Positions 1 through 64,000 of a stretch of DNA of 64,000 bases are shown piece by piece. Made by a program: the position numbers and the translations under genes. The DNA comes from Paramyrothecium sp. XJ0827 (Eukaryota; Ascomycota; Sordariomycetes; Hypocreales; Stachybotryaceae): the NCBI GenBank assembly GCA_020881915.1, contig JAJFPB010000010.1, positions 434,001 through 498,000 of the forward strand, read 5' to 3'. The notes beneath the pieces were generated by a model. The model was given only the letters and a program-made list of their open reading frames with translations. It made no database searches and was not told where the DNA came from. The number at the start of each line of letters is the position of its first letter. Position 1 is the first letter of the stretch.

Positions 1-446
1 CTTGGCCAGTTCCCGAATAAGAAATCAAAATCTTACTTCGACCTAGCTATGAATAAAATCATGCTTCATTTGTCTAATCGCCTTAATTAACTTCTCACTA
101 GGCAGATCATGAGACCCCAGAATAAGCCCGCTCCAATGGATCGATATTGAAGCCCCAGTGAAAGCCACCAAGTCAGCATTTCACGCTGTGATTCCGGGAA
201 TCGCGTATCATAAAGATAAGGATGGATTTAGAACCACCATGATGAACTCCAACTTTCTAAGCGATCTCGACCTTACCTTTTGTGTCTAGATCGTGGCGCC
301 CCAGTCGGAGTGTAGTAAATGGATTTGTGATCTCGGTAATTACCTCTTCCTCGTGGAGGAGGTAATTTGATTCCGTCCATGAATAGAGGAGCCTTTTCTA
401 GCCGAGCACGGTCATCGTCGACATGAACCGGAAAACGCATGATAAC

Positions 447-506
447 GCGCACACGGTGGCGCACATAGCGGCGCACATGGCGGCGCACATGGCAGCGCCC
501 ATGACA
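447..506. repeat. 12-bp tandem repeat, five units
   Basis: Five consecutive 12-bp units of the type GCGCACATGGCG, with one or more substitutions in the outer copies. A reading frame across it gives a short Ala-His-Met repeat, but nothing around it looks coding, so it is treated as a simple minisatellite. Confidence 0.7.
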
Positions 507-820
507 GAAAGTGAGCTTGCGATTGGCGAGACCACCTCGGCTGGCCTGACGAACCGGCTGCAGATGCAGCCAACGATGGCACTAGACAAGGCTGATTGCA
601 AGCGTTCCCACCGCCAGCAAATTCGATGTCATTTCCCTACGATGTCGTTTAACGGTTGTCCGGGCCGTTACTGGTGTAATATTCGAAGACCTAGGATCTC
701 AACGCAGCTTTAAATTGCGAGAACCAAGGAATAGCCATGTAAATTGGTGTGAGACTGAGGCACGATGCTGCCATTAACCGGTGGTTCGGGCCGTCACTAT
801 TGTAATCTAAGTAGGTATGA

Positions 821-830
821 GATATAAAAG
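821..830 (+). promoter_or_regulatory. TATA box of the secreted-protein gene
   Basis: GATATAAAAG lies about 180 nt upstream of the ATG at 1008 and is followed by a pyrimidine-rich leader (CTTTCTTCTCTAC), as is common for fungal transcription starts. Assigned by motif and position only. Confidence 0.5.
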
Positions 831-1007
831 ATGACACTCCTCCACGTCTTTCTTCTCTACTTGAGCTTTCTCATTATCATCTCATCCCGCTCGTTCTCAC
901 TCGTCGACTGTTACTCCCTACTTCAATACTCGTACCTCGATACGTAAGTCTACTTGTTCTACATCGTCTATACTCCTCCTTACGCTTACTTGGCCGCTTT
1001 AGTCAAA

Positions 1008-1394
1008 ATGAAGGTTTCTCTTCCAACCGCAGTTTTTGCCCTCTCTCTGCTCGGTGCTGTCGACGCCGCGCAAATTGAGATAAATATAACAACCGGGCCC
1101 GGACTAGTTCCCGTGGGCTCGACCGTCATTGTTGGCAACGATGGCAAGAGAAATAACTTCGGTTACTTCCTCGATGGCTGCAAAACTAAAGGATTTTCTT
1201 GGCTCCGTTCGTTTTGCATAGATTCGGATCAAAGAAGGGCGCACGTTATGTACACCTCTGGGATCAAGAAATGCTTTAGGGAAACCAGTTCATGGTCTGA
1301 GATTTGCGGTGGTCAGGAAGATGAAGTCTGCTGGCGTGGCGTTTGCAACAGGTGCTGGGAATATGTTTACACCGAGGCTCCCTGCAACTGGTGA
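1008..1394 (+). CDS. Small secreted cysteine-rich protein (effector-like)
   Basis: Single-exon gene of 128 aa. The frame is open further upstream, but the ATG at 1008 is chosen because it begins a clear signal peptide (MKVSLPTAVFALSLLGAVDA). The mature part, about 107 aa, has eight cysteines, an even number that could form four disulfides, and one N-glycosylation-like Asn-Ile-Thr near its start. It has no motif of an enzyme family that I recognise. The TATA box and pyrimidine-rich leader support transcription. Size, secretion signal and cysteine content fit the broad class of fungal secreted effectors or small antimicrobial proteins, which is an inference. There are no partner genes nearby: the next gene is 2.5 kb away. 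Confidence 0.7.
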   Translation: MKVSLPTAVFALSLLGAVDAAQIEINITTGPGLVPVGSTVIVGNDGKRNNFGYFLDGCKTKGFSWLRSFCIDSDQRRAHVMYTSGIKKCFRETSSWSEICGGQEDEVCWRGVCNRCWEYVYTEAPCNW

Positions 1395-3908
1395 GACCTT
1401 GGAATTTAGGCATAGTTATGGCGAGGGTAAAGGCGAGGTCGCGGTATTAGAGTGATGGTAATGGTATTTCATCTTCGTTTCTGTGGAGATATCTGCAGCT
1501 CTTAGGTAGTTTAGATACTTGGTATTGCCAATGCAAGCTTGAGGTGTTGGGTGGGCCCTACTGCCGGCCACCATTCAGAACTTTCACTCCCACTAGTCGT
1601 TTCTTAAGTCCCTTAATTATTTATGATGTCGAGATTCGGGTGAAGGCACGACTACCTTAAGGCCCCTGCGCTGTGGTTTCGGTACGATGCCTCGGAATGG
1701 AAGGACGCGAGGTCTCAGATGGGCGCCACATACTCCCATTTCATGTACGTATGACCGTCCTACATCTACATCTTATCAAAGACAACAGACGGCTGCGTGT
1801 CCTCAAGATCAAGGCAGTCTACTTAAAAAATTCAGACAAATGGGTTCAAGTATGATTGTGGGTTCAGAATTTGGTTCATCAATCTCGCCGTATCGAACCC
1901 TCCTATATCACTACTGTCTATTGAGATGCTTCTCGAAACGATGTACCCATTGTTGAAGAGTTCAATTCATAAGTTCTTACTATCCGGTTTCTCTGCGAAC
2001 TTTAACCCTGCTAACATAAGTTCATCAACTAGCACCTGTGGGGTAAGTCGGAACACGGGGGTCAGTAGCGAATGGGAAGCTATGCAGGATTATTAGATTT
2101 GAAACAGTAAATATTGGAGTTCGAAGACCTCCATCTACAATTCTTCCTCTGCTTTCTGTCGTAGTCAGACTTATTAACGTGGTTCCCAACTCAAGCCCGA
2201 GCAAGGGTTGAAGATGTACAAGCACCCGCTAACAGGCAACCATAATACGACATCCTCGAATTCGAAGGAAGAAAGTATATGAGGGGTGTAAACTTGGCGA
2301 TTTCCTGCACGGCCTGGCTAGCAGGTGTCTCAGTGTATTTCTCGTTCCCAGCTGTTGTCTGTCTGTGGGAGGAGATAGAGCGGGCGATGGGTCCGTTAAA
2401 GTGATCGATGGTGTCGTCAAGTCTGATGCTAAGTGTTTGAAAAGTTGTGACGCAGGACGCCTCCGGCCGGAAGAGCTACTTACGTAAACTTAGAAATTAT
2501 ACAGCCCTCGCAACATATCAAGCGTACGGGAAGGTTTGGAGTGCTACCATGATGGCAAGACAAGCGACGCCTTGACCTGTTGGGTGATGGGGACCATGAG
2601 CCCGCTAAGCTCATCTGGACAGATGCCCGGTTATTGGAGACACTGGTAGATGTACGCCAACATGTCTACAGAATTTCTTTCACGCCTTCCCGTACTCCAT
2701 AGGCAAGGGAATTGCATCCTCTCTAGGAGCAGGGTCTTTAAATGTGTCCAGATTGCACCTATCGGTGAGATCCAAAAATTCCAGATCCGCATCGTCATCG
2801 GCCGAGTGCATGTTGCGCGCGTTAGGGAGGAATGTGGAGGTGTTGCGCGTTCGGCCATTACGTCCCGATCCAGATAAGATATTTCTAAATTTATCTTAAA
2901 AACATCAGGCGAGCGTCACTGATTGGTATACTGTAGCTTTAGATGCTTTCCCATCGTTCCGTCTTTGGGTGTTTACATCCTAATAATGCTAAACTACCCT
3001 AAACCTCTGGTACAAGGTGAACTCACCCGCCCATCCTGCGACCCTACCCTACACCACTCGCTGTTAAAAGAAGTAGCTACAATTTGTAGTTACTAGCACG
3101 TATGACAAAGTACATTACATTACAGTGAGGTTACATGCATGCGAACTAGGATCTCAGTATGAGTTTTTCTAATGGAGGAAAATCTCGGATTTCAAAAGCG
3201 CATTCGCATACAAAAGGCTGAGGGACGGAGTTATCAGAATAACGTCGAGGAGCGAATAGTTAGAACAGCAAAGTTAATGAAGCTCTCCGCATTAGCACGT
3301 TCACCAATATGCATCGTTTTTATAAATTGCGTCTTTTCCCGGAGTCCTACTTTACTATGCTTATCTAAATAGTTTATTATCGAGACCTTTATTAGACAAG
3401 GGGCTCAATGTTACTCTGTAAAGTTTCGAGCGAGATACTAGTGGGCTAGCATTAGCTCTGACGTCATCTGACCGAAACCCAAAGAAAACAAAAGCAGTGT
3501 GTTGCTCCACAGAAATGGCATCTCCGAGCGCGCCAGCTTAGAAATCGGAATTGGACCAGAGGCGCAATTGAATGCTCGGAATGATGCATGCGTGACCGGG
3601 CCACTTATTCAAGTTTTCCGTGGTTTTGGGCCAGTCAAAAGCCACGGGAAAGAAATCTCTATCCTTTCTTGGTGCGCTGCAGATTTTAAACCAAAACGGC
3701 AATAGGGCTGCATCTGTAATCAACATCTTGCATTTGACATCTTCTCCTTCTGCAGACGATTCGCAACCATCTCAACGCGGTGCAAACATCAAACACCATT
3801 TAATTCACCGCCCCACGCCCTTCACAATCGATTCAGCTCCGCATCATATTCCTTAAATTCACACCTTATCGAAAGTATCGAAGAGATCAACATCCCTGTC
3901 CCCCAAAA
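1395..3908. other. Intergenic, no supported gene
   Basis: About 2.5 kb without a supportable gene. The few short open frames on both strands lack signal peptides, domains or sensible splice partners. The last 150 bases serve as the leader of the gene that starts at 3909. Confidence 0.5.
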
Positions 3909-4937
3909 ATGAGGGCTTTTGTCACCACCGGAGAGACCACGGCCGTCGTCCAGGACGTGCCTGTTCCAAGTCCCGCTGAAGGGGAAATCCTCGTCAAGGT
4001 ACACTTCGCCGCCCAAAATCCCACCGACTGGAAGTCAGTCTCACGCTCGGTGGCTGGCCAAATTGTTGGCTGCGATTTCGCCGGTACTATCGAGGACGGC
4101 AACGGCTCGTCATGGCAAAAGGGTCAGCGCGTCGCCGGCTGGGTCCACGGCACCCGTGGCGATCCGCAGCGAGGTGCTTTCGCCGAGTATCTTGTGACTG
4201 AGTCCTCTCTGGTCTTCCCGGTTCCCGACTCCGTGAACCTCGCAGACGCTTCTGTTATCTCCCTGGCCTTTGCAACGGCGGTTCAGGCGCTCTTCCAGCG
4301 ACTAGGCCTGCCCGAACCCACCGAGCCAGCCAAGGAGCCCATCCCAGTCCTCATCTACGGTGGAGCGACGTCAGTTGGTGTGTATGCCATACAGTTGGCA
4401 AAGCTTGCTGGACTTCGCGTCATCACAACTGGCTCCAATGTGGAGCTGCTGAAGTCCTTCGGCGCAGATGAAGTCGTTGATTACGAGAATGCAGACTGGC
4501 CAGAGAAGGCCCGTTCGCTGACCGACAACAACTTGCTTTACGCCTTAGACTGCATCTCCGAGCCGGAGACCACCAGCGCCACAGCAAAGGCCATGTCCTC
4601 GACTAAGCAAAGCCATATCGTCACGCTCCTGCCCCGCACAGCCCAAGAAATCGCAGAAGAGGATGCTAAGAGAGTCAGGGTTGAGTCTACATTGGCTTAC
4701 TCCGTCTTCGGACGCGCGCTGCCCAATCTGCCGTTCGAGAACACCGGGCCGGCTAGACCGCAAGACAAGGAATTCTGGGAAAAGTACATTGCTCTCTTGC
4801 CTGAATTGTTAGAGTCCGGCAAGATCAAACCGAACATTGTCAAGGAGCTCGGAGGCTTGGATGATATCAACAAAGGGTTTGACTTGCAGCGCGAGGGTCA
4901 AGTTCGAGCAGAGAAGCTGGTGTACAAGATTGCTTAG
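3909..4937 (+). CDS. Medium-chain dehydrogenase/reductase, trans-enoyl-reductase or quinone-reductase type
   Basis: Intronless gene, 342 aa, the usual length of the zinc-independent MDR family that contains quinone oxidoreductases and stand-alone (trans) enoyl reductases of fungal polyketide pathways. An N-terminal GroES-like fold (residues 1-110, with the 'AAQNPTDWK' and 'GCDFAGTI' motifs) is followed by a Rossmann domain with the nucleotide-binding stretch GGATSVGVYA at 151-160. No structural zinc cysteine cluster is seen, consistent with NADPH-dependent reduction of an activated C=C bond. No PKS lies next to it, so a trans-ER role is only a possibility: the only PKS in the window, 56 kb away, has its own ER domain. 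Cytosolic, no targeting signal. Confidence 0.85.
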   Translation: MRAFVTTGETTAVVQDVPVPSPAEGEILVKVHFAAQNPTDWKSVSRSVAGQIVGCDFAGTIEDGNGSSWQKGQRVAGWVHGTRGDPQRGAFAEYLVTESSLVFPVPDSVNLADASVISLAFATAVQALFQRLGLPEPTEPAKEPIPVLIYGGATSVGVYAIQLAKLAGLRVITTGSNVELLKSFGADEVVDYENADWPEKARSLTDNNLLYALDCISEPETTSATAKAMSSTKQSHIVTLLPRTAQEIAEEDAKRVRVESTLAYSVFGRALPNLPFENTGPARPQDKEFWEKYIALLPELLESGKIKPNIVKELGGLDDINKGFDLQREGQVRAEKLVYKIA

Positions 4938-5029
4938 ATGAGATAAATTAAAGTTAAATTCCCTCTGCCAATCACTGAGATTTGATAATGGAGCGTTCCA
5001 AGTTCTCAGGTACTGTATCAGACACGCTC

Positions 5030-5253
5030 TCATTCAGGTCTGGGTTTCCACTCGCCTTCTCGATAGGTTGTCTTTGAAACGCATTCATTTGCACCCTGTA
5101 AACCGTCTGGTACTGATTCCTCACCTAACAAGACATCAATCTCAGAAGGTACAAGCCCTTTGTCTCCGGCAGACGGAAGTAGGTCCATAGAAGAATAGCC
5201 AGACAGGGCCCTGCCCAGATAAATCCCAAAAATCCCAAGCCGAAAGGCGAAAG
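5030..5253 (-). pseudogene. Relic of the C-terminus of an MFS sugar transporter
   Basis: Reading the minus strand from 5253 gives a last transmembrane helix and the sugar-porter signature (GFIWAGPCLAILLWTYFRLP, then ETKG). After a one-base frame shift near 5130 the expected 'EIDVLL' tail and a stop at 5030-5032 follow. Only the last ~70 residues survive. The rest of the ~500-aa transporter is missing, and the unrelated frame at 5310 begins immediately upstream. Family assignment from the PETKG motif is firm; loss of function is clear. Confidence 0.7.
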
Positions 5254-5309
5254 CTGAGAGCTGAGAGCAATTTTATCTCATCTTTCATTCAACACTCATC
5301 TCCAAGACC

Positions 5310-5609
5310 ATGGATCCCGGCATCAATGGGGAATTTGCAGCCAATACTGCCCGAACAGCAACCTCGTTCAATTTCATTCCGACAAGTGAAGACTACGATT
5401 CAAAGCCGATTGAAGAGCGACAAATTACAGATTTGTAGGCAGATCTTTACGCTGCACTGGATGCTATGGATGGAAGTCTCATCGATCTAACGGACACTCG
5501 AGAAGCGTTGTACAGAAGAGCAGCGCACACGCACGTCAGCTGCAAAAGACAAAGAATCCAACGAGCTGAACTTGAAGGTTCGGGTACAATGGGTACATCG
5601 GCGCTTTAA
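5310..5609 (+). pseudogene. Open frame interrupted by one in-frame TAG; unknown product
   Basis: An ATG at 5310 opens a frame of 42 codons that stops at TAG (5436-5438). The same frame then continues for 56 more sense codons to TAA at 5607-5609. The two halves have similar hydrophilic, helix-like composition, so this resembles the first exon of a decayed gene with a single nonsense change. A pyrimidine/A-rich leader (TTCAACACTCATCTCC) precedes the ATG. I recognise no family. A short spliced gene cannot be excluded, although no donor site is obvious before the TAG. Confidence 0.35.
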
Positions 5610-6301
5610 GTCGAAACTCATGTAACCAGAATAAATCCCTTTTTGACCTCGACGATGACAATAATTTCATAAATTAGAAGACGGAGATAGGTCGCAAATG
5701 CTTGAGGGAAATCGAGTATAAGAAATGGCTCATCCATATGTTCTACAAGTGAGAAATGTCCAGCATTTGTGGAATGGCTACTAAGCGTGTACCGTGTAAC
5801 ATATTGATGCACACCGATGGCCGGCTTGTTACCAAGTGAGTTTGGCAACATCGCGTCCAAGCTCAAACTCCGACCCGAAACCATGAACATTTCTGGCACT
5901 CCATTGGGGAGGCTTCTCCACAACCATTGATACCAAACGTTGCAAACATTCGATTACTGGCATTCGTCGACTTCAAATTTCACATGTCCCGAATAAAAAC
6001 GGGGTTATCGGTCAAGTTCCGATGTGCACGGTAGGTGCCTTTTCCCGACGCCAATCCTCCGAGCCCGAAGCAGAGTCGTCTCAGCTATCAGCACGACACT
6101 AAACCGGCTAGCGCAGAATATTCCATGCCTAGGCCTCCAGGTCCCGTTGCTTGACTTCACATGACGTTCTTTCATACCGCTTCTAGAAGTGTTGCACGTG
6201 GCAGTCCAAGTTGGCTATACGAACAACCTCATTTCACAACAGAACCTTTTTATTATTGTCATAAGAACCGGCCTGTGCGCCTATTTCAACTCAAGGTCGC
6301 A
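5610..6301. other. Intergenic before the GH43 gene
   Basis: No supported gene. A 100-codon minus-strand frame at 5618-5923 has no recognisable domain or signal. The GH43 frame is open upstream of 6302 but gives no signal peptide there. Confidence 0.4.
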
Positions 6302-8151
6302 ATGGTTTGGATCGTGCCAGGCGCCGCTTGGGTAGATACAACAGGAAATCTTTTCAATGCTCATGCAGGCGGGCTCACCGTCGACAACAAGACGGGCAAA
6401 TTTTACTGGTTTGGCGAGTACAAGCCTGAAGGCCACGATGAAGGAGCCGGGGTCTCGGTTTACAGCTCCGAAGATTTAGCAACCTGGGAGTCACATGGGC
6501 TAGCGTTAAGTATGTGATCGTATCAAGTGGCTGGGGAGTTGCTCACGGCACAATAGAGCCCCAAGATGGCCATGAGTGGATCTCACCAGACAATGTGATA
6601 CAGAGGCCAAAAGTCATTTACAGCAAAGTGACACGCAAGTACCATGTTTGTTGGTCATTTCTTCTGAATTGTGATGTCCCACTAAAAGTTTGTTAGATGT
6701 GGTGGCATGCCGATGATGCCAACTACTCTCGACTTGCCCAGGGATTGGCTACTTCGGACACGATAACTGGCCCATACAAATTCGAGAAGGTCACTTGGCC
6801 GCTTGGAAATCTCTCGCAAGATTTCGGCATCTTCACGGACTACAAAGACGGGAAGTCGTATGCTTTGTACTCGAGTGGGGATGGCCCTGCTGGTCGTGAT
6901 GTTTTCATAAGTGAGTTCACTGACGATCTGACTGACCTGAAAAAGGTGACATATTGCTTCCGGAAGTATGATTTCGAAGCTCCTACAATCATCCAGACCG
7001 ACAAAAGTTATTATGCCATTATGAGTCACAAGACAGGATATCGCCCAAACAGTATGACACAGATTTTCATGCCACGTAAATACACTGACTAGATCCTAGA
7101 TGTCATTGCAATGCGTGCGGACTCACTTCAGGGGCCTTGGTCACAGCCATTCTTTATTGCGCCACCACACACCCGAACCTTCAGCACTCAAAGCGGCTTT
7201 TCCTGGCGAATAGAGGGCACAAAGCAGACAACGTATCTCTACATGGGCGACCAAGTATGTCCCCTTTTACTGATCGAACCTTGTATTGGCAGTACTAGCG
7301 TCTGTTGATCACGTATATAGTGGGATGCTCGGACGCTCTGGGATAGCCGAAACGTCTGGTTACCTTTGCAGATTGATGAGGCCAAACGAGACCTCAGGCT
7401 ACTGTGGCATGACGTCTACGACCTAAACGTGTAGGTAAGTGCTCATCTACTTTGGTGCAAAGACTGAAGAGTTCTAGAAAAACCGGTGAATGGGCGCCCG
7501 TTGAGGGAAAGACCTACTACTCGAAAGATGCTGAATTCTCTGGAAGTGCATTTCTCCAAGAAGCAGTAGGATACTCCGATGCCTTTCGGTCGACACAAAA
7601 GCCTAAACTGACTGATTCTCCTGAAACCCAGAACTTTGGGAGCCATGGCGTAATAGCTACAGGTATTTATGGCAACGACAGCTGTGCAACTTTTGCTGTT
7701 GTTGGACAGGGCGGTGAGCACTGGGTCTCGTTCTATCACCAAAGTGAGCAGCCCAACGTGCACTTACGAAAGATTGCTGACAAATGAAGACATTGATGAT
7801 ATGGGATTTGGCGACCAGCGTAGGTCTTTCCGTCTTGCTGGCGGCTACTTACTGACACTTGCACCAGCCATGGGTCAGCCTGATCGTATTGGCGGTCAAT
7901 GGCAACTTCGCCGCTTCAGCAGCATCATAGTCAATGGGGAAAAGGACAAAGTCTATCGAGTCCATCAAAAGAGCACTCATAAAGCCACAATTCTATCGTC
8001 AACGATCAAAATACATTTACAATTGGGCAGCAACACTTTGAGAGTTGGAGGACTACAGAACGGAGTGGACTGCAAGGGAGCCGATTTAGATCGTGTCGTT
8101 GTCTACCCATTGGAGCACTCTGGAGTGGGAAACGATGAACAATCTTCATGA
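6302..8151 (+). CDS. Glycoside hydrolase family 43 protein, exo-beta-1,3-galactanase-like
   Basis: Eight exons: 6302-6509, 6557-6645, 6697-7051, 7100-7254, 7321-7430, 7478-7743, 7790-7819 and 7868-8151. They join without any frame break into 498 aa. The five-blade beta-propeller motifs of GH43 (subfamily 24-like) are in order: 'PGAAWVDT', 'NAHAGGLTV', 'FYWFGEYKP', 'NVIQRPKV', 'MWWHADD', 'SQDFGIFTD', and 'FEAPTIIQ' with the likely acid Glu. The C-terminal 'VSFYHQ ... RIGGQWQLRR ... GADLDRVVVYP' region is a beta-sandwich typical of this subfamily. Known members release galactose from beta-1,3-galactan of arabinogalactan proteins. Secreted relatives carry a signal peptide; here the ATG opens directly on the propeller (MVWIVPG) and no signal-encoding exon was found upstream, so the N-terminus is either decayed or mis-modelled. 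The sixth exon carries an extra ~15-residue stretch compared with what I remember of the family. Confidence 0.82.
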
Positions 8152-9050
8152 TTAACCTCAGTACTCAACCCGTTGTTAGCTATTAGCCAAGTAGCTGAGA
8201 TTGACGCCCGTTCGTAGCAGTATTGACTTGGCTCATGATTTTCGGTTTCCCGGTTCACTAGTAAGATTTTTGAATGCAGAGATTCAGTTAGAAAGCTCTT
8301 CACGTTTTGGAGAAAACCTGACGACGATACGTCAATGGAATCAAGTTTTACAGAAACTCCACTGTTATATTAGTGAAAGGCAGTGATTCTTCAGTAATAT
8401 CTCGAAGCAGTGATTATATCACTGATTTCGCAGAGTAGCGTATTGCCGGATACCTTAGAGACATATACTTTGTTACTCAAAACTGAACATCAACCACAAA
8501 AGCCGCGTCATGATATTCTAGGAAGTATAGCTCACGTCTGTAAATGAGACGCTAGAGAGGAGAAATGACAGGGATTTCTTGGAACGCTGTTTGCCTGTGT
8601 ATTCGTGTCCGTTCTCTCCGTGGAGAAAGGTCCGAGTTTGCTGAGGAGCTGCTTGGCCCAGGTAGGTCAACTGGCACAATGTTCCGAGGTTAGACTCGGT
8701 CGACTCTGTCCGACGAACTTAGCCCGAAAGCCCGACACAGAACGACTTCCATTTACCCCAAGTCTCGATTTTAGACTTAGTCCCACTGCGGGGTTGAATT
8801 TTTGCGGGGGTGGGGATGAGATATTCCTCCGCGTTTTTTTTTCTGAACAGCATTGCCGAGTGTACAGGTAAAGCTTATTACAGCCGCAATCCGAATGTAG
8901 CATCTCAATGTTCAAAGGCCTCAACATTCAAAGGGTGTCAGTTCTCCTCTCACCCTCAACCCTCCAGCGTTGGATTGTCTGAGAAGAACGAACGCTATCG
9001 CCCTAGTCGTTGAACACTCCTAGGCGAGTCCAAATCGCCCTTCCAACAGG
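8152..9050. other. Intergenic between GH43 and MFS genes
   Basis: No supported gene. Overlapping short frames on both strands at 8605-8927 have no recognisable content. The last ~100 bases are the leader of the MFS gene. Confidence 0.45.
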
Positions 9051-11132
9051 ATGGCGCCTCTTCCACCACAGCCCGCGAACAACTCCCTGGCCAACTCCTC
9101 CCCACCTCAAGACCAGGAGATCGTTCAGGCACCACTGCCCGATGACGCGAATCTCGGCGCAGAGAAGGTCATCAAGCATGGAGTTGTCGTGAGCTCTGCC
9201 ACAAAGCCACCGCCCAGGGACTTCCGCCTTGCCTGGCTCTACGTCTTTGACTGGTACCCTAGCCACTACAGCAAAGAAGAAAAGGCTCTTATCAAGAAGC
9301 AAGATCGCATCATTTTACCATGGATGTATGTCTAGGCCTTGCAATAATCCACGCAATAATCTACCATAGAATGCGACGCTGACCAAGATTATAGTTGCTG
9401 TCTTTGTATGATACTACCTCCCTACGTCCTTTACCAGAGCCAGTTTCTACCAACTTCTCACTATGATCAGATAGCAGATCCTGAGCTAATTCCTTAGTCT
9501 TCATCAAGTGGCTCGATCAATCTAACATCTCGAACGCTTACAACTCGGGAATGAAGGAAGACCTCAACATCAAAGGCCTCGAGTACAACTTGTTCAGCAC
9601 CTTCTACAATATCGGTTATCTCGTCCTGGAAATTCCTTCAATGCTGATTATTTCGCGACCTAAGCTTGCTCGGTGGTATCTCCCGACTTGTGCACTGATT
9701 TGGACCATCATCACCTTTGCTCAATGCCGCAACAGTAGTGCCAAGATGATCTTTGGAATGCGTTTCTTGATGGGAATGTTTGAGACTCCTGCGGCGACCG
9801 GGTCTTTGTACATCCTCGCCTCCTGGTATAGATCCGACGAAGTTTTCAAGCGCGCTGGCGTTTGGTACGTCTCGAGTAATATTGGCGCTGCATTTGCAGG
9901 ATACATGCAGGCTGCCGCTCACGCTGGTCTCGATGGCAAACTTGGCATGGAGGGCTGGTAAGTTTCTCAGAATCGATCCATGTACCGCACATCTAACATT
10001 ACCAAAGGCGCTGGGTTTTCATTGTGGACGGTGCCATCAGTCTTCCAATCGCCCTTGCTGGATTTTTCATTTTCCCAGGTTTACCTACCGGTCCAAAGAT
10101 CTGGTGGCTCAAGGACGAGGAGCAAAAGCTAGCCCTGGGTCGCATGCAAGACGACGGAGTTCGAAAGAGCAGAAAGATTGGCAAGCGTATGCTCAAGCGC
10201 GTTTTTACTCACTGGCACTTCTACTTCGCCGTCACTACCTACGTTGCGTGAGTTTTATCCGAGGCACGCCTGGTTCTAATCGCTGATGCTTTTGACGACA
10301 ATAGGTACCAATGCACCACCTGGGTGACTGGCCAGATGGGTATTTGGGTCAAGTCTACAGGTCAATACTCTATCGAGTTGATCAATATTCTGCCAACTGG
10401 CACCCAATTGATGGCCATTGTTTGTGGAATTGTTATTCCGCAATTTGTCATGTAAGCTTTTCGTCCAGGTCACGATCGCCTTCCATCACCCGAGCTGACT
10501 ATTATATGATCAGGGTTTATCCTATCTGGATGCCCGTACTTTTCACTGGCACTGTTCTAATCTTCTCCAATATATGTCTCCGAATCTGGTTTATCCCAAC
10601 TGGAATGACCTTTGCCACTTGGTTCCTCTTGGGAATTAACTCTTGCATGACGCCAATGCTTTTCCCTTTCATCCATCTTATCATGAAAGACGATAACGAG
10701 GCAAAGAGTTTTACTACCGGTGCAATGGTCAGTTCTACTCTCACCACAGAACTCCTTCTGTAATGTTTTCTATGTTATCATTTTCTTCGTTCCAAAATCT
10801 CATTCGAGAAAAATTCAAGATCACTGACAAACATCTCTTTATAGATGACAATTGGTTGGTCATTCTTCACTTGGTACAATGTCGTCGTTTTCCCCATCAC
10901 GGAAGGCCCCAGGTGGACTAGAGGTTTCACTGCCAACATCGGTCTTGTTATTGTTTGGGTCTCCTTGTTCCTGACTGGCTACGTCTTATGGCAACGGGAT
11001 ATTAAGCGAGGGTTCTACAAGGATGCTATCCAACAAGAGGAAGAGGAGGAGAGGTTTGAAGAAAAGAATGGGGAAGCCGGTCCTGCTGTTACCTACGTGG
11101 AGGAGCAGAAGGGATCAAAGGACTTGAAGTAA
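9051..11132 (+). CDS. MFS transporter, anion:cation symporter family (pantothenate/allantoate-type)
   Basis: Seven exons, 9051-9325, 9395-9405, 9498-9957, 10008-10247, 10305-10451, 10514-10727 and 10845-11132, give 544 aa. The second exon is only 11 nt long; it is needed to join '...IILPW' to '[18 protein letters not shown]' in frame, and both flanking introns have good GT/AG ends. The protein has a long hydrophilic N-terminus (~80 aa), the first helix with the family motif 'DQSNISNAY', about twelve hydrophobic segments, and an acidic [11 protein letters not shown]-terminal tail. These are features of the Dal5/Fen2/Liz1 branch (ACS family), which imports small organic anions such as allantoate, pantothenate or nicotinate with protons across the plasma membrane. 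The exact substrate cannot be told. It stands alone between an enzyme and a protease gene. Confidence 0.88.
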
Positions 11133-11801
11133 TCTCAGCGCTATATAATTAACCATCGTAGCCTGATAGCTGTATTTGACGACTTTTTAGGATGACAAAC
11201 AGCCCCTGGTTGTCCAGGTTTAAGAACATTGAGTTTGGGGCATGTAATGTCACTCAAAACACCATATATTGTTGCATCTATGCTAGTTCATACAAAAGTG
11301 CTTGTTCAAGGCAGCACTTACAAAGCGTCCCAAGTTATATGAATTATCCAGCCGGACGCGAACCCTGCCAGGCTTTCAGGCCCTGCGGCATCCTTCTCTG
11401 AGGAATTGATGGAGGGCGAGGTCGAAGAAAACATCTATCATCTATCAAAGTCAGCCGCTGTGACAGGGAACCAGACACTATAGTATTTACTTTTAATAAG
11501 ACTATTACAGGAGGCATCCATAGGGGTAGCTACAGCTACTATGCCCTATAGGGTCTCTGTAAGCTATAGTGATGTGGAAGGCAGCATCGGGCAGTTGCCT
11601 GATACTGATGGATCTTTTGGCCTAACGGCCTAAGGACCTTGTTACTAGGAAGCACCTTCTCTTTTTAGCGTAACATTCTTTAAGTACAATAATAATTTCA
11701 TAATTACCTATTTATAGTTATAGTAGGGCTAACTTATAATTATTACTTCCTAAATCACGGGCTTAGTCTGAATATATAACCTAAATGTATATATTTTAAC
11801 C
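11133..11801. other. Intergenic, AT-rich
   Basis: Convergent intergenic region. From about 11640 to 11800 it is strongly AT-rich with TATAGTTATAGTAGGGCTAA-like stretches, possibly the remains of a point-mutated (RIP-like) repeat. No gene is seen. Confidence 0.45.
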
Positions 11802-12749
11802 CTATGGGTAATTATTACGCATATAGTGAATACCATCGAGAATATCAGCGCCAGAAGAGAAGCCAGTCCAAACTTCGTTGCCAACCTGACCGCCGTTGAC
11901 TAGGACGCCCCAGATATACGCGCCATTATCATTCTCCCAGAATGGGCTGCCCGACTGGCCTCCCTCGGCATCCGCATCTCCAGTAAGCGGACCCGTAGAG
12001 TCGCACTCAAGCGAGCGTCGTGAGTAAATCTGCGCGTTAGCGTGCAGGTACGGGCGGTTGCCGCCGTCCCGGTCTTGTGGATAGCCCTGGGTAAAGAATT
12101 TAGGGATCTCAAATTGCGAGCGGTCGGGGTACTTAAAGCCGAAGTAACCCAAATCGTCGCCGAGGCGGTCATACAAGGCTAGCACAGACCAGTCGTCCTT
12201 TGTCTGACACAGATAGCCGTTGTTCTCTGAGGATGGGAAGATGCCAGCCTCGACGTAGGAGCTGCTCCACGCCCAGCCATCGTCCCACCCGGGGAAGAAC
12301 TGCATTGAGATACTGCTATCGGGAATGCAGTGGCGCACTGTGAGGACATGGCGCGGGCCGATGAGCGCACCGCTGCACCAGAGGCCATCGCTCCGGGCGA
12401 GGCGGCCGGCATTGCCAAAAGGGTAGCCCGGGTCCCAGTTGTACTGGCGGTCGTCGTAGCCGCCAATAATATATCGCTTCTGGGGTTTATTCTGGGGTAG
12501 CTGCCCGGCCGGGATAAAGGGTTCGCTTTGGGTACCAGCAGTAGTCATGTTATGCCGGAGCTCATCGAAGTTGATCCCTTGAATCTCGGCTACAGGCGAT
12601 GCTTCCGAGAAGAGCTTCTTGATCTTGGCGTCAAAGCCTAGAGGGACAACTTGGGCAGAGGGCTGACCTGGTTGGCTCACCGGGCTGGCTTGGGCGAAAC
12701 CTGCACATAGAGCCGTAAGACCAGCGGCTAGCTGGCTGAGTCTGACCAT
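11802..12749 (-). CDS. Secreted trypsin/V8-like serine protease precursor
   Basis: Intronless, 315 aa. A signal peptide (about residues 1-21, ending 'GFAQA') is followed by a propeptide up to a KR pair at 91-92 that suits Kex2 cleavage. The mature domain starts YIIGG. Catalytic residues of the chymotrypsin fold can be placed: His140 in 'LTVRHC', Asp186 in 'DDWSVLAL' and Ser266 in 'GGQSGSPFW'. The GQSGSP form and overall layout resemble glutamyl endopeptidase/V8-like S1 enzymes of fungi and bacteria more than classical trypsin. His is in 'VRHC' rather than the usual 'AAHC', but all three triad residues are present, so activity is expected. Extracellular protein degradation is the probable role. 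No neighbouring gene seems functionally linked. Confidence 0.85.
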   Translation of the reverse strand: MVRLSQLAAGLTALCAGFAQASPVSQPGQPSAQVVPLGFDAKIKKLFSEASPVAEIQGINFDELRHNMTTAGTQSEPFIPAGQLPQNKPQKRYIIGGYDDRQYNWDPGYPFGNAGRLARSDGLWCSGALIGPRHVLTVRHCIPDSSISMQFFPGWDDGWAWSSSYVEAGIFPSSENNGYLCQTKDDWSVLALYDRLGDDLGYFGFKYPDRSQFEIPKFFTQGYPQDRDGGNRPYLHANAQIYSRRSLECDSTGPLTGDADAEGGQSGSPFWENDNGAYIWGVLVNGGQVGNEVWTGFSSGADILDGIHYMRNNYP

Positions 12750-14095
12750 GGTCGATGCTTGAAAAGGATAGGCCTAACAATCACTTGTCTGTCTCCCGCT
12801 CTCTGTTAAATGTCAAACAGCCATAGCCTCTGATTTATACTGGGCCACACTACATTAAGCATGTAAGGAGAAGAATTACTATTCTTGAATTGCCCAACAA
12901 ACATCGCCAAGTGGCGCTATTGATTTTTTGCAGGAAGACAACCTCAATATTGTAACATCAGTATCTCGTTGTAGATGTAGGAAATGCAGTAAATCTGCAA
13001 TGGACATGTGCCATTATTACGAACCTGTCATTTTAGGCGTAGTGTAATGCAATAGTGCGGGGAAGTAGATTCTAGGCTCGTCCGTAGGATTGTTCCGTGG
13101 GAATAGGCTGTTGGAACGTAGGATTGTAGGATCCTTTCTTGATTCTTCCCCGCGCCTTCTGGCGCTCTGCAGAATCCTTTATCGAGCTTAAACCGCACTA
13201 AATACAATCGAGGCCTGTATTTGCCTTTGAAGCTGCGTAACACTAGTATGTACTGCAAATGGCCATAGGTCCTCTGGTCCAACATAGGCTGATTTACTAG
13301 AGTCATGCGACCGAAGATGTGCCCTATTAAATCGCGTGTCGTATTGAACTTATCGCCCTAGGAAGCCCGGCATAGCTGGGCCTCCTTTTAGAGCTCTAAG
13401 CTATTTTGTTGAGGCAGGAAAACACACACCACACCCAGACACTTGACGATCATAACTTTTTCTTTGAGGCTTTTTGCCTCAAAAGGGTTGCTGCAAAGAA
13501 AGTTCGAATTACTGGATCTTTTAGTTAGCTCTTAGAATTGGGCTTCAAAAACTTGAATTGTATGAAAGCTAGAAGATGATGATGCCTAATGCTTGATCTG
13601 AACTACTTCCTTTAAAGCAGTTCTTACAAATTACCCTACTAGCTATACTATTATTAGTAGAACTCAAAAGAAGAACGAGTCAGCGTATCCCGAGTTCGTG
13701 CTCTCAAAACACAATTTCGCATGGGGTCGATGAGAGTCGATGTGCTGTGAATGCATGGCATGACCGCGCCTTTGTTGTGATTCAGAGCTCTACTCAATCT
13801 AGCCTATGGTAGGGACTCTTTCGTCCATGGATACGTGAAGCAGTGTCGTTGGAGGCAGCTATAAGACTGAGATCACGTCTCTGTACTTGGTTCCGATGTT
13901 CTTCATTGGCCACAGACAACCTGTAAACATCTCAAGGATCTTTCTGCAATTTGTATTCCAACGTACGCTCGTCATTACGAAGACGACTCAGCCTCCAGAA
14001 AACTGCCTAGATACATAGCCCATAGCTCGCTCGACTGGGCGGCTTCTCCTATACCTCCGAAATCTTCTTGGATCGAGGTTCTCAGCCGCCCGCCC
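12750..14095. other. Intergenic
   Basis: Promoter of the protease gene (12750-12850), then more than 1 kb in which only short, unrecognised frames occur (for example minus-strand 13028-13306). Nothing supportable was found. Confidence 0.45.
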
Positions 14096-14587
14096 ATGGG
14101 CAAAGAAGAGTATGACAAGCGCAAGCTGGTAGTCTCCTCGCTCGACCAACTCAAAAATTATCTGGAGCTCAAACCCTTGGACCCCGATAATGTCAAGTTT
14201 CTCGTGGTGTCTAGAGAAATCATCTCGGACTTTGTCAAGGATGGAAAAATTCCAGATATACACCCTAAGGCTATTAGCCACAAAGACAGCAAGACCTTTT
14301 GCGCTAAAATCATAGGATTGTACGATGCCTACTGCCTCAGGTGTGCATTGGCACTAGCCGTTATTCGAACACATGAGCTGAAGAAAGACGTGAATTATGA
14401 GAAGACCGAGGCCTGGGACATGCTCGACTATCTCCATGCGCAGAAGGAGCAGCTCCTTTGGGAATTCAACGAGCAGGTGCCCTGCGAGTGGGACAGTAAA
14501 TTCAGCTTTACCAAGGTGCTGGAGGCTGACCTGCAGAAAGTATCAAGTGGTTGGCATCGGGCATTTGAAACCTTTGAACGACTTTAA
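14096..14587 (+). CDS. Hypothetical protein, 163 aa
   Basis: An ATG-started frame of 163 codons with coding-like composition: charged, helix-rich, few rare codons, ending with '...WHRAFETFERL'. No signal peptide, membrane segment or domain that I recognise. A slightly hydrophobic helix around residues 72-93 ('FCAKIIGLYDAYCLRCALAL') could be buried in a helical bundle. No introns are required. It sits in a gene-poor tract next to decayed coding remnants, so it could be a fragment of a larger former gene. Confidence 0.4.
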   Translation: MGKEEYDKRKLVVSSLDQLKNYLELKPLDPDNVKFLVVSREIISDFVKDGKIPDIHPKAISHKDSKTFCAKIIGLYDAYCLRCALALAVIRTHELKKDVNYEKTEAWDMLDYLHAQKEQLLWEFNEQVPCEWDSKFSFTKVLEADLQKVSSGWHRAFETFERL

Positions 14588-15743
14588 GAAGCGAATTGTA
14601 ATCTCGTCGTTGCGCATAAATGTTGCTTGTACTTATCCGTCATCAAACTTGAGAGGCAAGCTTCATGGGGGTAGTACTGACTCCAGAGGGTCAGGAATGC
14701 TGTGCTACAAAAGTTTCTGGGTCGCCTATTCTATTGAGGCTCATATAGGTAGTCATCCCAGGGTAAAACAGAGGACAAGTATGGCCTCCGCATATTTCGA
14801 CAGCTCATAATAACCCCCTGACGTTTGACTCAGCAAGTGACGAGCAGATCCTTATGTTGCTGTTCCAGTAGACAACCTTTTCTGCTGCAGTTTCATTCAA
14901 CGTTGTTGACTGCATATGTTTTTTTTTGCTACCGAGCTTACCCTAGTATTAACTTTGGCTTTGCTGCTGGCATCGCCACAGCTGCAGCCACAAACCCTTG
15001 ATGTTGCAACGATATTACAATTTGCTTTATCGAGTTCCCGTGGCAATAGATGGCCTAAGGATTGCACGTGCCTATGGTACATTGTATTGCAGATATCTCC
15101 ACTGTTGACCTTTTTACTGTATGTAAAGCTCTGAGTATCAGACCTTCTCCTAAGTTGTTTTGATTGGATTATATCCTTATTTGATCCTCATAAATTTGGG
15201 CCGTCTTAATCAGTATCTCAATTATTGCGAAGAAAACGCCTTGCCTTCCTAGCCATACCCTTTCCTCAGTCGCCGCAATTCTTAAGAGCATGTGCCATTC
15301 ATTCCAGGTTTGATGCGGCCTGTTTATAGTGAACCAAGTGGGCAGCTTCGACTGCGCGGGTGGGTTGAAGGTGCCAACAGCTCCGAATTCAGGACAGTTA
15401 TGAAACCCAGGTCTACCGTAGCTGACTAAAAGCGACTCAACTGAAGGATTCCTATGCTTCTGACCTCCTGAACAGGCTCGAGAAGACTTGAGCAGTTGAC
15501 GCAATCACTGTCAACTGCTGTTGCTCCGAGGTAAAGCTGGGGTTGTTGGGCGGTTCAGCGAATGTAATTTGAGACTGGTAAGTAGCTTGGGCTTATTTTG
15601 TCATTCAAATTCGGTTGGACAATATTTCTTCTCCTTTCGGTCCACTTTTGATGAATGTGGGATCGGTCTTGGCGTCCTGTTCGATTTAACTTGCTCCTGT
15701 GCGACATTGAGATATGCCAATGAATATGTTATCAAGTCCCCGT
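14588..15743. other. Intergenic, gene-poor
   Basis: No supported gene. A 111-codon minus-strand frame (15169-15504) shows no domain. A plus-strand frame at about 14916-15134 starts with hydrophobic residues but is followed by nothing coherent. Confidence 0.4.
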
Positions 15744-16046
15744 TCAGAAAGCCAAACTTCGTACCATTTTTTCGATTAAGAAAGCATCAAGGGCTTTCGA
15801 CGTACCATCAGCCACACCTTGCTGTTTCGGACCATTGACTGGAACTGGGAGTACCAAACAGCGAAGGTCAAAGTGAGTTTGCAGCCGTTGCAGCTCCACA
15901 TTGAAATCGTGTAACCTGAAAAGAAACTCCTGCCCCTTCATACGCAGTGCTGAGGACAGCGAAACAAGTGAACTCAAATCCTGAATAAAAGCGCTGACGA
16001 TGGCAAGATCACCAAGAGCGCCGAACTCTCGTGGTCCTTGGTAACC
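15744..16046 (-). pseudogene. Decayed N-terminal domain of a fungal helical/ubiquitin-associated large protein
   Basis: On the minus strand an open stretch reads 'FGALGDLAIVSAFIQDLSSL...', then 'FLFRLHDFNVELQRLQTHFD', and stops at 15744-15746. The 'FGALGDL' beginning followed by an amphipathic helix and a 'L..F..EL..L' segment resembles the N-terminal region shared by many fungal proteins with ubiquitin-like or NACHT regions. There is no start codon in frame and no downstream domain. Identification is from memory of the motif only. Confidence 0.35.
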
Positions 16047-16193
16047 CGAAAAGAAGATTTGTTTTGCTGCTCTACGAGAAGGGCTAATCGTCGTTCAAAA
16101 TTTGAATATATCGAAAATTTTTGTTTGTGTCATGAAGTCTATGAGGCCATCGTCCCCAATAGTATCATCATGGCCAACGCGGTGTTGTTCCGT

Positions 16194-16734
16194 CAGTGGA
16201 TGTTGTGGCACGATGCTTCAGGACTTTTGGGGGGAAATCTCGGACCAGAGTTGGTGATGTCGCGAAGATCTAGCTCTAGAACAGTCTTGTAGGCGTTGCC
16301 CAGCTGGAAATATATGGAGTGCTTCAGGGCCGCACGGTCGGCGGCTCCAGCCTTGAGACATTGTGCACGCATGGCGTTGCTGAGTCACATCCAAATCTGC
16401 CTTGTCACATAGGCAAAAAGTTCACAAGCTACATTACCATGGACCCCTTGGAGTCAAGCGCCTTGGTTGCATGCCGCCGCCTGCCATCTCTCTTAGATGG
16501 TTTGATACAGCACATTACAACGGCGTTGCTGCGTTGCTGCGTTCAGTATTGCAAGTCGATCTTTGACGAGTAGACGGCGGTGTAAGCAGCAAAATAGTTG
16601 ACCCGGAAGTAAAAATGTGCTTCCACCGGCCAAAGACCGAAACCAATCAAGTGTTTGCTTTCGTGGATCATCTCGCCTTTGCCTGCCGGGAACCCACCCT
16701 CACCCGTTGCGCAAGGAACGTGGGCGTCCGTCAA
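16194..16734 (-). pseudogene. Coding-like remnants, family unknown
   Basis: Two minus-strand pieces have protein-like composition: one ending at 16543 ('HESKHLIGFGLWPVEAHFYF...') and another, about 60 codons long, ending near 16194 ('GAADRAALKHSIYFQLGNAY...'). They lie in different frames with a stop between them, and I could not connect them by good splice sites. Most likely fragments of one degraded gene. Function unknown. Confidence 0.25.
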
Positions 16735-17122
16735 TGGTCGAACAGAATCACATTATCAAAACCGGGACCAATCAAGGCCAGCAAATTGCTACCAGCTTGC
16801 TGGCTCAGGCCGGTTGGTAATCAGCGAGTCAGACGGTTGAGGCTGAAACCAGAAGATCAGGGCCGTAGCCGGAAGACAAAGGATAATCGTTTGAATCTGA
16901 ATCAATCATGGCTGGGAGAATCATAACTGTGGGCAGCTGGGTCAGAAACATTTTAGGCCCGGGTATCACAGTGATGATTGAGCGCGGGTCGGGTCGGTTA
17001 CGCAAACGCGGCCTTACATGCCAGATGTGAAACATTTTACCCATTTGGGGCAAGTCAGATTGTGTGAGGGGATGGATCTGACTTGATGTGTAAAACCGGT
17101 AAGGCCCTTGCTGATAACGATC

Positions 17123-17132
17123 TATATAAATA
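17123..17132 (+). promoter_or_regulatory. TATA box of the P450 gene
   Basis: TATATAAATA sits 71 nt upstream of the P450 start codon at 17203, a typical distance for a strongly transcribed fungal gene with a short leader. Confidence 0.55.
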
Positions 17133-17149
17133 GAGTACCTTGCCAAATC

Positions 17150-17206
17150 ATGGATCACTTGTGGTCAGGCAAGTTTTCATCCATCACGACGAAGACCACA
17201 GCATGA
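17150..17206 (+). other. Short upstream ORF overlapping the P450 start (ATGA)
   Basis: An ATG at 17150 opens an 18-codon frame whose TGA stop (17204-17206) overlaps the P450 ATG (17203-17205) as ATGA. If the transcript begins upstream of 17150 this uORF could dampen P450 translation or allow reinitiation. The transcription start is not known, so the role is only inferred. Confidence 0.3.
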
Positions 17207-19084
17207 TTTTCGAAGAGCTGCACCCTCGAGGGGTTGCTATCATAGTAACAGCTTTGATACTCGGTGCCGCTTGGGCATTACAATGGCTTTTCGTGACAGA
17301 TCCATTGGAGAAAGTACCTAAAGTTGGATTTGATAAGAAGACTTCAACTGATGGTGGGGAGTGGGAAGCGTATGCAGAAGGTTATAAGAAGGTGAGATCT
17401 ATCCTGTTTTTTACTCCAACAGCATTTATTTATTTGGAAAAGTTCAAAGACAGTATTTTCCGGGTCACGAGTACAAGAGGTGAGTAAATGATATTGACAA
17501 CACGGGGGTATACTAATCTATCAAGAATCGCCTACGCTTGTGGTCACGAGTGCATTCTTGCCGCAACTTGAGAAGCTACCTGACGATGTACTTAGTTTCG
17601 AAGCCGCCATGAGTGAAGTACTAAGGTCCTGTTCCTAACACGCAAGCTTCAGCTCATTCTTTGGACTTAGTCAGTACATGCAAAACACCTTGGTTTACCT
17701 CATGAGGCCCCTATCCTACCGAGCACAATAAAAGGATCTCTCACACCTGCTTTAGGTAAATGGCTTATCCCTGGTGGGTTCTAGGAATCTTCATTAATCT
17801 TGTTCAGTTCGTTTGAGCCACGCCATCTCAGAAGACATCGCAGAGGCCATGCGGCTCGAACTACCGCAAGGCACAAACTGGAGCGAGGTCAAGCTCAACG
17901 ATAAAATCCTGCGCATTGTCGCAATGGTGACTGGCCATGTATTTGTTGGTCCCGAACTATACCGCAACCAAGTGTACCTGGATGCCGCCATCAATTACTC
18001 CGTTGAAGTGATCGCGGCCGCGCATGCGGTGGGATCGTTCCCAGCGTGGCTGAGGCCCTTTGTGTCAAAATTCCTACGACAAGTGAAGAAAATTTCTGTA
18101 CGCCTCAAAGACATTGAACAGCTCATTCAACCTGTCATTGAAGCCCGAAAGGAAGCAGCAAAAGACCCGGCCTTTCGAAAAAGCGAAGATTTAATGCAGT
18201 GGCTCATAGACGCACCGCCGCGTTTCGGCGAATTGGACAATTTTGACATCGCAACAAGTCAACTTGAGATGACTCGTGCCTCTATTTACACTACGTCATT
18301 AGTATCACTCAACGCGTAAGTGCTTGGCAATGTTTGATGAACTGGTGGCTAACATTAGTAAAGACTTTATTGCGTAGCTGCAGACCCCAAACTTGCACAG
18401 ATGTTGCGGGAAGATATTCGACAGGCACTTGCCGAAACCGACCAAAAATACACATATCCTGCTTTGCAAAATATGAAGAAACTCGACAGTTTTTTGAAAG
18501 AAGTAATGCGATACTACCCGATGACTACAGGTAATGGTTCATTATGATTTCACAAATGGAACCTCTGCTAAAAAGTGCAGCAATTTGGAAGCGAAAGGCC
18601 CTGAAGTCATTTGCTTTGCCCAATGGGCAAATCGTTCCCAAGGGCGTTACTATTGAAGTGAACACCACTGGTATCCATTTCGATGCAGAAATAATCAATG
18701 ATCCTGATATATTTGATCCTCTCCGGTTCTACAAACTCCGCACGGAGAAGAGTCTCGAGCTCAAAGGAAGCAAGGCCGCCAAGGTCACCGCTAGCAGTCA
18801 GCTGGTGGGTGTAGGAGAGGCAAGCATGAGTTTTGGCTATGGCCGTCATGCGTGTCCGGGAAGATTCTTTGCCGCGGCCGAGGCGAAATTGATCCTAGCA
18901 ACAACGCTCTTGAATCACGACGTGAAAAATTCCAACGGGGAAGTAGGGAGGTACCCCAATATTAGAATTGGCGCAACGGTAGGTCTTTGACACTGATTCT
19001 TTCATCTTCTACCCAGGGACCCGTCGCTAAAAGGCGCAGGAATTCCCAGATCCGAGCAAGACGATCTTGATACGGAGGATATGA
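17203..19084 (+). CDS. Cytochrome P450 monooxygenase
   Basis: Eight exons (17203-17391, 17443-17479, 17526-17617, 17671-17755, 17808-18315, 18364-18530, 18581-18978, 19040-19084) join into 506 aa without a break. The short exons 2-4 and the 45-nt last exon are essential: they restore the 'FRVTSTRG', 'PILPSTIKGSLTPAL' and 'DPSKTILIRRI' family segments. An N-terminal membrane anchor (about residues 10-30) points to the ER surface. The heme-binding motif FGYGRHACPGRFFA has its axial Cys at 451. The 'LPDDVLSF' segment and overall plan resemble ascomycete P450s of secondary metabolism (CYP503/CYP68-like, the group of ent-kaurene oxidase). The ExxR helix falls in 'FLKEVMRYYP'. The neighbour, transcribed convergently 0.8 kb away, is an NRPS-like reductase, so it probably oxidises that pathway's substrate or product. 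Confidence 0.9.
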
Positions 19085-19906
19085 GAAGAACCTCCTGCAA
19101 AACACTACGTGGAGGATGGGGCAAGGTCGCTCAAGTGATTTTTTTTATCAGGTTGAAGAGAGTAAAAAGTCTGGGTTTTGAGGCTGCAGACTCAGACTGT
19201 AGAAACAGTAATGTCGTCCGATTAGGATGAAACTGCAATCTCTCCTTGGCCTCCGTTAAAACTTGCCAAAATCTGCTATATCTTGCATAATAAACCAAGG
19301 GAAAATGAAGGCATGCTTCATTTAAGAAATTAATTGCATTGTTGGTCTCGGGGTTGTCATCTTAGTCCGGCAGTGCAAGGATGATCTAGGGTAGGTACAT
19401 AATGAGGGCACTGCCTCGGAGCTGAGCTGCCTAAAGGTACCCTTAGCGGTTGGGAAGAATGAAAGGTTAATATTCGGGGTTGCCTCGCAGTGGGCTGTAG
19501 TCCCAAGAGTATGATGCCTGGACGCTGAAAGGCAATCGTGCTCTCAGGTGTTTCGAATCGAATGCATCGATTGAAGTGGCTAGCCAACTTTGTAGACTTC
19601 TCCGAAAAGAAAAATCATCAGACGAAGTAGCTTTGAAGCCCTAAATGAAATGAAAGACTTTCACTCTGCATGCAACGCCTAGGCGATGGTTCAACGGTTT
19701 GCACTGCCCGCAATGGCTCACCAAGTAGGGCAACTTGACCGGCTAAATCGTGGCGGTTGAAGATTGTATAGCCTAAACAGAAACAACATTAAGCGTGCTC
19801 AATGGAAACGATAGGCGACCTAGCAGGAGTTGAGAACTTCAATCTTAAGATCGCATGAAATGAACTTGTGCTAACAAATAAAACTATCGCTGGCGTACCG
19901 GACCTG
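19085..19906. other. Convergent intergenic region
   Basis: 3' regions of the P450 and the NRPS-like gene face each other here. No gene is seen; the minus-strand frame 19357-19587 lacks any feature. Confidence 0.5.
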
Positions 19907-22900
19907 TCAAGCCTGTTCATCATGGTGCACCCATTCTTTCACCCACTTGAGCATCCACTTCGGGTCTATCGCTGGTAGCGATCTCAGGGAAGGGCTAGCC
20001 TTCACTGTGCGTTTGATTGCCATTGGGGGCGTGTAAGCTATAGGTGCCCATAAGCCGTCCCGATAGAATTCGAAGAGTCTGATGGCCGGGTTTTGAGCAA
20101 GAGCAGTCATCAATCGCCTTGAGTCACTTTCGGTCGTGACGGCTGCCATGCTTTGCCTTAATCGATCGATCCAGTCGGTTGGGGGAACCACCTCAAGTGT
20201 ACGGCCGCGAAGATCTTGGGCAGCTTGCTGGATTGTAGGTAAAAGCTTACTCCAAGTGATGATATTTGGGTTTCTCAAGTTAAAAACCTCAATGCTTGCA
20301 CCGTCTTGGAGACTGCTATTAGCGACAATGTCAACAGCCACCTCAGCCAGTACGTCTGAAGGGATCCAGTCAACTTCGGTGAATTGGCTGCCAAGATTCT
20401 CGGGCAGGCACCCTAGATATATCGAGCTGCGCACAAGGCTCGGCAGCCATTCACGGGGGTTCCACAAGCCTTCATGCCGAATAGGACCGGCTACTTGCCC
20501 TACACGGAGGACCGTGACTGGAATTTTCAGGTGGTCTGCAGCCATGGCGAAAAGCTGTTCGGCAAGAAACTTGCTCTGAGCGTAGCCCTGCGGGTAAGGG
20601 GTCGCGCGTTGGTTCTGGATAGCCTCAGGAGCAGCTTGACCGTCGGCAAGTGACCCCACTGCGGCAATTGTTGAGACAAAGTTCATTTTCACGATGCGTG
20701 GCGCTGAAGCGGCGGCTAAGGCACAGAGGTTGATTACTCCGGCTAGCTGTGGACGGAAGGCAAGTAGGTCCAGGTTGAAGTTGACCGGCCATGCATTATG
20801 AATGACGAGTTGAACACGAGTCTTGAGTATCTCATAGGTACTGTTGTCTACTGCGAGGTGTGGATGTGTGAGATCGGCCTTGAGGAAGGAGACACGCTCT
20901 TCAAAATCTTCAATAGAAAGATGAGAGGCTGCGAAACTCTTAAGTTGTGCTGATCGACCGCCATCCTCCCCACGGTTAAGGCAAAATACGTGGCCAATAC
21001 CTGGTCGGTTGAGAAGAGAATACAACATGTAGGTGCCCAGGTACCCAGTTGATCCGGTTAGAAGGACGTCCATTGGCTTGCCAAAGGTTGCGTCGTGGCT
21101 TTCTGGGACAGGGATCTGCTTAAGAAGCCCTTGATAAGTGGAAAGGAGTGAATGGATGAGGCCCTTATTATCTCTTTGAGAGTCACGGTCAACCATAGCG
21201 TTTGCCAATAATTTGGCTGTCGGGTTCTTGTACAAGGTGGATAGTGCAAACGTAGGCTGTTGCAAGGTGCGTCGAATGGCGCGAGCTATCTGTAAAGCCT
21301 GCAAGGAGTCAAGCCCTCGGTCAAAGAAATTGTCAGAATCATCCAGAGTAGGCCATTGTGTTACAGACTGAAGGATATCGCGAACAATTGCGGTGGTCAC
21401 GAAACTTGGAGGGTAAGTCTCCGGATCGCGGGAATCGTTCTCGACTGTCTCAGCGTCGGCATCCGCATACAACTTTTCGATCTCGGACGCATATCTGGCA
21501 AGCGTCGCACTTCTTTGAACGGTACCTTTACCCGTACGAACCATCGGTCGATCACCTCTTGTGATGAGGATGAATGACTTTTGTATACGGGCGTGTGCAG
21601 GTGCTCGCTGGTTTGCTGCGTCGATACTAGGCCAAATAAGCTCTATCAGGGCTGCGTGCTCCGCTGTAGTCTCATAGATCTTGGCATTGGCAGGCTCTAC
21701 GAGTAAAGCGGCCTGAAATCTTTGAGAACCGATGACAAGAACACCTGCCAGTTCGGAATGACTTGCTAGGATTTGCTGTTCCATCGAAATGGGGTTTGTC
21801 TTCTCGCCATTGAGAAACACAATGATGTCGTCTGATCGAGCCTTCCAACACCAAGCATCTGGTATGCTAGGATGCTCTGCGAAAAAGTCACGAGTGCGAT
21901 ATTCTCTTTCGTCTTGGCCATGACCATGAATCTGAAAAGGGGTCTGTGTGTTTGCTAAGTTTTCACAACGTGGGATGACCATTTCGTATAGTTCATCTGT
22001 AATCTTTTCGAATTTGGCCCCCAGGGAAGAATGAAAGCGCACATAGCGCCAGTCAGCCTGGCCGAGCTCCTGAGGCATGAGTTGCTGCGGAATCCCTACT
22101 TCAGAAGCGCCCCACTGGCAGCGCAGAGGAATTCTGGAGGCTACCTTGTCTCCAAGGCCTTGGGGTAAGTCTCCTCCGATATAGAGAATGAGCTTGAGAT
22201 ACTTTGCGCAGGCCTCCAGCGTTGGGGGATCTTGGGCCAATTCAGCAACCACTGACGGCACTAGCAGTGCGATTTCAGCGGGTGTTTGCACAAGCGCTTC
22301 AAGCAAGCCTTGGGCTGTGACGATTCCCTTAGCTACCGGTGCGACTGGAATTATGTTGAGGGCGATAGAGTGGAAAAGATACTGAGTAATACCGGCACCC
22401 TATACATCTCAGTATGTATGAATGAAGAAGGATTGATATCAAGGGAACTTACGTGAAAGGGGGGTAGTGTTACCATCACTCGCTTTCCGTGGCAGAAACT
22501 CTCAATTGATTGCTCTCCTTCAGGGATTTCACAGGTCGAAAGGTTTTGGTGTCTTACTCCAGCTTCATGAGTCCAGATTAGAGGTTTCGGCAGGCCAGTC
22601 GAGCCCGAAGTATGGCTGCCGACATTAGAAAGTGCCATATGCTTCGATTTGTGTGCATCAACTTACAGGATAAGCAGGGGCTCAACCCGGGCTTCTTCAA
22701 ACGTTTTGTTGTATGCATACGCTGGATGAACCTCGCCTAGAAGCACATCAAGGGATGGTACAGCAAATGTGCGTGCTTTGACTGCCTCAATCACGGCTGC
22801 GGCTGGCGGTGGCATTGGATGAGTCGTTAACAACGTCCGACATTGGACTGAATTGAACAGAAATTGGCACGCTTCTGGGCTATTCCGAGGTGATGGGGTA

Positions 22901-23262
22901 AAAAGCTGAGACACAATAAGCTGGGCCCTCGAATTTGTAGCAGTCAACGAGGAACTCACCACAAAGCCTGTTTTGATGGCGGCCAATGTTAGAGCAACGT
23001 ATCGCACATCATTGGGGCCGATATATGCAAGGGTCTCGTGACTGGTAGATCTCCCCAGCTGCATTTCAATCCACCATGATAACCCATTCACGATATTACA
23101 CAAATCAGCGAAAGTGATTGTGCGAAATCCTGACTGATACGTAAATGGATGTACAGGCCACAGTCCAAAGATCCTGTCCGGGCTTTCGGCTGCGATGTTG
23201 TCAACAGCATGGGGAAGAAGCGTGTTGCTCCAATGTGGGCAGTCAGCTTTTGGTGCAGCCAT
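19907..23262 (-). CDS. NRPS-like enzyme: adenylation - thiolation - thioester reductase
   Basis: Three exons (22667-23262, 22453-22615, 19907-22399) encode 1083 aa. An ATG 33 nt further upstream is possible; the inner Met is preferred because it begins the conserved region (MAAPKADCPHW). Domain order: adenylation (residues ~20-560) with the A3 loop TSGSTGLPKP (201-210), 'YRTRDFF' and 'ARSDDIIVFLNGEKTNP'; a carrier domain with phosphopantetheine Ser618 in 'DRGLDSLQ'; and an NAD(P)-binding reductase domain with TGSTGYLG (701-708) and YAQSK (Tyr859, Lys863). There is no condensation domain. Enzymes of this plan activate a carboxylic acid as AMP ester, load it on the carrier and release it reductively as aldehyde or alcohol. 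The A7 motif reads YRTRD instead of the usual YRTGD. The P450, acyl-CoA dehydrogenase, methyltransferase and regulator around it suggest a small dedicated cluster. Substrate unknown. Confidence 0.9.
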
Positions 23263-24348
23263 GAGTGGCCACGATCTATAACAATAAGGGTGCAACGCTA
23301 AACGTGTGCAAATTGTCTGCAGAGTGGCCTGAGATACTTTTCGGCGATGTAAAATAAAGAACTACCAGTTCTCGGCAAAGATGGTGGCCGATGTTTGTAC
23401 AGTAATAGAAAGGATTCGCTGAGAAGTCGAGTCTTCGTCTACGGGAATGCCCTGCGTAACCGTTACAATCTTATGGTTGATCCTTGTATGCCTTGTCTGA
23501 TTTCACAAGAAAAGTAATATCCAACTTGATTCTCTTGTTGGCCATCGCATAATGTTATATCGACCTTCCGGGTAGACGTTGGTTCGCGATATGGGCTGAT
23601 TTTCGCGGCGCTCCTTTTCAAGGACGAACCAACTGCATGAATGCCCAGATTTTGACCTACCAGAAGGTGCTGAACACGATTTGTCATACCAATCTACCAA
23701 CATGTTGCAGTCAATTTTCGGTGAAGCTGATCCTTGACATCGAGCGATGTTCGCGTTAGATCTTTCCTAAATACGAACCAACAGCATAAATACTGGACAC
23801 GTGGACACACCACATCGAATATAAACCAATGACTGCCTCTTAAGACAATATGATTCATCATCCCGGGCCGCCCTTGGTCACATTGTCACATCTTATGCAA
23901 ATGACACCACCTCGATGTATCCATCACGGGTTGCAATATTGGAAGCCTTGCATACCACGACTGAGTCCTGCGCCCTTGTACACAACTCCCCAGGTCATGA
24001 GCAATGTAGCTGTTGCCTTGACCCGAATCCTCTCTGGCTAGCAAGGCGCAAACTCAGTCATGTCAGCCGACCAACTTCTACCAGACCCGATTCTAGGTGA
24101 CATTAGAAGGTGGCAATTCCTTTTGCAGCCGTTCCGTAGTGACTGCAGCTCTCAGCAGTGTGCTTGCAGCTTCTGACTTTTGTATTTCTCTTGATTGACA
24201 TCCACAAGATAATCAATCCATGAACTAGGATCAAGAGGATTCGTGAGATTTCTTACAATCTATCGTCCGGCTTGACGCAGCCCCAGCCATCAGTTCAAGA
24301 TACGAGAATCCCGGATCCAGGGCAAAGGTTATCGAGGTACAGCTGCGC
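23263..24348. other. Intergenic: promoter of the NRPS-like gene and ACAD 3' region
   Basis: About 1.1 kb upstream of the NRPS-like start. Only unsupported short frames on both strands (for example 23463-23703 and 23850-24100). It presumably holds the promoter; no specific regulator site could be assigned by eye. Confidence 0.45.
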
Positions 24349-25689
24349 CTAATAACTACGAGGGAGTTCAAGAACCTTCTCGCTTATATAATTCAAGATC
24401 ATTTCACGGCTCACAGGGGCGATTCGAGGGACGAGACATTCTCTGAACCACCTTTCCACATCGTACTCGGCCGCGTATCCCATCCCACCATGCGTCAAAA
24501 CAGCCCTCTCGCATGCTGTAAAAGCAGCCTCGGCAGCCATATACTTGGCGCTGTTGCATGCCACTCCCACGGATGCTGGCGTGATCCCATTGGCGGAGCC
24601 CTCGTTGCCGTTGCTGCTCTCGTCGTAAAGTTTGGCGGCGTGGTATGTGGCCAACTTGGCGCCTTCCAGCTTCATGTAAGCTTCCGCCAATGGATGCGCG
24701 ATGGCCTGGTTCTGACCGATTGGACGTTGGAAGACGACTCGCTCTCGGGCATATTGGGCAGCTTTGTTAAGAGCTGCATAGCCGAGGCCGAGGGCCTCTC
24801 CGGCGAGGAGACAGCGTTCGGCATTCATGCCATGAAGTATAATCTTGAAGCCTTGCCCTTCTTGGCCAATCAGGCTATTTGCGGGGATGCTGTAGCCATC
24901 AAAGAAGACTTCGTTTGCATCAACAGCCCTTCCTCCTAGCTTCTTGATCTTGCGCATGTCCAAGCCCGGTTGGTCGCGGTTGAGATCGATACAGAAAAGT
25001 GACAACCCCTCGCTGGGCTTTTTCACCTGATCCAGCGGCGTCGTCCGCGCCAACAGAATCATCTTGGATGCGACCTGCGCACATGTGATCCAGATCTTTT
25101 GGCCGCTAACGCGGTATGAGCCGTCGGGCTGCTTGGTTGCTGTTGTGGATAATCGCAATGTATCAAGGCCACTGTTTGGCTCTGTGACGCCAAAGCAGAC
25201 ACGCCATTGGCCCGAAATGATGTTGGGAATTGTGCTTTCTAACTGTTCCTTGGTGCCGAATTTGGCCAAGGGTTGCGTGGCGTACACGTTTGCGTGAATC
25301 GCTTGGGCGCCTGCCATGCCGGCACCACTCTCAGCAATAGTCTGCATCATGATGGTTGCCTCTGATATGCCCAAGCCCGACCCTCCGAGGGCTTCGGGGA
25401 GAGCTATGCCGAGCCAGCCGTCCTGGGCAAGGGCAGCATGGAAATCTTTGGGGTCCTGTTCCGTTTGATCTCGCTCCTGCCAGTATGTGTTGGGGAAGCG
25501 AGAGCAGACCTGCTTGACGGCGTCACGGACCGTCAACTGTGTCTCGGAGAAGCAAGTGGTCTCCATTAGGCGTCTTGAAGTGGTAACCGAGAAAGAGCGG
25601 CTATTGTGCTTTCGTGGCAGGCTTCGCCATGCCAAGAGTTGTGCGAGGCTTTTCCGCTGGGGCAGCGCATTCACGATTGATCGCGACAT
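24349..25689 (-). CDS. Acyl-CoA dehydrogenase family protein, probably mitochondrial
   Basis: Intronless, 446 aa. The first ~40 residues are basic and Ser-rich (RSLPRKHNSRSFSV), a likely mitochondrial presequence. Then come the ACAD domains: an N-terminal helical part, the middle beta domain with the FAD-contact segment 'CFGVTEPNSGLDTL' and 'WITCAQVASKMILLAR', and a C-terminal helical domain with 'ERCLLAGEALGLGYAAL' and 'THGGMGYAAEYDVERWFRE'. The family oxidises acyl-CoA thioesters to 2-enoyl-CoA with electron transfer to ETF. At the site of the usual catalytic Glu motif (YEGTS) this protein reads 'IAPVSREM', so the base may be different, as in some branched-chain or AidB-like relatives. It lies 1.1 kb upstream of the NRPS-like gene on the same strand and could supply or modify its acyl substrate, or serve ordinary catabolism. 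Confidence 0.87.
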   Translation of the reverse strand: MSRSIVNALPQRKSLAQLLAWRSLPRKHNSRSFSVTTSRRLMETTCFSETQLTVRDAVKQVCSRFPNTYWQERDQTEQDPKDFHAALAQDGWLGIALPEALGGSGLGISEATIMMQTIAESGAGMAGAQAIHANVYATQPLAKFGTKEQLESTIPNIISGQWRVCFGVTEPNSGLDTLRLSTTATKQPDGSYRVSGQKIWITCAQVASKMILLARTTPLDQVKKPSEGLSLFCIDLNRDQPGLDMRKIKKLGGRAVDANEVFFDGYSIPANSLIGQEGQGFKIILHGMNAERCLLAGEALGLGYAALNKAAQYARERVVFQRPIGQNQAIAHPLAEAYMKLEGAKLATYHAAKLYDESSNGNEGSANGITPASVGVACNSAKYMAAEAAFTACERAVLTHGGMGYAAEYDVERWFRECLVPRIAPVSREMILNYISEKVLELPRSY

Positions 25690-26464
25690 CCTGATTTACT
25701 GAACTCTGGAGAAGGAGGGGAGGAGCAATGAGGAACAGCACGTAGGAGCATGTGGTATGTAGTATTCTATGATTGTGGCGACTTGACGATGACATATCTT
25801 GTTCTCCAGCCGGTCATGAGAGCGTTTAGCCGAGCTATGGCTTGTCCTAACCAGATGCGGTAATATCCGAGGACCCCCAGAGCGCGTGCTTCCGGCCGGT
25901 CGGAGCATGAGTCGTTGTCCGTGGCGGTGCTGACATGTAGCCCAACCATCTCCAAGAAACCCGTCTCGGTTATTGACAGTTTATTGTTCATATTTATTCT
26001 ACTTCTCGGCGTGCTATCATTCAATGGCCGACCGAGCGAATCCTCGGTATTAAATATCCCGGGAGGCAGCGCTAGACAGGCATGCCAATATTCTCGCGAT
26101 TGACAATATGTGGATATGATTGGCATTGCATGGTGCCTAACTGACCTTATTCATTGCTACCTGAAGGTGCCGAGTAAGCGGAAGTTACACGTTACCCGAT
26201 TTATTATAACTCCCAATTCCTCTGGCCTTGGAGACCACGAGGCGACGCTTAGGACTGAACGAACTTGCAATAAGCATTGTGTCTTCAGAGGTATAATTTC
26301 TGTCAGTCCCCCCGTTGAGAAAATTAGAAAGGCATCTGCACGTGGGCTTGCCTCTACCCACGATGGGGATAGCTGTGTAAGTGCATGTGTAGCTCTGCAA
26401 GCATGTGTAAGGTTCCTCTTCTTCCCTAGCTACTATGCCGTAGGGCTAATCCTAGGCTAACGTT
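25690..26464. other. Intergenic between ACAD and methyltransferase
   Basis: Contains the ACAD promoter and the 3' region of the methyltransferase. Short frames on both strands (25696-26126, 26110-26460) show no domain or signal. Confidence 0.45.
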
Positions 26465-27684
26465 TTACAGTCTCTCTAATTTTACAAACGCATAGGTAAA
26501 TCCTACTGCCTTCTCATAATAGGAACGAAGGTAATGCCGCTTGAACTCGGCGTTAAGATCTTGTAGAAGCTTCGCATCTTCGGAGGCCCAGTCGGCCGGA
26601 GGCTTCCTATCGCATGTCTTGTTCTTGCGTCGAGATTTGAAGTCATCCAAAACAAATCCAGAAAGAGCAGCCAAGGTGAAACCGGTAATGGCATCGCCAT
26701 ATTTTTCCTTTGCATTTTCAATTTCGTTCTCGTCCTGTCCGGAAGTGGTCTTTAACGATACTGCAGGGTGCTCCATTTGTATTTGGGTACTTTCCACCAC
26801 ACGCCACGTCCCTTTGGCTGCCGAGACGCTGAGGAAGATCTCCTCCATACTCCGCCAGTATACAGGGAGATTGGTGATGACGGCTGGATCTACAGGATAT
26901 GTAGCCGTAAGGGTACGGACCGTGTCCTCCAGACATTTAGTGACCCCCAATGTGTTGACGGGACCTTGAACTGGAATGCATAACATTAAGTAGCCACCAG
27001 GCCGTATCTCCTTGTGGCGTGCCGAGAGGAAAGCAACCAGATCGTCATGAGCGTATACCGATAGGAGTGACGGATCAGGCGAGGTAGGTACGATTTGTAG
27101 CCAGTGGAGAGCCGTGAAGCAAAAGCCTGCATCTACAGACTCATCCTTAACAATCTGATTGTAGAAGGACTTCGGAGCTAGTAAAGGGAAAATATCCAGT
27201 TTGCCGTCAAGTGATAGCCTGGAACGGCTGGCCTCAATCGTTGAGGATAAACTTGAGTAGTCATTGAAAGGGGTATCGTTGAAGACCAGGGTAGCAGAAG
27301 AGATGCCTGGTATTTGCGATAAATACTTCTCGAGGAGCTTGACACTGATCGAATGAAATTAGTCTAAATATTCTCCCTGGTATATTCAGGTTCAAAACCT
27401 ACGAGTTTTGTCCTTCTGAACAGCCATAATCTACAAGGGTGATTGTGTCGCCTAGTAGAGGGAGATGTTAGCATTTGGACGAGTTGACAGGTCCACTGCT
27501 TCTAGATGTGGCTTAAGGACGTGGGACTCATCATACCTGAAAAGGAAACAGGGGCGAACACATCAAATGACTTATCAATGGCCATTTGCTGTAGATTTGA
27601 GTTCTCGTTGTAGTATCCGCCTCCGTGCATCGTCATCTCATTGGCCTTCATTTTGGCCGCCTGGCCGGCAGAATTGACTGTCAT
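26465..27684 (-). CDS. SABATH-type SAM-dependent carboxyl methyltransferase
   Basis: Three exons (27537-27684, 27403-27451, 26465-27344) yield 358 aa. The N-terminus 'MHGGGYYNENSNLQ' matches the beginning of plant SABATH methyltransferases (MNGG...SYA.NS..Q). Next come 'TLVDYGCSEGQNS' (SAM-binding motif I, VDYGCSEG for the plant DLGCSSG), 'LVFNDTPFNDYSSL' (plant NDLP.NDFN), 'FCFTALHWLQ' (plant SSYSLHWLS) and 'IRPGGYLMLCIPVQG' (plant L..GG.MVL...G). Known members methylate small carboxylic acids such as salicylate, benzoate, jasmonate or gibberellins. The family is common in plants and scattered in fungi. It is divergent from the Zn2Cys6 gene (1.3 kb) and near an NRPS-like carboxylate-activating enzyme, so methyl-ester formation on a pathway acid is plausible. 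The start could be one of several close Met codons; the most upstream (27684) is used. Confidence 0.83.
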
Positions 27685-28978
27685 TGCTGAGAGTGAGGGA
27701 GGGCGAAAGACTGATATTGACTGTCCCTTCATTTGCAACGCGGAACTCAATTGACGCGAGAACGCGGATCGGACATCAGACTTAAGTAGGGAAGAGAAGG
27801 GCCAGCGAGAAGTCAAAGCGGTCCATGCACGAGCTGGTGCATAGTGGGAGTCCTTCATGGACAGGGGCATCAATCCCTTGTATGCAGCCACCCAAATAGG
27901 AACAGAAGTGCGCGCCACGCTGCGAGACTTTGGTTTTATTCAACAGGGTCGTGTCACAACGTGCTACTACACTGCAGCAGCTGACCACCTGACAGGAAGG
28001 TCGCAGCATGACCAGCATCAAATTGCATCTTGGACGTTGTGACCTGGCCAACGACGAGGGAGTATCGTCGGTTGGATGGGGTAATATTGGTTCAGCCAGC
28101 CACAGTGGGATTTCTGGTGCAGCTGCAGATTCTGCACGTGTACCACCCAATCGACATGGCCTCGCTTCTGGATGTTACATGAAAACGTCGCCAAATCGCA
28201 CACGCCTGCATAAGACCAAGGCTACAGCATATGGTGTAGCCATGATGGCAGATTGCTATTCATCGTGAGCACTGTGGCTAGCGACTCATGAAGCGAGGCT
28301 GGTTCAAGGCGACTCGCAGCGAGTAAGCCGGGCTGCGAGCTCGCGCACGAACTGCACCACAGTCTTTTGAAATAAAATAAAAACATCTTGCTCTCCAGTG
28401 CTCTAAAGGTAGCACAGCAGTCACTGAGGGCACAAGTGGTGCAAGCGTGGTGCATGAGCCAGTTAGTGTCAATTTACGGTGTATCTATGAAGCATGGATC
28501 ATTCGTTTTCCCCTTCTCATCTTATGATTGTTGTTTCAGAGTCTCCATTCAGAGAACGGATTGAATAACCTTGTACAAGAAAGCAACCACTCTACGGTCG
28601 TCATTTGGTATAATCGAGAGGTCGGGGACCCCTTAGTTGCCCGCAGATATAGTTGCGAGTGCGGATTAACGAATCAAAGTGATGAAATGCAAGAGAAGAT
28701 TCTCAACTCTCGCCTTGGCGTCTGGCATTGCCAATTCCTTAGCGCCTGAGCTAGTTGGCTTCCTGATGATCTGATGATGGTCCGGCCGCAACAAGATGTG
28801 GGAACGCCCCACAAAATCGTATTCCGCCGTATATTTATTACATCACGCTTCCGCTTCCTGGCCCCCTGATACTGAAGGCATCCTGGATCCACATGCCCTT
28901 GCTCTGCAGCCGGAATAGAGATGGCCAGCCAGCAGAACTTGACCCGAAACAACTGTATCAAAGGCAGAGGACCGACGG
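27685..28978. other. Divergent promoter region, methyltransferase / Zn2Cys6 gene
   Basis: Shared 1.3-kb upstream region of two divergent genes. Open frames inside (27782-28472, both strands) have no domains. Several CGG- and CCG-containing positions exist, but no clear inverted CGG pair could be singled out by eye. Confidence 0.4.
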
Positions 28979-30245
28979 ATGAGTGAAAATATGGAGCTTG
29001 ATCAGTCTCAAGAAGTATCTTCAAGGGTCAGTGCCCCAAAGAAGAGACGGTCACACCGAAAATCCCGAACAGGGTGCACTGCTTGTAAAAGCAAGAAAAT
29101 TAAGGTGAGAAGGGCGGACCCAGAATACACCAATTCAGCTGTAAATACTAAGATCTTTCCAGTGCGACGAGACCAGGCCGATATGCTTAAACTGTCGCCG
29201 CTGGGACCTCACATGTAGCTTGGCTACGACTGCGTCGAAATCCTCATCCCTATCATCGCGGCGAGCATCGCCAAAGACTTTTGCCGGTAACCTGCCATCC
29301 AGTTTCGACATTCAGGACTTCGAGCTCTTCCATCACTTTTGCAGCGTCACAGCAATCTCTTTTTCCACAACTGATGATGCCATCTTGAAGTTTTGGAGCA
29401 CAACGGTACCGCGTTTAGCATTCCATCACACCTTTCTCCTGCATGGGGTCCTTGCCATTGCCGGCCTGCACAAGGTTTACCTTCAACAGTCGCACGAAGA
29501 GACAGACTGGTGTTTTGAGAAGACAAGTCATCACTGGGATGTCGCTCTGCGACTGGCGACAATCGCGTTGCAGCAGATTTCGGACGATGCTGTTGCTCCT
29601 CTCTACCTTTTCATCACCCTAACATACCTTCACACGTTCATGATCGGCCCCAAGCCCGGGGACTTTATCCTTTTCAAAGACGAAGGGTTGCCTAATTGGC
29701 TGACGACATTTCGAAGTATATCGTCACTAGAGAAACTGTACCCGGTGGGCAAGATCATGACCGAGAATCATGATCTGCTTTCGGGGTTTTTCATGTCTGA
29801 CACTAATTTACCGGATGAGAAAGATGTTCATCTACATCCTGCAATACAACTTGCGCTGGACGATCTTGGCTCCATCCTGGAGGTGAATGCACCGCCTGAA
29901 GGTCAAATATATTTCGAAGCTCTAAGGCTCCTGAAGCTCTGCTTCGCGGCCATGTTTGGCAGTAACGAGACGACAAAAGTTTCTTCGAGTAATTCTGTTT
30001 TTGCCTGGTTACATCGAGTTCCAGAGGATTTCCTTACTTTCATACAAGAAAAGCGGGATTTAGCTTTGGCTTTGTTTGCGTACTATGCTGTTTTGATTCA
30101 GCAATTAGAGGGAGCGTGGATGTTTCGAGGATGGTCATCGCATCTGATCTCGGGCATCTATGCTTCTTTGTCACCAGACAAGAGAATATGGGTTCGATGG
30201 CCTTTAGATAGGATCACACAGACCTCTCAAGTATCACATAATTAA
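28979..30245 (+). CDS. Zn(II)2Cys6 fungal transcription factor
   Basis: Two exons (28979-29104 and 29163-30245), 402 aa. The intron lies inside the zinc cluster, a common place in this family. Splicing joins 'RTGCTACKSKKIK' to 'CDETRPICLNC', giving six cysteines at 33, 36, 43, 50, 53 and 60 with spacing CX2CX6CX6CX2CX6C. A basic stretch KKRRSHRKSR precedes the cluster and can serve as nuclear signal. The remainder is a helical fungal-specific regulatory region ('HHTFLLHGVLAIAGLHKVYL', 'APLYLFITLTYLHTF', 'LALFAYYAVLIQQLEG'), the compact type often found as pathway-specific regulators of secondary-metabolite clusters. Its position at the end of the P450/NRPS-like/ACAD/SABATH group suggests it controls those genes, which is an inference from location only. 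Confidence 0.9.
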
Positions 30246-31570
30246 ACTATCATTTCGTTAAAAACATCGAATTAGTTCCTCGTGATGGAAATCGGGTTCT
30301 GTCGTTCAAAAGCAGGCGCTTCCCACGACAGTAGGCTGACAAACTAATCGAAGGTGGAGATAAACACGAAGTAAGTCGCATGTACAATGACTATCGTCAC
30401 AGATGAGGTCTTCGTATTGCTAGCTGGCATAAGATGACTTCAGAAAATGTTCTACCTGTCATTTGACCAGGACGAAGAAATATCGTGTCGACGCTATGAA
30501 TAATTAGTCATTGGTGTCAACCATCATCGCTTAGGTGATATGCTGTATAAAGTCTGCCCAAGTTGACATATACTGACATGAATACTGTTGCAACTCAAAA
30601 TCCTAGAGAAGCCATATACGCTGTCGGCTGAATGTCACGTGGCTTTCATTGCTAGGTTGGTGTAGGGTATACCTCATACGTCGGCATCGTGTAAGTCGTT
30701 GAGGAACGGTTCGCAATCAGTTCGTCGCTGAAAACGCGCTGACTTGGGAAGTCACTAGGAATTCTTTCAGGAGCTTCCCAGACCGTTCAACCGCAACCAT
30801 GACCAGATGTGGCATCGTTGCGTCCCTTTGTTGAACAAGTGAGCAGGGGGTCAGGTGTCATCTGTCTTGGCAACTCAGAATTGTTGGGACGTTGCTTCAA
30901 AAGCACGCTCCCTCAAAAGCAACTACTCAATAGAACGCAAAGCTGTTGATGCTGTGACACGACAGGACAATGCACTGTAACCCCGAGGGGGATGCATTGT
31001 CCGGAATACTTTTGTTGCCGCCCACTGCCATTTGTCTTACCGGGATGTTGACGCCGAGATGTCTAATTCGCTACTGATAAGATTGTCGTATTTATTCGTT
31101 TAGGACAACGAATAGGAAACTGCTGCAACATGCCCCGTCACAAACTAGTCAGAAATAGCATTAGCCGCAGATATAACCGGGCGAAGTGAAGGCCGACTTG
31201 ACTCTTGCAGGCTTTGGCCTAACCCGTCCCCGACAATCGACACTAAAGAGGTGGACTCTTCCCACCTGAAAGTTGTCTAAACCCTCCCCTCCGAGCATGC
31301 ACCATCTAAATCTGCCGGACCTTAATCTGGCATTGGTGGGTATGCCGAGCCATTCACAATCTGCGTCGTCATGCTGCGCCTCTCATCGGGTCGTATAGTA
31401 ATAGCTTCTGGTGACGTCGGCATCAGCTATAGGACATGCGTCGAACTATAAAATCGTTGAAAACCGCAGGTCATTGTTACGATTTCACAGAGTAATACAT
31501 ACAATATCTTCCCCCCCTGATCTGCTTACTTCTTCTCATATTCTATCCCATCTAAACTTGGAGTTTAAGC
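30246..31570. other. Intergenic upstream of the metallopeptidase
   Basis: 1.3 kb without a supported gene. The last 100 bases form a pyrimidine-rich leader (TATCTTCCCCCCCTGATC) for the gene at 31571. Confidence 0.5.
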
Positions 31571-33100
31571 ATGAAGCTTTTGCCTTTCACACTTCATCTG
31601 ATCTCATTCGGATTAGCTAGCTTGTCTCGTGCGAGCTGCGTCCCGAAGCTGAGAAACCTTCATCTTACCCTGACGCCAAAGATCGACCCCCTAGGAGACG
31701 AACTTCATGGGGTCCTAGTTCTGGACCGCGAGTTTTCAAGCAACGAAAGTGTAGCATTCCTACCAACACAGATTGCGAGCATCCCCACCGCTGATTATGG
31801 CCCAAATGGAATCGTGGCCTTTGACGAAGATGACGATGTACCACTCTCGTCAGTAGAAGTGGCTAATGGTCCTTTCGGCCTCCCACATCGTATTTGGAGT
31901 GCTCAACGACCTACAAAAGGTCCTCTGACTCTTCAATTCACAGCGCGTCCTAATAAAGTCAACAAAACCGCTATGCCAGGACCTCATTTTGATCTCAGAA
32001 ATGGAACGGATGGCTTCACTGGTTCCATGTGGGCCATCATCCCTTGCCCCAATCCTGTGTCGGAGACACTTTTCAACATCTCCTTGTCGTGGAATATTTC
32101 GGATGATCAGAGTGCTGCGTTCACTCGTCATGATGGCATTGGCACACATGAATACAACTTTATTGGAGCCATGAAGTCGTTGATTCAAACCTACTTCATT
32201 GTCGGCAAGGTCCATGCCTACCCTCAAATACCTTTGCAGAATGACGACAAGTTGGGGGTTTACTGGCTGAAGAATCCGTCGTTCGACGTCCAAAGGGTCT
32301 CTAGAACGCTGGCGAATTTCTTTGAGTACTCAAAGAGTTTTTGGCAGGACAACAGAACTGACCCGTATCGGGTTTTTGTTCGCGTCAATGAGGAGACTGT
32401 CTCAGGTTCAGTGTACAACGGCGCAGGCGGCACTGCCCTTCCCGGATCCTTCCTCTTTGGCTACAATCAAGAAGCGGGTATTCCAGAAGACCGCCTCACG
32501 GAGCTCGTGTCCCATGAAATGACTCACGAGTGGACGAAATGGAACAGTGGCACAAATGCTGAACGATCTCGATATAATGAAGGCGCTGCCGAATACTGGT
32601 CTCTGAGATTACTTTGGCGATCGGGACGAATTACGGGCGAGAGGTTTCTCAACGCTATGAACTCTCGCGCCATGGATTACTACACAAACCCGGCAATCAA
32701 CCTCACTGACGAGAAGGCTCAAGAGATCGCCTGGCAGATGAGGCCTGCGCAGAGGATCCCCTATGGTCGTGGCATGTTGCACTTCACAAACATTGATGCA
32801 CAACTTCGCAAAATTTCTAACGGAACGGACAAGCTTGACGGTTTAGCTGTTCGATTTCTGCACGTGTGCCAAGCTCAAGGCAGCTGTGGTGCACATGAGT
32901 GGTTCCCCATACTTGCGGCTGCCCTCGGCGAAGGCGCCGTAGAGGAGTGGAAGAAGATATCGGAAGGCAAGCCACTGGTGCCTGTTGAGGACAGTTTGGG
33001 TCCCTGCTTTAAGGTTGCCCGCAACTACTCGGCTCCGTTGGCTTATATCTGGCAGGGCCGGGAGGGTATGAACATATCTAGCCCGGCTTGCATCATCTGA
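31571..33100 (+). CDS. Secreted M61-like zinc metallopeptidase
   Basis: Intronless, 509 aa, with a signal peptide (about residues 1-22, ending 'SRASC'). The zinc-binding motif HEMTHEW (His315, Glu316, His319) and the third ligand Glu337 in 'NEGAAEYWSL', 18 residues after the second His, have the gluzincin pattern. The preceding beta-rich half and 'DRLTELVSHEMTHEWTKWNSG' resemble the M61 glycyl-aminopeptidase group rather than typical M1 enzymes, since the GAMEN motif is missing. Several N-glycosylation sites (NRTD, NLTD, NGTD, NISS) agree with secretion. Likely extracellular peptide degradation. It begins 1.3 kb after the Zn2Cys6 gene and is probably not part of that cluster. Confidence 0.78.
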   Translation: MKLLPFTLHLISFGLASLSRASCVPKLRNLHLTLTPKIDPLGDELHGVLVLDREFSSNESVAFLPTQIASIPTADYGPNGIVAFDEDDDVPLSSVEVANGPFGLPHRIWSAQRPTKGPLTLQFTARPNKVNKTAMPGPHFDLRNGTDGFTGSMWAIIPCPNPVSETLFNISLSWNISDDQSAAFTRHDGIGTHEYNFIGAMKSLIQTYFIVGKVHAYPQIPLQNDDKLGVYWLKNPSFDVQRVSRTLANFFEYSKSFWQDNRTDPYRVFVRVNEETVSGSVYNGAGGTALPGSFLFGYNQEAGIPEDRLTELVSHEMTHEWTKWNSGTNAERSRYNEGAAEYWSLRLLWRSGRITGERFLNAMNSRAMDYYTNPAINLTDEKAQEIAWQMRPAQRIPYGRGMLHFTNIDAQLRKISNGTDKLDGLAVRFLHVCQAQGSCGAHEWFPILAAALGEGAVEEWKKISEGKPLVPVEDSLGPCFKVARNYSAPLAYIWQGREGMNISSPACII

Positions 33101-33594
33101 GATGACACAGCATCTTGGGTATCAGTGAAGGTCAATCAACGCACGCTCGGGATTTTTATTTCAGTTGAACGCTGCGGTTGTGCAGAAATTAGTTGTCGTA
33201 TAGTACTAGGTGATAAGTAGAGGATTGGCGACGGATCGTGTAATAAATGTTATGTTTTAATCTCGTGCTGCGCAACACTCCGGAGTGGCCTGGGAGACGA
33301 AGGTGTTGCACTCCTTGGTGATCTGTGTCCAAGCCGAAATCTCGCGAACCTACCTCAACGGTTTCAAAGGGTCCACGCCAAATTCATGGCATCCGCCATT
33401 GCTAGTCCACTTTCCCCTTTGAATCGAAATAGGCACACAATTGATGATCTTCCCCCGAATCAAAACCTATCCATGGCTTTTAATGCGGGAGCTGCCGTCC
33501 TGTCGACGATTGAGTCAAAAAGAACATGCGCTGGTTATGTTCCATATATCATTGCAACACGCCAATAAATGGGCTGCACCAAGTCCTGTTTCAT
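33101..33594. other. Convergent intergenic region
   Basis: 3' ends of the metallopeptidase and the UPF0303 gene face each other. The plus-strand frames from 33386 on are antisense shadows of the UPF0303 gene or carry no features. Confidence 0.5.
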
Positions 33595-34265
33595 TCAAGA
33601 CTGGGCATTCCTACGACTCTCACTCCAGTGCGTATTGATTACATCCACGATTACTCCATGATCATCCTCTTGTGCAAGGCCCGATACCCCCACTACTGCC
33701 ACCACGCCCTCAACACCCTTGACCCGAATGGGCACGGCGCCACCGTGAATGGCGTACTCGGAGGATTGCTCAACGCTCATGCCGAAGAGGCTGCGGAACT
33801 TTTCCTCGTCGCCCTTAAAAGCACAGTTCATAAACCAGCTGCTTTTCCCCCAACGTAGGACGGTGTTGCGCTTGCGTCGGATCCAGTTCTCGTTGTCGAT
33901 GTTCGTAGAGCCCACGCAAGCTTGGAACAGAGTTTGTCCGCTGCTGGCGAGAACTACAGAGACGAGGGCAGGCTGCTTACTAGAGATGGGAAGCAAGCGG
34001 GCATACAGCAAGTGTCCCAGCTCCCAGGCGTCGTCGACAGTGAACGACTCAAGGGTGAATGAGTCGCAAGTCGCTGCTACTGCATCAGACTGTAAAAGGT
34101 TGGAAAGTTACGCGAATTGCAGGTATGGAAACATTGGATACGTACATCCATCGGCGGTCGAGGAATTGGCTTCGCCTCCGGGTTTGCCTGAACTGCAGCA
34201 ACTTGTTCCAAGCCATAGCCAGGCCCCCAGCCTCGGCGACGTAGCACTTTAGTTGTTGTCGTCAT
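33595..34265 (-). CDS. UPF0303 / heme-degrading-domain (HbpS/GlcG-like) protein
   Basis: Two exons (34146-34265 and 33595-34089) give 204 aa. Exon 2 holds the complete domain: 'FTVDDAWELGHLLYARLL', 'LVSVVLASSGQTLFQACVGST', 'DNENWIRRKRNTVLRWGKSS', 'AIHGGAVPIRVKGV' and 'VVAVVGVSGLAQEDDH'. This order is characteristic of UPF0303 proteins in the heme-degrading domain superfamily, which form small alpha/beta dimers. Biochemical function in fungi is not established; relatives bind heme or small cofactors. Exon 1 adds a 40-residue Arg/Pro-rich leader of uncertain role; the splice sites GT/AG and phase 0 fit well. Cytosolic, no signal peptide seen. Confidence 0.78.
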
Positions 34266-36623
34266 GACTTGGGCTACGATGTGCAAAAAGAAAGATGAAT
34301 ACTCAATGCATAGAAATTGAAAGACGGTCCGGTTGAGACGGGGCACGCTGTCTTATACGTAACAACTTGAACCCACCATGCGGCCGTCTTGTGCTACCAT
34401 GACGTGTATTGGCGATTTATGGAATCCCTAGACTCCGTGGTGGCTCCTCTTCGACTGCAAGACGCCAAAACGGGTCTCTAATAATTAGCGCTAGACTAAA
34501 TTAGATAAATACCAGGCCGCTGGACGGGTAATACAAGTGCTCATAGATATGGAAAAAGAGCTGGTAGAGAACATAGTTCGCCATTTGATGTGAGATGATA
34601 TCTTCAAAGTATGCAGCTATTAGACACTGAGAGCGAAAAGAGAAATGTCGAATGGAGGGATAGCGAGAATGCATTCTTCAGAGAGGCCTGTTTCAAGGCC
34701 AGCCACTTCATCGCGGGATGTGCTTAAAATTTCTAAGTCATTTCCAAACAGAGACTTGGAATAGTAGAAAATGAGACTACACTTGTTCGACAGTATCATA
34801 CTAGGCAGCTGAGACATTTGAGGAAAAGCAGAATCACAATGAATAGGCTAGCTCGGCCCCTCGGCAATTTTCATATGGTACGGAATCGCTCAACATCCCG
34901 CAGCGCAACGTGGCGGGTACATAGGTATCTTGCTGTGATTCTTGATGACAATTTTTACACCTGCAAGGACCAAGAACAAGCAATTGCTGTCAATAATGTG
35001 TTGGTTTATGACTCAACTTGCGATTCGTCTAATTCAGAACACCAATCACAGCCATGTCTCAATGACGTCAAAGCCCCCTTGAGTTTAGTCAGTACTGCGA
35101 ATGTGCTGCCAATGTTCCCGAACCAAGAATTGTCTGATGTTTCGTTTGCATTGTCTCGGGATGATGCTATGAAACCTGACCTTGAGCTTTGGCCGCTACT
35201 TTGGTTCATTACTGAGTAATACGTCGGCACAGTCGGGTGTCGAGAGATGTGTGATCATGTCTCATATACAAGCGCAATCGTGATGAGATTTGTGACCTGG
35301 AACTTCGCAAATAATCTATGCAAGTTATTCTGTGAAGCTTCTCCGTGGAAACTCTGGGAGGGTTATGCAAGGAGCAGAGAGTAATGTATGCATTGCACGG
35401 GAGAGGTAATTGACTGGGGACCCTTTCACACAAGTGGCAGTTATAAACGGACCTGTTTTCTCGATACGTATTATGTCTAAGGTCTATTCTTAATCCGGTT
35501 CAACTCCGGCGTACCTTTATATCAGGTTTCTGCCCTTGCTTTTGCGGGGTAATTTTTCAATGTGATGAGATCGGACTTCCATGGCCACTGATTTAACCGG
35601 TAAGCTGAGGAATCCTACTGAATCGCCTGGTACTCTACAGGGGTCTGGGTACATCGCCGCACAAAAACTGCTGTACAGAGAACTTACTGGGGGATCCAAA
35701 TAACGCGGGGTAGGCGTGGCACACTATTGGACATCGTTTAGTCCATGGATACAGTTGAAGCTATCCAAGTCACGATTCTGCTACTTGAGCTATTAACAAC
35801 GATGTGGCCGCAGGGACGGCTCTATTCACGCACATGCAGTTACAACCACCGCCACTCACAACACAGCTATTAGTGCCGGCATTGACTACGCTCACTACCC
35901 ACACAGGATGGAAGCCATCCCCAGCCACGACCCTGTTACAAAAGTCGTTATGGCAGGCGTTGGGACTCTCTCTTGCCATATTTCGACAGCAGTGTCTATC
36001 ACAAAAAGGCAGCATTATAAATTCAGGGAAGCTTTTCACGGTAAGCGGATGCAAAGGCAGGATTAACGCAGTTGAAGTCGCGATAGCTCTAAACGAGTTG
36101 GGAAGGCTTGTGGTAGCCTCCTCGCTCATGCCGCATCGATCCTAACAAAAAAACGGTGTGAAAGTACTTCTGAATTAGTGCCAAAAGTACTGATCGGAAG
36201 ATGCCTAAGTGGGAAGGAGCCGAGGGAACGCTCGGCTTGCTGGCAGGGTCGTTTATTATCCTAACTTCTTTGAGGTGAACCATCAGTGCGAAAATTTCGG
36301 ACTTTCGCGGCCGCTGATTCGATCGTTCTATTTTATCCCTGACTTCAAGGGGATACATGTTGCTGTGCAAGGCCATGAAAGTCCGAACTCTTCGCATTTG
36401 AAAAGTTCTTAACAGACGATTGGATATCTACATAATGTAGGCTCGACAGTGGAATTACGCGAGGCCGCAGTAGCGTCCTTTCCCATAAATATAAAATTAT
36501 CACCATTCCCCGACATGAAGTGCAGGAAAAAAATATTAGTTACAGGCTAGATTATAGTTTCGATTCTTGGTCAAAACACAAGAGCTAGGAAATAATTTGT
36601 TTCGCTTGCACACTCTAGCCACC
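34266..36623. other. Long intergenic region with weak small-protein candidates
   Basis: 2.4 kb without a solid gene. Two frames deserve note: plus-strand 34839-35219 (126 aa, no domain) and minus-strand 35770-36129 (119 aa). The latter carries about ten cysteines and an 'ACHNDFCNRVV' segment reminiscent of small secreted fungal proteins, but no clean signal peptide; it may be a relic. A TATA element at 36490-36496 (TATAAAA) serves the gene at 36624. Confidence 0.4.
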
Positions 36624-36994
36624 ATGAAGCTCATGTCCGTGCTTCTTAGCCTGGCCGCGTGCCACCTTGCCAGGTAAACTTTACAACTCTGCCATCTGAG
36701 CGCTTTTGTGCCCCGGGTCCCGTTCTTTGCTGAGTTGAATAGCGCTCGCCAGGAATGTCAATGCAATGGCAGAAAGGCCCTCAACCACAAGGAAAGCGAG
36801 TTCTGTTGTGCGTGGGCACCAGGCAGCTACTTGGGATTAGGCGATGTAAGTTTTACTCTAGTGCTCGAGTTACTGGATCACATGCTGACGTTGGGCCGAA
36901 ACCCAATCAGTGCTTGTTAGATGACAACAAAGTTGGCAGGTTCGACATCTGTTGCCGGGAGATTGGTTATGCTAGTGGATTATATTGCATCTGA
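36624..36994 (+). CDS. Small secreted cysteine-rich peptide, 78 aa (three exons)
   Basis: The gene is hidden by its introns: exons 36624-36673, 36743-36845 and 36911-36994 join to 237 nt. Both introns (69 and 65 nt) have GT..AG ends and preserve frame. The product begins with a signal peptide (MKLMSVLLSLAACHLASA) and the mature ~60 residues contain eight cysteines, including two CC pairs ('EFCCAWAPG' and 'DICCREIG') and one CxC ('ECQCNG'). It ends 'SGLYCI'. An ATG in a good context (CCACCATGA), a TATA box 128 nt upstream and an even cysteine number support a real gene. Effector-like or antimicrobial roles are possible; no known family is recognised. Confidence 0.68.
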
Positions 36995-38150
36995 TGCCGG
37001 GGATTTTTGGCGGGTCGTACCTATGATGCTTCAGTTCGCTTACGGGCTTGGGGTAGTTGAAGTCTTGCGGTCGTGCTGGAAGAAAATGCCCTGAGGCAGA
37101 ACAACGGGATTGAATTTCAAGCGCAGTTTTATTAGTTGGTAGAATCAATTCAAAAAGCTTCAACTAACCTGGTAACTGCATGGTATTGATAGCTGTCAAT
37201 GATTTACGATCAGAGCCGTAGAGTCCTCGCCCCGTACATAGTCATTTGCATTTCCTTGGAGCGTTGGAAGTCGTGCCATTTGGCCAAGATTGGTCACCCT
37301 CCTTTATGAGTCAGTTCTTGCGCGCGCCGTGTCCATGGCGAGTACACGTTAGTCAATTTGTGTGGGGCACTTAAGTTCCAAGCTCAATGAGACGGCAAGG
37401 TTAGAAACTGCTCATTGTAGGTGTGCGAGTAGCCCCATACAACTTGACCTACGGGCAGTTGTTCCTTTCCGTGCAACCACTGCGAACGGGACTCAAGGAG
37501 AAACAGTCGCCGACGGCCCGAACAGTACATTGTCTCATTGTGTAAAAGTGGCTCTCATGGCTGTGCCTCTGTCCTACATGGCATGAGGATGCAGGCGAGG
37601 CAAGTATTGGTGGTGGCGGTGATTCCTAGGTGCTACCACATGACTTTTGTGTAACACACGTTTGTACGCCACGCGCCCAGTGCGGTTTTGCGGCCCGTCC
37701 GTGCCTCCCTTTTGGGCTACAGAATCAATAATAGAAATGGGAAAATGGCTTCATGATGCATTAAGCGTATGCATGAGGCTCCGTAAGGAATCATCTTTAT
37801 GGAAATACATCTTTTCGCATCAAGTGCTCCTCCTTTGCGGATCGTTAGAGCCGACGGCCCTTGCCAAAGTTTTTGGCGATACGAGGTGTGTTGCGTCAAC
37901 TTGGACAACCAGGCGGGTATCCGTGCCTGAGTGCCGATTAAAAGTGAAGATTGAGTCCATTTCATCAATGGCATAGACGTTGAGAACGAACCGAAACTAA
38001 AATAGCAGCTATCGGTACTCACTGACAAGTATAAATATGCTTTGATCTCTCGTTCTACATGCTCATCTCCAGTTCACTCACCCTCACTCATCAATCAAAC
38101 TTTCGTACACCTGATCTCACTTACGAGGACGCCCCATTACCACTCTCAAG
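36995..38150. other. Intergenic between two small secreted-peptide genes
   Basis: No complete gene. A short minus-strand stretch around 37820-37980 ('NVYAIDEMDSIFTFNRHSG', then 'TDTRLVVQVDATHLV') reads like coding remnant of unknown origin. TATAAATA at 38030-38037 is the probable promoter element of the following gene. Confidence 0.4.
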
Positions 38151-38369
38151 ATGAAGCTTTCTGTCGCCACCATTATTCTCTCCTCCATCGTCGCTGGGGT
38201 GTTTGCCAGCCCAGTCGCCAAAGAAATCGGCGATCTCACAGAGAGGGAGCTCCTAGAGCTCAGTGGAGGCGATGCGGAGAAGCGACAGCTGCCTCCCCTC
38301 TGCGGACGTTGCACCAATGGCTACCAGTCTTGCAACATAAACGGCTCTGTCTACCTTAGAAAATGCTAA
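38151..38369 (+). CDS. Secreted prepropeptide with Kex2 site, 72 aa
   Basis: Single exon with a TATA box 114-121 nt upstream and ATG after a CTCAAG context. The signal peptide (MKLSVATIILSSIVAGVFA) is followed by an acidic propeptide that ends in EKR at 43-45. Kex2 cleavage would release a 27-residue C-terminal peptide starting QLPPLCGRC with four cysteines and ending RKC. A Gln at the new N-terminus could cyclise. The pre-pro-KR-mature plan is that of fungal secreted peptides (pheromone-, effector- or RiPP-type precursors). Its position 1.1 kb from a UstYa gene makes it a possible second peptide substrate of that locus, although it has only one copy of the mature sequence. No family recognised. 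Confidence 0.72.
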   Translation: MKLSVATIILSSIVAGVFASPVAKEIGDLTERELLELSGGDAEKRQLPPLCGRCTNGYQSCNINGSVYLRKC

Positions 38370-39512
38370 GTTGTAGGCCGCATTGAACGATAGTCAGGTT
38401 ATGTAAGTGATAAGGTCCAGCGGGTTGGGGAGATCATGGCTAACGGTGATGATTTTGGTTCGGTTATAGGCAACTGAGGGTGGTCAGTTACGGGTGGTGA
38501 GACTCCTAGGCGACTCTGCGGAAGAGGTCGGGAGGGCTGATTCTTCACCCCCAAATACGAGCTCTGGTGTCCTGTATTTAGACTTGTTTTGTCTCTTAGT
38601 GAGCTACTAAAATGCAATAAACAAGTCAGCCAAAAAGAACATGTGAATTCCATGCTTAACTTGCTGAGGGGAGATAAGCCATCTTTACTTATATATAGGA
38701 TAGTTGTAGATATCACAGCTTGGCTCTAAGAGCTATGTGATAGCCAGAGCGAGTTGCATCAAATTCCTCACAATCACTACCCAATTATCGGTAACTTTTT
38801 ACTTCGTACACGTAACTTTAAGCAAAGAAACACCTCCCCAACGTGAGCATGGGGATACGCAGCGATAGCAAAAAAGCGCTGGAGAGAGTCCAAGAGAGAA
38901 ATTGAGCTAGGCTGTTGAAGAGTATTTACAGCAACGAAGATAATGTTGATGAAATAGAGGATAATTAAAATTGGGCCTTTGGGTTTTCCTTCACGAACCC
39001 ATATTGCTGCTCTACAGCCACTATTGCACAGCCAGCTTGATGCAGAGCATGGCTTGTGGTACCACTCTCAGCTGACACCTTCTTACCTCCCTGTCATGTG
39101 CCCTGCTTGCCAAGGGTACTCATGGTCCATTTCTCAAGCAATGCGGCGTGGGTCTACATATTGGACACATGTTGGCCATAGCTAGTCTTGAGATCCTCGT
39201 TCTATTCGTTGAGGTAGTTGGATGAGCTTTTACTCTGCTCTCGTGCGGATTTTCACTGACCGGCATTGTCGTAATACCCTATCCTGTGCCTCAGCATACC
39301 ATTTCTGCTGGTATGATGTACTGAATAGCTCATGTGAAAGTGGCAACCGTCTTAGTGTCACCAAGGGAAAGGGAGAAGGAAATAAATAGTTGATGAAGAT
39401 TTTAGAGTGGGTTTTGGTTGAAAACCCGTCGCCAACTACGAGTATCGGACGAATGTACACTCAATTTTAATGCAACTCAACGACTTGAAACGGAGCCAAT
39501 GGTAGCGAGAAG
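38370..39512. other. Intergenic upstream of the UstYa gene 3' end
   Basis: No supported gene in about 1.1 kb. The plus-strand frame 38979-39185 has no domain; minus-strand frames are short. Confidence 0.45.
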
Positions 39513-40498
39513 CTATGGATTATCTGGTAAAGATACAGCATCAGGTGGTTGCTGCCACTCAAAGTCTTCCGGCATCTCAACTGCGCGATCCTTCAACCAG
39601 CTTTGCAAGTGATCCCAATTCACACATTTGTGAAACGTGTTGCCATCAGGTGTAGGTTGGTTGTGCTTTCGAACCCAGTAGTACGGAATGATGCCAGGGT
39701 CGAAATTGCACATGATCGCTTGTCGAAGGTAGTCGATGCAGTGCTCATAATGACGCTCATACATCTCTGGAACGCCTTCTTTGTTGGCCTTGGCTTCTTG
39801 AAAATAATCTATGTGATGGTCTTTCCAGATGTAGTGGAGGCAATGAATATGATGCGTGCCCATAGCTACGGCAATGTAGCCGCCGCCGGCTTCCGGTGGG
39901 AACTGAGCAGCCGTTACGTTGTGTCCGACGCGTTCAATATCCTCGGCCGTGACGCTTATCGTGCCGTCTGCGCTTTCATGTCAGCCCACTCCGATTTCTT
40001 CGTTCTTAGATGAGCTGCCATAACCTACAGTGCATCAAATCTTGCCACGCCTTTTCGACTTTCGGCGTGGGCGGGCCTTTATAAGGCGACTCATACCACA
40101 ATGAGCCCTTGAACCAATTATCGACGTATTCTTCTTTTATGCCTTCGTTGATCGGGGCTTCCATGCAAATGGTTAGCAAAGTTACGATCGATCTGCTTCT
40201 CAAACCTACAATAAGAGTTCATTTTTTCCACGCATCTCTGCTGCTGACCTGGCCATCGTAGTGCAATAAACGACAACAAGAGAGTGTTGAGCGCGAATAA
40301 AACACTGTTTACGATTGTTGGGCCATAGGTTCTCAAACGGCTCCTAGAAACATTCGGCTTCGGGGTTGCTGCGTCAAGGAGCTGGAATTTTTCCTCGTCA
40401 TCTACGTCTGTCGGACTTGAGGAAGACCCAGCTCCCCATTGAGGTTGAGTAGACTCAAACGCAGCACTCGCTTCATTTGAGCTCTTGGGAGGCTTCAT
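39513..40498 (-). CDS. UstYa-family (DUF3328) oxidase-like protein
   Basis: Three exons (40210-40498, 40029-40157, 39513-39967) give 290 aa. A Ser-rich cytosolic N-terminus and one transmembrane helix (about 61-80, 'TIVNSVLFALNTLLLSFIAL') are followed by the lumenal DUF3328 domain. It has 'YSPINEG', 'YKGPPTPKVEKAWQDLM', and the two diagnostic HxxHC motifs: His178-Ile-His181-Cys182 in THHIHCLHY and His212-His215-Cys216 in RHYEHCIDYLRQAIMC. These copper/metal-ligand-like motifs define the UstYa/UstYb group, which carries out oxidative macrocyclisation or modification of ribosomal peptides (ustiloxin, phomopsin, asperipin types). The gene is divergent from a multi-repeat secreted precursor (41803), the usual partner. 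C-terminus extends ~20 residues beyond the domain. Family assignment is firm; the reaction is inferred. Confidence 0.9.
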
Positions 40499-41802
40499 TT
40501 TCGAATGTCGTGCTGCGATGTTCCTTGCTCGTTCTCTTCAGCCACCTATTGTGAGCATCAGGCTACTGGCATAACCCAGACAACCGAGTGAGTCATTGAC
40601 GTAGAACGAACATGCGGATTTTGGAGACGACTAAACATGGCCACATCAGGCAGTTCGCCCTAGGTGCATCCAGGACGCCTCGCATGTGCCATTTTCTTAC
40701 TCTTTACAGTCGATGCCCCGAGGGGGTTTCCGCGGATCATGCATGCAACACTACCCCTCACAAGGATCGCTTCTTGATGGTTGGTTCACGGTGATCCGTT
40801 CCCAGCGACTCCCGGATTATTACTGGTAGTTCATGGCTGATCATTACTAAAGAATGTAAGGGGGTGTAGCCTGAAACTATTTGCATGCACATGCACCGTC
40901 GAACCTGCATTATCTTGGAAAGAAGCCTATCGAAGAGACTGGCTGGTTCGAACACCAAAGTTGCAATTGCTACCCAATACAATCCGCAACCGTATTAAGC
41001 TGCTCAATAGCTCCAAAAGAGTTGCTATCGGAGCCTACCGATTCCCGAAAGGGTAACAATAGCGGCTTGCAAGCATCCTTTAGTGAAGGCATCCCTAAAA
41101 GGCCATTCGGCATGTGACAAAGGCTCCAAGAATAGCCACCACCACGGTCCCATTCACAGCTTCGAGCTGCAGTGTGCCCATCAGCTGAATGACGGATATG
41201 GCGTGAGCTGTCACTCTTGATATGATCAAGGTTGATAGGATATATTAAGGGGAAAGATTGTCAGGCCACTCCAGAAGGTATGCACCCTGCCTGCAGGTCA
41301 CTTCAGAATCGGCCTTGCCTTCTTGCCGTCGTTGATAAACGCACGGTCGCGTGCTACCACAACGGCATTCTATCAGTGGTCTCGACTTGGGAGACTACGT
41401 GTGGATGATGGAAGGTGATATTCATGTGTAAAGGTGCATCTTGTGCCCCTCAATGCTACCCCATCCGGCAGATCAACTGCATCTCTCGACCTCACATCCG
41501 TAGATCCGCTCGCTAGAGGACGCTTGAGTTATGTCCACCACTGCGCTCTCCATCAGGTGAGCGGAACGGTCGTACTGCAAGTTCACGCAACCCAATGAAA
41601 CAGTAAAGTAAAAGAGCAGTTCACTGCATGTGTGACGCGATCTTCTTCGCAACTCCTCTGCAGGCTTAAATACCTCTGGACATACCGATCACACTCACCA
41701 AGCAGCACCGCTTGGCCTACCCTCGAGTTCTGACACCATAAACATCCTGTCACCCATCGTGAGATCAAAGTTGTCGAGCTTCTAGCCGACGTCACTACAA
41801 AA
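40499..41802. promoter_or_regulatory. Divergent promoter region, UstYa gene / repeat precursor
   Basis: 1.3-kb shared upstream region of two divergent genes whose products probably act together. TTAAATA near 41666 could act as TATA-like element for the precursor. Open frames within (40612-41117) have no features. Confidence 0.4.
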
Positions 41803-42448
41803 ATGCACTTTTCAACGCCTCTCGTCATCTTGGCTGCAAGCCTTGTTGTGGCTGCTCCGGTAGCTCAGCCCGGTAAGCCACTCCCGCTGACGCCCCTGTT
41901 TTGAATTATGCTTTGGGAACACGAGCAGTCTTGCTAATATATCTCCAGATGTCTTCTCTGGTGACCCCATCCTGGATATCAACTCGGACGAAGCCAAATC
42001 CTCTTACGAGGTGAAGAAGAGCCAAATCTTCAACGGAGACCCTATCCTTGACATCAACGTCAACGAGGACGAGTCCTCTTATGCCAAGCGCGAAGTCTTC
42101 GAGGGGGACCCGATCCTCGACATCAATGCTAACGACGAGAAATCATCGTATGACGTCAAGCGAGGCGAGGTCTTCAAGGGGGACCCAATCCTCGATATCA
42201 ATGTCAACGAAGACGATTCGTCTTATGCCAAGCGCGAGGTTTTCAAGGGGGACCCGATCCTCGATGTTAATGTCAACGAAGACGAGTCCTCTTATGCCAA
42301 GCGCGAGGTCTTCGAGGGGGACCCAATCCTCGACATCAATGCTAACGACGACAAGTCATCTTACGACGTCAAGCGAGGCGAACTTTTTGAGGGTGATGTT
42401 ATTCTGGACATCAACGCTGATGAGGGAAAATCTTCATATGACGCTTAA
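41803..42448 (+). CDS. Kex2-processed repeat precursor peptide (dikaritin-type RiPP candidate)
   Basis: Two exons (41803-41872 and 41949-42448), 189 aa. A signal peptide (MHFSTPLVILAASLVVAAPV) is followed by seven tandem units of 22-25 residues. Each unit has the form (E/D)(V/I/L)FxGDPILD(I/V)N, a short acidic stretch, then SSYAKR, SSYDVKRG or SSYEVKK. Dibasic KR (KK after unit 1) closes six units; the last ends SSYDA and a stop. Secretion signal plus repeated cores separated by Kex2 sites is the established plan of fungal dikaritin precursors (UstA, PhomA) and of KEP-type peptides. A UstYa-family gene lies divergently 1.3 kb away. Conserved aromatic residues available for cyclisation are the Phe of FxGDPILD and the Tyr of SSY; which one forms the core is not decidable here. 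Repeats of 75 and 69 nt alternate, showing recent duplication. Confidence 0.88.
41949..42445 (+). repeat. Seven coding tandem repeats of 69/75 nt
   Basis: Starts of the GG(T/A/G)GAC codons lie at 41960, 42035, 42104, 42179, 42248, 42317 and 42392, so the spacing runs 75-69-75-69-69-75. Two classes alternate: a 75-nt type with NANDxK ... DVKRG and a 69-nt type with NVNEDxSSYAKR. Nucleotide identity among copies 3-6 is very high, pointing to recent unequal exchange or conversion. The last copy has Val in place of Pro in the GDPIL motif. Confidence 0.9.
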
Positions 42449-42578
42449 AGGGTCTACTTACTGGAGTGGATTTCAGCAAAGTCACGAGAACCGCGAACGC
42501 TACGGGACGTGCTGTCAAGGATCTTATCATGGTAGCCAGATACGCTCTTGTTCACTACATGACTTAGGCAGAATCCAT

Positions 42579-43086
42579 TCATTCATGATTCCCACCTTGA
42601 CGCTTGTGTAACAAATTCTGTCTCTTAATTGTCTCACCAAGCAGAACGGAGATTTGGCAGCCATGAATGCCATGACGCTTCTCCCTCATCATCACACGCT
42701 TCCCATTTGCATAGCAGTTACTCGCGATCACATCGACGAGGGCGCCTGCGATTGGTTCCGCCCACTTGCGTAATACGATATCCTTGTCAACAAGAAGACG
42801 ATCACTAGGCTGAAAAGGAAATCCTAGGTACATGAACGAGAAACCATGTGAATTTTATCCTGTGTCGCATCAAGAAATGTTCAAATCTGCCCCGGAGAAC
42901 CTGTCATTGATTGCAGGCATGCACCTGTTCTGTAAACGGAAGTGGTTGCGCAACAAGGATAAGGAAGTTAGCTTAGCCGGAAATGTGCTTGTGCGGCAGG
43001 GCAAGGGTCTGTTCAGTTTTATGTGATACCTGTATCCAGATGATACTGCAACCTGACGTGGGTACGGCAACCAACGCCAACGGCAT
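42579..43086 (-). CDS. Possible small two-exon protein of unknown function
   Basis: The minus-strand frame ending at 42579-42581 has coding-like composition ('KWAEPIAGALVDVIASNCYA', then 'EKRHGIHGCQISVLLGE', two cysteines). It begins after a good acceptor (TTCCTTTTCAG). An ATG at 43086 opens 19 codons with hydrophobic character (MPLALVAVPTSG) that end at a GT donor in the matching phase. The model needs a ~200-nt intron, longer than others here, so it is tentative. It lies between the precursor and the MFS gene, which makes it worth checking as a member of the peptide locus. Confidence 0.25.
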
Positions 43087-43751
43087 GTTGCATTAGTCGC
43101 GGCAAACTAGGCCCCGAGCCTGGCCTGGTTCACGCAGCATCACACGATCGACCGTTTCTCTGACAATCACCTAGAAGTTCATTGCGCACTGCAATAGCCT
43201 TTTTCACCAACGCACCGATGCTGTTGCCTCGCAGGATTTTTCCGTAGATCCCCAACGTAGTAGTGATCCCCGTCTCGATGCTGAATCACCAAGATCATGC
43301 ACGATATGTACTGCAACGACCTTGGCAGGGATCACCACACCGGCCGGGGCGTTCAACAAATATTCGACGTAAATATCTAAAGCCTGGATGCGTTGGAGTT
43401 ACAATTGCAACCACAAACTCCCAGATGATGAGTCAATTCCGTGAATGAGTTACTTGCAATAATCCCTGCCATGGTAGACTGCCGGCTGTGACACGAAGCT
43501 GGTCCTCCTGCAAGTTTCATTGGCTCTTTTACGTCCCAATCGGTGCGTGAGGTGGTGTCAATGGGGCCCCCCTCAGCGGCAGTGGCTGGATAATTGCCCG
43601 GACTGGACGTAAGACGTCCACTGTGGCTTGCATTGCAAACTGGGGTGTACCCTCTATTTCGATGCTACAGTTCTAAGTGACATACGGTCTAGACTCTAGA
43701 CTTTCTTGGTCCTTTGCCTCGATGATCGAGGCTATCGGATTCTAAAGGCTG
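43087..43751. other. Intergenic
   Basis: No supported gene; 3' region of the DHA1 transporter gene on the right. Confidence 0.45.
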
Positions 43752-45510
43752 TTAGGGTGGGGCCATGATGGTCTCTCCTCCATTTTCCTCCTTCATTCGC
43801 GCCAACTGTTGGCAGAACGGGCTGCGCTTCCTCAATGCTGGACCCCAGCGGATAAAGGCAAAGGGGATCGGCGTTAGTAAGAGGCACAGACACCCTAGCA
43901 AGGTGCACGCCCAATTCGTACCCAGATTTGCGTACAGGGGATGCGTCGTAAGCGGAATCAAAATGGCGGCCAGAACGTTCCGCGTGAAGACGCTAGATGC
44001 CAGAGCCGATGCACTGTAAATATCGTAGGCGTCGGTGAGATAGTTGTTGAGTGCCAGGAACGTGAGATCGATGCCAATGCCCAGAGGCACCCCAGAAAGC
44101 GCGGGAACTGCCCAGTGAACGTCCGGCCGGGCTGCCCATCCCAGCCAGAACTCAGAAAGTGCAAACAGGGGTCCGCCAAGACATGCCAGGGGCAGTCGCC
44201 GGTATTCCTCACGAAGCGCCCACGGCTTCTGCTGTTCGACGCTGCGCTTGTGGAACCTGTCCCATGCAACAAAAATGCCGATGGCAAGGACAGCCCCGAT
44301 GCCCGTGGGAATAAACATGAGGGCTGACACGCCGGCAGACATGTTGTACGTACCGCGGAATATGACAGGGTACGCGCCGAAGTAGAGGAAGAAGATGACG
44401 TATTGGTACAAGATGAACAGGTCAGTAAAGAAGACGAGTGGCTCGGAAAGAATACGGATGGGACGAGCCAGGGTCTTCAGGTGCTCCTTGACGCGGGACG
44501 CACGACTCTTAGGCGTACCGCTCCCATTGGCTTCCCCGGCGGTCGCATCGGCTTTTCTCAAAGCACGGGCCCTCAGGACGGGCGCAAACGTCTCAGGCAT
44601 CATGAGCAGCATGGGCCAGTTCACGCCGGCAAGGATCAGTGCACACCAGAACTGCCACTGCCAACCCCTTGTCGCCGTGAAGCCGGAGATAATTGGGCCG
44701 ACGAGCGGACCAACATTGCTCGTGAGGCCCAGCATCGTGACGGCCATGCCTCGAGGACGAAGATCGGGGTACAGGTCGCAGAAGAGGCCGCCTGACACGG
44801 TCTGGGGGGCCGCAGCGCCGCATCCCAGCATGAAGCGGAAGAAGAGGAACGTTGGCCAGTTGGGAGCAAACGCGCACCCAATAGTGAATGCGGTGTAGAT
44901 TCCGAAAGACACGAGGAACACGATACGTCGCCCTATGGACTCGGACAAGGGCGCAAAGATGATGGGCCCAAAGACTGCAAAACGGAGCGACGTGTTAGTT
45001 GCGATCTCAGTGGCGGTAACGGTTCCTAGATGGGTTATGCGCCGGGGTCTTTGACCGGTACGCATGCCACCACACAGGTTCAGATTGAGGGGTTCGGTTT
45101 GCTTACTGTAGCCAACAAGGAAAATCGCAACCGGAAGTGGCTTCTGCAGCTCTGATGTTACGCCAAAGTGCGCATTCAGCGTTGGTCCTGCGCCACTGGG
45201 CAGGGATGATCCCAGAGTGACATTGAAGTTCAGCAGAATGACTGTCGCACAGATAAAGATTTTCCGGGCCTGGAGGTTCACGCAGATCAGCCATCAGTCG
45301 GCGCCAGGGGCTGGTGTATGGGTCATTACCGGTGAAAGCTTCACCGGGGCTTCTTTCAAGTCCCTCGACGAAACAGAGTCTGTCACTGAGGACACAGTGA
45401 GGGTCCCTACACTGAAGCGTTAGGAGAATCGTGCCAGGGTAAATTAAAGCTTTGAGGGATCTTGGTGGCGTACCGTCAAAGGCTTTGGTGGATCTGATCT
45501 CGATACCCAT
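43752..45510 (-). CDS. MFS drug:H+ antiporter (DHA1-type) transporter
   Basis: Four exons (45474-45510, 45330-45406, 45107-45269, 43752-44974), 499 aa. The first two small exons give the hydrophilic N-terminus; the third intron (44975-45106, 132 nt) has no stop and stays in frame if unspliced. Removing it restores 'FLVGYIFGPIIFAPLSESIGRR', the family motif between helices 2 and 3. Other marks are 'FFRFMLGCGAAAPQTVSGG' with 'DLYPDLRPRGMAV', and 'LGLTSNVGPLVGPIISGF' (motif C, antiporter signature). Twelve membrane helices in two halves with a basic central loop (RASRVKEHLKTLARPIRIL). Such carriers export drugs, toxins or polyamines through the plasma membrane. Being next to the peptide locus it may export its product, but the distance (1.3 kb from the precursor) leaves this open. 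Confidence 0.87.
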
Positions 45511-45791
45511 CTTGGGCAATGAAAAACAGTGAAAGCCGGGCTGAAGGCCACCGGTTGATATTCCAAAGCTCAGGATCAAGCGTTCAACCTTAAACTTCAG
45601 TGAGCATTACAATCCTCCAGTTATGGTAACTTGGCTTTTATATAACTGTCTATTATCTAAATGGACTTTGCAAAACCAACACTGCAATTACTACTGCACA
45701 CCGCAACATACCACCCAACCAAACTGCCCGATACTACCTCCCACCTTTGGATCGTCATCTTCTCAACCCGAACAGAATAATCAGCTGCTGT

Positions 45792-47357
45792 TTACAGCGA
45801 AAGGACATGTGCTTGTCGGGATCCACTCTCGTTAAGCGTCTTGCGTCGTTCACGTAGCACCAGTAAGGCGTAGCAGATTGTCGCCAGAATGCCTACTACG
45901 GCGACTCCCATACAGGTCGAGTATCCCGGGACGTATGCAGGGCGGTAGCGCGGTAGGAACGCAAACGGAGCCAAGATGCCACCCGTGTTTCCGAAGCTAA
46001 TCATCCAGCCGGACCCGATGCTACGCTGCTTGTGGCCCTCGAGGTTCATGAGGTACCAACAGACGACAATGGACCCTGCGCCGAAGGCACCCATGCAGAC
46101 CAGGCAGATTCCGGCATACTGGGCGGAGAAGTTGCCGCGCGTGGTCATCAGGATGGAAAGGCCGATTATGAGGACGACGGCGGAGAAGAGCACGTACGGC
46201 ATGCGTGTGTTGGTGCGGCTGGACAGGTAGGCCAACACGACGCAGAGACCGAATGCAGCGGCGAAGGGTGGCACGGAGTGCAACTGCGTCTGGACGACGG
46301 AGTAACCCAGCGTCTTGACGATGGTTGGGGTGAAGTAAGCAAAGGAGTAGACTGGAACGACGACGGCTGCGCGTTGTTGGTCAGCACGGACACGGGATGC
46401 AACGGGAGGAGACCACCTTACAGAAGTAAATCAGAGCACCAAGGTAGTTCATAGGCTCCTTGAAGAACTCGCCGAGGTCTCGCATGGTGATGGGACCCTC
46501 CTGCTTCTCAGTCTCCACAGCGCGAGTGCGCCTGAGCACAAACTCCTTTTCTTCCTCGGTGAGCCACGAGGCCTCGCTGGGGAAGTCGCAGGTCCAAAAG
46601 TACGCCATGACTGCTACGACAATGGTAAAGATGCCCTCCAGGATGAAGATCCACCTCCAATTGCTGAGGCCTCGGACTCCGTCCATGTTTGCGATGCCCG
46701 TTGCAAGCAGGCCGCCGAAGGCCGAGGCAAAGATGACGGAGCAGAAGTAGAACGTGAAGCGCTGCTGGGCCTCCTCCCTCTTGTACCAGAAGCTGATGAG
46801 GTAGAAACTCCCCGGGAAAATGCCGGCCTCGAAGAGACCGAGGAAGAAGCGTGTTGCAACCAGGCCACTGAAGTTCTGGACGAAGCCCTGCGCCAGCATC
46901 ACCACGCCGAAGGCGAAGATGCACATTGACAGCCACACATGGGGGCTGAGCTTCTTCAACAGGATGTTTGAGGGGATCTCAAAGAGGATGTAAGGGACGA
47001 AGAAGACGGCCAACGCAGTGTTTGGCTGCTGGCCAGTCAAGCCGAGGTCCTCGGGCATGCTCATGGTGAGGGCATTCGAGACGTTGGCACTGCACGAGGC
47101 TAGGTTAGAAAACGAGCTCTGCGTGGCCTGGGCCGCAAGACATACCGGTCAAGGAATGCCACAACGTAAATTAGGAAGAGCATCGGCAGCAGACGAAAGT
47201 CGATGCGTCGCACCAGCTTCGCCTCTTCCTCCGCGGACATGGTGGGCGCGTCCGGGAGGGTCGAGATGCTCTCGACGACATCGTTTGCTGCGCATGCAAG
47301 TCAGCGAAAAGTGAGGCCACAACGGACGACGAGCCGTGCCGTACCTGCATAGCCCAT
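45792..47357 (-). CDS. MFS transporter, anion:cation symporter (nicotinate/allantoate-like)
   Basis: Four exons (47345-47357, 47146-47287, 46422-47089, 45792-46366) give 465 aa. Exon 1 is 13 nt: it codes MGYA plus one base. Splicing yields 'RIDFRLLPMLFLIYVVAFLDRANVSNALTM', the classic helix-1 motif of the ACS family, then 'ALAVFFVPYILFEIPSNILL', 'TRFFLGLFEAGIFPGSFYLISFWY' and, in the second half, 'GSGWMISFGNTGGILAPFAF'. Relatives import nicotinate, allantoate, tartrate or related small acids. The gene is in the same orientation as the DHA1 gene with only 281 nt between them. High GC and long antisense open frames are a codon-use effect. Substrate not predictable. Confidence 0.87.
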
Positions 47358-48848
47358 TGCGATTCAGCCTTGCGGTGCCTGGGACGGATCTTGGGTGGTG
47401 GTTGAAACAGAGGGTTGCGTAGAATGGAAGGTTGATTGTGCTTGGATGGTTGAGTGGCAGCGTAACCTGCAGAAGAGAAGTAATGGATGAAACACCGGAG
47501 CGTCGAGGGAACAGGCGTGAGGGAGGGGACCAACAACCGTCTTTTACGATGGTTGTGCCTTCAAATACCTTGACGTTTTCCGGCGCGATGGCTCGAGGAG
47601 ACAGTCGGAAAAGGAGTTCAGCTGGAGGAACTTGGACACACCACGGTGAGGCTTGTTTCACGCCATCAATATTACATGCATGTAAGGACTCGAACGCGCA
47701 CTCGAGCCGGGACTAACGTGCGTTCATGAATCCAAATAACTGCAGCCGCTGAGGATGCTCTGGCGTGCCTCCTCTGATCCCCGGCAGCATGTCACAGCGT
47801 AGGAGTGGACCCTTCTCAGCAACAAGAATAAACTCCAGCCAAAAACGTGGCTGGCCACGCCGGGATGTTCCATGGGGCCAATTTCCTTCGAGAAGGGCGC
47901 ACAGTCCACGTGCTGATCGACACACCATCTGGACGGCCCAGACGGTCGTGTCGCCCGCAAGCCTCAACGGGAAGGTGGTGGTCGGTGTTGTGAACTGGAC
48001 TCAACTTTGAGCATAATGGTCGGTTCATTCATCTCCCGTGTCCAAGGGGGGGGAGGGGAGGTTGTCGAGATGGATGGGACAGCGTGCCATCGGCCAGGAT
48101 TCAATGCGGTGCTCATGGCAATCTAGACCAACCCTGCACACAGCAGACCGGCTGTTGATAATGGTTGTCCAATGGGAGGGGAATCCGTCCCCTCCTCGTG
48201 GGTGGCTGCAGCGGGCATCGAGTATGTGGTCGTGTCCCTCACTTCCTTTCCTGGCCAGAGTGTGGCGGCCAATGCAACGCACCTCTTGCTGGAGCTGAGC
48301 TTTGCTTCCAACAGGAATGCGACGCTCCAGAAGGCAGAACGGTCGGCCGAGTGTCTGGTTGCATGGGGAGGACGAGGGGGTTGAAGGCCGCGAATGCCGC
48401 TCATGGGCAAAAGACCCCGACCATTTCGTGCGCTGCGTGCACGGCATCCCTTCCCCCGACCTGAGACGGCCTGCCTGAAAGATCTGAAGCTGGCACAGCA
48501 CAGATGTAAGGCGTGGCAGATGCAGGTTCAACTGCCTATCTGTTGATTTATTGCTTGACTTGCTGACTGACTGTACCATGCGAAACGGGACCCTTCTACC
48601 CCAGCATTCAGCTATGGCCATGTCCGTCAGCCCGCGATTAAAGTGCTGATTCGGCGTTTTCTTTTTATCTGGCTTGGATCCAGAACAAGCAGCGTGGAGA
48701 ATTGACTCGTACGACCCACTGGATCTGCAATCTCTCACTTGTTAGTTAGACAGTTCCAGACAGGCAAGACAGGCAAGACAGGCAAGACAGACAAGACAGA
48801 CAAGACAGCCACGCTGGTGTCGTTGTCGTCGTCTCTCGACCTGTCGCC
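47358..48848. other. Divergent intergenic region, ACS transporter / PTH11-like gene
   Basis: 1.5 kb of GC-rich DNA with long but featureless open frames on both strands (for example minus-strand 48025-48738, 237 codons). No domain, signal peptide or plausible exon pattern was found, so it is treated as non-coding promoter DNA. A 9-bp repeat lies just upstream of 48849. Confidence 0.4.
48759..48808. repeat. 9-bp tandem repeat in the leader of the receptor gene
   Basis: Five units of GACAGGCAA/GACAGACAA plus a partial sixth, ending 40 nt before the ATG at 48849, so probably within the 5' leader or core promoter. Confidence 0.75.
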
Positions 48849-50094
48849 ATGGCGCCGCAAGGGCTCTCGCCGAGTCCTGCGACCAACACCTTCACGCCGG
48901 CGCTGAACCCACCGCCGGGCGTGACGTCCAACCCGGACAACCCGGAGAGCCTGGCGCCCATCGCGAGCATCACCATCGCCGTGTGCATCCCGCTGGTGAC
49001 GCTCTTCTTCGCGCTCCGGTGCTACGTGCGGCTGTTCGTCAAGCGCACGTGGATCTTCGAGGACTACCTCGTGACGCTCGGCTGGGCCGGCGCCGTGTCC
49101 TACTGCGCCATCATGAGGGCCACCATGTCGCACCACGGCGGCAAGCACGGCTGGGACATCACCAAGGAGCAGGCGCACCAGGCGGCCTTCTGGTTCAACG
49201 TCGCGGCCATCCACTACGGCGTCATGATTGCCGTCGCCAAGCTGGCGGTGCTGTGGCTGTACCGGCGCGTCTTCTCGCCGCGGCGGCACAGCGTCTTCGA
49301 CATCGCCATCATCACCCTGATCGTCATGACCATCGGCTTCTACGGCATCACGACCTTTGTCAAGATCTTCGAGTGCAACCCGCGCGACAAGATCTGGAAC
49401 AAGGCCCTGCCGGGCAAGTGCATCCAGATGAAGTGGGTGCTCAACATCAGCGGCGGCTTCAACACGGTGACGGACTACATCATCATGCTGCTGCCCGTGC
49501 ACGCGGTGTGGAAGCTGCAGATTGACAGGATGAGGAAGAGTCTTGTGATTCTGGCCTTTACGTTTGGGCTTTGGTACGTTGCCTCTACACTATTCTTTTC
49601 TCTCTCTCTCTCTCTCTCTCTCTTTTCCGATGCTAACCTGCCACAGCGCTCCCATATTCGCCACCATCGGCTTCGTCGTGCGCATCCAGAACAGCGGCAA
49701 CCCGGACAAGACGTGGAAGCAGCCCGAGATCCTGCTCTGGGGCGCGGCCGAGCTGGCCTCGGGCAACCTGTGCGTGTGCTTCCCCGAGCTCGCGGTGCTG
49801 TTCCGGAAGCACTTCCGCAAGAACAACACGGGCCCGCGGCGCCCGACGGCCTCGGAGATTGCCTCCAACGCCAAGGTCTGGGACTCGAAGCAGGCCAAGA
49901 ACGGCCAGTACCCGTACCTGCCCAAGAGCCTGATGAGCACCACGTTCAGCGTCAACGGGGACAGCCGGTACATCGAGCTCCAGGACCAGGGCAACAACAT
50001 TCACGTGACGTCGATTGGGACGTTTCCGCAGGAGGGAAAGATGGAGAGCGGTGTTGTTATAATGAAGAATGAGGTGCGGGTGGAGCGACAGTAG
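48849..50094 (+). CDS. PTH11/rhodopsin-like seven-helix integral membrane protein
   Basis: Two exons (48849-49573, 49647-50094), 390 aa. An extracellular N-terminus of ~40 residues is followed by seven hydrophobic segments. Family marks: 'LRCYVRLFVKRTWIFEDYLVTLGW' (R.Y.R and .DY motifs at the first loop), 'CNPRDKIWNKALPGKCI' (extracellular Cys pair), 'NISGGFNTVTDYIIMLLPVHAVWKLQID' and 'APIFATIGFVVRIQ'. The C-terminal tail of about 120 residues is hydrophilic. This architecture is the fungal rhodopsin-domain family that includes PTH11, a putative surface receptor for plant or surface cues; most members have no known ligand. No CFEM domain is present. The intron holds a (CT)n microsatellite at 49600-49622. 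It neighbours an ACS transporter and a TPP enzyme, without an obvious common pathway. Confidence 0.85.
49600..49622. repeat. (CT)n microsatellite in intron
   Basis: Uninterrupted CT dinucleotide run inside the single intron of the receptor gene, forming an extended polypyrimidine tract ahead of the CTAAC branch site and CACAG acceptor. Confidence 0.9.
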
Positions 50095-51539
50095 TGCTCG
50101 AGCTAGTCCTTGGGTTGCGTCTGGGCTCAAGTATGGGGGTAACCAAGCCTGTTGAGCGAGACCAGAGGAGGTGCTGGTGAGGTCTCGTTTCCGCCGGCTT
50201 AGGATAATACGGTGGGAGAGGGTTCTTGGTTTATTGCAGGGACTTGGTATGCTACGGGCAACACTCTCCAGCGCAGGATGCCGTTGAGCAGCTGTACAGG
50301 GCAAAGGGGCAGAAAGTCATCCACTGAGCACGGGAATGTAAAGATAATGTTGGCGTTTGTAATTAAGTGAGCAGAAAGGACTATCAAGACATCATTTTGC
50401 TCCAGTTGCTCATGGCCATCCGTGTTTGGGACATCACCAATAACTGGTATGGCTCGCCGCTCGGTGATTATCTGCAATCCACGTCCTACGTTGGACGTTG
50501 CAAAGCAGCAACTCCCTTGTGCCCCAGCCCACGGTGTTGAGCCAAGTCACCAAAGTCCTTCGACAGGCATGATATTACTCAGGGGCCGGTGAGATGTTTC
50601 TAATTTTGACAGCCGGTGGAAGAGAACAAACCGGTTCCAGAGTTCACACACTTGAATGGACGCTTAAGAAAGATGCTTTGATCACCACAGTTCAACAGCC
50701 TAGCTTATTCGCCGAGAGAAATTGTCACTCCCACTCTGTACAGGGCACTCACAGACACCTCCGGTACCAATACAACAACAAGCACTCACTCACTCACGCA
50801 GGGACCCTCTCATATTGGCGGCACCGCACTTATCTCCGTGCAAGGGGGTCGGAGGGCAAGGCACTCCAGGCCAAGGCCCACTCAGCAAGTTAAGCATTGC
50901 CTCGCCGTTGGTGGCTCGATTAGCGACTGGCTTGGGGCCTCGGCGGCCGCTGGCCGGGGAGCGTTCCCGCGCGGGCGCTAGCGGGGTCCCTGACTTCCTT
51001 GTCGGGGTCCGTGTCAAGCCTGTGCGGTCTTGGCCTCTTGGACTCTTGGCCTCTGGGACTCTTGGCTCTGGGGGACGCGTCTCCCCCGCTCGCCTCTGTG
51101 GGGTACAGCGGCACAGTCCACCATCCAACACAGACCAAGGAACAGCGTGAGGTACAGCGTGAGGCACAGCATCAAGTACAGCGTGAGGCACAGCGTGAGG
51201 CACAGCGTGAGGCACAGCATCAAGTACAGGGTGAGGCACAGCGTTAGGTACAAGCCTGATGTACAGTACGTACCTGACGGGGGACTTCCACACACCACAA
51301 ACGGACAAAGACAACGACGCTGATGACCAAGCAAAACAGCCGTTGGTTGGCCTGTGCCTTTATCCGACTGTGAGAGGAGAGTGAGTCTCTGTGTCTCAGC
51401 CAACAACAACGTCGCATCACATCCCTCGCCCTGCGCCGCCCTGCCCTGCAACCAACACACTACACACCAAGTCCCGATTTCCCCTGCTGCGCCGGCTCCT
51501 CAACGCGGGCTGTCTGCTCGCATGTCGTAGCTTTTCCAG
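50095..51539. other. Intergenic with a 12-bp minisatellite
   Basis: 1.4 kb between two plus-strand genes. The long frames on both strands around 50722-51460 are caused by the repeat and high GC; they have no domain. The minisatellite at 51147-51254 gives Tyr-Ser-Val-Arg-His-type repeats when translated, without supporting gene structure. Confidence 0.45.
51147..51254. repeat. 12-bp minisatellite, nine units
   Basis: Nine consecutive 12-bp units: GTGAGGCACAGC five times exactly or nearly, two ATCAAGTACAG(C/G) variants and the end variants GTGAGGTACAGC and GTTAGGTACAAG. The order of variants suggests duplication of a 2-3 unit block. Confidence 0.85.
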
Positions 51540-53633
51540 ATGTTTCCTCCAACATGTCTAGCCAGGGTGCTGCATAGCTCTGTTCGCTGCAGTCTCCTCA
51601 AACCTCTGGCATCCCGATCTCTGCTGCACTCGTCTGCAAGAATCAAGCTGCCAGCCATGTCCTCGACGAGCCACAGCACGCGGGCCCTTGCAAGGCATAA
51701 CCATCAGGTTTCTGGGCCGGGGGGTTACACCACCGCGTTTGCCCTGTTCGAAGGCCTCTGGGAGGTGTGTCCTAGCCCCTACTGCACCGTGAATCTGAAG
51801 CTCACTTTGCGCAGGCTGGCATCACCACCTGCTTTGTCAATGTCGGCTCTGACCACCCCTCAATCATCGAGGCCATTGTCAAGGGCAAAAGGGAGCGGCC
51901 GGACTCTTGGCCCCGCATGATCACCTGTCCGTCCGAGGTCACCGCCATCTCCATGGCAGATGGCTATGCCCGCGTCACCGGGAAGCCCCAGGCCGTGCTT
52001 GTCCACGTCGACGTCGGCACCCAGGCTTTAGGCCAAGGCGTCCACAACGCCAGCATCGGCCGTGCCCCCGTCTTCATCTTTGCCGGCCTCTGTCCTTACA
52101 CGGAGTCGGGAGAGCTGCCGGGTTCAAGGACGGAGTACATGCACTGGCTGCAAGAGCCCCCGGACCAGAAAGCCATTGTTCGGCAGTACTGCAGGTACAC
52201 GGGCGAGGTCCGCACCGGTCTGAACGTCAAGCAGACAATAGGTCGCGCCCTGCAGTTCGCGAGCAGCACGCCCAAAGGCCCAGTCTACGTCGCTAGCGCC
52301 CGTGAGGTGCTCGCAGAGGAAATTCCCCCCTTTTCGCTGGACCAGGACCAATGGGTGCCAATTGGCCCGAGTGCACTGCCAGCCGACGCCGTGCATCAGA
52401 TTGCTGAGGCGCTGGTGCGAGCAGAACGCCCTCTCATCATCACCGGCTACTCTGGTCGCGACAGAAGGACGCCAGAACTCCTTGTCGCGCTCGCCGACCT
52501 AATCCCTGGGGTTCGTGTTCACGACACCGGCGGCAGTGACGTTTGTTTCCCAGCTTCACATCCAGCCTCAGAGGGGTTCCGTCTAAGCTCTGATGAGTGC
52601 AACAAGGATGCTGATGTCATCTTCTTGCTGGACTGCGACGTCCCATGGATCCCCGCTCGTAACCCGCCTCCCAAGGATGCCAAGATCTACCACGTTGACT
52701 GCGACCCCCTGAATCAACACATTCCTGTTTCCTTCTTCCCTGCCCATGGAAGGTGGAGAGCTGATAGCCACGCGGCTTTGAAGCAGCTCGTGGATCACAT
52801 CAAGAGCGAAAAGTCGTTGATCACCACGCTCCAGGACTCAAAGTACGAAACTCGTAGACAAGCCCAGGTCCAGGCTCACAGAAAACGCTTGGACGGCATT
52901 GCTACCCAAGCCCGTCTGGGCGACAACGAGGCGCTGGATGCAAATAACATAGGGAAGTTACTGAAGGAGGTGCTTCCGACCTCAGCAACATTCGTTGTGG
53001 AGGCGGTCACAGCATCGCTGGCAATGCATGATCAAATACAGCCCGATCGCCCCGGCAGCTGGATCAACTGCGGAGGGACGGGCATTGGATGGAGCAACGG
53101 CGCAGCCCTGGGCGTGAAGATGGCGCTCGCAGACCTTGACAAGCAAGGGGATAAACCCAGCTTGGTCTGCCACATTGTAGGCGACGGAAGCTTCATGTGT
53201 GCTGCCCCGTCCACGGCCTTGTGGGTGGCAAGCAAGTACCAGATTCCAGTCTTGACAGTTGTCCTAAACAATGGAGGTAAGTCAGAGAAAACTATCCTGC
53301 TCTTAGGGTAGCATTCAAGTCTCTAACACGCATATGCTAGGCTGGAAAGCCCCTCGAAACTCCACACGCCTGGTGTATCCCGACGGTCTCAACGCGACAG
53401 CGACCGACGAGGAAGTCAACGTCTCCTTCCGTCCCACGCCCAACTATGCAGCCCTCGCCGAGGCCGCTGCAGGATCCGAGGTTGATTTGAGCGGCAAAAC
53501 CGAGAGCAAGCAGGATTGGATGAAGGGAGTACGTGTCAGAAACGTCAAGGAGCTCACAGAGGCTCTCCAACTTGCAACTTCCCGAGTCGGTGAGCAGGGC
53601 AAAGGCATGCTGATTGAGGCGCTGATGCAGTAA
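51540..53633 (+). CDS. Thiamine-diphosphate-dependent enzyme, acetolactate-synthase-like
   Basis: Three exons (51540-51764, 51815-53276, 53341-53633), 659 aa. The first ~38 residues are basic, Ser/Leu-rich and without acidic residues (VLHSSVRCSLLKPLASRSLL), a likely mitochondrial presequence; a second Met at 39 could give a cytosolic form. Domains: PYR domain with the catalytic Glu116 in 'ITCPSEVTAISMADGYARVTG', a central Rossmann-like domain ('ALVRAERPLIITGYSGRD'), and the PP domain with the ThDP/Mg motif GDG (531-533) ... NN (560-561), here 'IVGDGSFMCAAPS' and 'VVLNNGGWKAPR'. Members decarboxylate 2-oxo acids and join or release the aldehyde unit (acetolactate, benzoylformate, oxalyl-CoA types). 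It diverges from housekeeping Ilv2, so a catabolic or secondary role is more likely; substrate unknown. Confidence 0.85.
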
Positions 53634-53956
53634 TGATAGGGATTACAGCTGTCACAGCAAAATCTCAATAATGGCGGAGACACAGATGAGCAATGCAGCG
53701 GGTGGCCCTTTTCGCCTCTAGACTAGTACAGCATGTAGTGGACGTAGCGTAGAATACATTTCGCAAGGACAAGATAACACTGAGCCACTTGTGAACTTCT
53801 GCACCATCTCCTCTCTTGTAGCTCGCCGAGACTCATCAACGATACCAACACGACAGGGCTATCTTCTCTGCCAACAAGAAGTTTCTCTTGCTACAAGGGG
53901 CAGCACAAACGAATCTTCACCCAAAGCTGCTCAAATAGGCAACCCATTTTTCTACT
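53634..53956. other. Convergent intergenic region
   Basis: 3' ends of the TPP enzyme and CorA-like genes. Short frames only. Confidence 0.5.
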
Positions 53957-56456
53957 TCACTGCGCATAATATCTGTCCGCCTCTGAGTAGTCCTGGGACG
54001 TTTGCGTGTCGATGCTCGAACCCCTCCTACGTACCCAAGGCATCTGCCTGACGTTCGCCGCCAGGTTCTCCCGATCATGGCTCGAGATACTCGTCCCGAA
54101 AAGCCCCAGAGCCGCAATCACGTAGGTGACGCTCGACACGCCTGTTAGCACAGCCCAGAACATCCTCCGGGTCGCTGCTTCTGGGGATAAGTCAAAAATG
54201 TCGACACCGAAAAGTGTCTAGTTGAAGCGTTAGAGTCATATCATAGGGGGGACGGGGAGGCTGCTGCTTACAGCAACAAACGTGGGCGGCAGGAAGAAGA
54301 TTGTGACAATCGTGAAGACGAGGAGATACTTGCTCAAGATCCGAGTCTTCTGCGCCTCGACCACTGACTGCGCACTGAAAAGCTGTCACAAGATGTCAGC
54401 TATTTTCCCACAACCGACAAGAATCACCTACTCCATCTCGCAAGCTCTTGACCTCGTTGATGGTCCGCTCCAGCCTCGTCAGCAGCTTGTCCGACGCCTC
54501 CTTCTGCCTCCTCTTGACGATGGCCCAGTTGTGCTCGAGGACCCTCTGCGTGTCCTTGGTGTGCGGGTACGTCTCCTCGAACCAGTAGTCCTTGGACGTG
54601 GGCTTGCGCACGTTCTGCGAGAGGGCCTCGAGGTTGCGCAGCGCCGTTCGGATCGAGTCGGCGAAGAGCCGCAGGATCTGGAGCACCTGAAAGTACAAGA
54701 CGGACTTGTCGGCCTTGGAGTCCAGGATGATGGTTTTGAGGCGTCGCACGTCTCGCAACGTGTGAAGCTTGGGACGTTAGCGTTCGAGGTTAGCGTTCGA
54801 GGAGCATTGAAGTCATCCTGGCCACCTACCTTGACGGACACCATGGCATCCATGTGATCGATCGTGTCATTCCAATCGGCTTCCCACGATTCTATGAAGG
54901 CACAGATCTGGAGCTGGAAGACGGCCATCCCTGTATGAATGCCGGCGGGGAACAAACCATATCTCTTCCACGGGCTGGTGCGGTTAGTAACGGGGTCGTA
55001 GTACCCAGGCGATCCCCGCCACAGGTTGCGGCCCTGGTCTTTCGTTCGCTGGTCGGTGTCGATGAGCGACAGCAGGATGTAGTGGCCCAGAGGCCGGAGG
55101 ATCGGAAGCATGCTGAGCGTGGTAGAGTACCGTCTCTCGGCTAGCTTGAGCGTGCCCTGGCCGTAGAAGCCCTGGAACGAGATCCACTCCCGGCTGCATC
55201 GCAAACCAGGCGGCGCCTGCGCTTCCCAGTGGGCGTGCTCTAGGAACTCGTCGACCACGGAGAAGGACCGCATGTAGTGCATGAAGACGCCGTACCTGTG
55301 GGACCCCGGGTTCAGTGGGTTCGACGTGGCCTCGCACGTCGCGCTCTGGAATATCCTGGTGCGGCACGTCGCATGCACCGGCTTGTCGCTCCACTCGCTA
55401 AGGTGGGCGTGAAGGAACTGCGGGCCTCCGTACGGCCAGTATCGTGGTCCTTGGCCGAGGCAGAGGATCGTCGCAATGGTGTCATGGTCCAGGATTCCGT
55501 GTTTGCGGTCAATCGATATACGACTGGATGTCTTGTCTCAACTTCGATCCGGGAGATGGAGCGATGTACTCACCCGACGACGCCACAGACGGTGCTCTCT
55601 TCTAGTCGGTCCTCGGCCAGATCCTTTATTCCCCCAATGTCAGCGCCTACAGCCTTCTCAGTCGGATCTGGAGCGTGCCTACCTCCATCGCCTCCACTGC
55701 ATCAAAGATTTGCGTCCTATAGTCGAGAAGATCATCAAAGGTGCCCCGTACCGTGGAGTAGTTGATCTCGCGTTCATTGCCGAGCAACCCGCCGTAGCGG
55801 TTGTGCGTCCACGACTTGGGCCAGCTGTCTGCATTTGCGTACAGGCTCTCTTTCCTTTGCTTCGGTGCGCAGAAGAATTTGTCGTCCCAGGGCAGGGAGT
55901 ACAGCTCCGGCATCGTGACCCATTCTTTGAAGATGTCGTATGCCGTTTCCAGATTCGGTTTCGCGAACCACTGGACCTCGGACGATGTGGCTTTGTTCTT
56001 CCATGAGAAGTTGACGCTCGATACGAGCTCTTTCTTGCCGGACAGCTGGGCCAGAGAGGTGCCCCATGGCAGAAGGCTATTCAGAAACTCCCTCCCCAGC
56101 GATCTGTCCAGGTGAGCCGTCGAAGCTGCCTCTGACAGGACCCAAGCATCGTCTGGCTTTGACCATAATCTCTCTGCAATAAGGGCTATGTCCTCGTCTG
56201 TATCGAAGTTAAGATTCTTGGCTACTAGTTCAAAGAACCTCCGTTGCTCAGCGCTTAACCGTTCGAAGACCTCGTGGAAGGGGGTCTCTCCGCTCCACGA
56301 TTCATGCAGTGAAGGAGGCGCTATCAGCTTTCGCTGACTCGTTGCCGTAGAGGCGGTTTCGTTCCTGTCGCCGTCTACCGTGTTGACTCTCGTGATGGTA
56401 CCTGCATCGTCCTCTTGCAGCAAGGCGTCCATTGTGCAATAATGGCAGCCATTCAT
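53957..56456 (-). CDS. CorA-like membrane protein with large N-terminal domain
   Basis: Six exons (55683-56456, 55574-55623, 54830-55523, 54432-54767, 54272-54382, 53957-54217), 741 aa; Met at 56432 is an alternative start. The long soluble part begins with a helical region ('PFHEVFERLSAEQRRFFELVAKN'), is Trp-rich in the middle ('LGQGPRYWPYGGPQFLHAHL') and has a predicted coiled region before the membrane. Two C-terminal helices follow: 'YLLVFTIVTIFFLPPTFVA' and 'FWAVLTGVSSVTYVIAALGLF'. The helix pair and the 'TIVTIFFLPPTFVATLFG' segment match CorA-type channels, in which a GMN motif closes the first helix; here it reads GVD. Such fungal CorA-like proteins are numerous and not proven Mg2+ channels. 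A role in ion transport or membrane signalling is therefore only suggested. High GC makes long antisense frames. Confidence 0.75.
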
Positions 56457-57082
56457 TCAATTTTAGCTGCGTATCTGACCCCGCATCAAATTCACGAATG
56501 AGCAAGGGCTCAGAGACTGATACGCGTTGCGCCGCCGCCTTCTGGACAGGGATCTCTGGAAGGATTCGATGCTACGCCAGATAGCAGCTACCCTGTAGTG
56601 ATAGGAGCACTCCGATTCCACTGTTGTGTGAGTGAAGAGATTCATCATTCTTCTCGAATGCATTCGCAAATGAAGTGCAAAACAAGAACTTCTTGTAAAG
56701 ACCTCTTTGGGAGTGACCACTATCAGTGCGATGTTTATTTTCATTCTAAACACAAATATAACTGGAGTTAACAATCGTTAGGCACATCTATACACGGGCG
56801 ACGTTGCGTTGGTCAAAAGCCATAGAATCCCTTCCGTCAAAAGCTTGGTTTTGCGAACGTGTTTTGAATAATCAAGCAAGCGAGCCAAGCAGCATACTAA
56901 TAGAAACCTCTCAACAATGACGAATACGCAAAGTTGATTTCCCTGTTGCAGGAGGCCTTGAGAAATGGCAACCAACATACTAGCGACACTGGTGTGCATA
57001 CCTCAGAGCAACCCTTTTTGCTGTTGGACTTGCCTCAGATGAAGACGACTGCGAAAAGCATTCCAGATGGCATCTAACATTA
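56457..57082. other. Intergenic upstream of the CorA-like gene
   Basis: About 600 bp holding the promoter of the CorA-like gene. The minus-strand frames 56463-56774 and 56778-56999 show no family features. Confidence 0.45.
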
Positions 57083-57949
57083 TCAACACCCTCCGCCTCC
57101 GCCTCCGCCTCCTCCTCCTCCACCACCAGCGAATGCTCCCCCCAACCCAAGGAAAGCCGCAGCTCCAACCGGGACCCCACTTGAAGTTCCGCCTAAACCT
57201 CCGCCAGCAGCTCCTATGCTGAGGTTGTAATTGTGTTTCCAGTAGCAGTCGTGCAGCGCGAGCGAGGTGATCAGAACCTTGACTTCCCAGCTGCGGTCCG
57301 GTTGGAAATGGTCGCCGTCGCTAAGAAACATCATTTTCCACTTTTCCCTGACATGTCCGATTCCAGGCTGAGCACAAACGGCCAGAATCTCCGTCCCGTC
57401 GCGAATCCACTGGCCTGATGTACAGGTTTTTGACAGGCGCAGAAGTTCCCATCCATGATGACTTCCTTTCATAAGACGCACGGCGGGGCTGTGACTGGTG
57501 TAGCGCCACTCAAAGTCTTCCGGCTGGTTGGAGTCGTACATTTTTGTGGTGAATTTGTAGGAGAATTTATCGTCTTCGACGCGATGAGCAATTATTTGAC
57601 TCTCCCGCACTGGGGAGGTTGAAACTGATGGCAAGTTGATGATCCATTTCTCGGCCGTCCAATTTTCGTCGAGATATGTTGCTAAAGGGCTGCACCTTTC
57701 AGACGCGCCATCGTGTAGAATGACATTCGGATCGTTTGTGGAGCGATGCTTCTGGTCGTTGTCCCAAGTCACAGCCAGAAGAGGTTGCTTCCTGTGCTCG
57801 CCGAGGAAACTTCCTGAACTCTTGGAGTACAAGTTCAAACGCGCTGGTAAGCGAACAGAAGTGGCCGCTACCGCCCGTGACTTTGAAAAAGCGCCTGATT
57901 TGCCGAGCTTCTCATCATTGTAGTCGCTGTCTGAGGCCGAACTAGTCAT
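57083..57949 (-). CDS. Hypothetical protein with Gly-run tail
   Basis: Intronless, 288 aa from the Met at 57949; the open frame extends further upstream but without a better start. The first ~35 residues are polar. A beta-rich central domain follows ('LYSKSSGSFLGEHRKQPLLA', 'FSYKFTTKMYDSNQPEDFEW', 'REKWKMMFLSDGDHFQPDRS', 'WEVKVLITSLALHDCYWKHN'). The repeated short beta strands and a final hydrophobic helix-like segment ('VLITSLALHDCYW') recall tubby/LURP-one-like barrels, but this is a guess. The last ~45 residues are Gly/Ala-rich and end in a run of about 13 Gly before a Cys, encoded by a GGN/GGC repeat (57086-57125), so length polymorphism is expected. Confidence 0.6.
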   Translation of the reverse strand: MTSSASDSDYNDEKLGKSGAFSKSRAVAATSVRLPARLNLYSKSSGSFLGEHRKQPLLAVTWDNDQKHRSTNDPNVILHDGASERCSPLATYLDENWTAEKWIINLPSVSTSPVRESQIIAHRVEDDKFSYKFTTKMYDSNQPEDFEWRYTSHSPAVRLMKGSHHGWELLRLSKTCTSGQWIRDGTEILAVCAQPGIGHVREKWKMMFLSDGDHFQPDRSWEVKVLITSLALHDCYWKHNYNLSIGAAGGGLGGTSSGVPVGAAAFLGLGGAFAGGGGGGGGGGGGGC

Positions 57950-58639
57950 GTTGATTGCGTACAGTCCCCACGAAGTCGAAGCAGCAAATCGTAAAAGGTT
58001 TAGATTGCAAAGTCCGACGTAGCGGACGCTGAGACTAGAGACGACCAGTGTTTCCTCCCTTCGCAAATAATAAAACGTGTTACTATAAAGTCAGATCTGA
58101 GGAGGGATGGTTGCTGGATCGACGTTGCTTAAGCAACACTTGTGTGTGCGGTTCTCAGTTGGTGCAATCTAAAGTGGCGTCATGATACGTCTTACCCGTA
58201 GCGCTTGTGGAGGCGGCCAATGGTAGCACACGGCCCCTACACAATGATCTCATGGATACCTTTTCTAGGTCTGAACAGCTTGGCGCAAGCGCAACTGCAT
58301 AGAAGCACTTTCTTTATTGCTACATATCCTCGGCCAACCTTTAATTAAATTCTAGAACGTTATATGTTCCTATGCCGCGTTTGAGGTCCTTTGATTCGAA
58401 GAAGTGTTCAAGGAAAAAAGAAGCAAAAAAAACCTTGGGGAAGGTATTTCATTGCTAGCAGCTATACAATCTTAACAAGCACCAATCCAATCTGCAGTTC
58501 GATCACGGGCGTGAATAGGACCGCTTAGTCACGTACATCCACCACTCTGAATGATCTCCCAGCCACCGCTGCCAGCCAAGGAAGGCTTCCCTTCAACATC
58601 CAGTAATCTTCTCCCTCAACTGACCAGCATTTCACACCC
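57950..58639. promoter_or_regulatory. Divergent promoter region
   Basis: Shared upstream region of the Gly-tail protein gene and the kinase-like gene. No further genes; an AT-rich segment with poly(A) runs lies at 58390-58440. Confidence 0.4.
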
Positions 58640-59551
58640 ATGACTCTCTCTATTGGAGCCTTCTTCCCACTGTGGCTGCGGCTTTGGCTCGGGAAACGAA
58701 TTTTCCGCCCCCTTGGCCCCATTACTACAAGAGTCAGCTGGCATCGCATCATCAAAGGGCCATGCGATCCATCGGAGGTAGAGGCATTACAGTATGTCGC
58801 AAAGCATACAGCAGTTCCGGTGCCTAAAGTTTATGCTATACATGTCGAAAAAGGGTACATTTACATCGAAATGGCATACATCCGGGGCGATGACCTGGAA
58901 AGTGCCTGGAACGACATGCCAATCGACCACAGAGACACTATTTTCGCCGACATTAAGCAGCATGTATCCTCTCTTCGCAACCTCCAACCTCCACAACATG
59001 ACCTAGTTTGCTCGGCTCTCCAAAACCCCGTTTATGACTGCAGGATCGGAGCTCGGTTTTTCGGTCCTTTGAGCCATTACGAGTTTCATTCACAGACGCG
59101 AGGACACCTGATCATGGAAGACGTTGCGCCATTTCTGGGCCAGGAAGTAGCTCAAGTGCACTCAACTCGCTATGAAACTCGTTTCGCACATGCAGACCTT
59201 GCCCCAAGAAACATAATAGTCAGGGGAGGGCGTGTTGCTGCTATCATTGATTGGGGTTGCGCTGGGTGGTATCCAGAATACTGGGAGTTCACCAAGGCCC
59301 ATTACAACTATTTCTCCCGAGAGTGGGAGGAGTATCTTCGCTTAGCTCTCCCCTGCTATGAAACGGAGCTTACAGCAGAACGGATTCTCTGGAGAAAACT
59401 TCCCGAACCGGGCACACCGGCTACTTCGTATCGCGAAGGGGTTCGTTACAAGCGCAAGGGCTCAAGTCCCTCAATGGCGTGGTTAGACGCAAGAGCAGGA
59501 CGGCACCAAACAGATTTGTGGTCAATAGCCCTTTGTCGGGAGAAAATCTAA
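58640..59551 (+). CDS. APH-family (aminoglycoside phosphotransferase/choline-kinase fold) protein
   Basis: Intronless, 303 aa. N-lobe features: 'ALQYVAKHTAVPVPKVYAIH' and hinge 'YIYIEMAYIRGDDLESAW'. C-lobe: Brenner motif HADLAPRN (His184, catalytic Asp186, Asn191), then 'IIVRGGRVAAIIDWGCAGWYPEYWEF', the DFG-equivalent IIDWG and the GWYP..WE signature. This is the common fungal phosphotransferase-domain family; a few relatives phosphorylate small molecules such as choline or macrolides, most have no known substrate. The glycine-rich loop is weak (the N-lobe begins 'FRPLGPITTRVSWHRIIKGP'), so ATP binding is likely but not certain. The last ~40 residues are Arg-rich and poorly conserved-looking. 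Confidence 0.8.
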   Translation: MTLSIGAFFPLWLRLWLGKRIFRPLGPITTRVSWHRIIKGPCDPSEVEALQYVAKHTAVPVPKVYAIHVEKGYIYIEMAYIRGDDLESAWNDMPIDHRDTIFADIKQHVSSLRNLQPPQHDLVCSALQNPVYDCRIGARFFGPLSHYEFHSQTRGHLIMEDVAPFLGQEVAQVHSTRYETRFAHADLAPRNIIVRGGRVAAIIDWGCAGWYPEYWEFTKAHYNYFSREWEEYLRLALPCYETELTAERILWRKLPEPGTPATSYREGVRYKRKGSSPSMAWLDARAGRHQTDLWSIALCREKI

Positions 59552-60446
59552 CACTACATCAGATTGAATCTAAGTTGGGCGCTTGACCGATGACTGTGTT
59601 AGTTGATTAATTCATAAGTGGTGTACAATGTCCATAGGTGGTCAAAAGGCGCACATCTGGAAGGACATGCACACCCTTGTCTTCCATGTGAGCTGACGTA
59701 GCGAGGGTGGTGCTCAGATTGATCGAGTAGAACTCTAGTGATTTCTCGTTTGGAGCACCAGCATTGACAGGTGCATACATTTCACCATCGAGTGGGTATC
59801 TGGTGCTTCAACTGGCAGCAAGCCCATGGTCACATCATGCAAGCACGATGAGGGCTTGTTATTGCTAGATTGGGTCCTTGTCGGTCCTTATGAGGCTTGG
59901 TCGAGTATGGTCATTTCTGGGGAACGCCGGAGTTCGCTGTACGAACACTCCTGTACGCTGGTCTGAGCCAGAGTGTAGTCTCTGACTCACCCAGGAGACG
60001 AGTCACCCATCCTCTATGGCAAGATAACATTTTGCCTATTATACTTGTAGAGAAAGCTTGGCGGATGTTGAAAGAGCGAGGCTAGACACAGGCAACTTGT
60101 CAGCTGCATTTCCAGGATTTAATGATGTACAATGGCTGGAAGATTAGGGGATTAACAACCAATATGATTGTTTAATTTGTAGGCCTGTCTTGGAACGACT
60201 AGAAAATATGCCGAGGATGAGCCCACTTGAGCATTGTTTGTATAAGTCTTTGATGCCCCAGATCGGTTGACAGGATGCGCAAGAACAAGGCAATGTGAGT
60301 ATTCTTAGCTCATAACATAGGTAAGTTAAGGTTAGGTGGGAAAGAAGATAATCTCAGTGCATCTTCTCTTTTCGTTATTGAACAACACATAGTTCCTAAA
60401 TTTAAGAGCATTAATTCTTCCGAAATTGTTGACGCTCATAATACTA
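59552..60446. other. Intergenic between kinase-like and PKS genes
   Basis: Convergent 3' regions. One 62-codon plus-strand frame (59897-60085), whose 'RVTHPLWQDNILPIILVEKAWRMLKERG' reads like a decayed fragment, but with no assignable family. Otherwise nothing. Confidence 0.45.
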
Positions 60447-63400
60447 CTAAGTAGATACAGAAATCCTAGATATGATCTTCTCACAGATAGATAGTAGCGA
60501 GGTGGCATTTACCACCTCAAGAGTAGTCAACTCCACTGCCAGCTCGACCCTGATAAAGTTGCGGAACTCCACAGCGGCCAGGGAATCAATGCCATACGTT
60601 GATAATGGCCGGTTATAATCAATTGCTTCTGTCAGCCTCAAGCTGCGGACGAGGTACGTGTTCATCATCTCGACAGTCAAGTCCAGAACAGCCCGATGTT
60701 CAGCCTTGGAGCGGATCATGACAAGAATGGCTTGTACGTCCTTTGTAGTGGACTTGCCGGACCCGGACGCATTCTGTCCACCATCCTCGCCCCATATCCT
60801 CAGCCCACGAAATCGTGCATCGCGTAGCAGTAGCGAATCTGAGGGCTGCGGTAGCTGGATACCAGTAATCATGTGGGCTGCGCTTTTGGCATTGATGGGA
60901 TTCTTCTGCTGTTGCATGATGGAGAGCCCAAGAATCTTGCGCAAGAGCCGTTCGTTTATAGGCTGCCACACATTGTAGTCATAGCGTTCTTTCATCTCGG
61001 TCCGCTCCGCCATGTAACCCACATCTTCGATGACGCCGAGGTCGACGGAGCAGGCCGGCAGCCCGAGTTGCCGTCTGTAAACAGCAAACGCATCGAGAAA
61101 AGCATTTCCAGCGGCGTAATTAGCTTGGCCTTTGCTTCCGTACAATCCGGAAATACTGGAGAGCATGGTAAAGAAGTCAAGCGCGAGCCCTTGTTCTGAT
61201 GCGGCATTATGAAGATTCCAGGTTCCCTGGACCTTGCAAGCCAGGGCCGTGTGGTATTCATCCAACGTCATCGATCCGTAAATTCGATCCTGTTTCGCGT
61301 TAATCTTGAATGCCTTTACGACTTTGTGAGCAACTTACTCGAAGAACCATTGCGCCTTGCACAACGCCTCCAATTGGTACCGCTGTACTGTTGAACGCTC
61401 TTCTTACGTCTTCCATAACGGTGACATCCCCGGTAAGCAGATCTATTTCGCAACCCAGGGCCCGAATATCTTTGGCCGCCTTTTGAGAAGCTTCATCGGA
61501 GTGTCCACTACGAGAGAGCACGGCCAAATGTTTGGCGCCGTTCTTGGCCATGTGTATTGCCAGACTAGAGCACAGGCCTTTCAAGCCACCTACAATGAAG
61601 TAACACACATCAGGTCGAAGGCGCAGAGCCCGTGGTAACCGACGGACTGGGACGCTTATCTTGGCCTCGTCGGAATAACTGATGACCAGCTTGCCAATGT
61701 GCTTGCCGCTCCGGAGTAACCGGAAAGCCGCTGGTATGTCAGTGAAAGAGAAGATGTGTCTGGGCGAGATTGGTGTTAGATGGCCTTGGGCCATTAACTG
61801 AAATATGTCCGAGAGTAGGCTGTTCCAAAATCAGTAAGCGTTGCAACTCGTCACCAACCCAATGGTGAAAGATGGAAGAGACGGAACGAGTATACCTTGC
61901 AATCATCTCATCACTGATCTGTTTGTGAGAGAGGTCCAGAGCACGGAATGACGCATTGCGATTGAAAGGCTCCATGGACAGGGTATTCCTATCCAGGATG
62001 TCCCGTTTGCCAATCTCAACCATGACACCGCCCGCGGCAACAATACGCCACGACTCGTCGAGCAACTCGCCTGTCAGGGAGTTCAGGATAACGTTAACAC
62101 CCTCGCCGTTTGTTAGCTTGAGGATCTGCGCGCCGAATGCCGTCGAGCGGGAGGAAAAGATTCGATCGTCAGGGATGCCAAAATTTGACTTGAGAAAATC
62201 ACGCTTCTCTTGTGTTCCCACGGTGGCAAAAACCTAGCGAGTCTGGGTTAACAAAGCGGCTCTGGGGTTTGGCAGGCCACGGCTTGTTTAACTTACCTCG
62301 GCCCCTACATGTTGGGACAACTGGATAGCGGAGATACCTACACCGCCGGTGGCCGAGTGGATGAGAACACGGTCTCCCTTCTTGATGTGTGCCAAGTGAT
62401 ACAGCGAGTACATCGAGGTCATGAAGACACAAGGAATCGTGGCCGCTTCCTCGAAAGTCATGGTATCAGGGATCGCATGCACTGCCTCTGTCTTGGTCAC
62501 GATGCGGTTTCCGAAAGACCCCTTCTCGAAGAACGCAACGCGTTGGCCTGGCCGGAAAGCCGTAACGTCACTGGCAACACGCCGGATGATTCCGCTGCCC
62601 TCGCCCCCCAGGAGAAGTTCATTCTCCGGAATGATGCCGACTGTGACTGCAACCTCTTTGAAGTTGACGCCAGATGCATAAACTTCAATCTCGACGTAAT
62701 TCTGTTCCAGGACACCCTCGGAAGTCTCGTGTTCCTGGCTGACCTCATTGTAATGCAAAGCATCAATGTTGCCAATGCGCTCAGCATGTAGCCGGAAACT
62801 CGAGCTGGAACCTCGGAAATCCATCATCTCAACGGGTCTACCAGATACAGTCACCTCTTCCTTGGCCTGGTTGACTTGCTTGTCGCTGAGAATCCGGCTA
62901 ATCTTGATAACTCCGCCACGTTCTATGAATTCGTCATCCTGCGTGCTGACCGCCGTGGCTCGTTCATCGTCGAGCATCTTGAGGCATGCCTCAATCGCCC
63001 GGACGGTTGCCACTCCTGACGGATGTTCCACATCCAGGTTGATCAGGCGAAGAAGTGGCTCTTCGTTTCGGATCACTCTGAAAAGGCCTGTTATGGCCGC
63101 CTTGTCAGGGCTCGTCACTGTTCCTTGGGCCCCACTCGTAACCCATAGGATTTTGCATTGCTTCTCAATGAGGCCGTGCAGCAGTTCCCATTGAGGTTCC
63201 TTGAATGTGGTTGCGACTGGGGCGATGAGCTCATCCAATACCAAGACACGACTTCCATGACTAACCGTGGATACGTCGGAGGCATTGCTGAAGGAGTGAG
63301 ATGTCAGCTCAGAAAGGATCGAATTTTGTTCTGACTTATTTCCGTCAAAGTGGACCACAACAACATCATTCTTGTACAACACACCGTGAGGTTGTATCAC

Positions 63401-64000
63401 ATGCTCGGCTTCCTCGTTACAGGCTTCACCGTCCTCAAGTTCACCCTGCTGGGAAGCTGTTCCACTCGATAACGCATTGTTGGGTTCGAGATTGTCCGCA
63501 ATCGTCTCTTCTACCGTCTTGCCGTTTGTCAGAGCCCCGTTTGTTGGAGCTCCATTTATCAGTGTCCCATTCTTCAGGTTACCGTTCGTCAGGTTCTCCT
63601 TCGTGAAGTTCCCGTTCGTCAGGTTCCCGTTCGTCAGGGCTCCATTCGTCAGGTCACCGTTTGTCAGGGCCCCATTCGTCAGAATGCCGTTTGCGGTCTC
63701 GTCACTGACTATGACACCATTTGTGACCCCATTCATACTTGGGAGCTTTTCTTTTCGAGCCATTGTCACAGAGCCAGCATGGCCCACCCAGAAGAAACCA
63801 TTAGCCCTCCAGATAGTCTCCAAGTGGTTTGGAGCGGCCAATGAACCGACCACAAGCACAAGACCCAGACCATTTACATCTAGCAGCGCATGGGCATGTT
63901 TCAGAACCTCCGAGGAAGGACTGGATTGAGTCGGTGGCAGCCTGATAATGGCCAAATCAAACCCGCCTTCCAAGACGGTATCGGCTCTGGTCAAGTCGGC
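60447..64000 (-). CDS. Highly reducing type I polyketide synthase, C-terminal part (runs off the window)
   Basis: Exons in the window: 62297-64000 (continues beyond), 61896-62233, 61339-61819, 60447-61289; the 5' portion with KS, AT and DH lies outside. Order of domains: the end of a methyltransferase-like region ('GFFWVGHAGSVTMARK'); a linker with an NGxLT pentapeptide repeat; the ER domain ('ASGVNFKEVAVTVGIIP', 'HSATGGVGISAIQLSQHVGA', 'DLSHKQISDEMIA'); the KR domain (YFIVGGLKGLCSSLA, then LSSISGLYGSKGQANYAAGN with Ser, Tyr and Asn); and an ACP with 'YGIDSLAAVEFRNFI' (phosphopantetheine Ser). There is no thioesterase, so release needs another enzyme. The KR glycine loop is GGLKGL instead of GGLGGLG. 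Such synthases make reduced, methyl-branched polyketides. No other PKS-cluster gene can be seen within 5 kb downstream. Confidence 0.92.
63522..63691 (-). repeat. 15-bp coding repeat: NGxLT pentapeptides in the PKS linker
   Basis: About eleven consecutive 15-bp units encode Asn-Gly-(Ala/Asn/Asp)-Leu-Thr-type pentapeptides between the MT and ER regions; one copy reads KENLT and one NGNLK. The unit encodes a flexible, hydrophilic linker. Codon use within units is nearly identical, suggesting recent slippage expansion. Confidence 0.85.

Follow-up and report, generated by a model that had tools for sequence, protein, structure and literature searches.

A seven-unit KEP precursor and a divergent UstYa gene in Paramyrothecium sp. 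XJ0827 as a candidate dikaritin-type locus

Described KEP and UstYa systems and the layout of the locus

By 2022, the number of reported dikaritins had reached only five (available text of PMC10512285), compared to 1758 KEPs with a DUF3328 gene nearby (PMC7329392), and each small intact pair of such genes is therefore a usable test case. The latter were found among 7878 KEPs known by 2020, whose repeats were very diverse and from which Umemura excluded proteins with any separated sequence of >100 aa or with all repeats of <8 aa (PMC7329392, the available text of which is also the source of the figures that follow). No DUF3328 gene was present within 15 genes of 6120 of the 7878 KEPs, the counts of DUF3328 genes peaked next to KEP genes, and Tyr in the repeated sequences was recorded for 65.6% with DUF3328 nearby versus 38.2% without. 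Typical repeat lengths are 13 aa for ustiloxin, 14 aa for phomopsin and 8 aa for asperipin. An older definition of dikaritin clusters comprises a precursor, a tyrosinase, a methyltransferase, multiple DUF3328 proteins and a transporter or peptidase, while a newer one treats a DUF3328/UstYa protein with two HxxHC motifs as class-defining (available text of PMC12048977). DUF3328 is not exclusive to RiPPs according to the same source and, therefore, a KEP/UstYa pair points to a dikaritin without defining one; the statement in the initial annotation that this combination defines RiPP pathways was too strong.

The window, meaning the whole stretch of 64,000 nucleotides that was analysed (contig JAJFPB010000010.1, positions 434,001 to 498,000), contained the following features.

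41803..41872, + strand: precursor exon 1, with the start codon and a signal-peptide-like sequence, MHFSTPLVILAASLVVAAPVAQP (signal peptide judged by eye)
41873..41948, + strand: precursor intron of 76 bases, read from the sequence, with a GTAAGC donor, a CTAAT branch-like site and a CAG acceptor; the splice joins the frames
41949..42448, + strand: precursor exon 2, with seven units FxGD[P/V]ILD[I/V]N ... SSY, the stop codon and six dibasic sites, the first being KK and the other five KR
40499..41802: intergenic region, a candidate bidirectional promoter on geometry only
39513..40498, - strand: UstYa/DUF3328 gene (PF11807) of 290 aa, with exons 40498-40210, 40157-40029 and 39967-39513
43752..45293, - strand: MFS transporter ORF 1.3 kb beyond the precursor (PF07690, E 7.7e-32), a possible exporter of uncertain cluster membership
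45792-47148: second MFS transporter ORF, within about 10 kb of the precursor/UstYa pair
48750-50069: fungal rhodopsin-domain protein ORF, within about 10 kb of the pair
33598-34107: HbpS-like protein ORF, within about 10 kb of the pair
26468-27358: carboxyl methyltransferase ORF, 12 kb from the pair
19910-22399: NRPS-like reductase; the surrounding stretch 18535-27358 also contains P450, acyl-CoA dehydrogenase and carboxyl methyltransferase ORFs
60450-64000: parts of a reducing PKS, reaching the window end

The UstYa and precursor genes were divergent, with 1305 bases between their starts, as the initial annotation had described. On sequence grounds, the pair appears to represent the KEP plus UstYa arrangement of a well-known class, and what is new is a repeat that was unmatched in the searches made. 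The initial proposal of a new system thus went too far, since KEP-DUF3328 pairs were an already described class by 2020 and, by our reading, about nine were present in the same genome. Two dikaritin features were found, namely, a UstYa protein with two HxxHC motifs, as in the newer definition, and, 1.3 kb away, a precursor with a leader and repeated core motifs. The older five-gene set was incomplete, with one UstYa match on the contig, the MFS ORFs and no tyrosinase in the ORFs scanned, but the newer definition has no such requirement. No peptidase or isoflavone-reductase-like gene was recognised either among the nearby ORFs scanned, which were single ORFs rather than gene models.

By analogy, the precursor/UstYa locus most likely works like the small asperipin locus. 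It shares with the asperipin-2a cluster (aprA, aprY, aprT and aprR; available text of PMC6514808) a small size, a single UstYa gene and an MFS transporter ORF close by, but differs in having no recognised counterpart of the isoflavone-reductase-like gene and in its repeats, the asperipin core being FYYTGY and its repeats typically 8 aa long (PMC7329392) and the fragments predicted here being 21 to 23 aa. A repeat precursor, a Tyr near KR with an acidic stretch ahead of it and a UstYa protein are common to this locus and the ustiloxin and phomopsin systems, from which it differs by a single UstYa, longer fragments, no tyrosinase recognised nearby and the absence of the EDYxI core that marks the ustiloxin/phomopsin type (available text of PMC6339444); no YxI was present anywhere in the 189 aa of the precursor. 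In common with the KEPs that have a DUF3328 gene (PMC7329392 and PMC6339444), the precursor has a signal-peptide-like start, tandem repeats, dibasic separators and an adjoining DUF3328 gene. A search of main texts did not detect its motif, although it may be among the KEPs that these two papers list, e.g., the 2560 stand-alone ones.

A further secreted-looking protein of 72 aa was encoded at 38151-38369 on the + strand, with a KR site followed by a 27-residue tail containing four cysteines (QLPPLCGRCTNGYQSCNINGSVYLRKC). At E 0.1 it had no Pfam match, and the next best match in the genome (E 0.11) was unconvincing as a paralogue.

The precursor repeats and the constraint on them

The precursor gene (41803-42448, + strand) was read as two exons, and the spliced reading of 189 aa had no internal stop. 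A hydrophobic stretch followed by VVAAPVA was seen by eye at the N terminus and may be a signal peptide. All of the seven tandem units named in the initial annotation were found, and they aligned without gaps over 19 residues, from [V/I/L]F to SSY, with the pattern [V/I/L]F-x-GD[P/V]ILD[I/V]N-(5 residues)-SSY. The residues F, G, D, I, L, D, N, S, S and Y were identical in 7/7 units, while P and the second I were present in six of the seven, being replaced by V in unit 7 and unit 5, respectively. The claim that FxGDPILDIN is conserved and that SSY precedes KR or KK therefore stood for SSY (all seven units) and for the dibasic end of six units (one KK and five KR); it did not stand for the motif in units 5 and 7 or for the end of unit 7, which reads SSYDA-stop. 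An acidic stretch preceded SSY, the residue directly before SSY was Lys in four of the seven units, and the residues after the Tyr varied (A, DV, EV or DA), with 1 to 2 residues between Tyr and the dibasic site in units 1 to 6. After removal of basic residues, the predicted Kex2 fragments were 21 to 23 aa long, except for a first fragment of 26 aa whose start was cut by judgement; an example of a predicted Kex2/Kex1 fragment is EVFEGDPILDINANDEKSSYDV, with a computed M of 2468.1231. Seven fragments of 21 to 26 aa with six dibasic separators agree with the repeat rules for KEPs.

Comparison of the units (21 unit pairs) detected a dS of 2.85 and a dN of 0.154. For the GDPILDIN block, pS was 0.77 and pN was 0.046; for SSY, pS was 0.78 and pN was 0, with synonymous changes at all three codons; and for the five-residue spacer, pS was 0.75 and pN was 0.28. 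The excess of dS over dN and the invariance of SSY indicated that the precursor is a real gene under purifying selection. Furthermore, the near-random synonymous positions, in the face of retention of both motifs, indicated that the units are old. A detector of dibasic repeat chains flagged the precursor ORF, and only 1 of 4307 ORFs was flagged once each ORF had been shuffled (37 records, overlapping loci included). That the precursor is a chance low-complexity repeat or a pseudogene would fit with the lack of a protein relative in the database, but this reading is exceedingly improbable given a frame kept through 189 aa, a canonical intron and the substitution pattern described above. Eight Pfam rows on the precursor (best E, 0.0009) were all under their cut-offs and were read as noise.

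Searches for relatives of the precursor were performed against 5.8 billion proteins. The full precursor yielded 1924 candidates, none at E 0.01, and residues 22-189 yielded 7232 candidates in the same collection, none at E 10; in its own genome, the sole matches at E up to 10 were its own two exons. The core is unlike YAIG, YVIPID or FYYTGY, as the initial annotation had stated. The scoring step was controlled with phmmer at the same database size by using randomly mutated copies of the precursor, five per level. With 50% of positions replaced, none of the five copies scored worse than E 2.2e-25; the corresponding limits were E 4.8e-26 with the motif alone kept and E 8.8e-8 with 60% replaced, while at 70% three of five were below 0.01, one was at 0.45 and one was unlisted. 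This control covers the scoring step only, and the search prefilter relied on shared exact 5-residue words in annotated proteins of 0.55 to 1.75 times the query length. The precursor may have relatives that are unannotated, may have changed too fast or may be paired locally with its UstYa gene. Of six motif strings, five did not occur in the main texts of 5.39 million papers, and the sixth occurred once in each of two food papers.

The UstYa gene and other UstYa loci of the genome

The UstYa gene model was the first of the top-scoring two-intron readings, two of which were tied on score, and its reading across both introns agreed with an annotated relative from Clonostachys solani that was 67% identical. 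The protein matched PF11807 at E 2.3e-50 with 171.9 bits (cut-off, 25), in agreement with the initial assignment. It has one N-terminal hydrophobic stretch and two HxxHC motifs, HHIHC (178-182) and HYEHC (212-216). Protein searches detected 75 matches, 74 of which were 46 to 77% identical over 37 to 98% of the query and the 75th of which was 26% identical. By our own classification of the species names, which many matches lacked, the relatives included lichen fungi and members of Hypocreales, Xylariales and Dothideomycetes, among others. When the window protein was aligned with the first 60 of the 75 relatives, H178, H181, C182, H212, H215 and C216 were invariant in 61/61 sequences, and 57 columns were conserved at at least 95%, indicating a strongly conserved subfamily; the same six positions were conserved at at least 90% in a 40-row alignment that included the most distant relative. 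Other UstYa matches of the same genome scored far lower against the subfamily profile (best, 1.2e-27 versus 3.2e-129, in a comparison of single ORFs with a spliced protein). As would be expected of a gene from a fungus, a search of viral and prokaryote contigs confirmed no relatives of the UstYa locus. The locus tags of five UstYa relatives did not occur in the literature searched. These 75 UstYa matches contrast with the lack of any precursor relative in the searches made.

The cyclochlorotine hydroxylase CctR was utilized as the comparison for the enzyme (available text of PMC12435403). In CctR, an O2-dependent membrane-associated dimer, the HxxHC pair holds a binuclear copper site, and mutants of the motif residues lost activity; AprY of the asperipin pathway is cited there as copper and dioxygen dependent. 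The window UstYa shares with CctR a putative N-terminal membrane helix, the HxxHC(x)nHxxHC arrangement and a helical domain, but the substrate of CctR is a non-ribosomal peptide. An AlphaFold2 model of the Clonostachys solani relative (40 sequences) had a mean pLDDT of 79.5 and a pTM of 0.66 for the best of five models, the other four being at 66.9 to 72.4. The HxxHC motifs fell within two helices of this model (171-186 and 202-222), where the blocks had a pLDDT of 93 to 96, and this predicted placement is in line with the CctR layout. Among solved structures, the sequence search gave only weak matches for UstYa (best E, 0.25; 0.13), and the fold search gave none at E 0.001.

The genome (51.8 Mb; 15 contigs) had 28 PF11807 matches, which were grouped by position into 15 UstYa loci. 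Outside the window, DNA was read as two overlapping stretches covering 17.7 to 19.4 kb at 12 of 14 loci and as one 9.9-kb stretch at 2 of 14, with flanks of about 2 to 10 kb beyond the outermost UstYa matches. KEP-like genes were detected at 7 of the 15 loci, including the window, at the first detector threshold, and two more at a looser threshold brought this to 9/15 by our own reading. The first-threshold list had 17 rows, some naming one gene more than once where loci overlapped; shadows of the same repeats, in antisense or in other frames, were removed by eye, as were the low-complexity ORFs C9:1976543, C9:1981990, C12:2202047, C8:5786281 and window 54482-55537. The eight further KEP-like genes had differing repeats (DADAAEKYKLY, ARHHQGAK, VAYGRHTDDVP, STNNQAGWG, DEEVKVADGF, DEMEIEVSEAF, ADGAFFVINW and DSDEAVVYPAQVDQSWVDATKR), and in six of them, but not in the other two, the last aromatic residue was 0 to 6 residues from the dibasic site in nearly all units. 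All nine genes were <2.0 kb from a UstYa match. Compared to random placement in the same stretches, the nearness was weak (Fisher p 0.050 with the window and 0.128 without it). Nine KEP-like genes in roughly 0.3 Mb is far above the average of 5.25 KEPs per Ascomycota strain (Umemura; available text of PMC7329392), a comparison that is indicative only as the detectors differ. Overall, the genome looks rich in dikaritin-type loci.

The KEP motif on contig C5, DADAAEKYKLYVD, is reminiscent of Le Marquer's motif 3 (DADAATXYV[A/V]D; available text of PMC6339444). At another UstYa locus, a KEP-like gene (C8:5795811-5796427; positions 5012-5628 of locus L034) had the unit DSDEAVVYPAxVDQxWVDATKR, and each unit was seemingly its own exon. 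Five tandem copies of exon plus short intron were spaced at 122 to 128 bases, with introns that begin with GTAAGT- or GTGAAT-type sequences and end in TAG or CAG, so that alternative splicing could alter the core number.

A candidate pathway and its alternatives

We consider it probable that this is a small dikaritin-type RiPP locus, in which Kex2 fragments of the precursor are oxidised by the neighbouring UstYa and the product is secreted. This reading follows from repeats that are under purifying selection at both motifs with dibasic sites between units, from an intact UstYa with two HxxHC motifs that adjoins the precursor divergently at 1.3 kb, from the KEP-like genes at 9 of 15 UstYa loci and from the resemblance of one UstYa plus a transporter to the four-gene asperipin cluster (PMC6514808). 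Counted against it were the 74 UstYa relatives at 46 to 77% with no precursor relative found, the weak nearness test, the lack of a recognised tyrosinase, peptidase or isoflavone-reductase-like gene nearby, the FxGDPILDIN block having no Tyr and the Tyr being at the far end, and fragments longer than the repeats typical of ustiloxin, phomopsin and asperipin (PMC7329392). We infer Kex2 cutting, action of UstYa on the precursor peptide, the location and copper content of the enzyme and its chemistry. The precursor would enter the secretory pathway, where Kex2 would cut after the KK/KR pairs and Kex1 would then probably trim the basic residues, releasing peptides of about 21 to 23 residues, each with FxGDPILDIN and SSY. 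UstYa, which by analogy with CctR would be a lumen-facing, membrane-anchored copper enzyme, may then oxidise these peptides by cross-linking, desaturation or hydroxylation, the conserved Tyr or its vicinity being the likeliest site. The product would be secreted, perhaps via the MFS transporter.

Within the same class, the product may come from either conserved part of the unit. FxGDPILDIN, which was initially named as the core, is strongly constrained; however, the ustiloxin order of ED, core and KR (available text of PMC6514808) means that this block may instead be a recognition segment, with the core nearer the SSY end. A short C-terminal core around SSY (SSYA, SSYDV or SSYEV), with FxGDPILDIN guiding UstYa and later removed, is a possibility of some weight though not the expected outcome. 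The acidic stretch before SSY resembles UstA, in which each core has ED upstream and KR downstream; furthermore, SSY is free of amino acid changes across seven units, its Tyr is separated from the dibasic site by one or two residues in units 1 to 6, and a similar position of the last aromatic was seen in six of the eight other KEP-like genes. Conversely, Lys and not an acidic residue directly precedes SSY in four of the seven units, the residues that follow Tyr vary, and the conservation of GDPILDIN almost matches that of SSY, a strictness that a recognition segment would not need. A link between the two motifs would likewise be consistent with the constraint seen on each, and we regard as rather doubtful a large cyclic peptide in which UstYa joins the Tyr of SSY to a residue of FxGDPILDIN some 8 to 17 residues away, or in which the block is desaturated, in a subfamily whose precursors change too fast for recognition between genera. 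Such a ring would be far larger than those from the 4- to 6-residue cores of ustiloxin, phomopsin and asperipin. With a single UstYa and seven well-conserved units, two-gene expression could reveal the role of the subfamily and the site of the core, FxGDPILDIN or SSY.

Other readings separate the two genes. Plain linear peptides, secreted as signals, effectors or surface components, with the UstYa acting elsewhere or adjoining by coincidence, are an unlikely outcome. Linear KEPs are common, as seen from the 6120 KEPs without DUF3328 nearby (PMC7329392), a widespread UstYa subfamily beside a precursor with no relative found would suggest another conserved job for the enzyme, and the nearness test was weak; however, the direct divergent adjacency, the recurrence in this genome of UstYa loci with KEP-like genes and the fixation of F and Y in every unit argue against such an outcome. 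A role for the UstYa in a neighbouring polyketide or NRPS-like pathway, tailoring a non-ribosomal product as CctR does for cyclochlorotine, is very unlikely. DUF3328 enzymes do act in NRP and polyketide pathways (available text of PMC12048977 and PMC12435403), three of the listed UstYa relatives, including those of Clonostachys solani and Stachybotrys elegans, carry automatic UniRef labels as cyclochlorotine biosynthesis proteins, and the window holds both the NRPS-like reductase and the reducing PKS parts. Both clusters, however, were about 17 to 20 kb off with other genes between, and the direct neighbour of the UstYa gene was the KEP gene.
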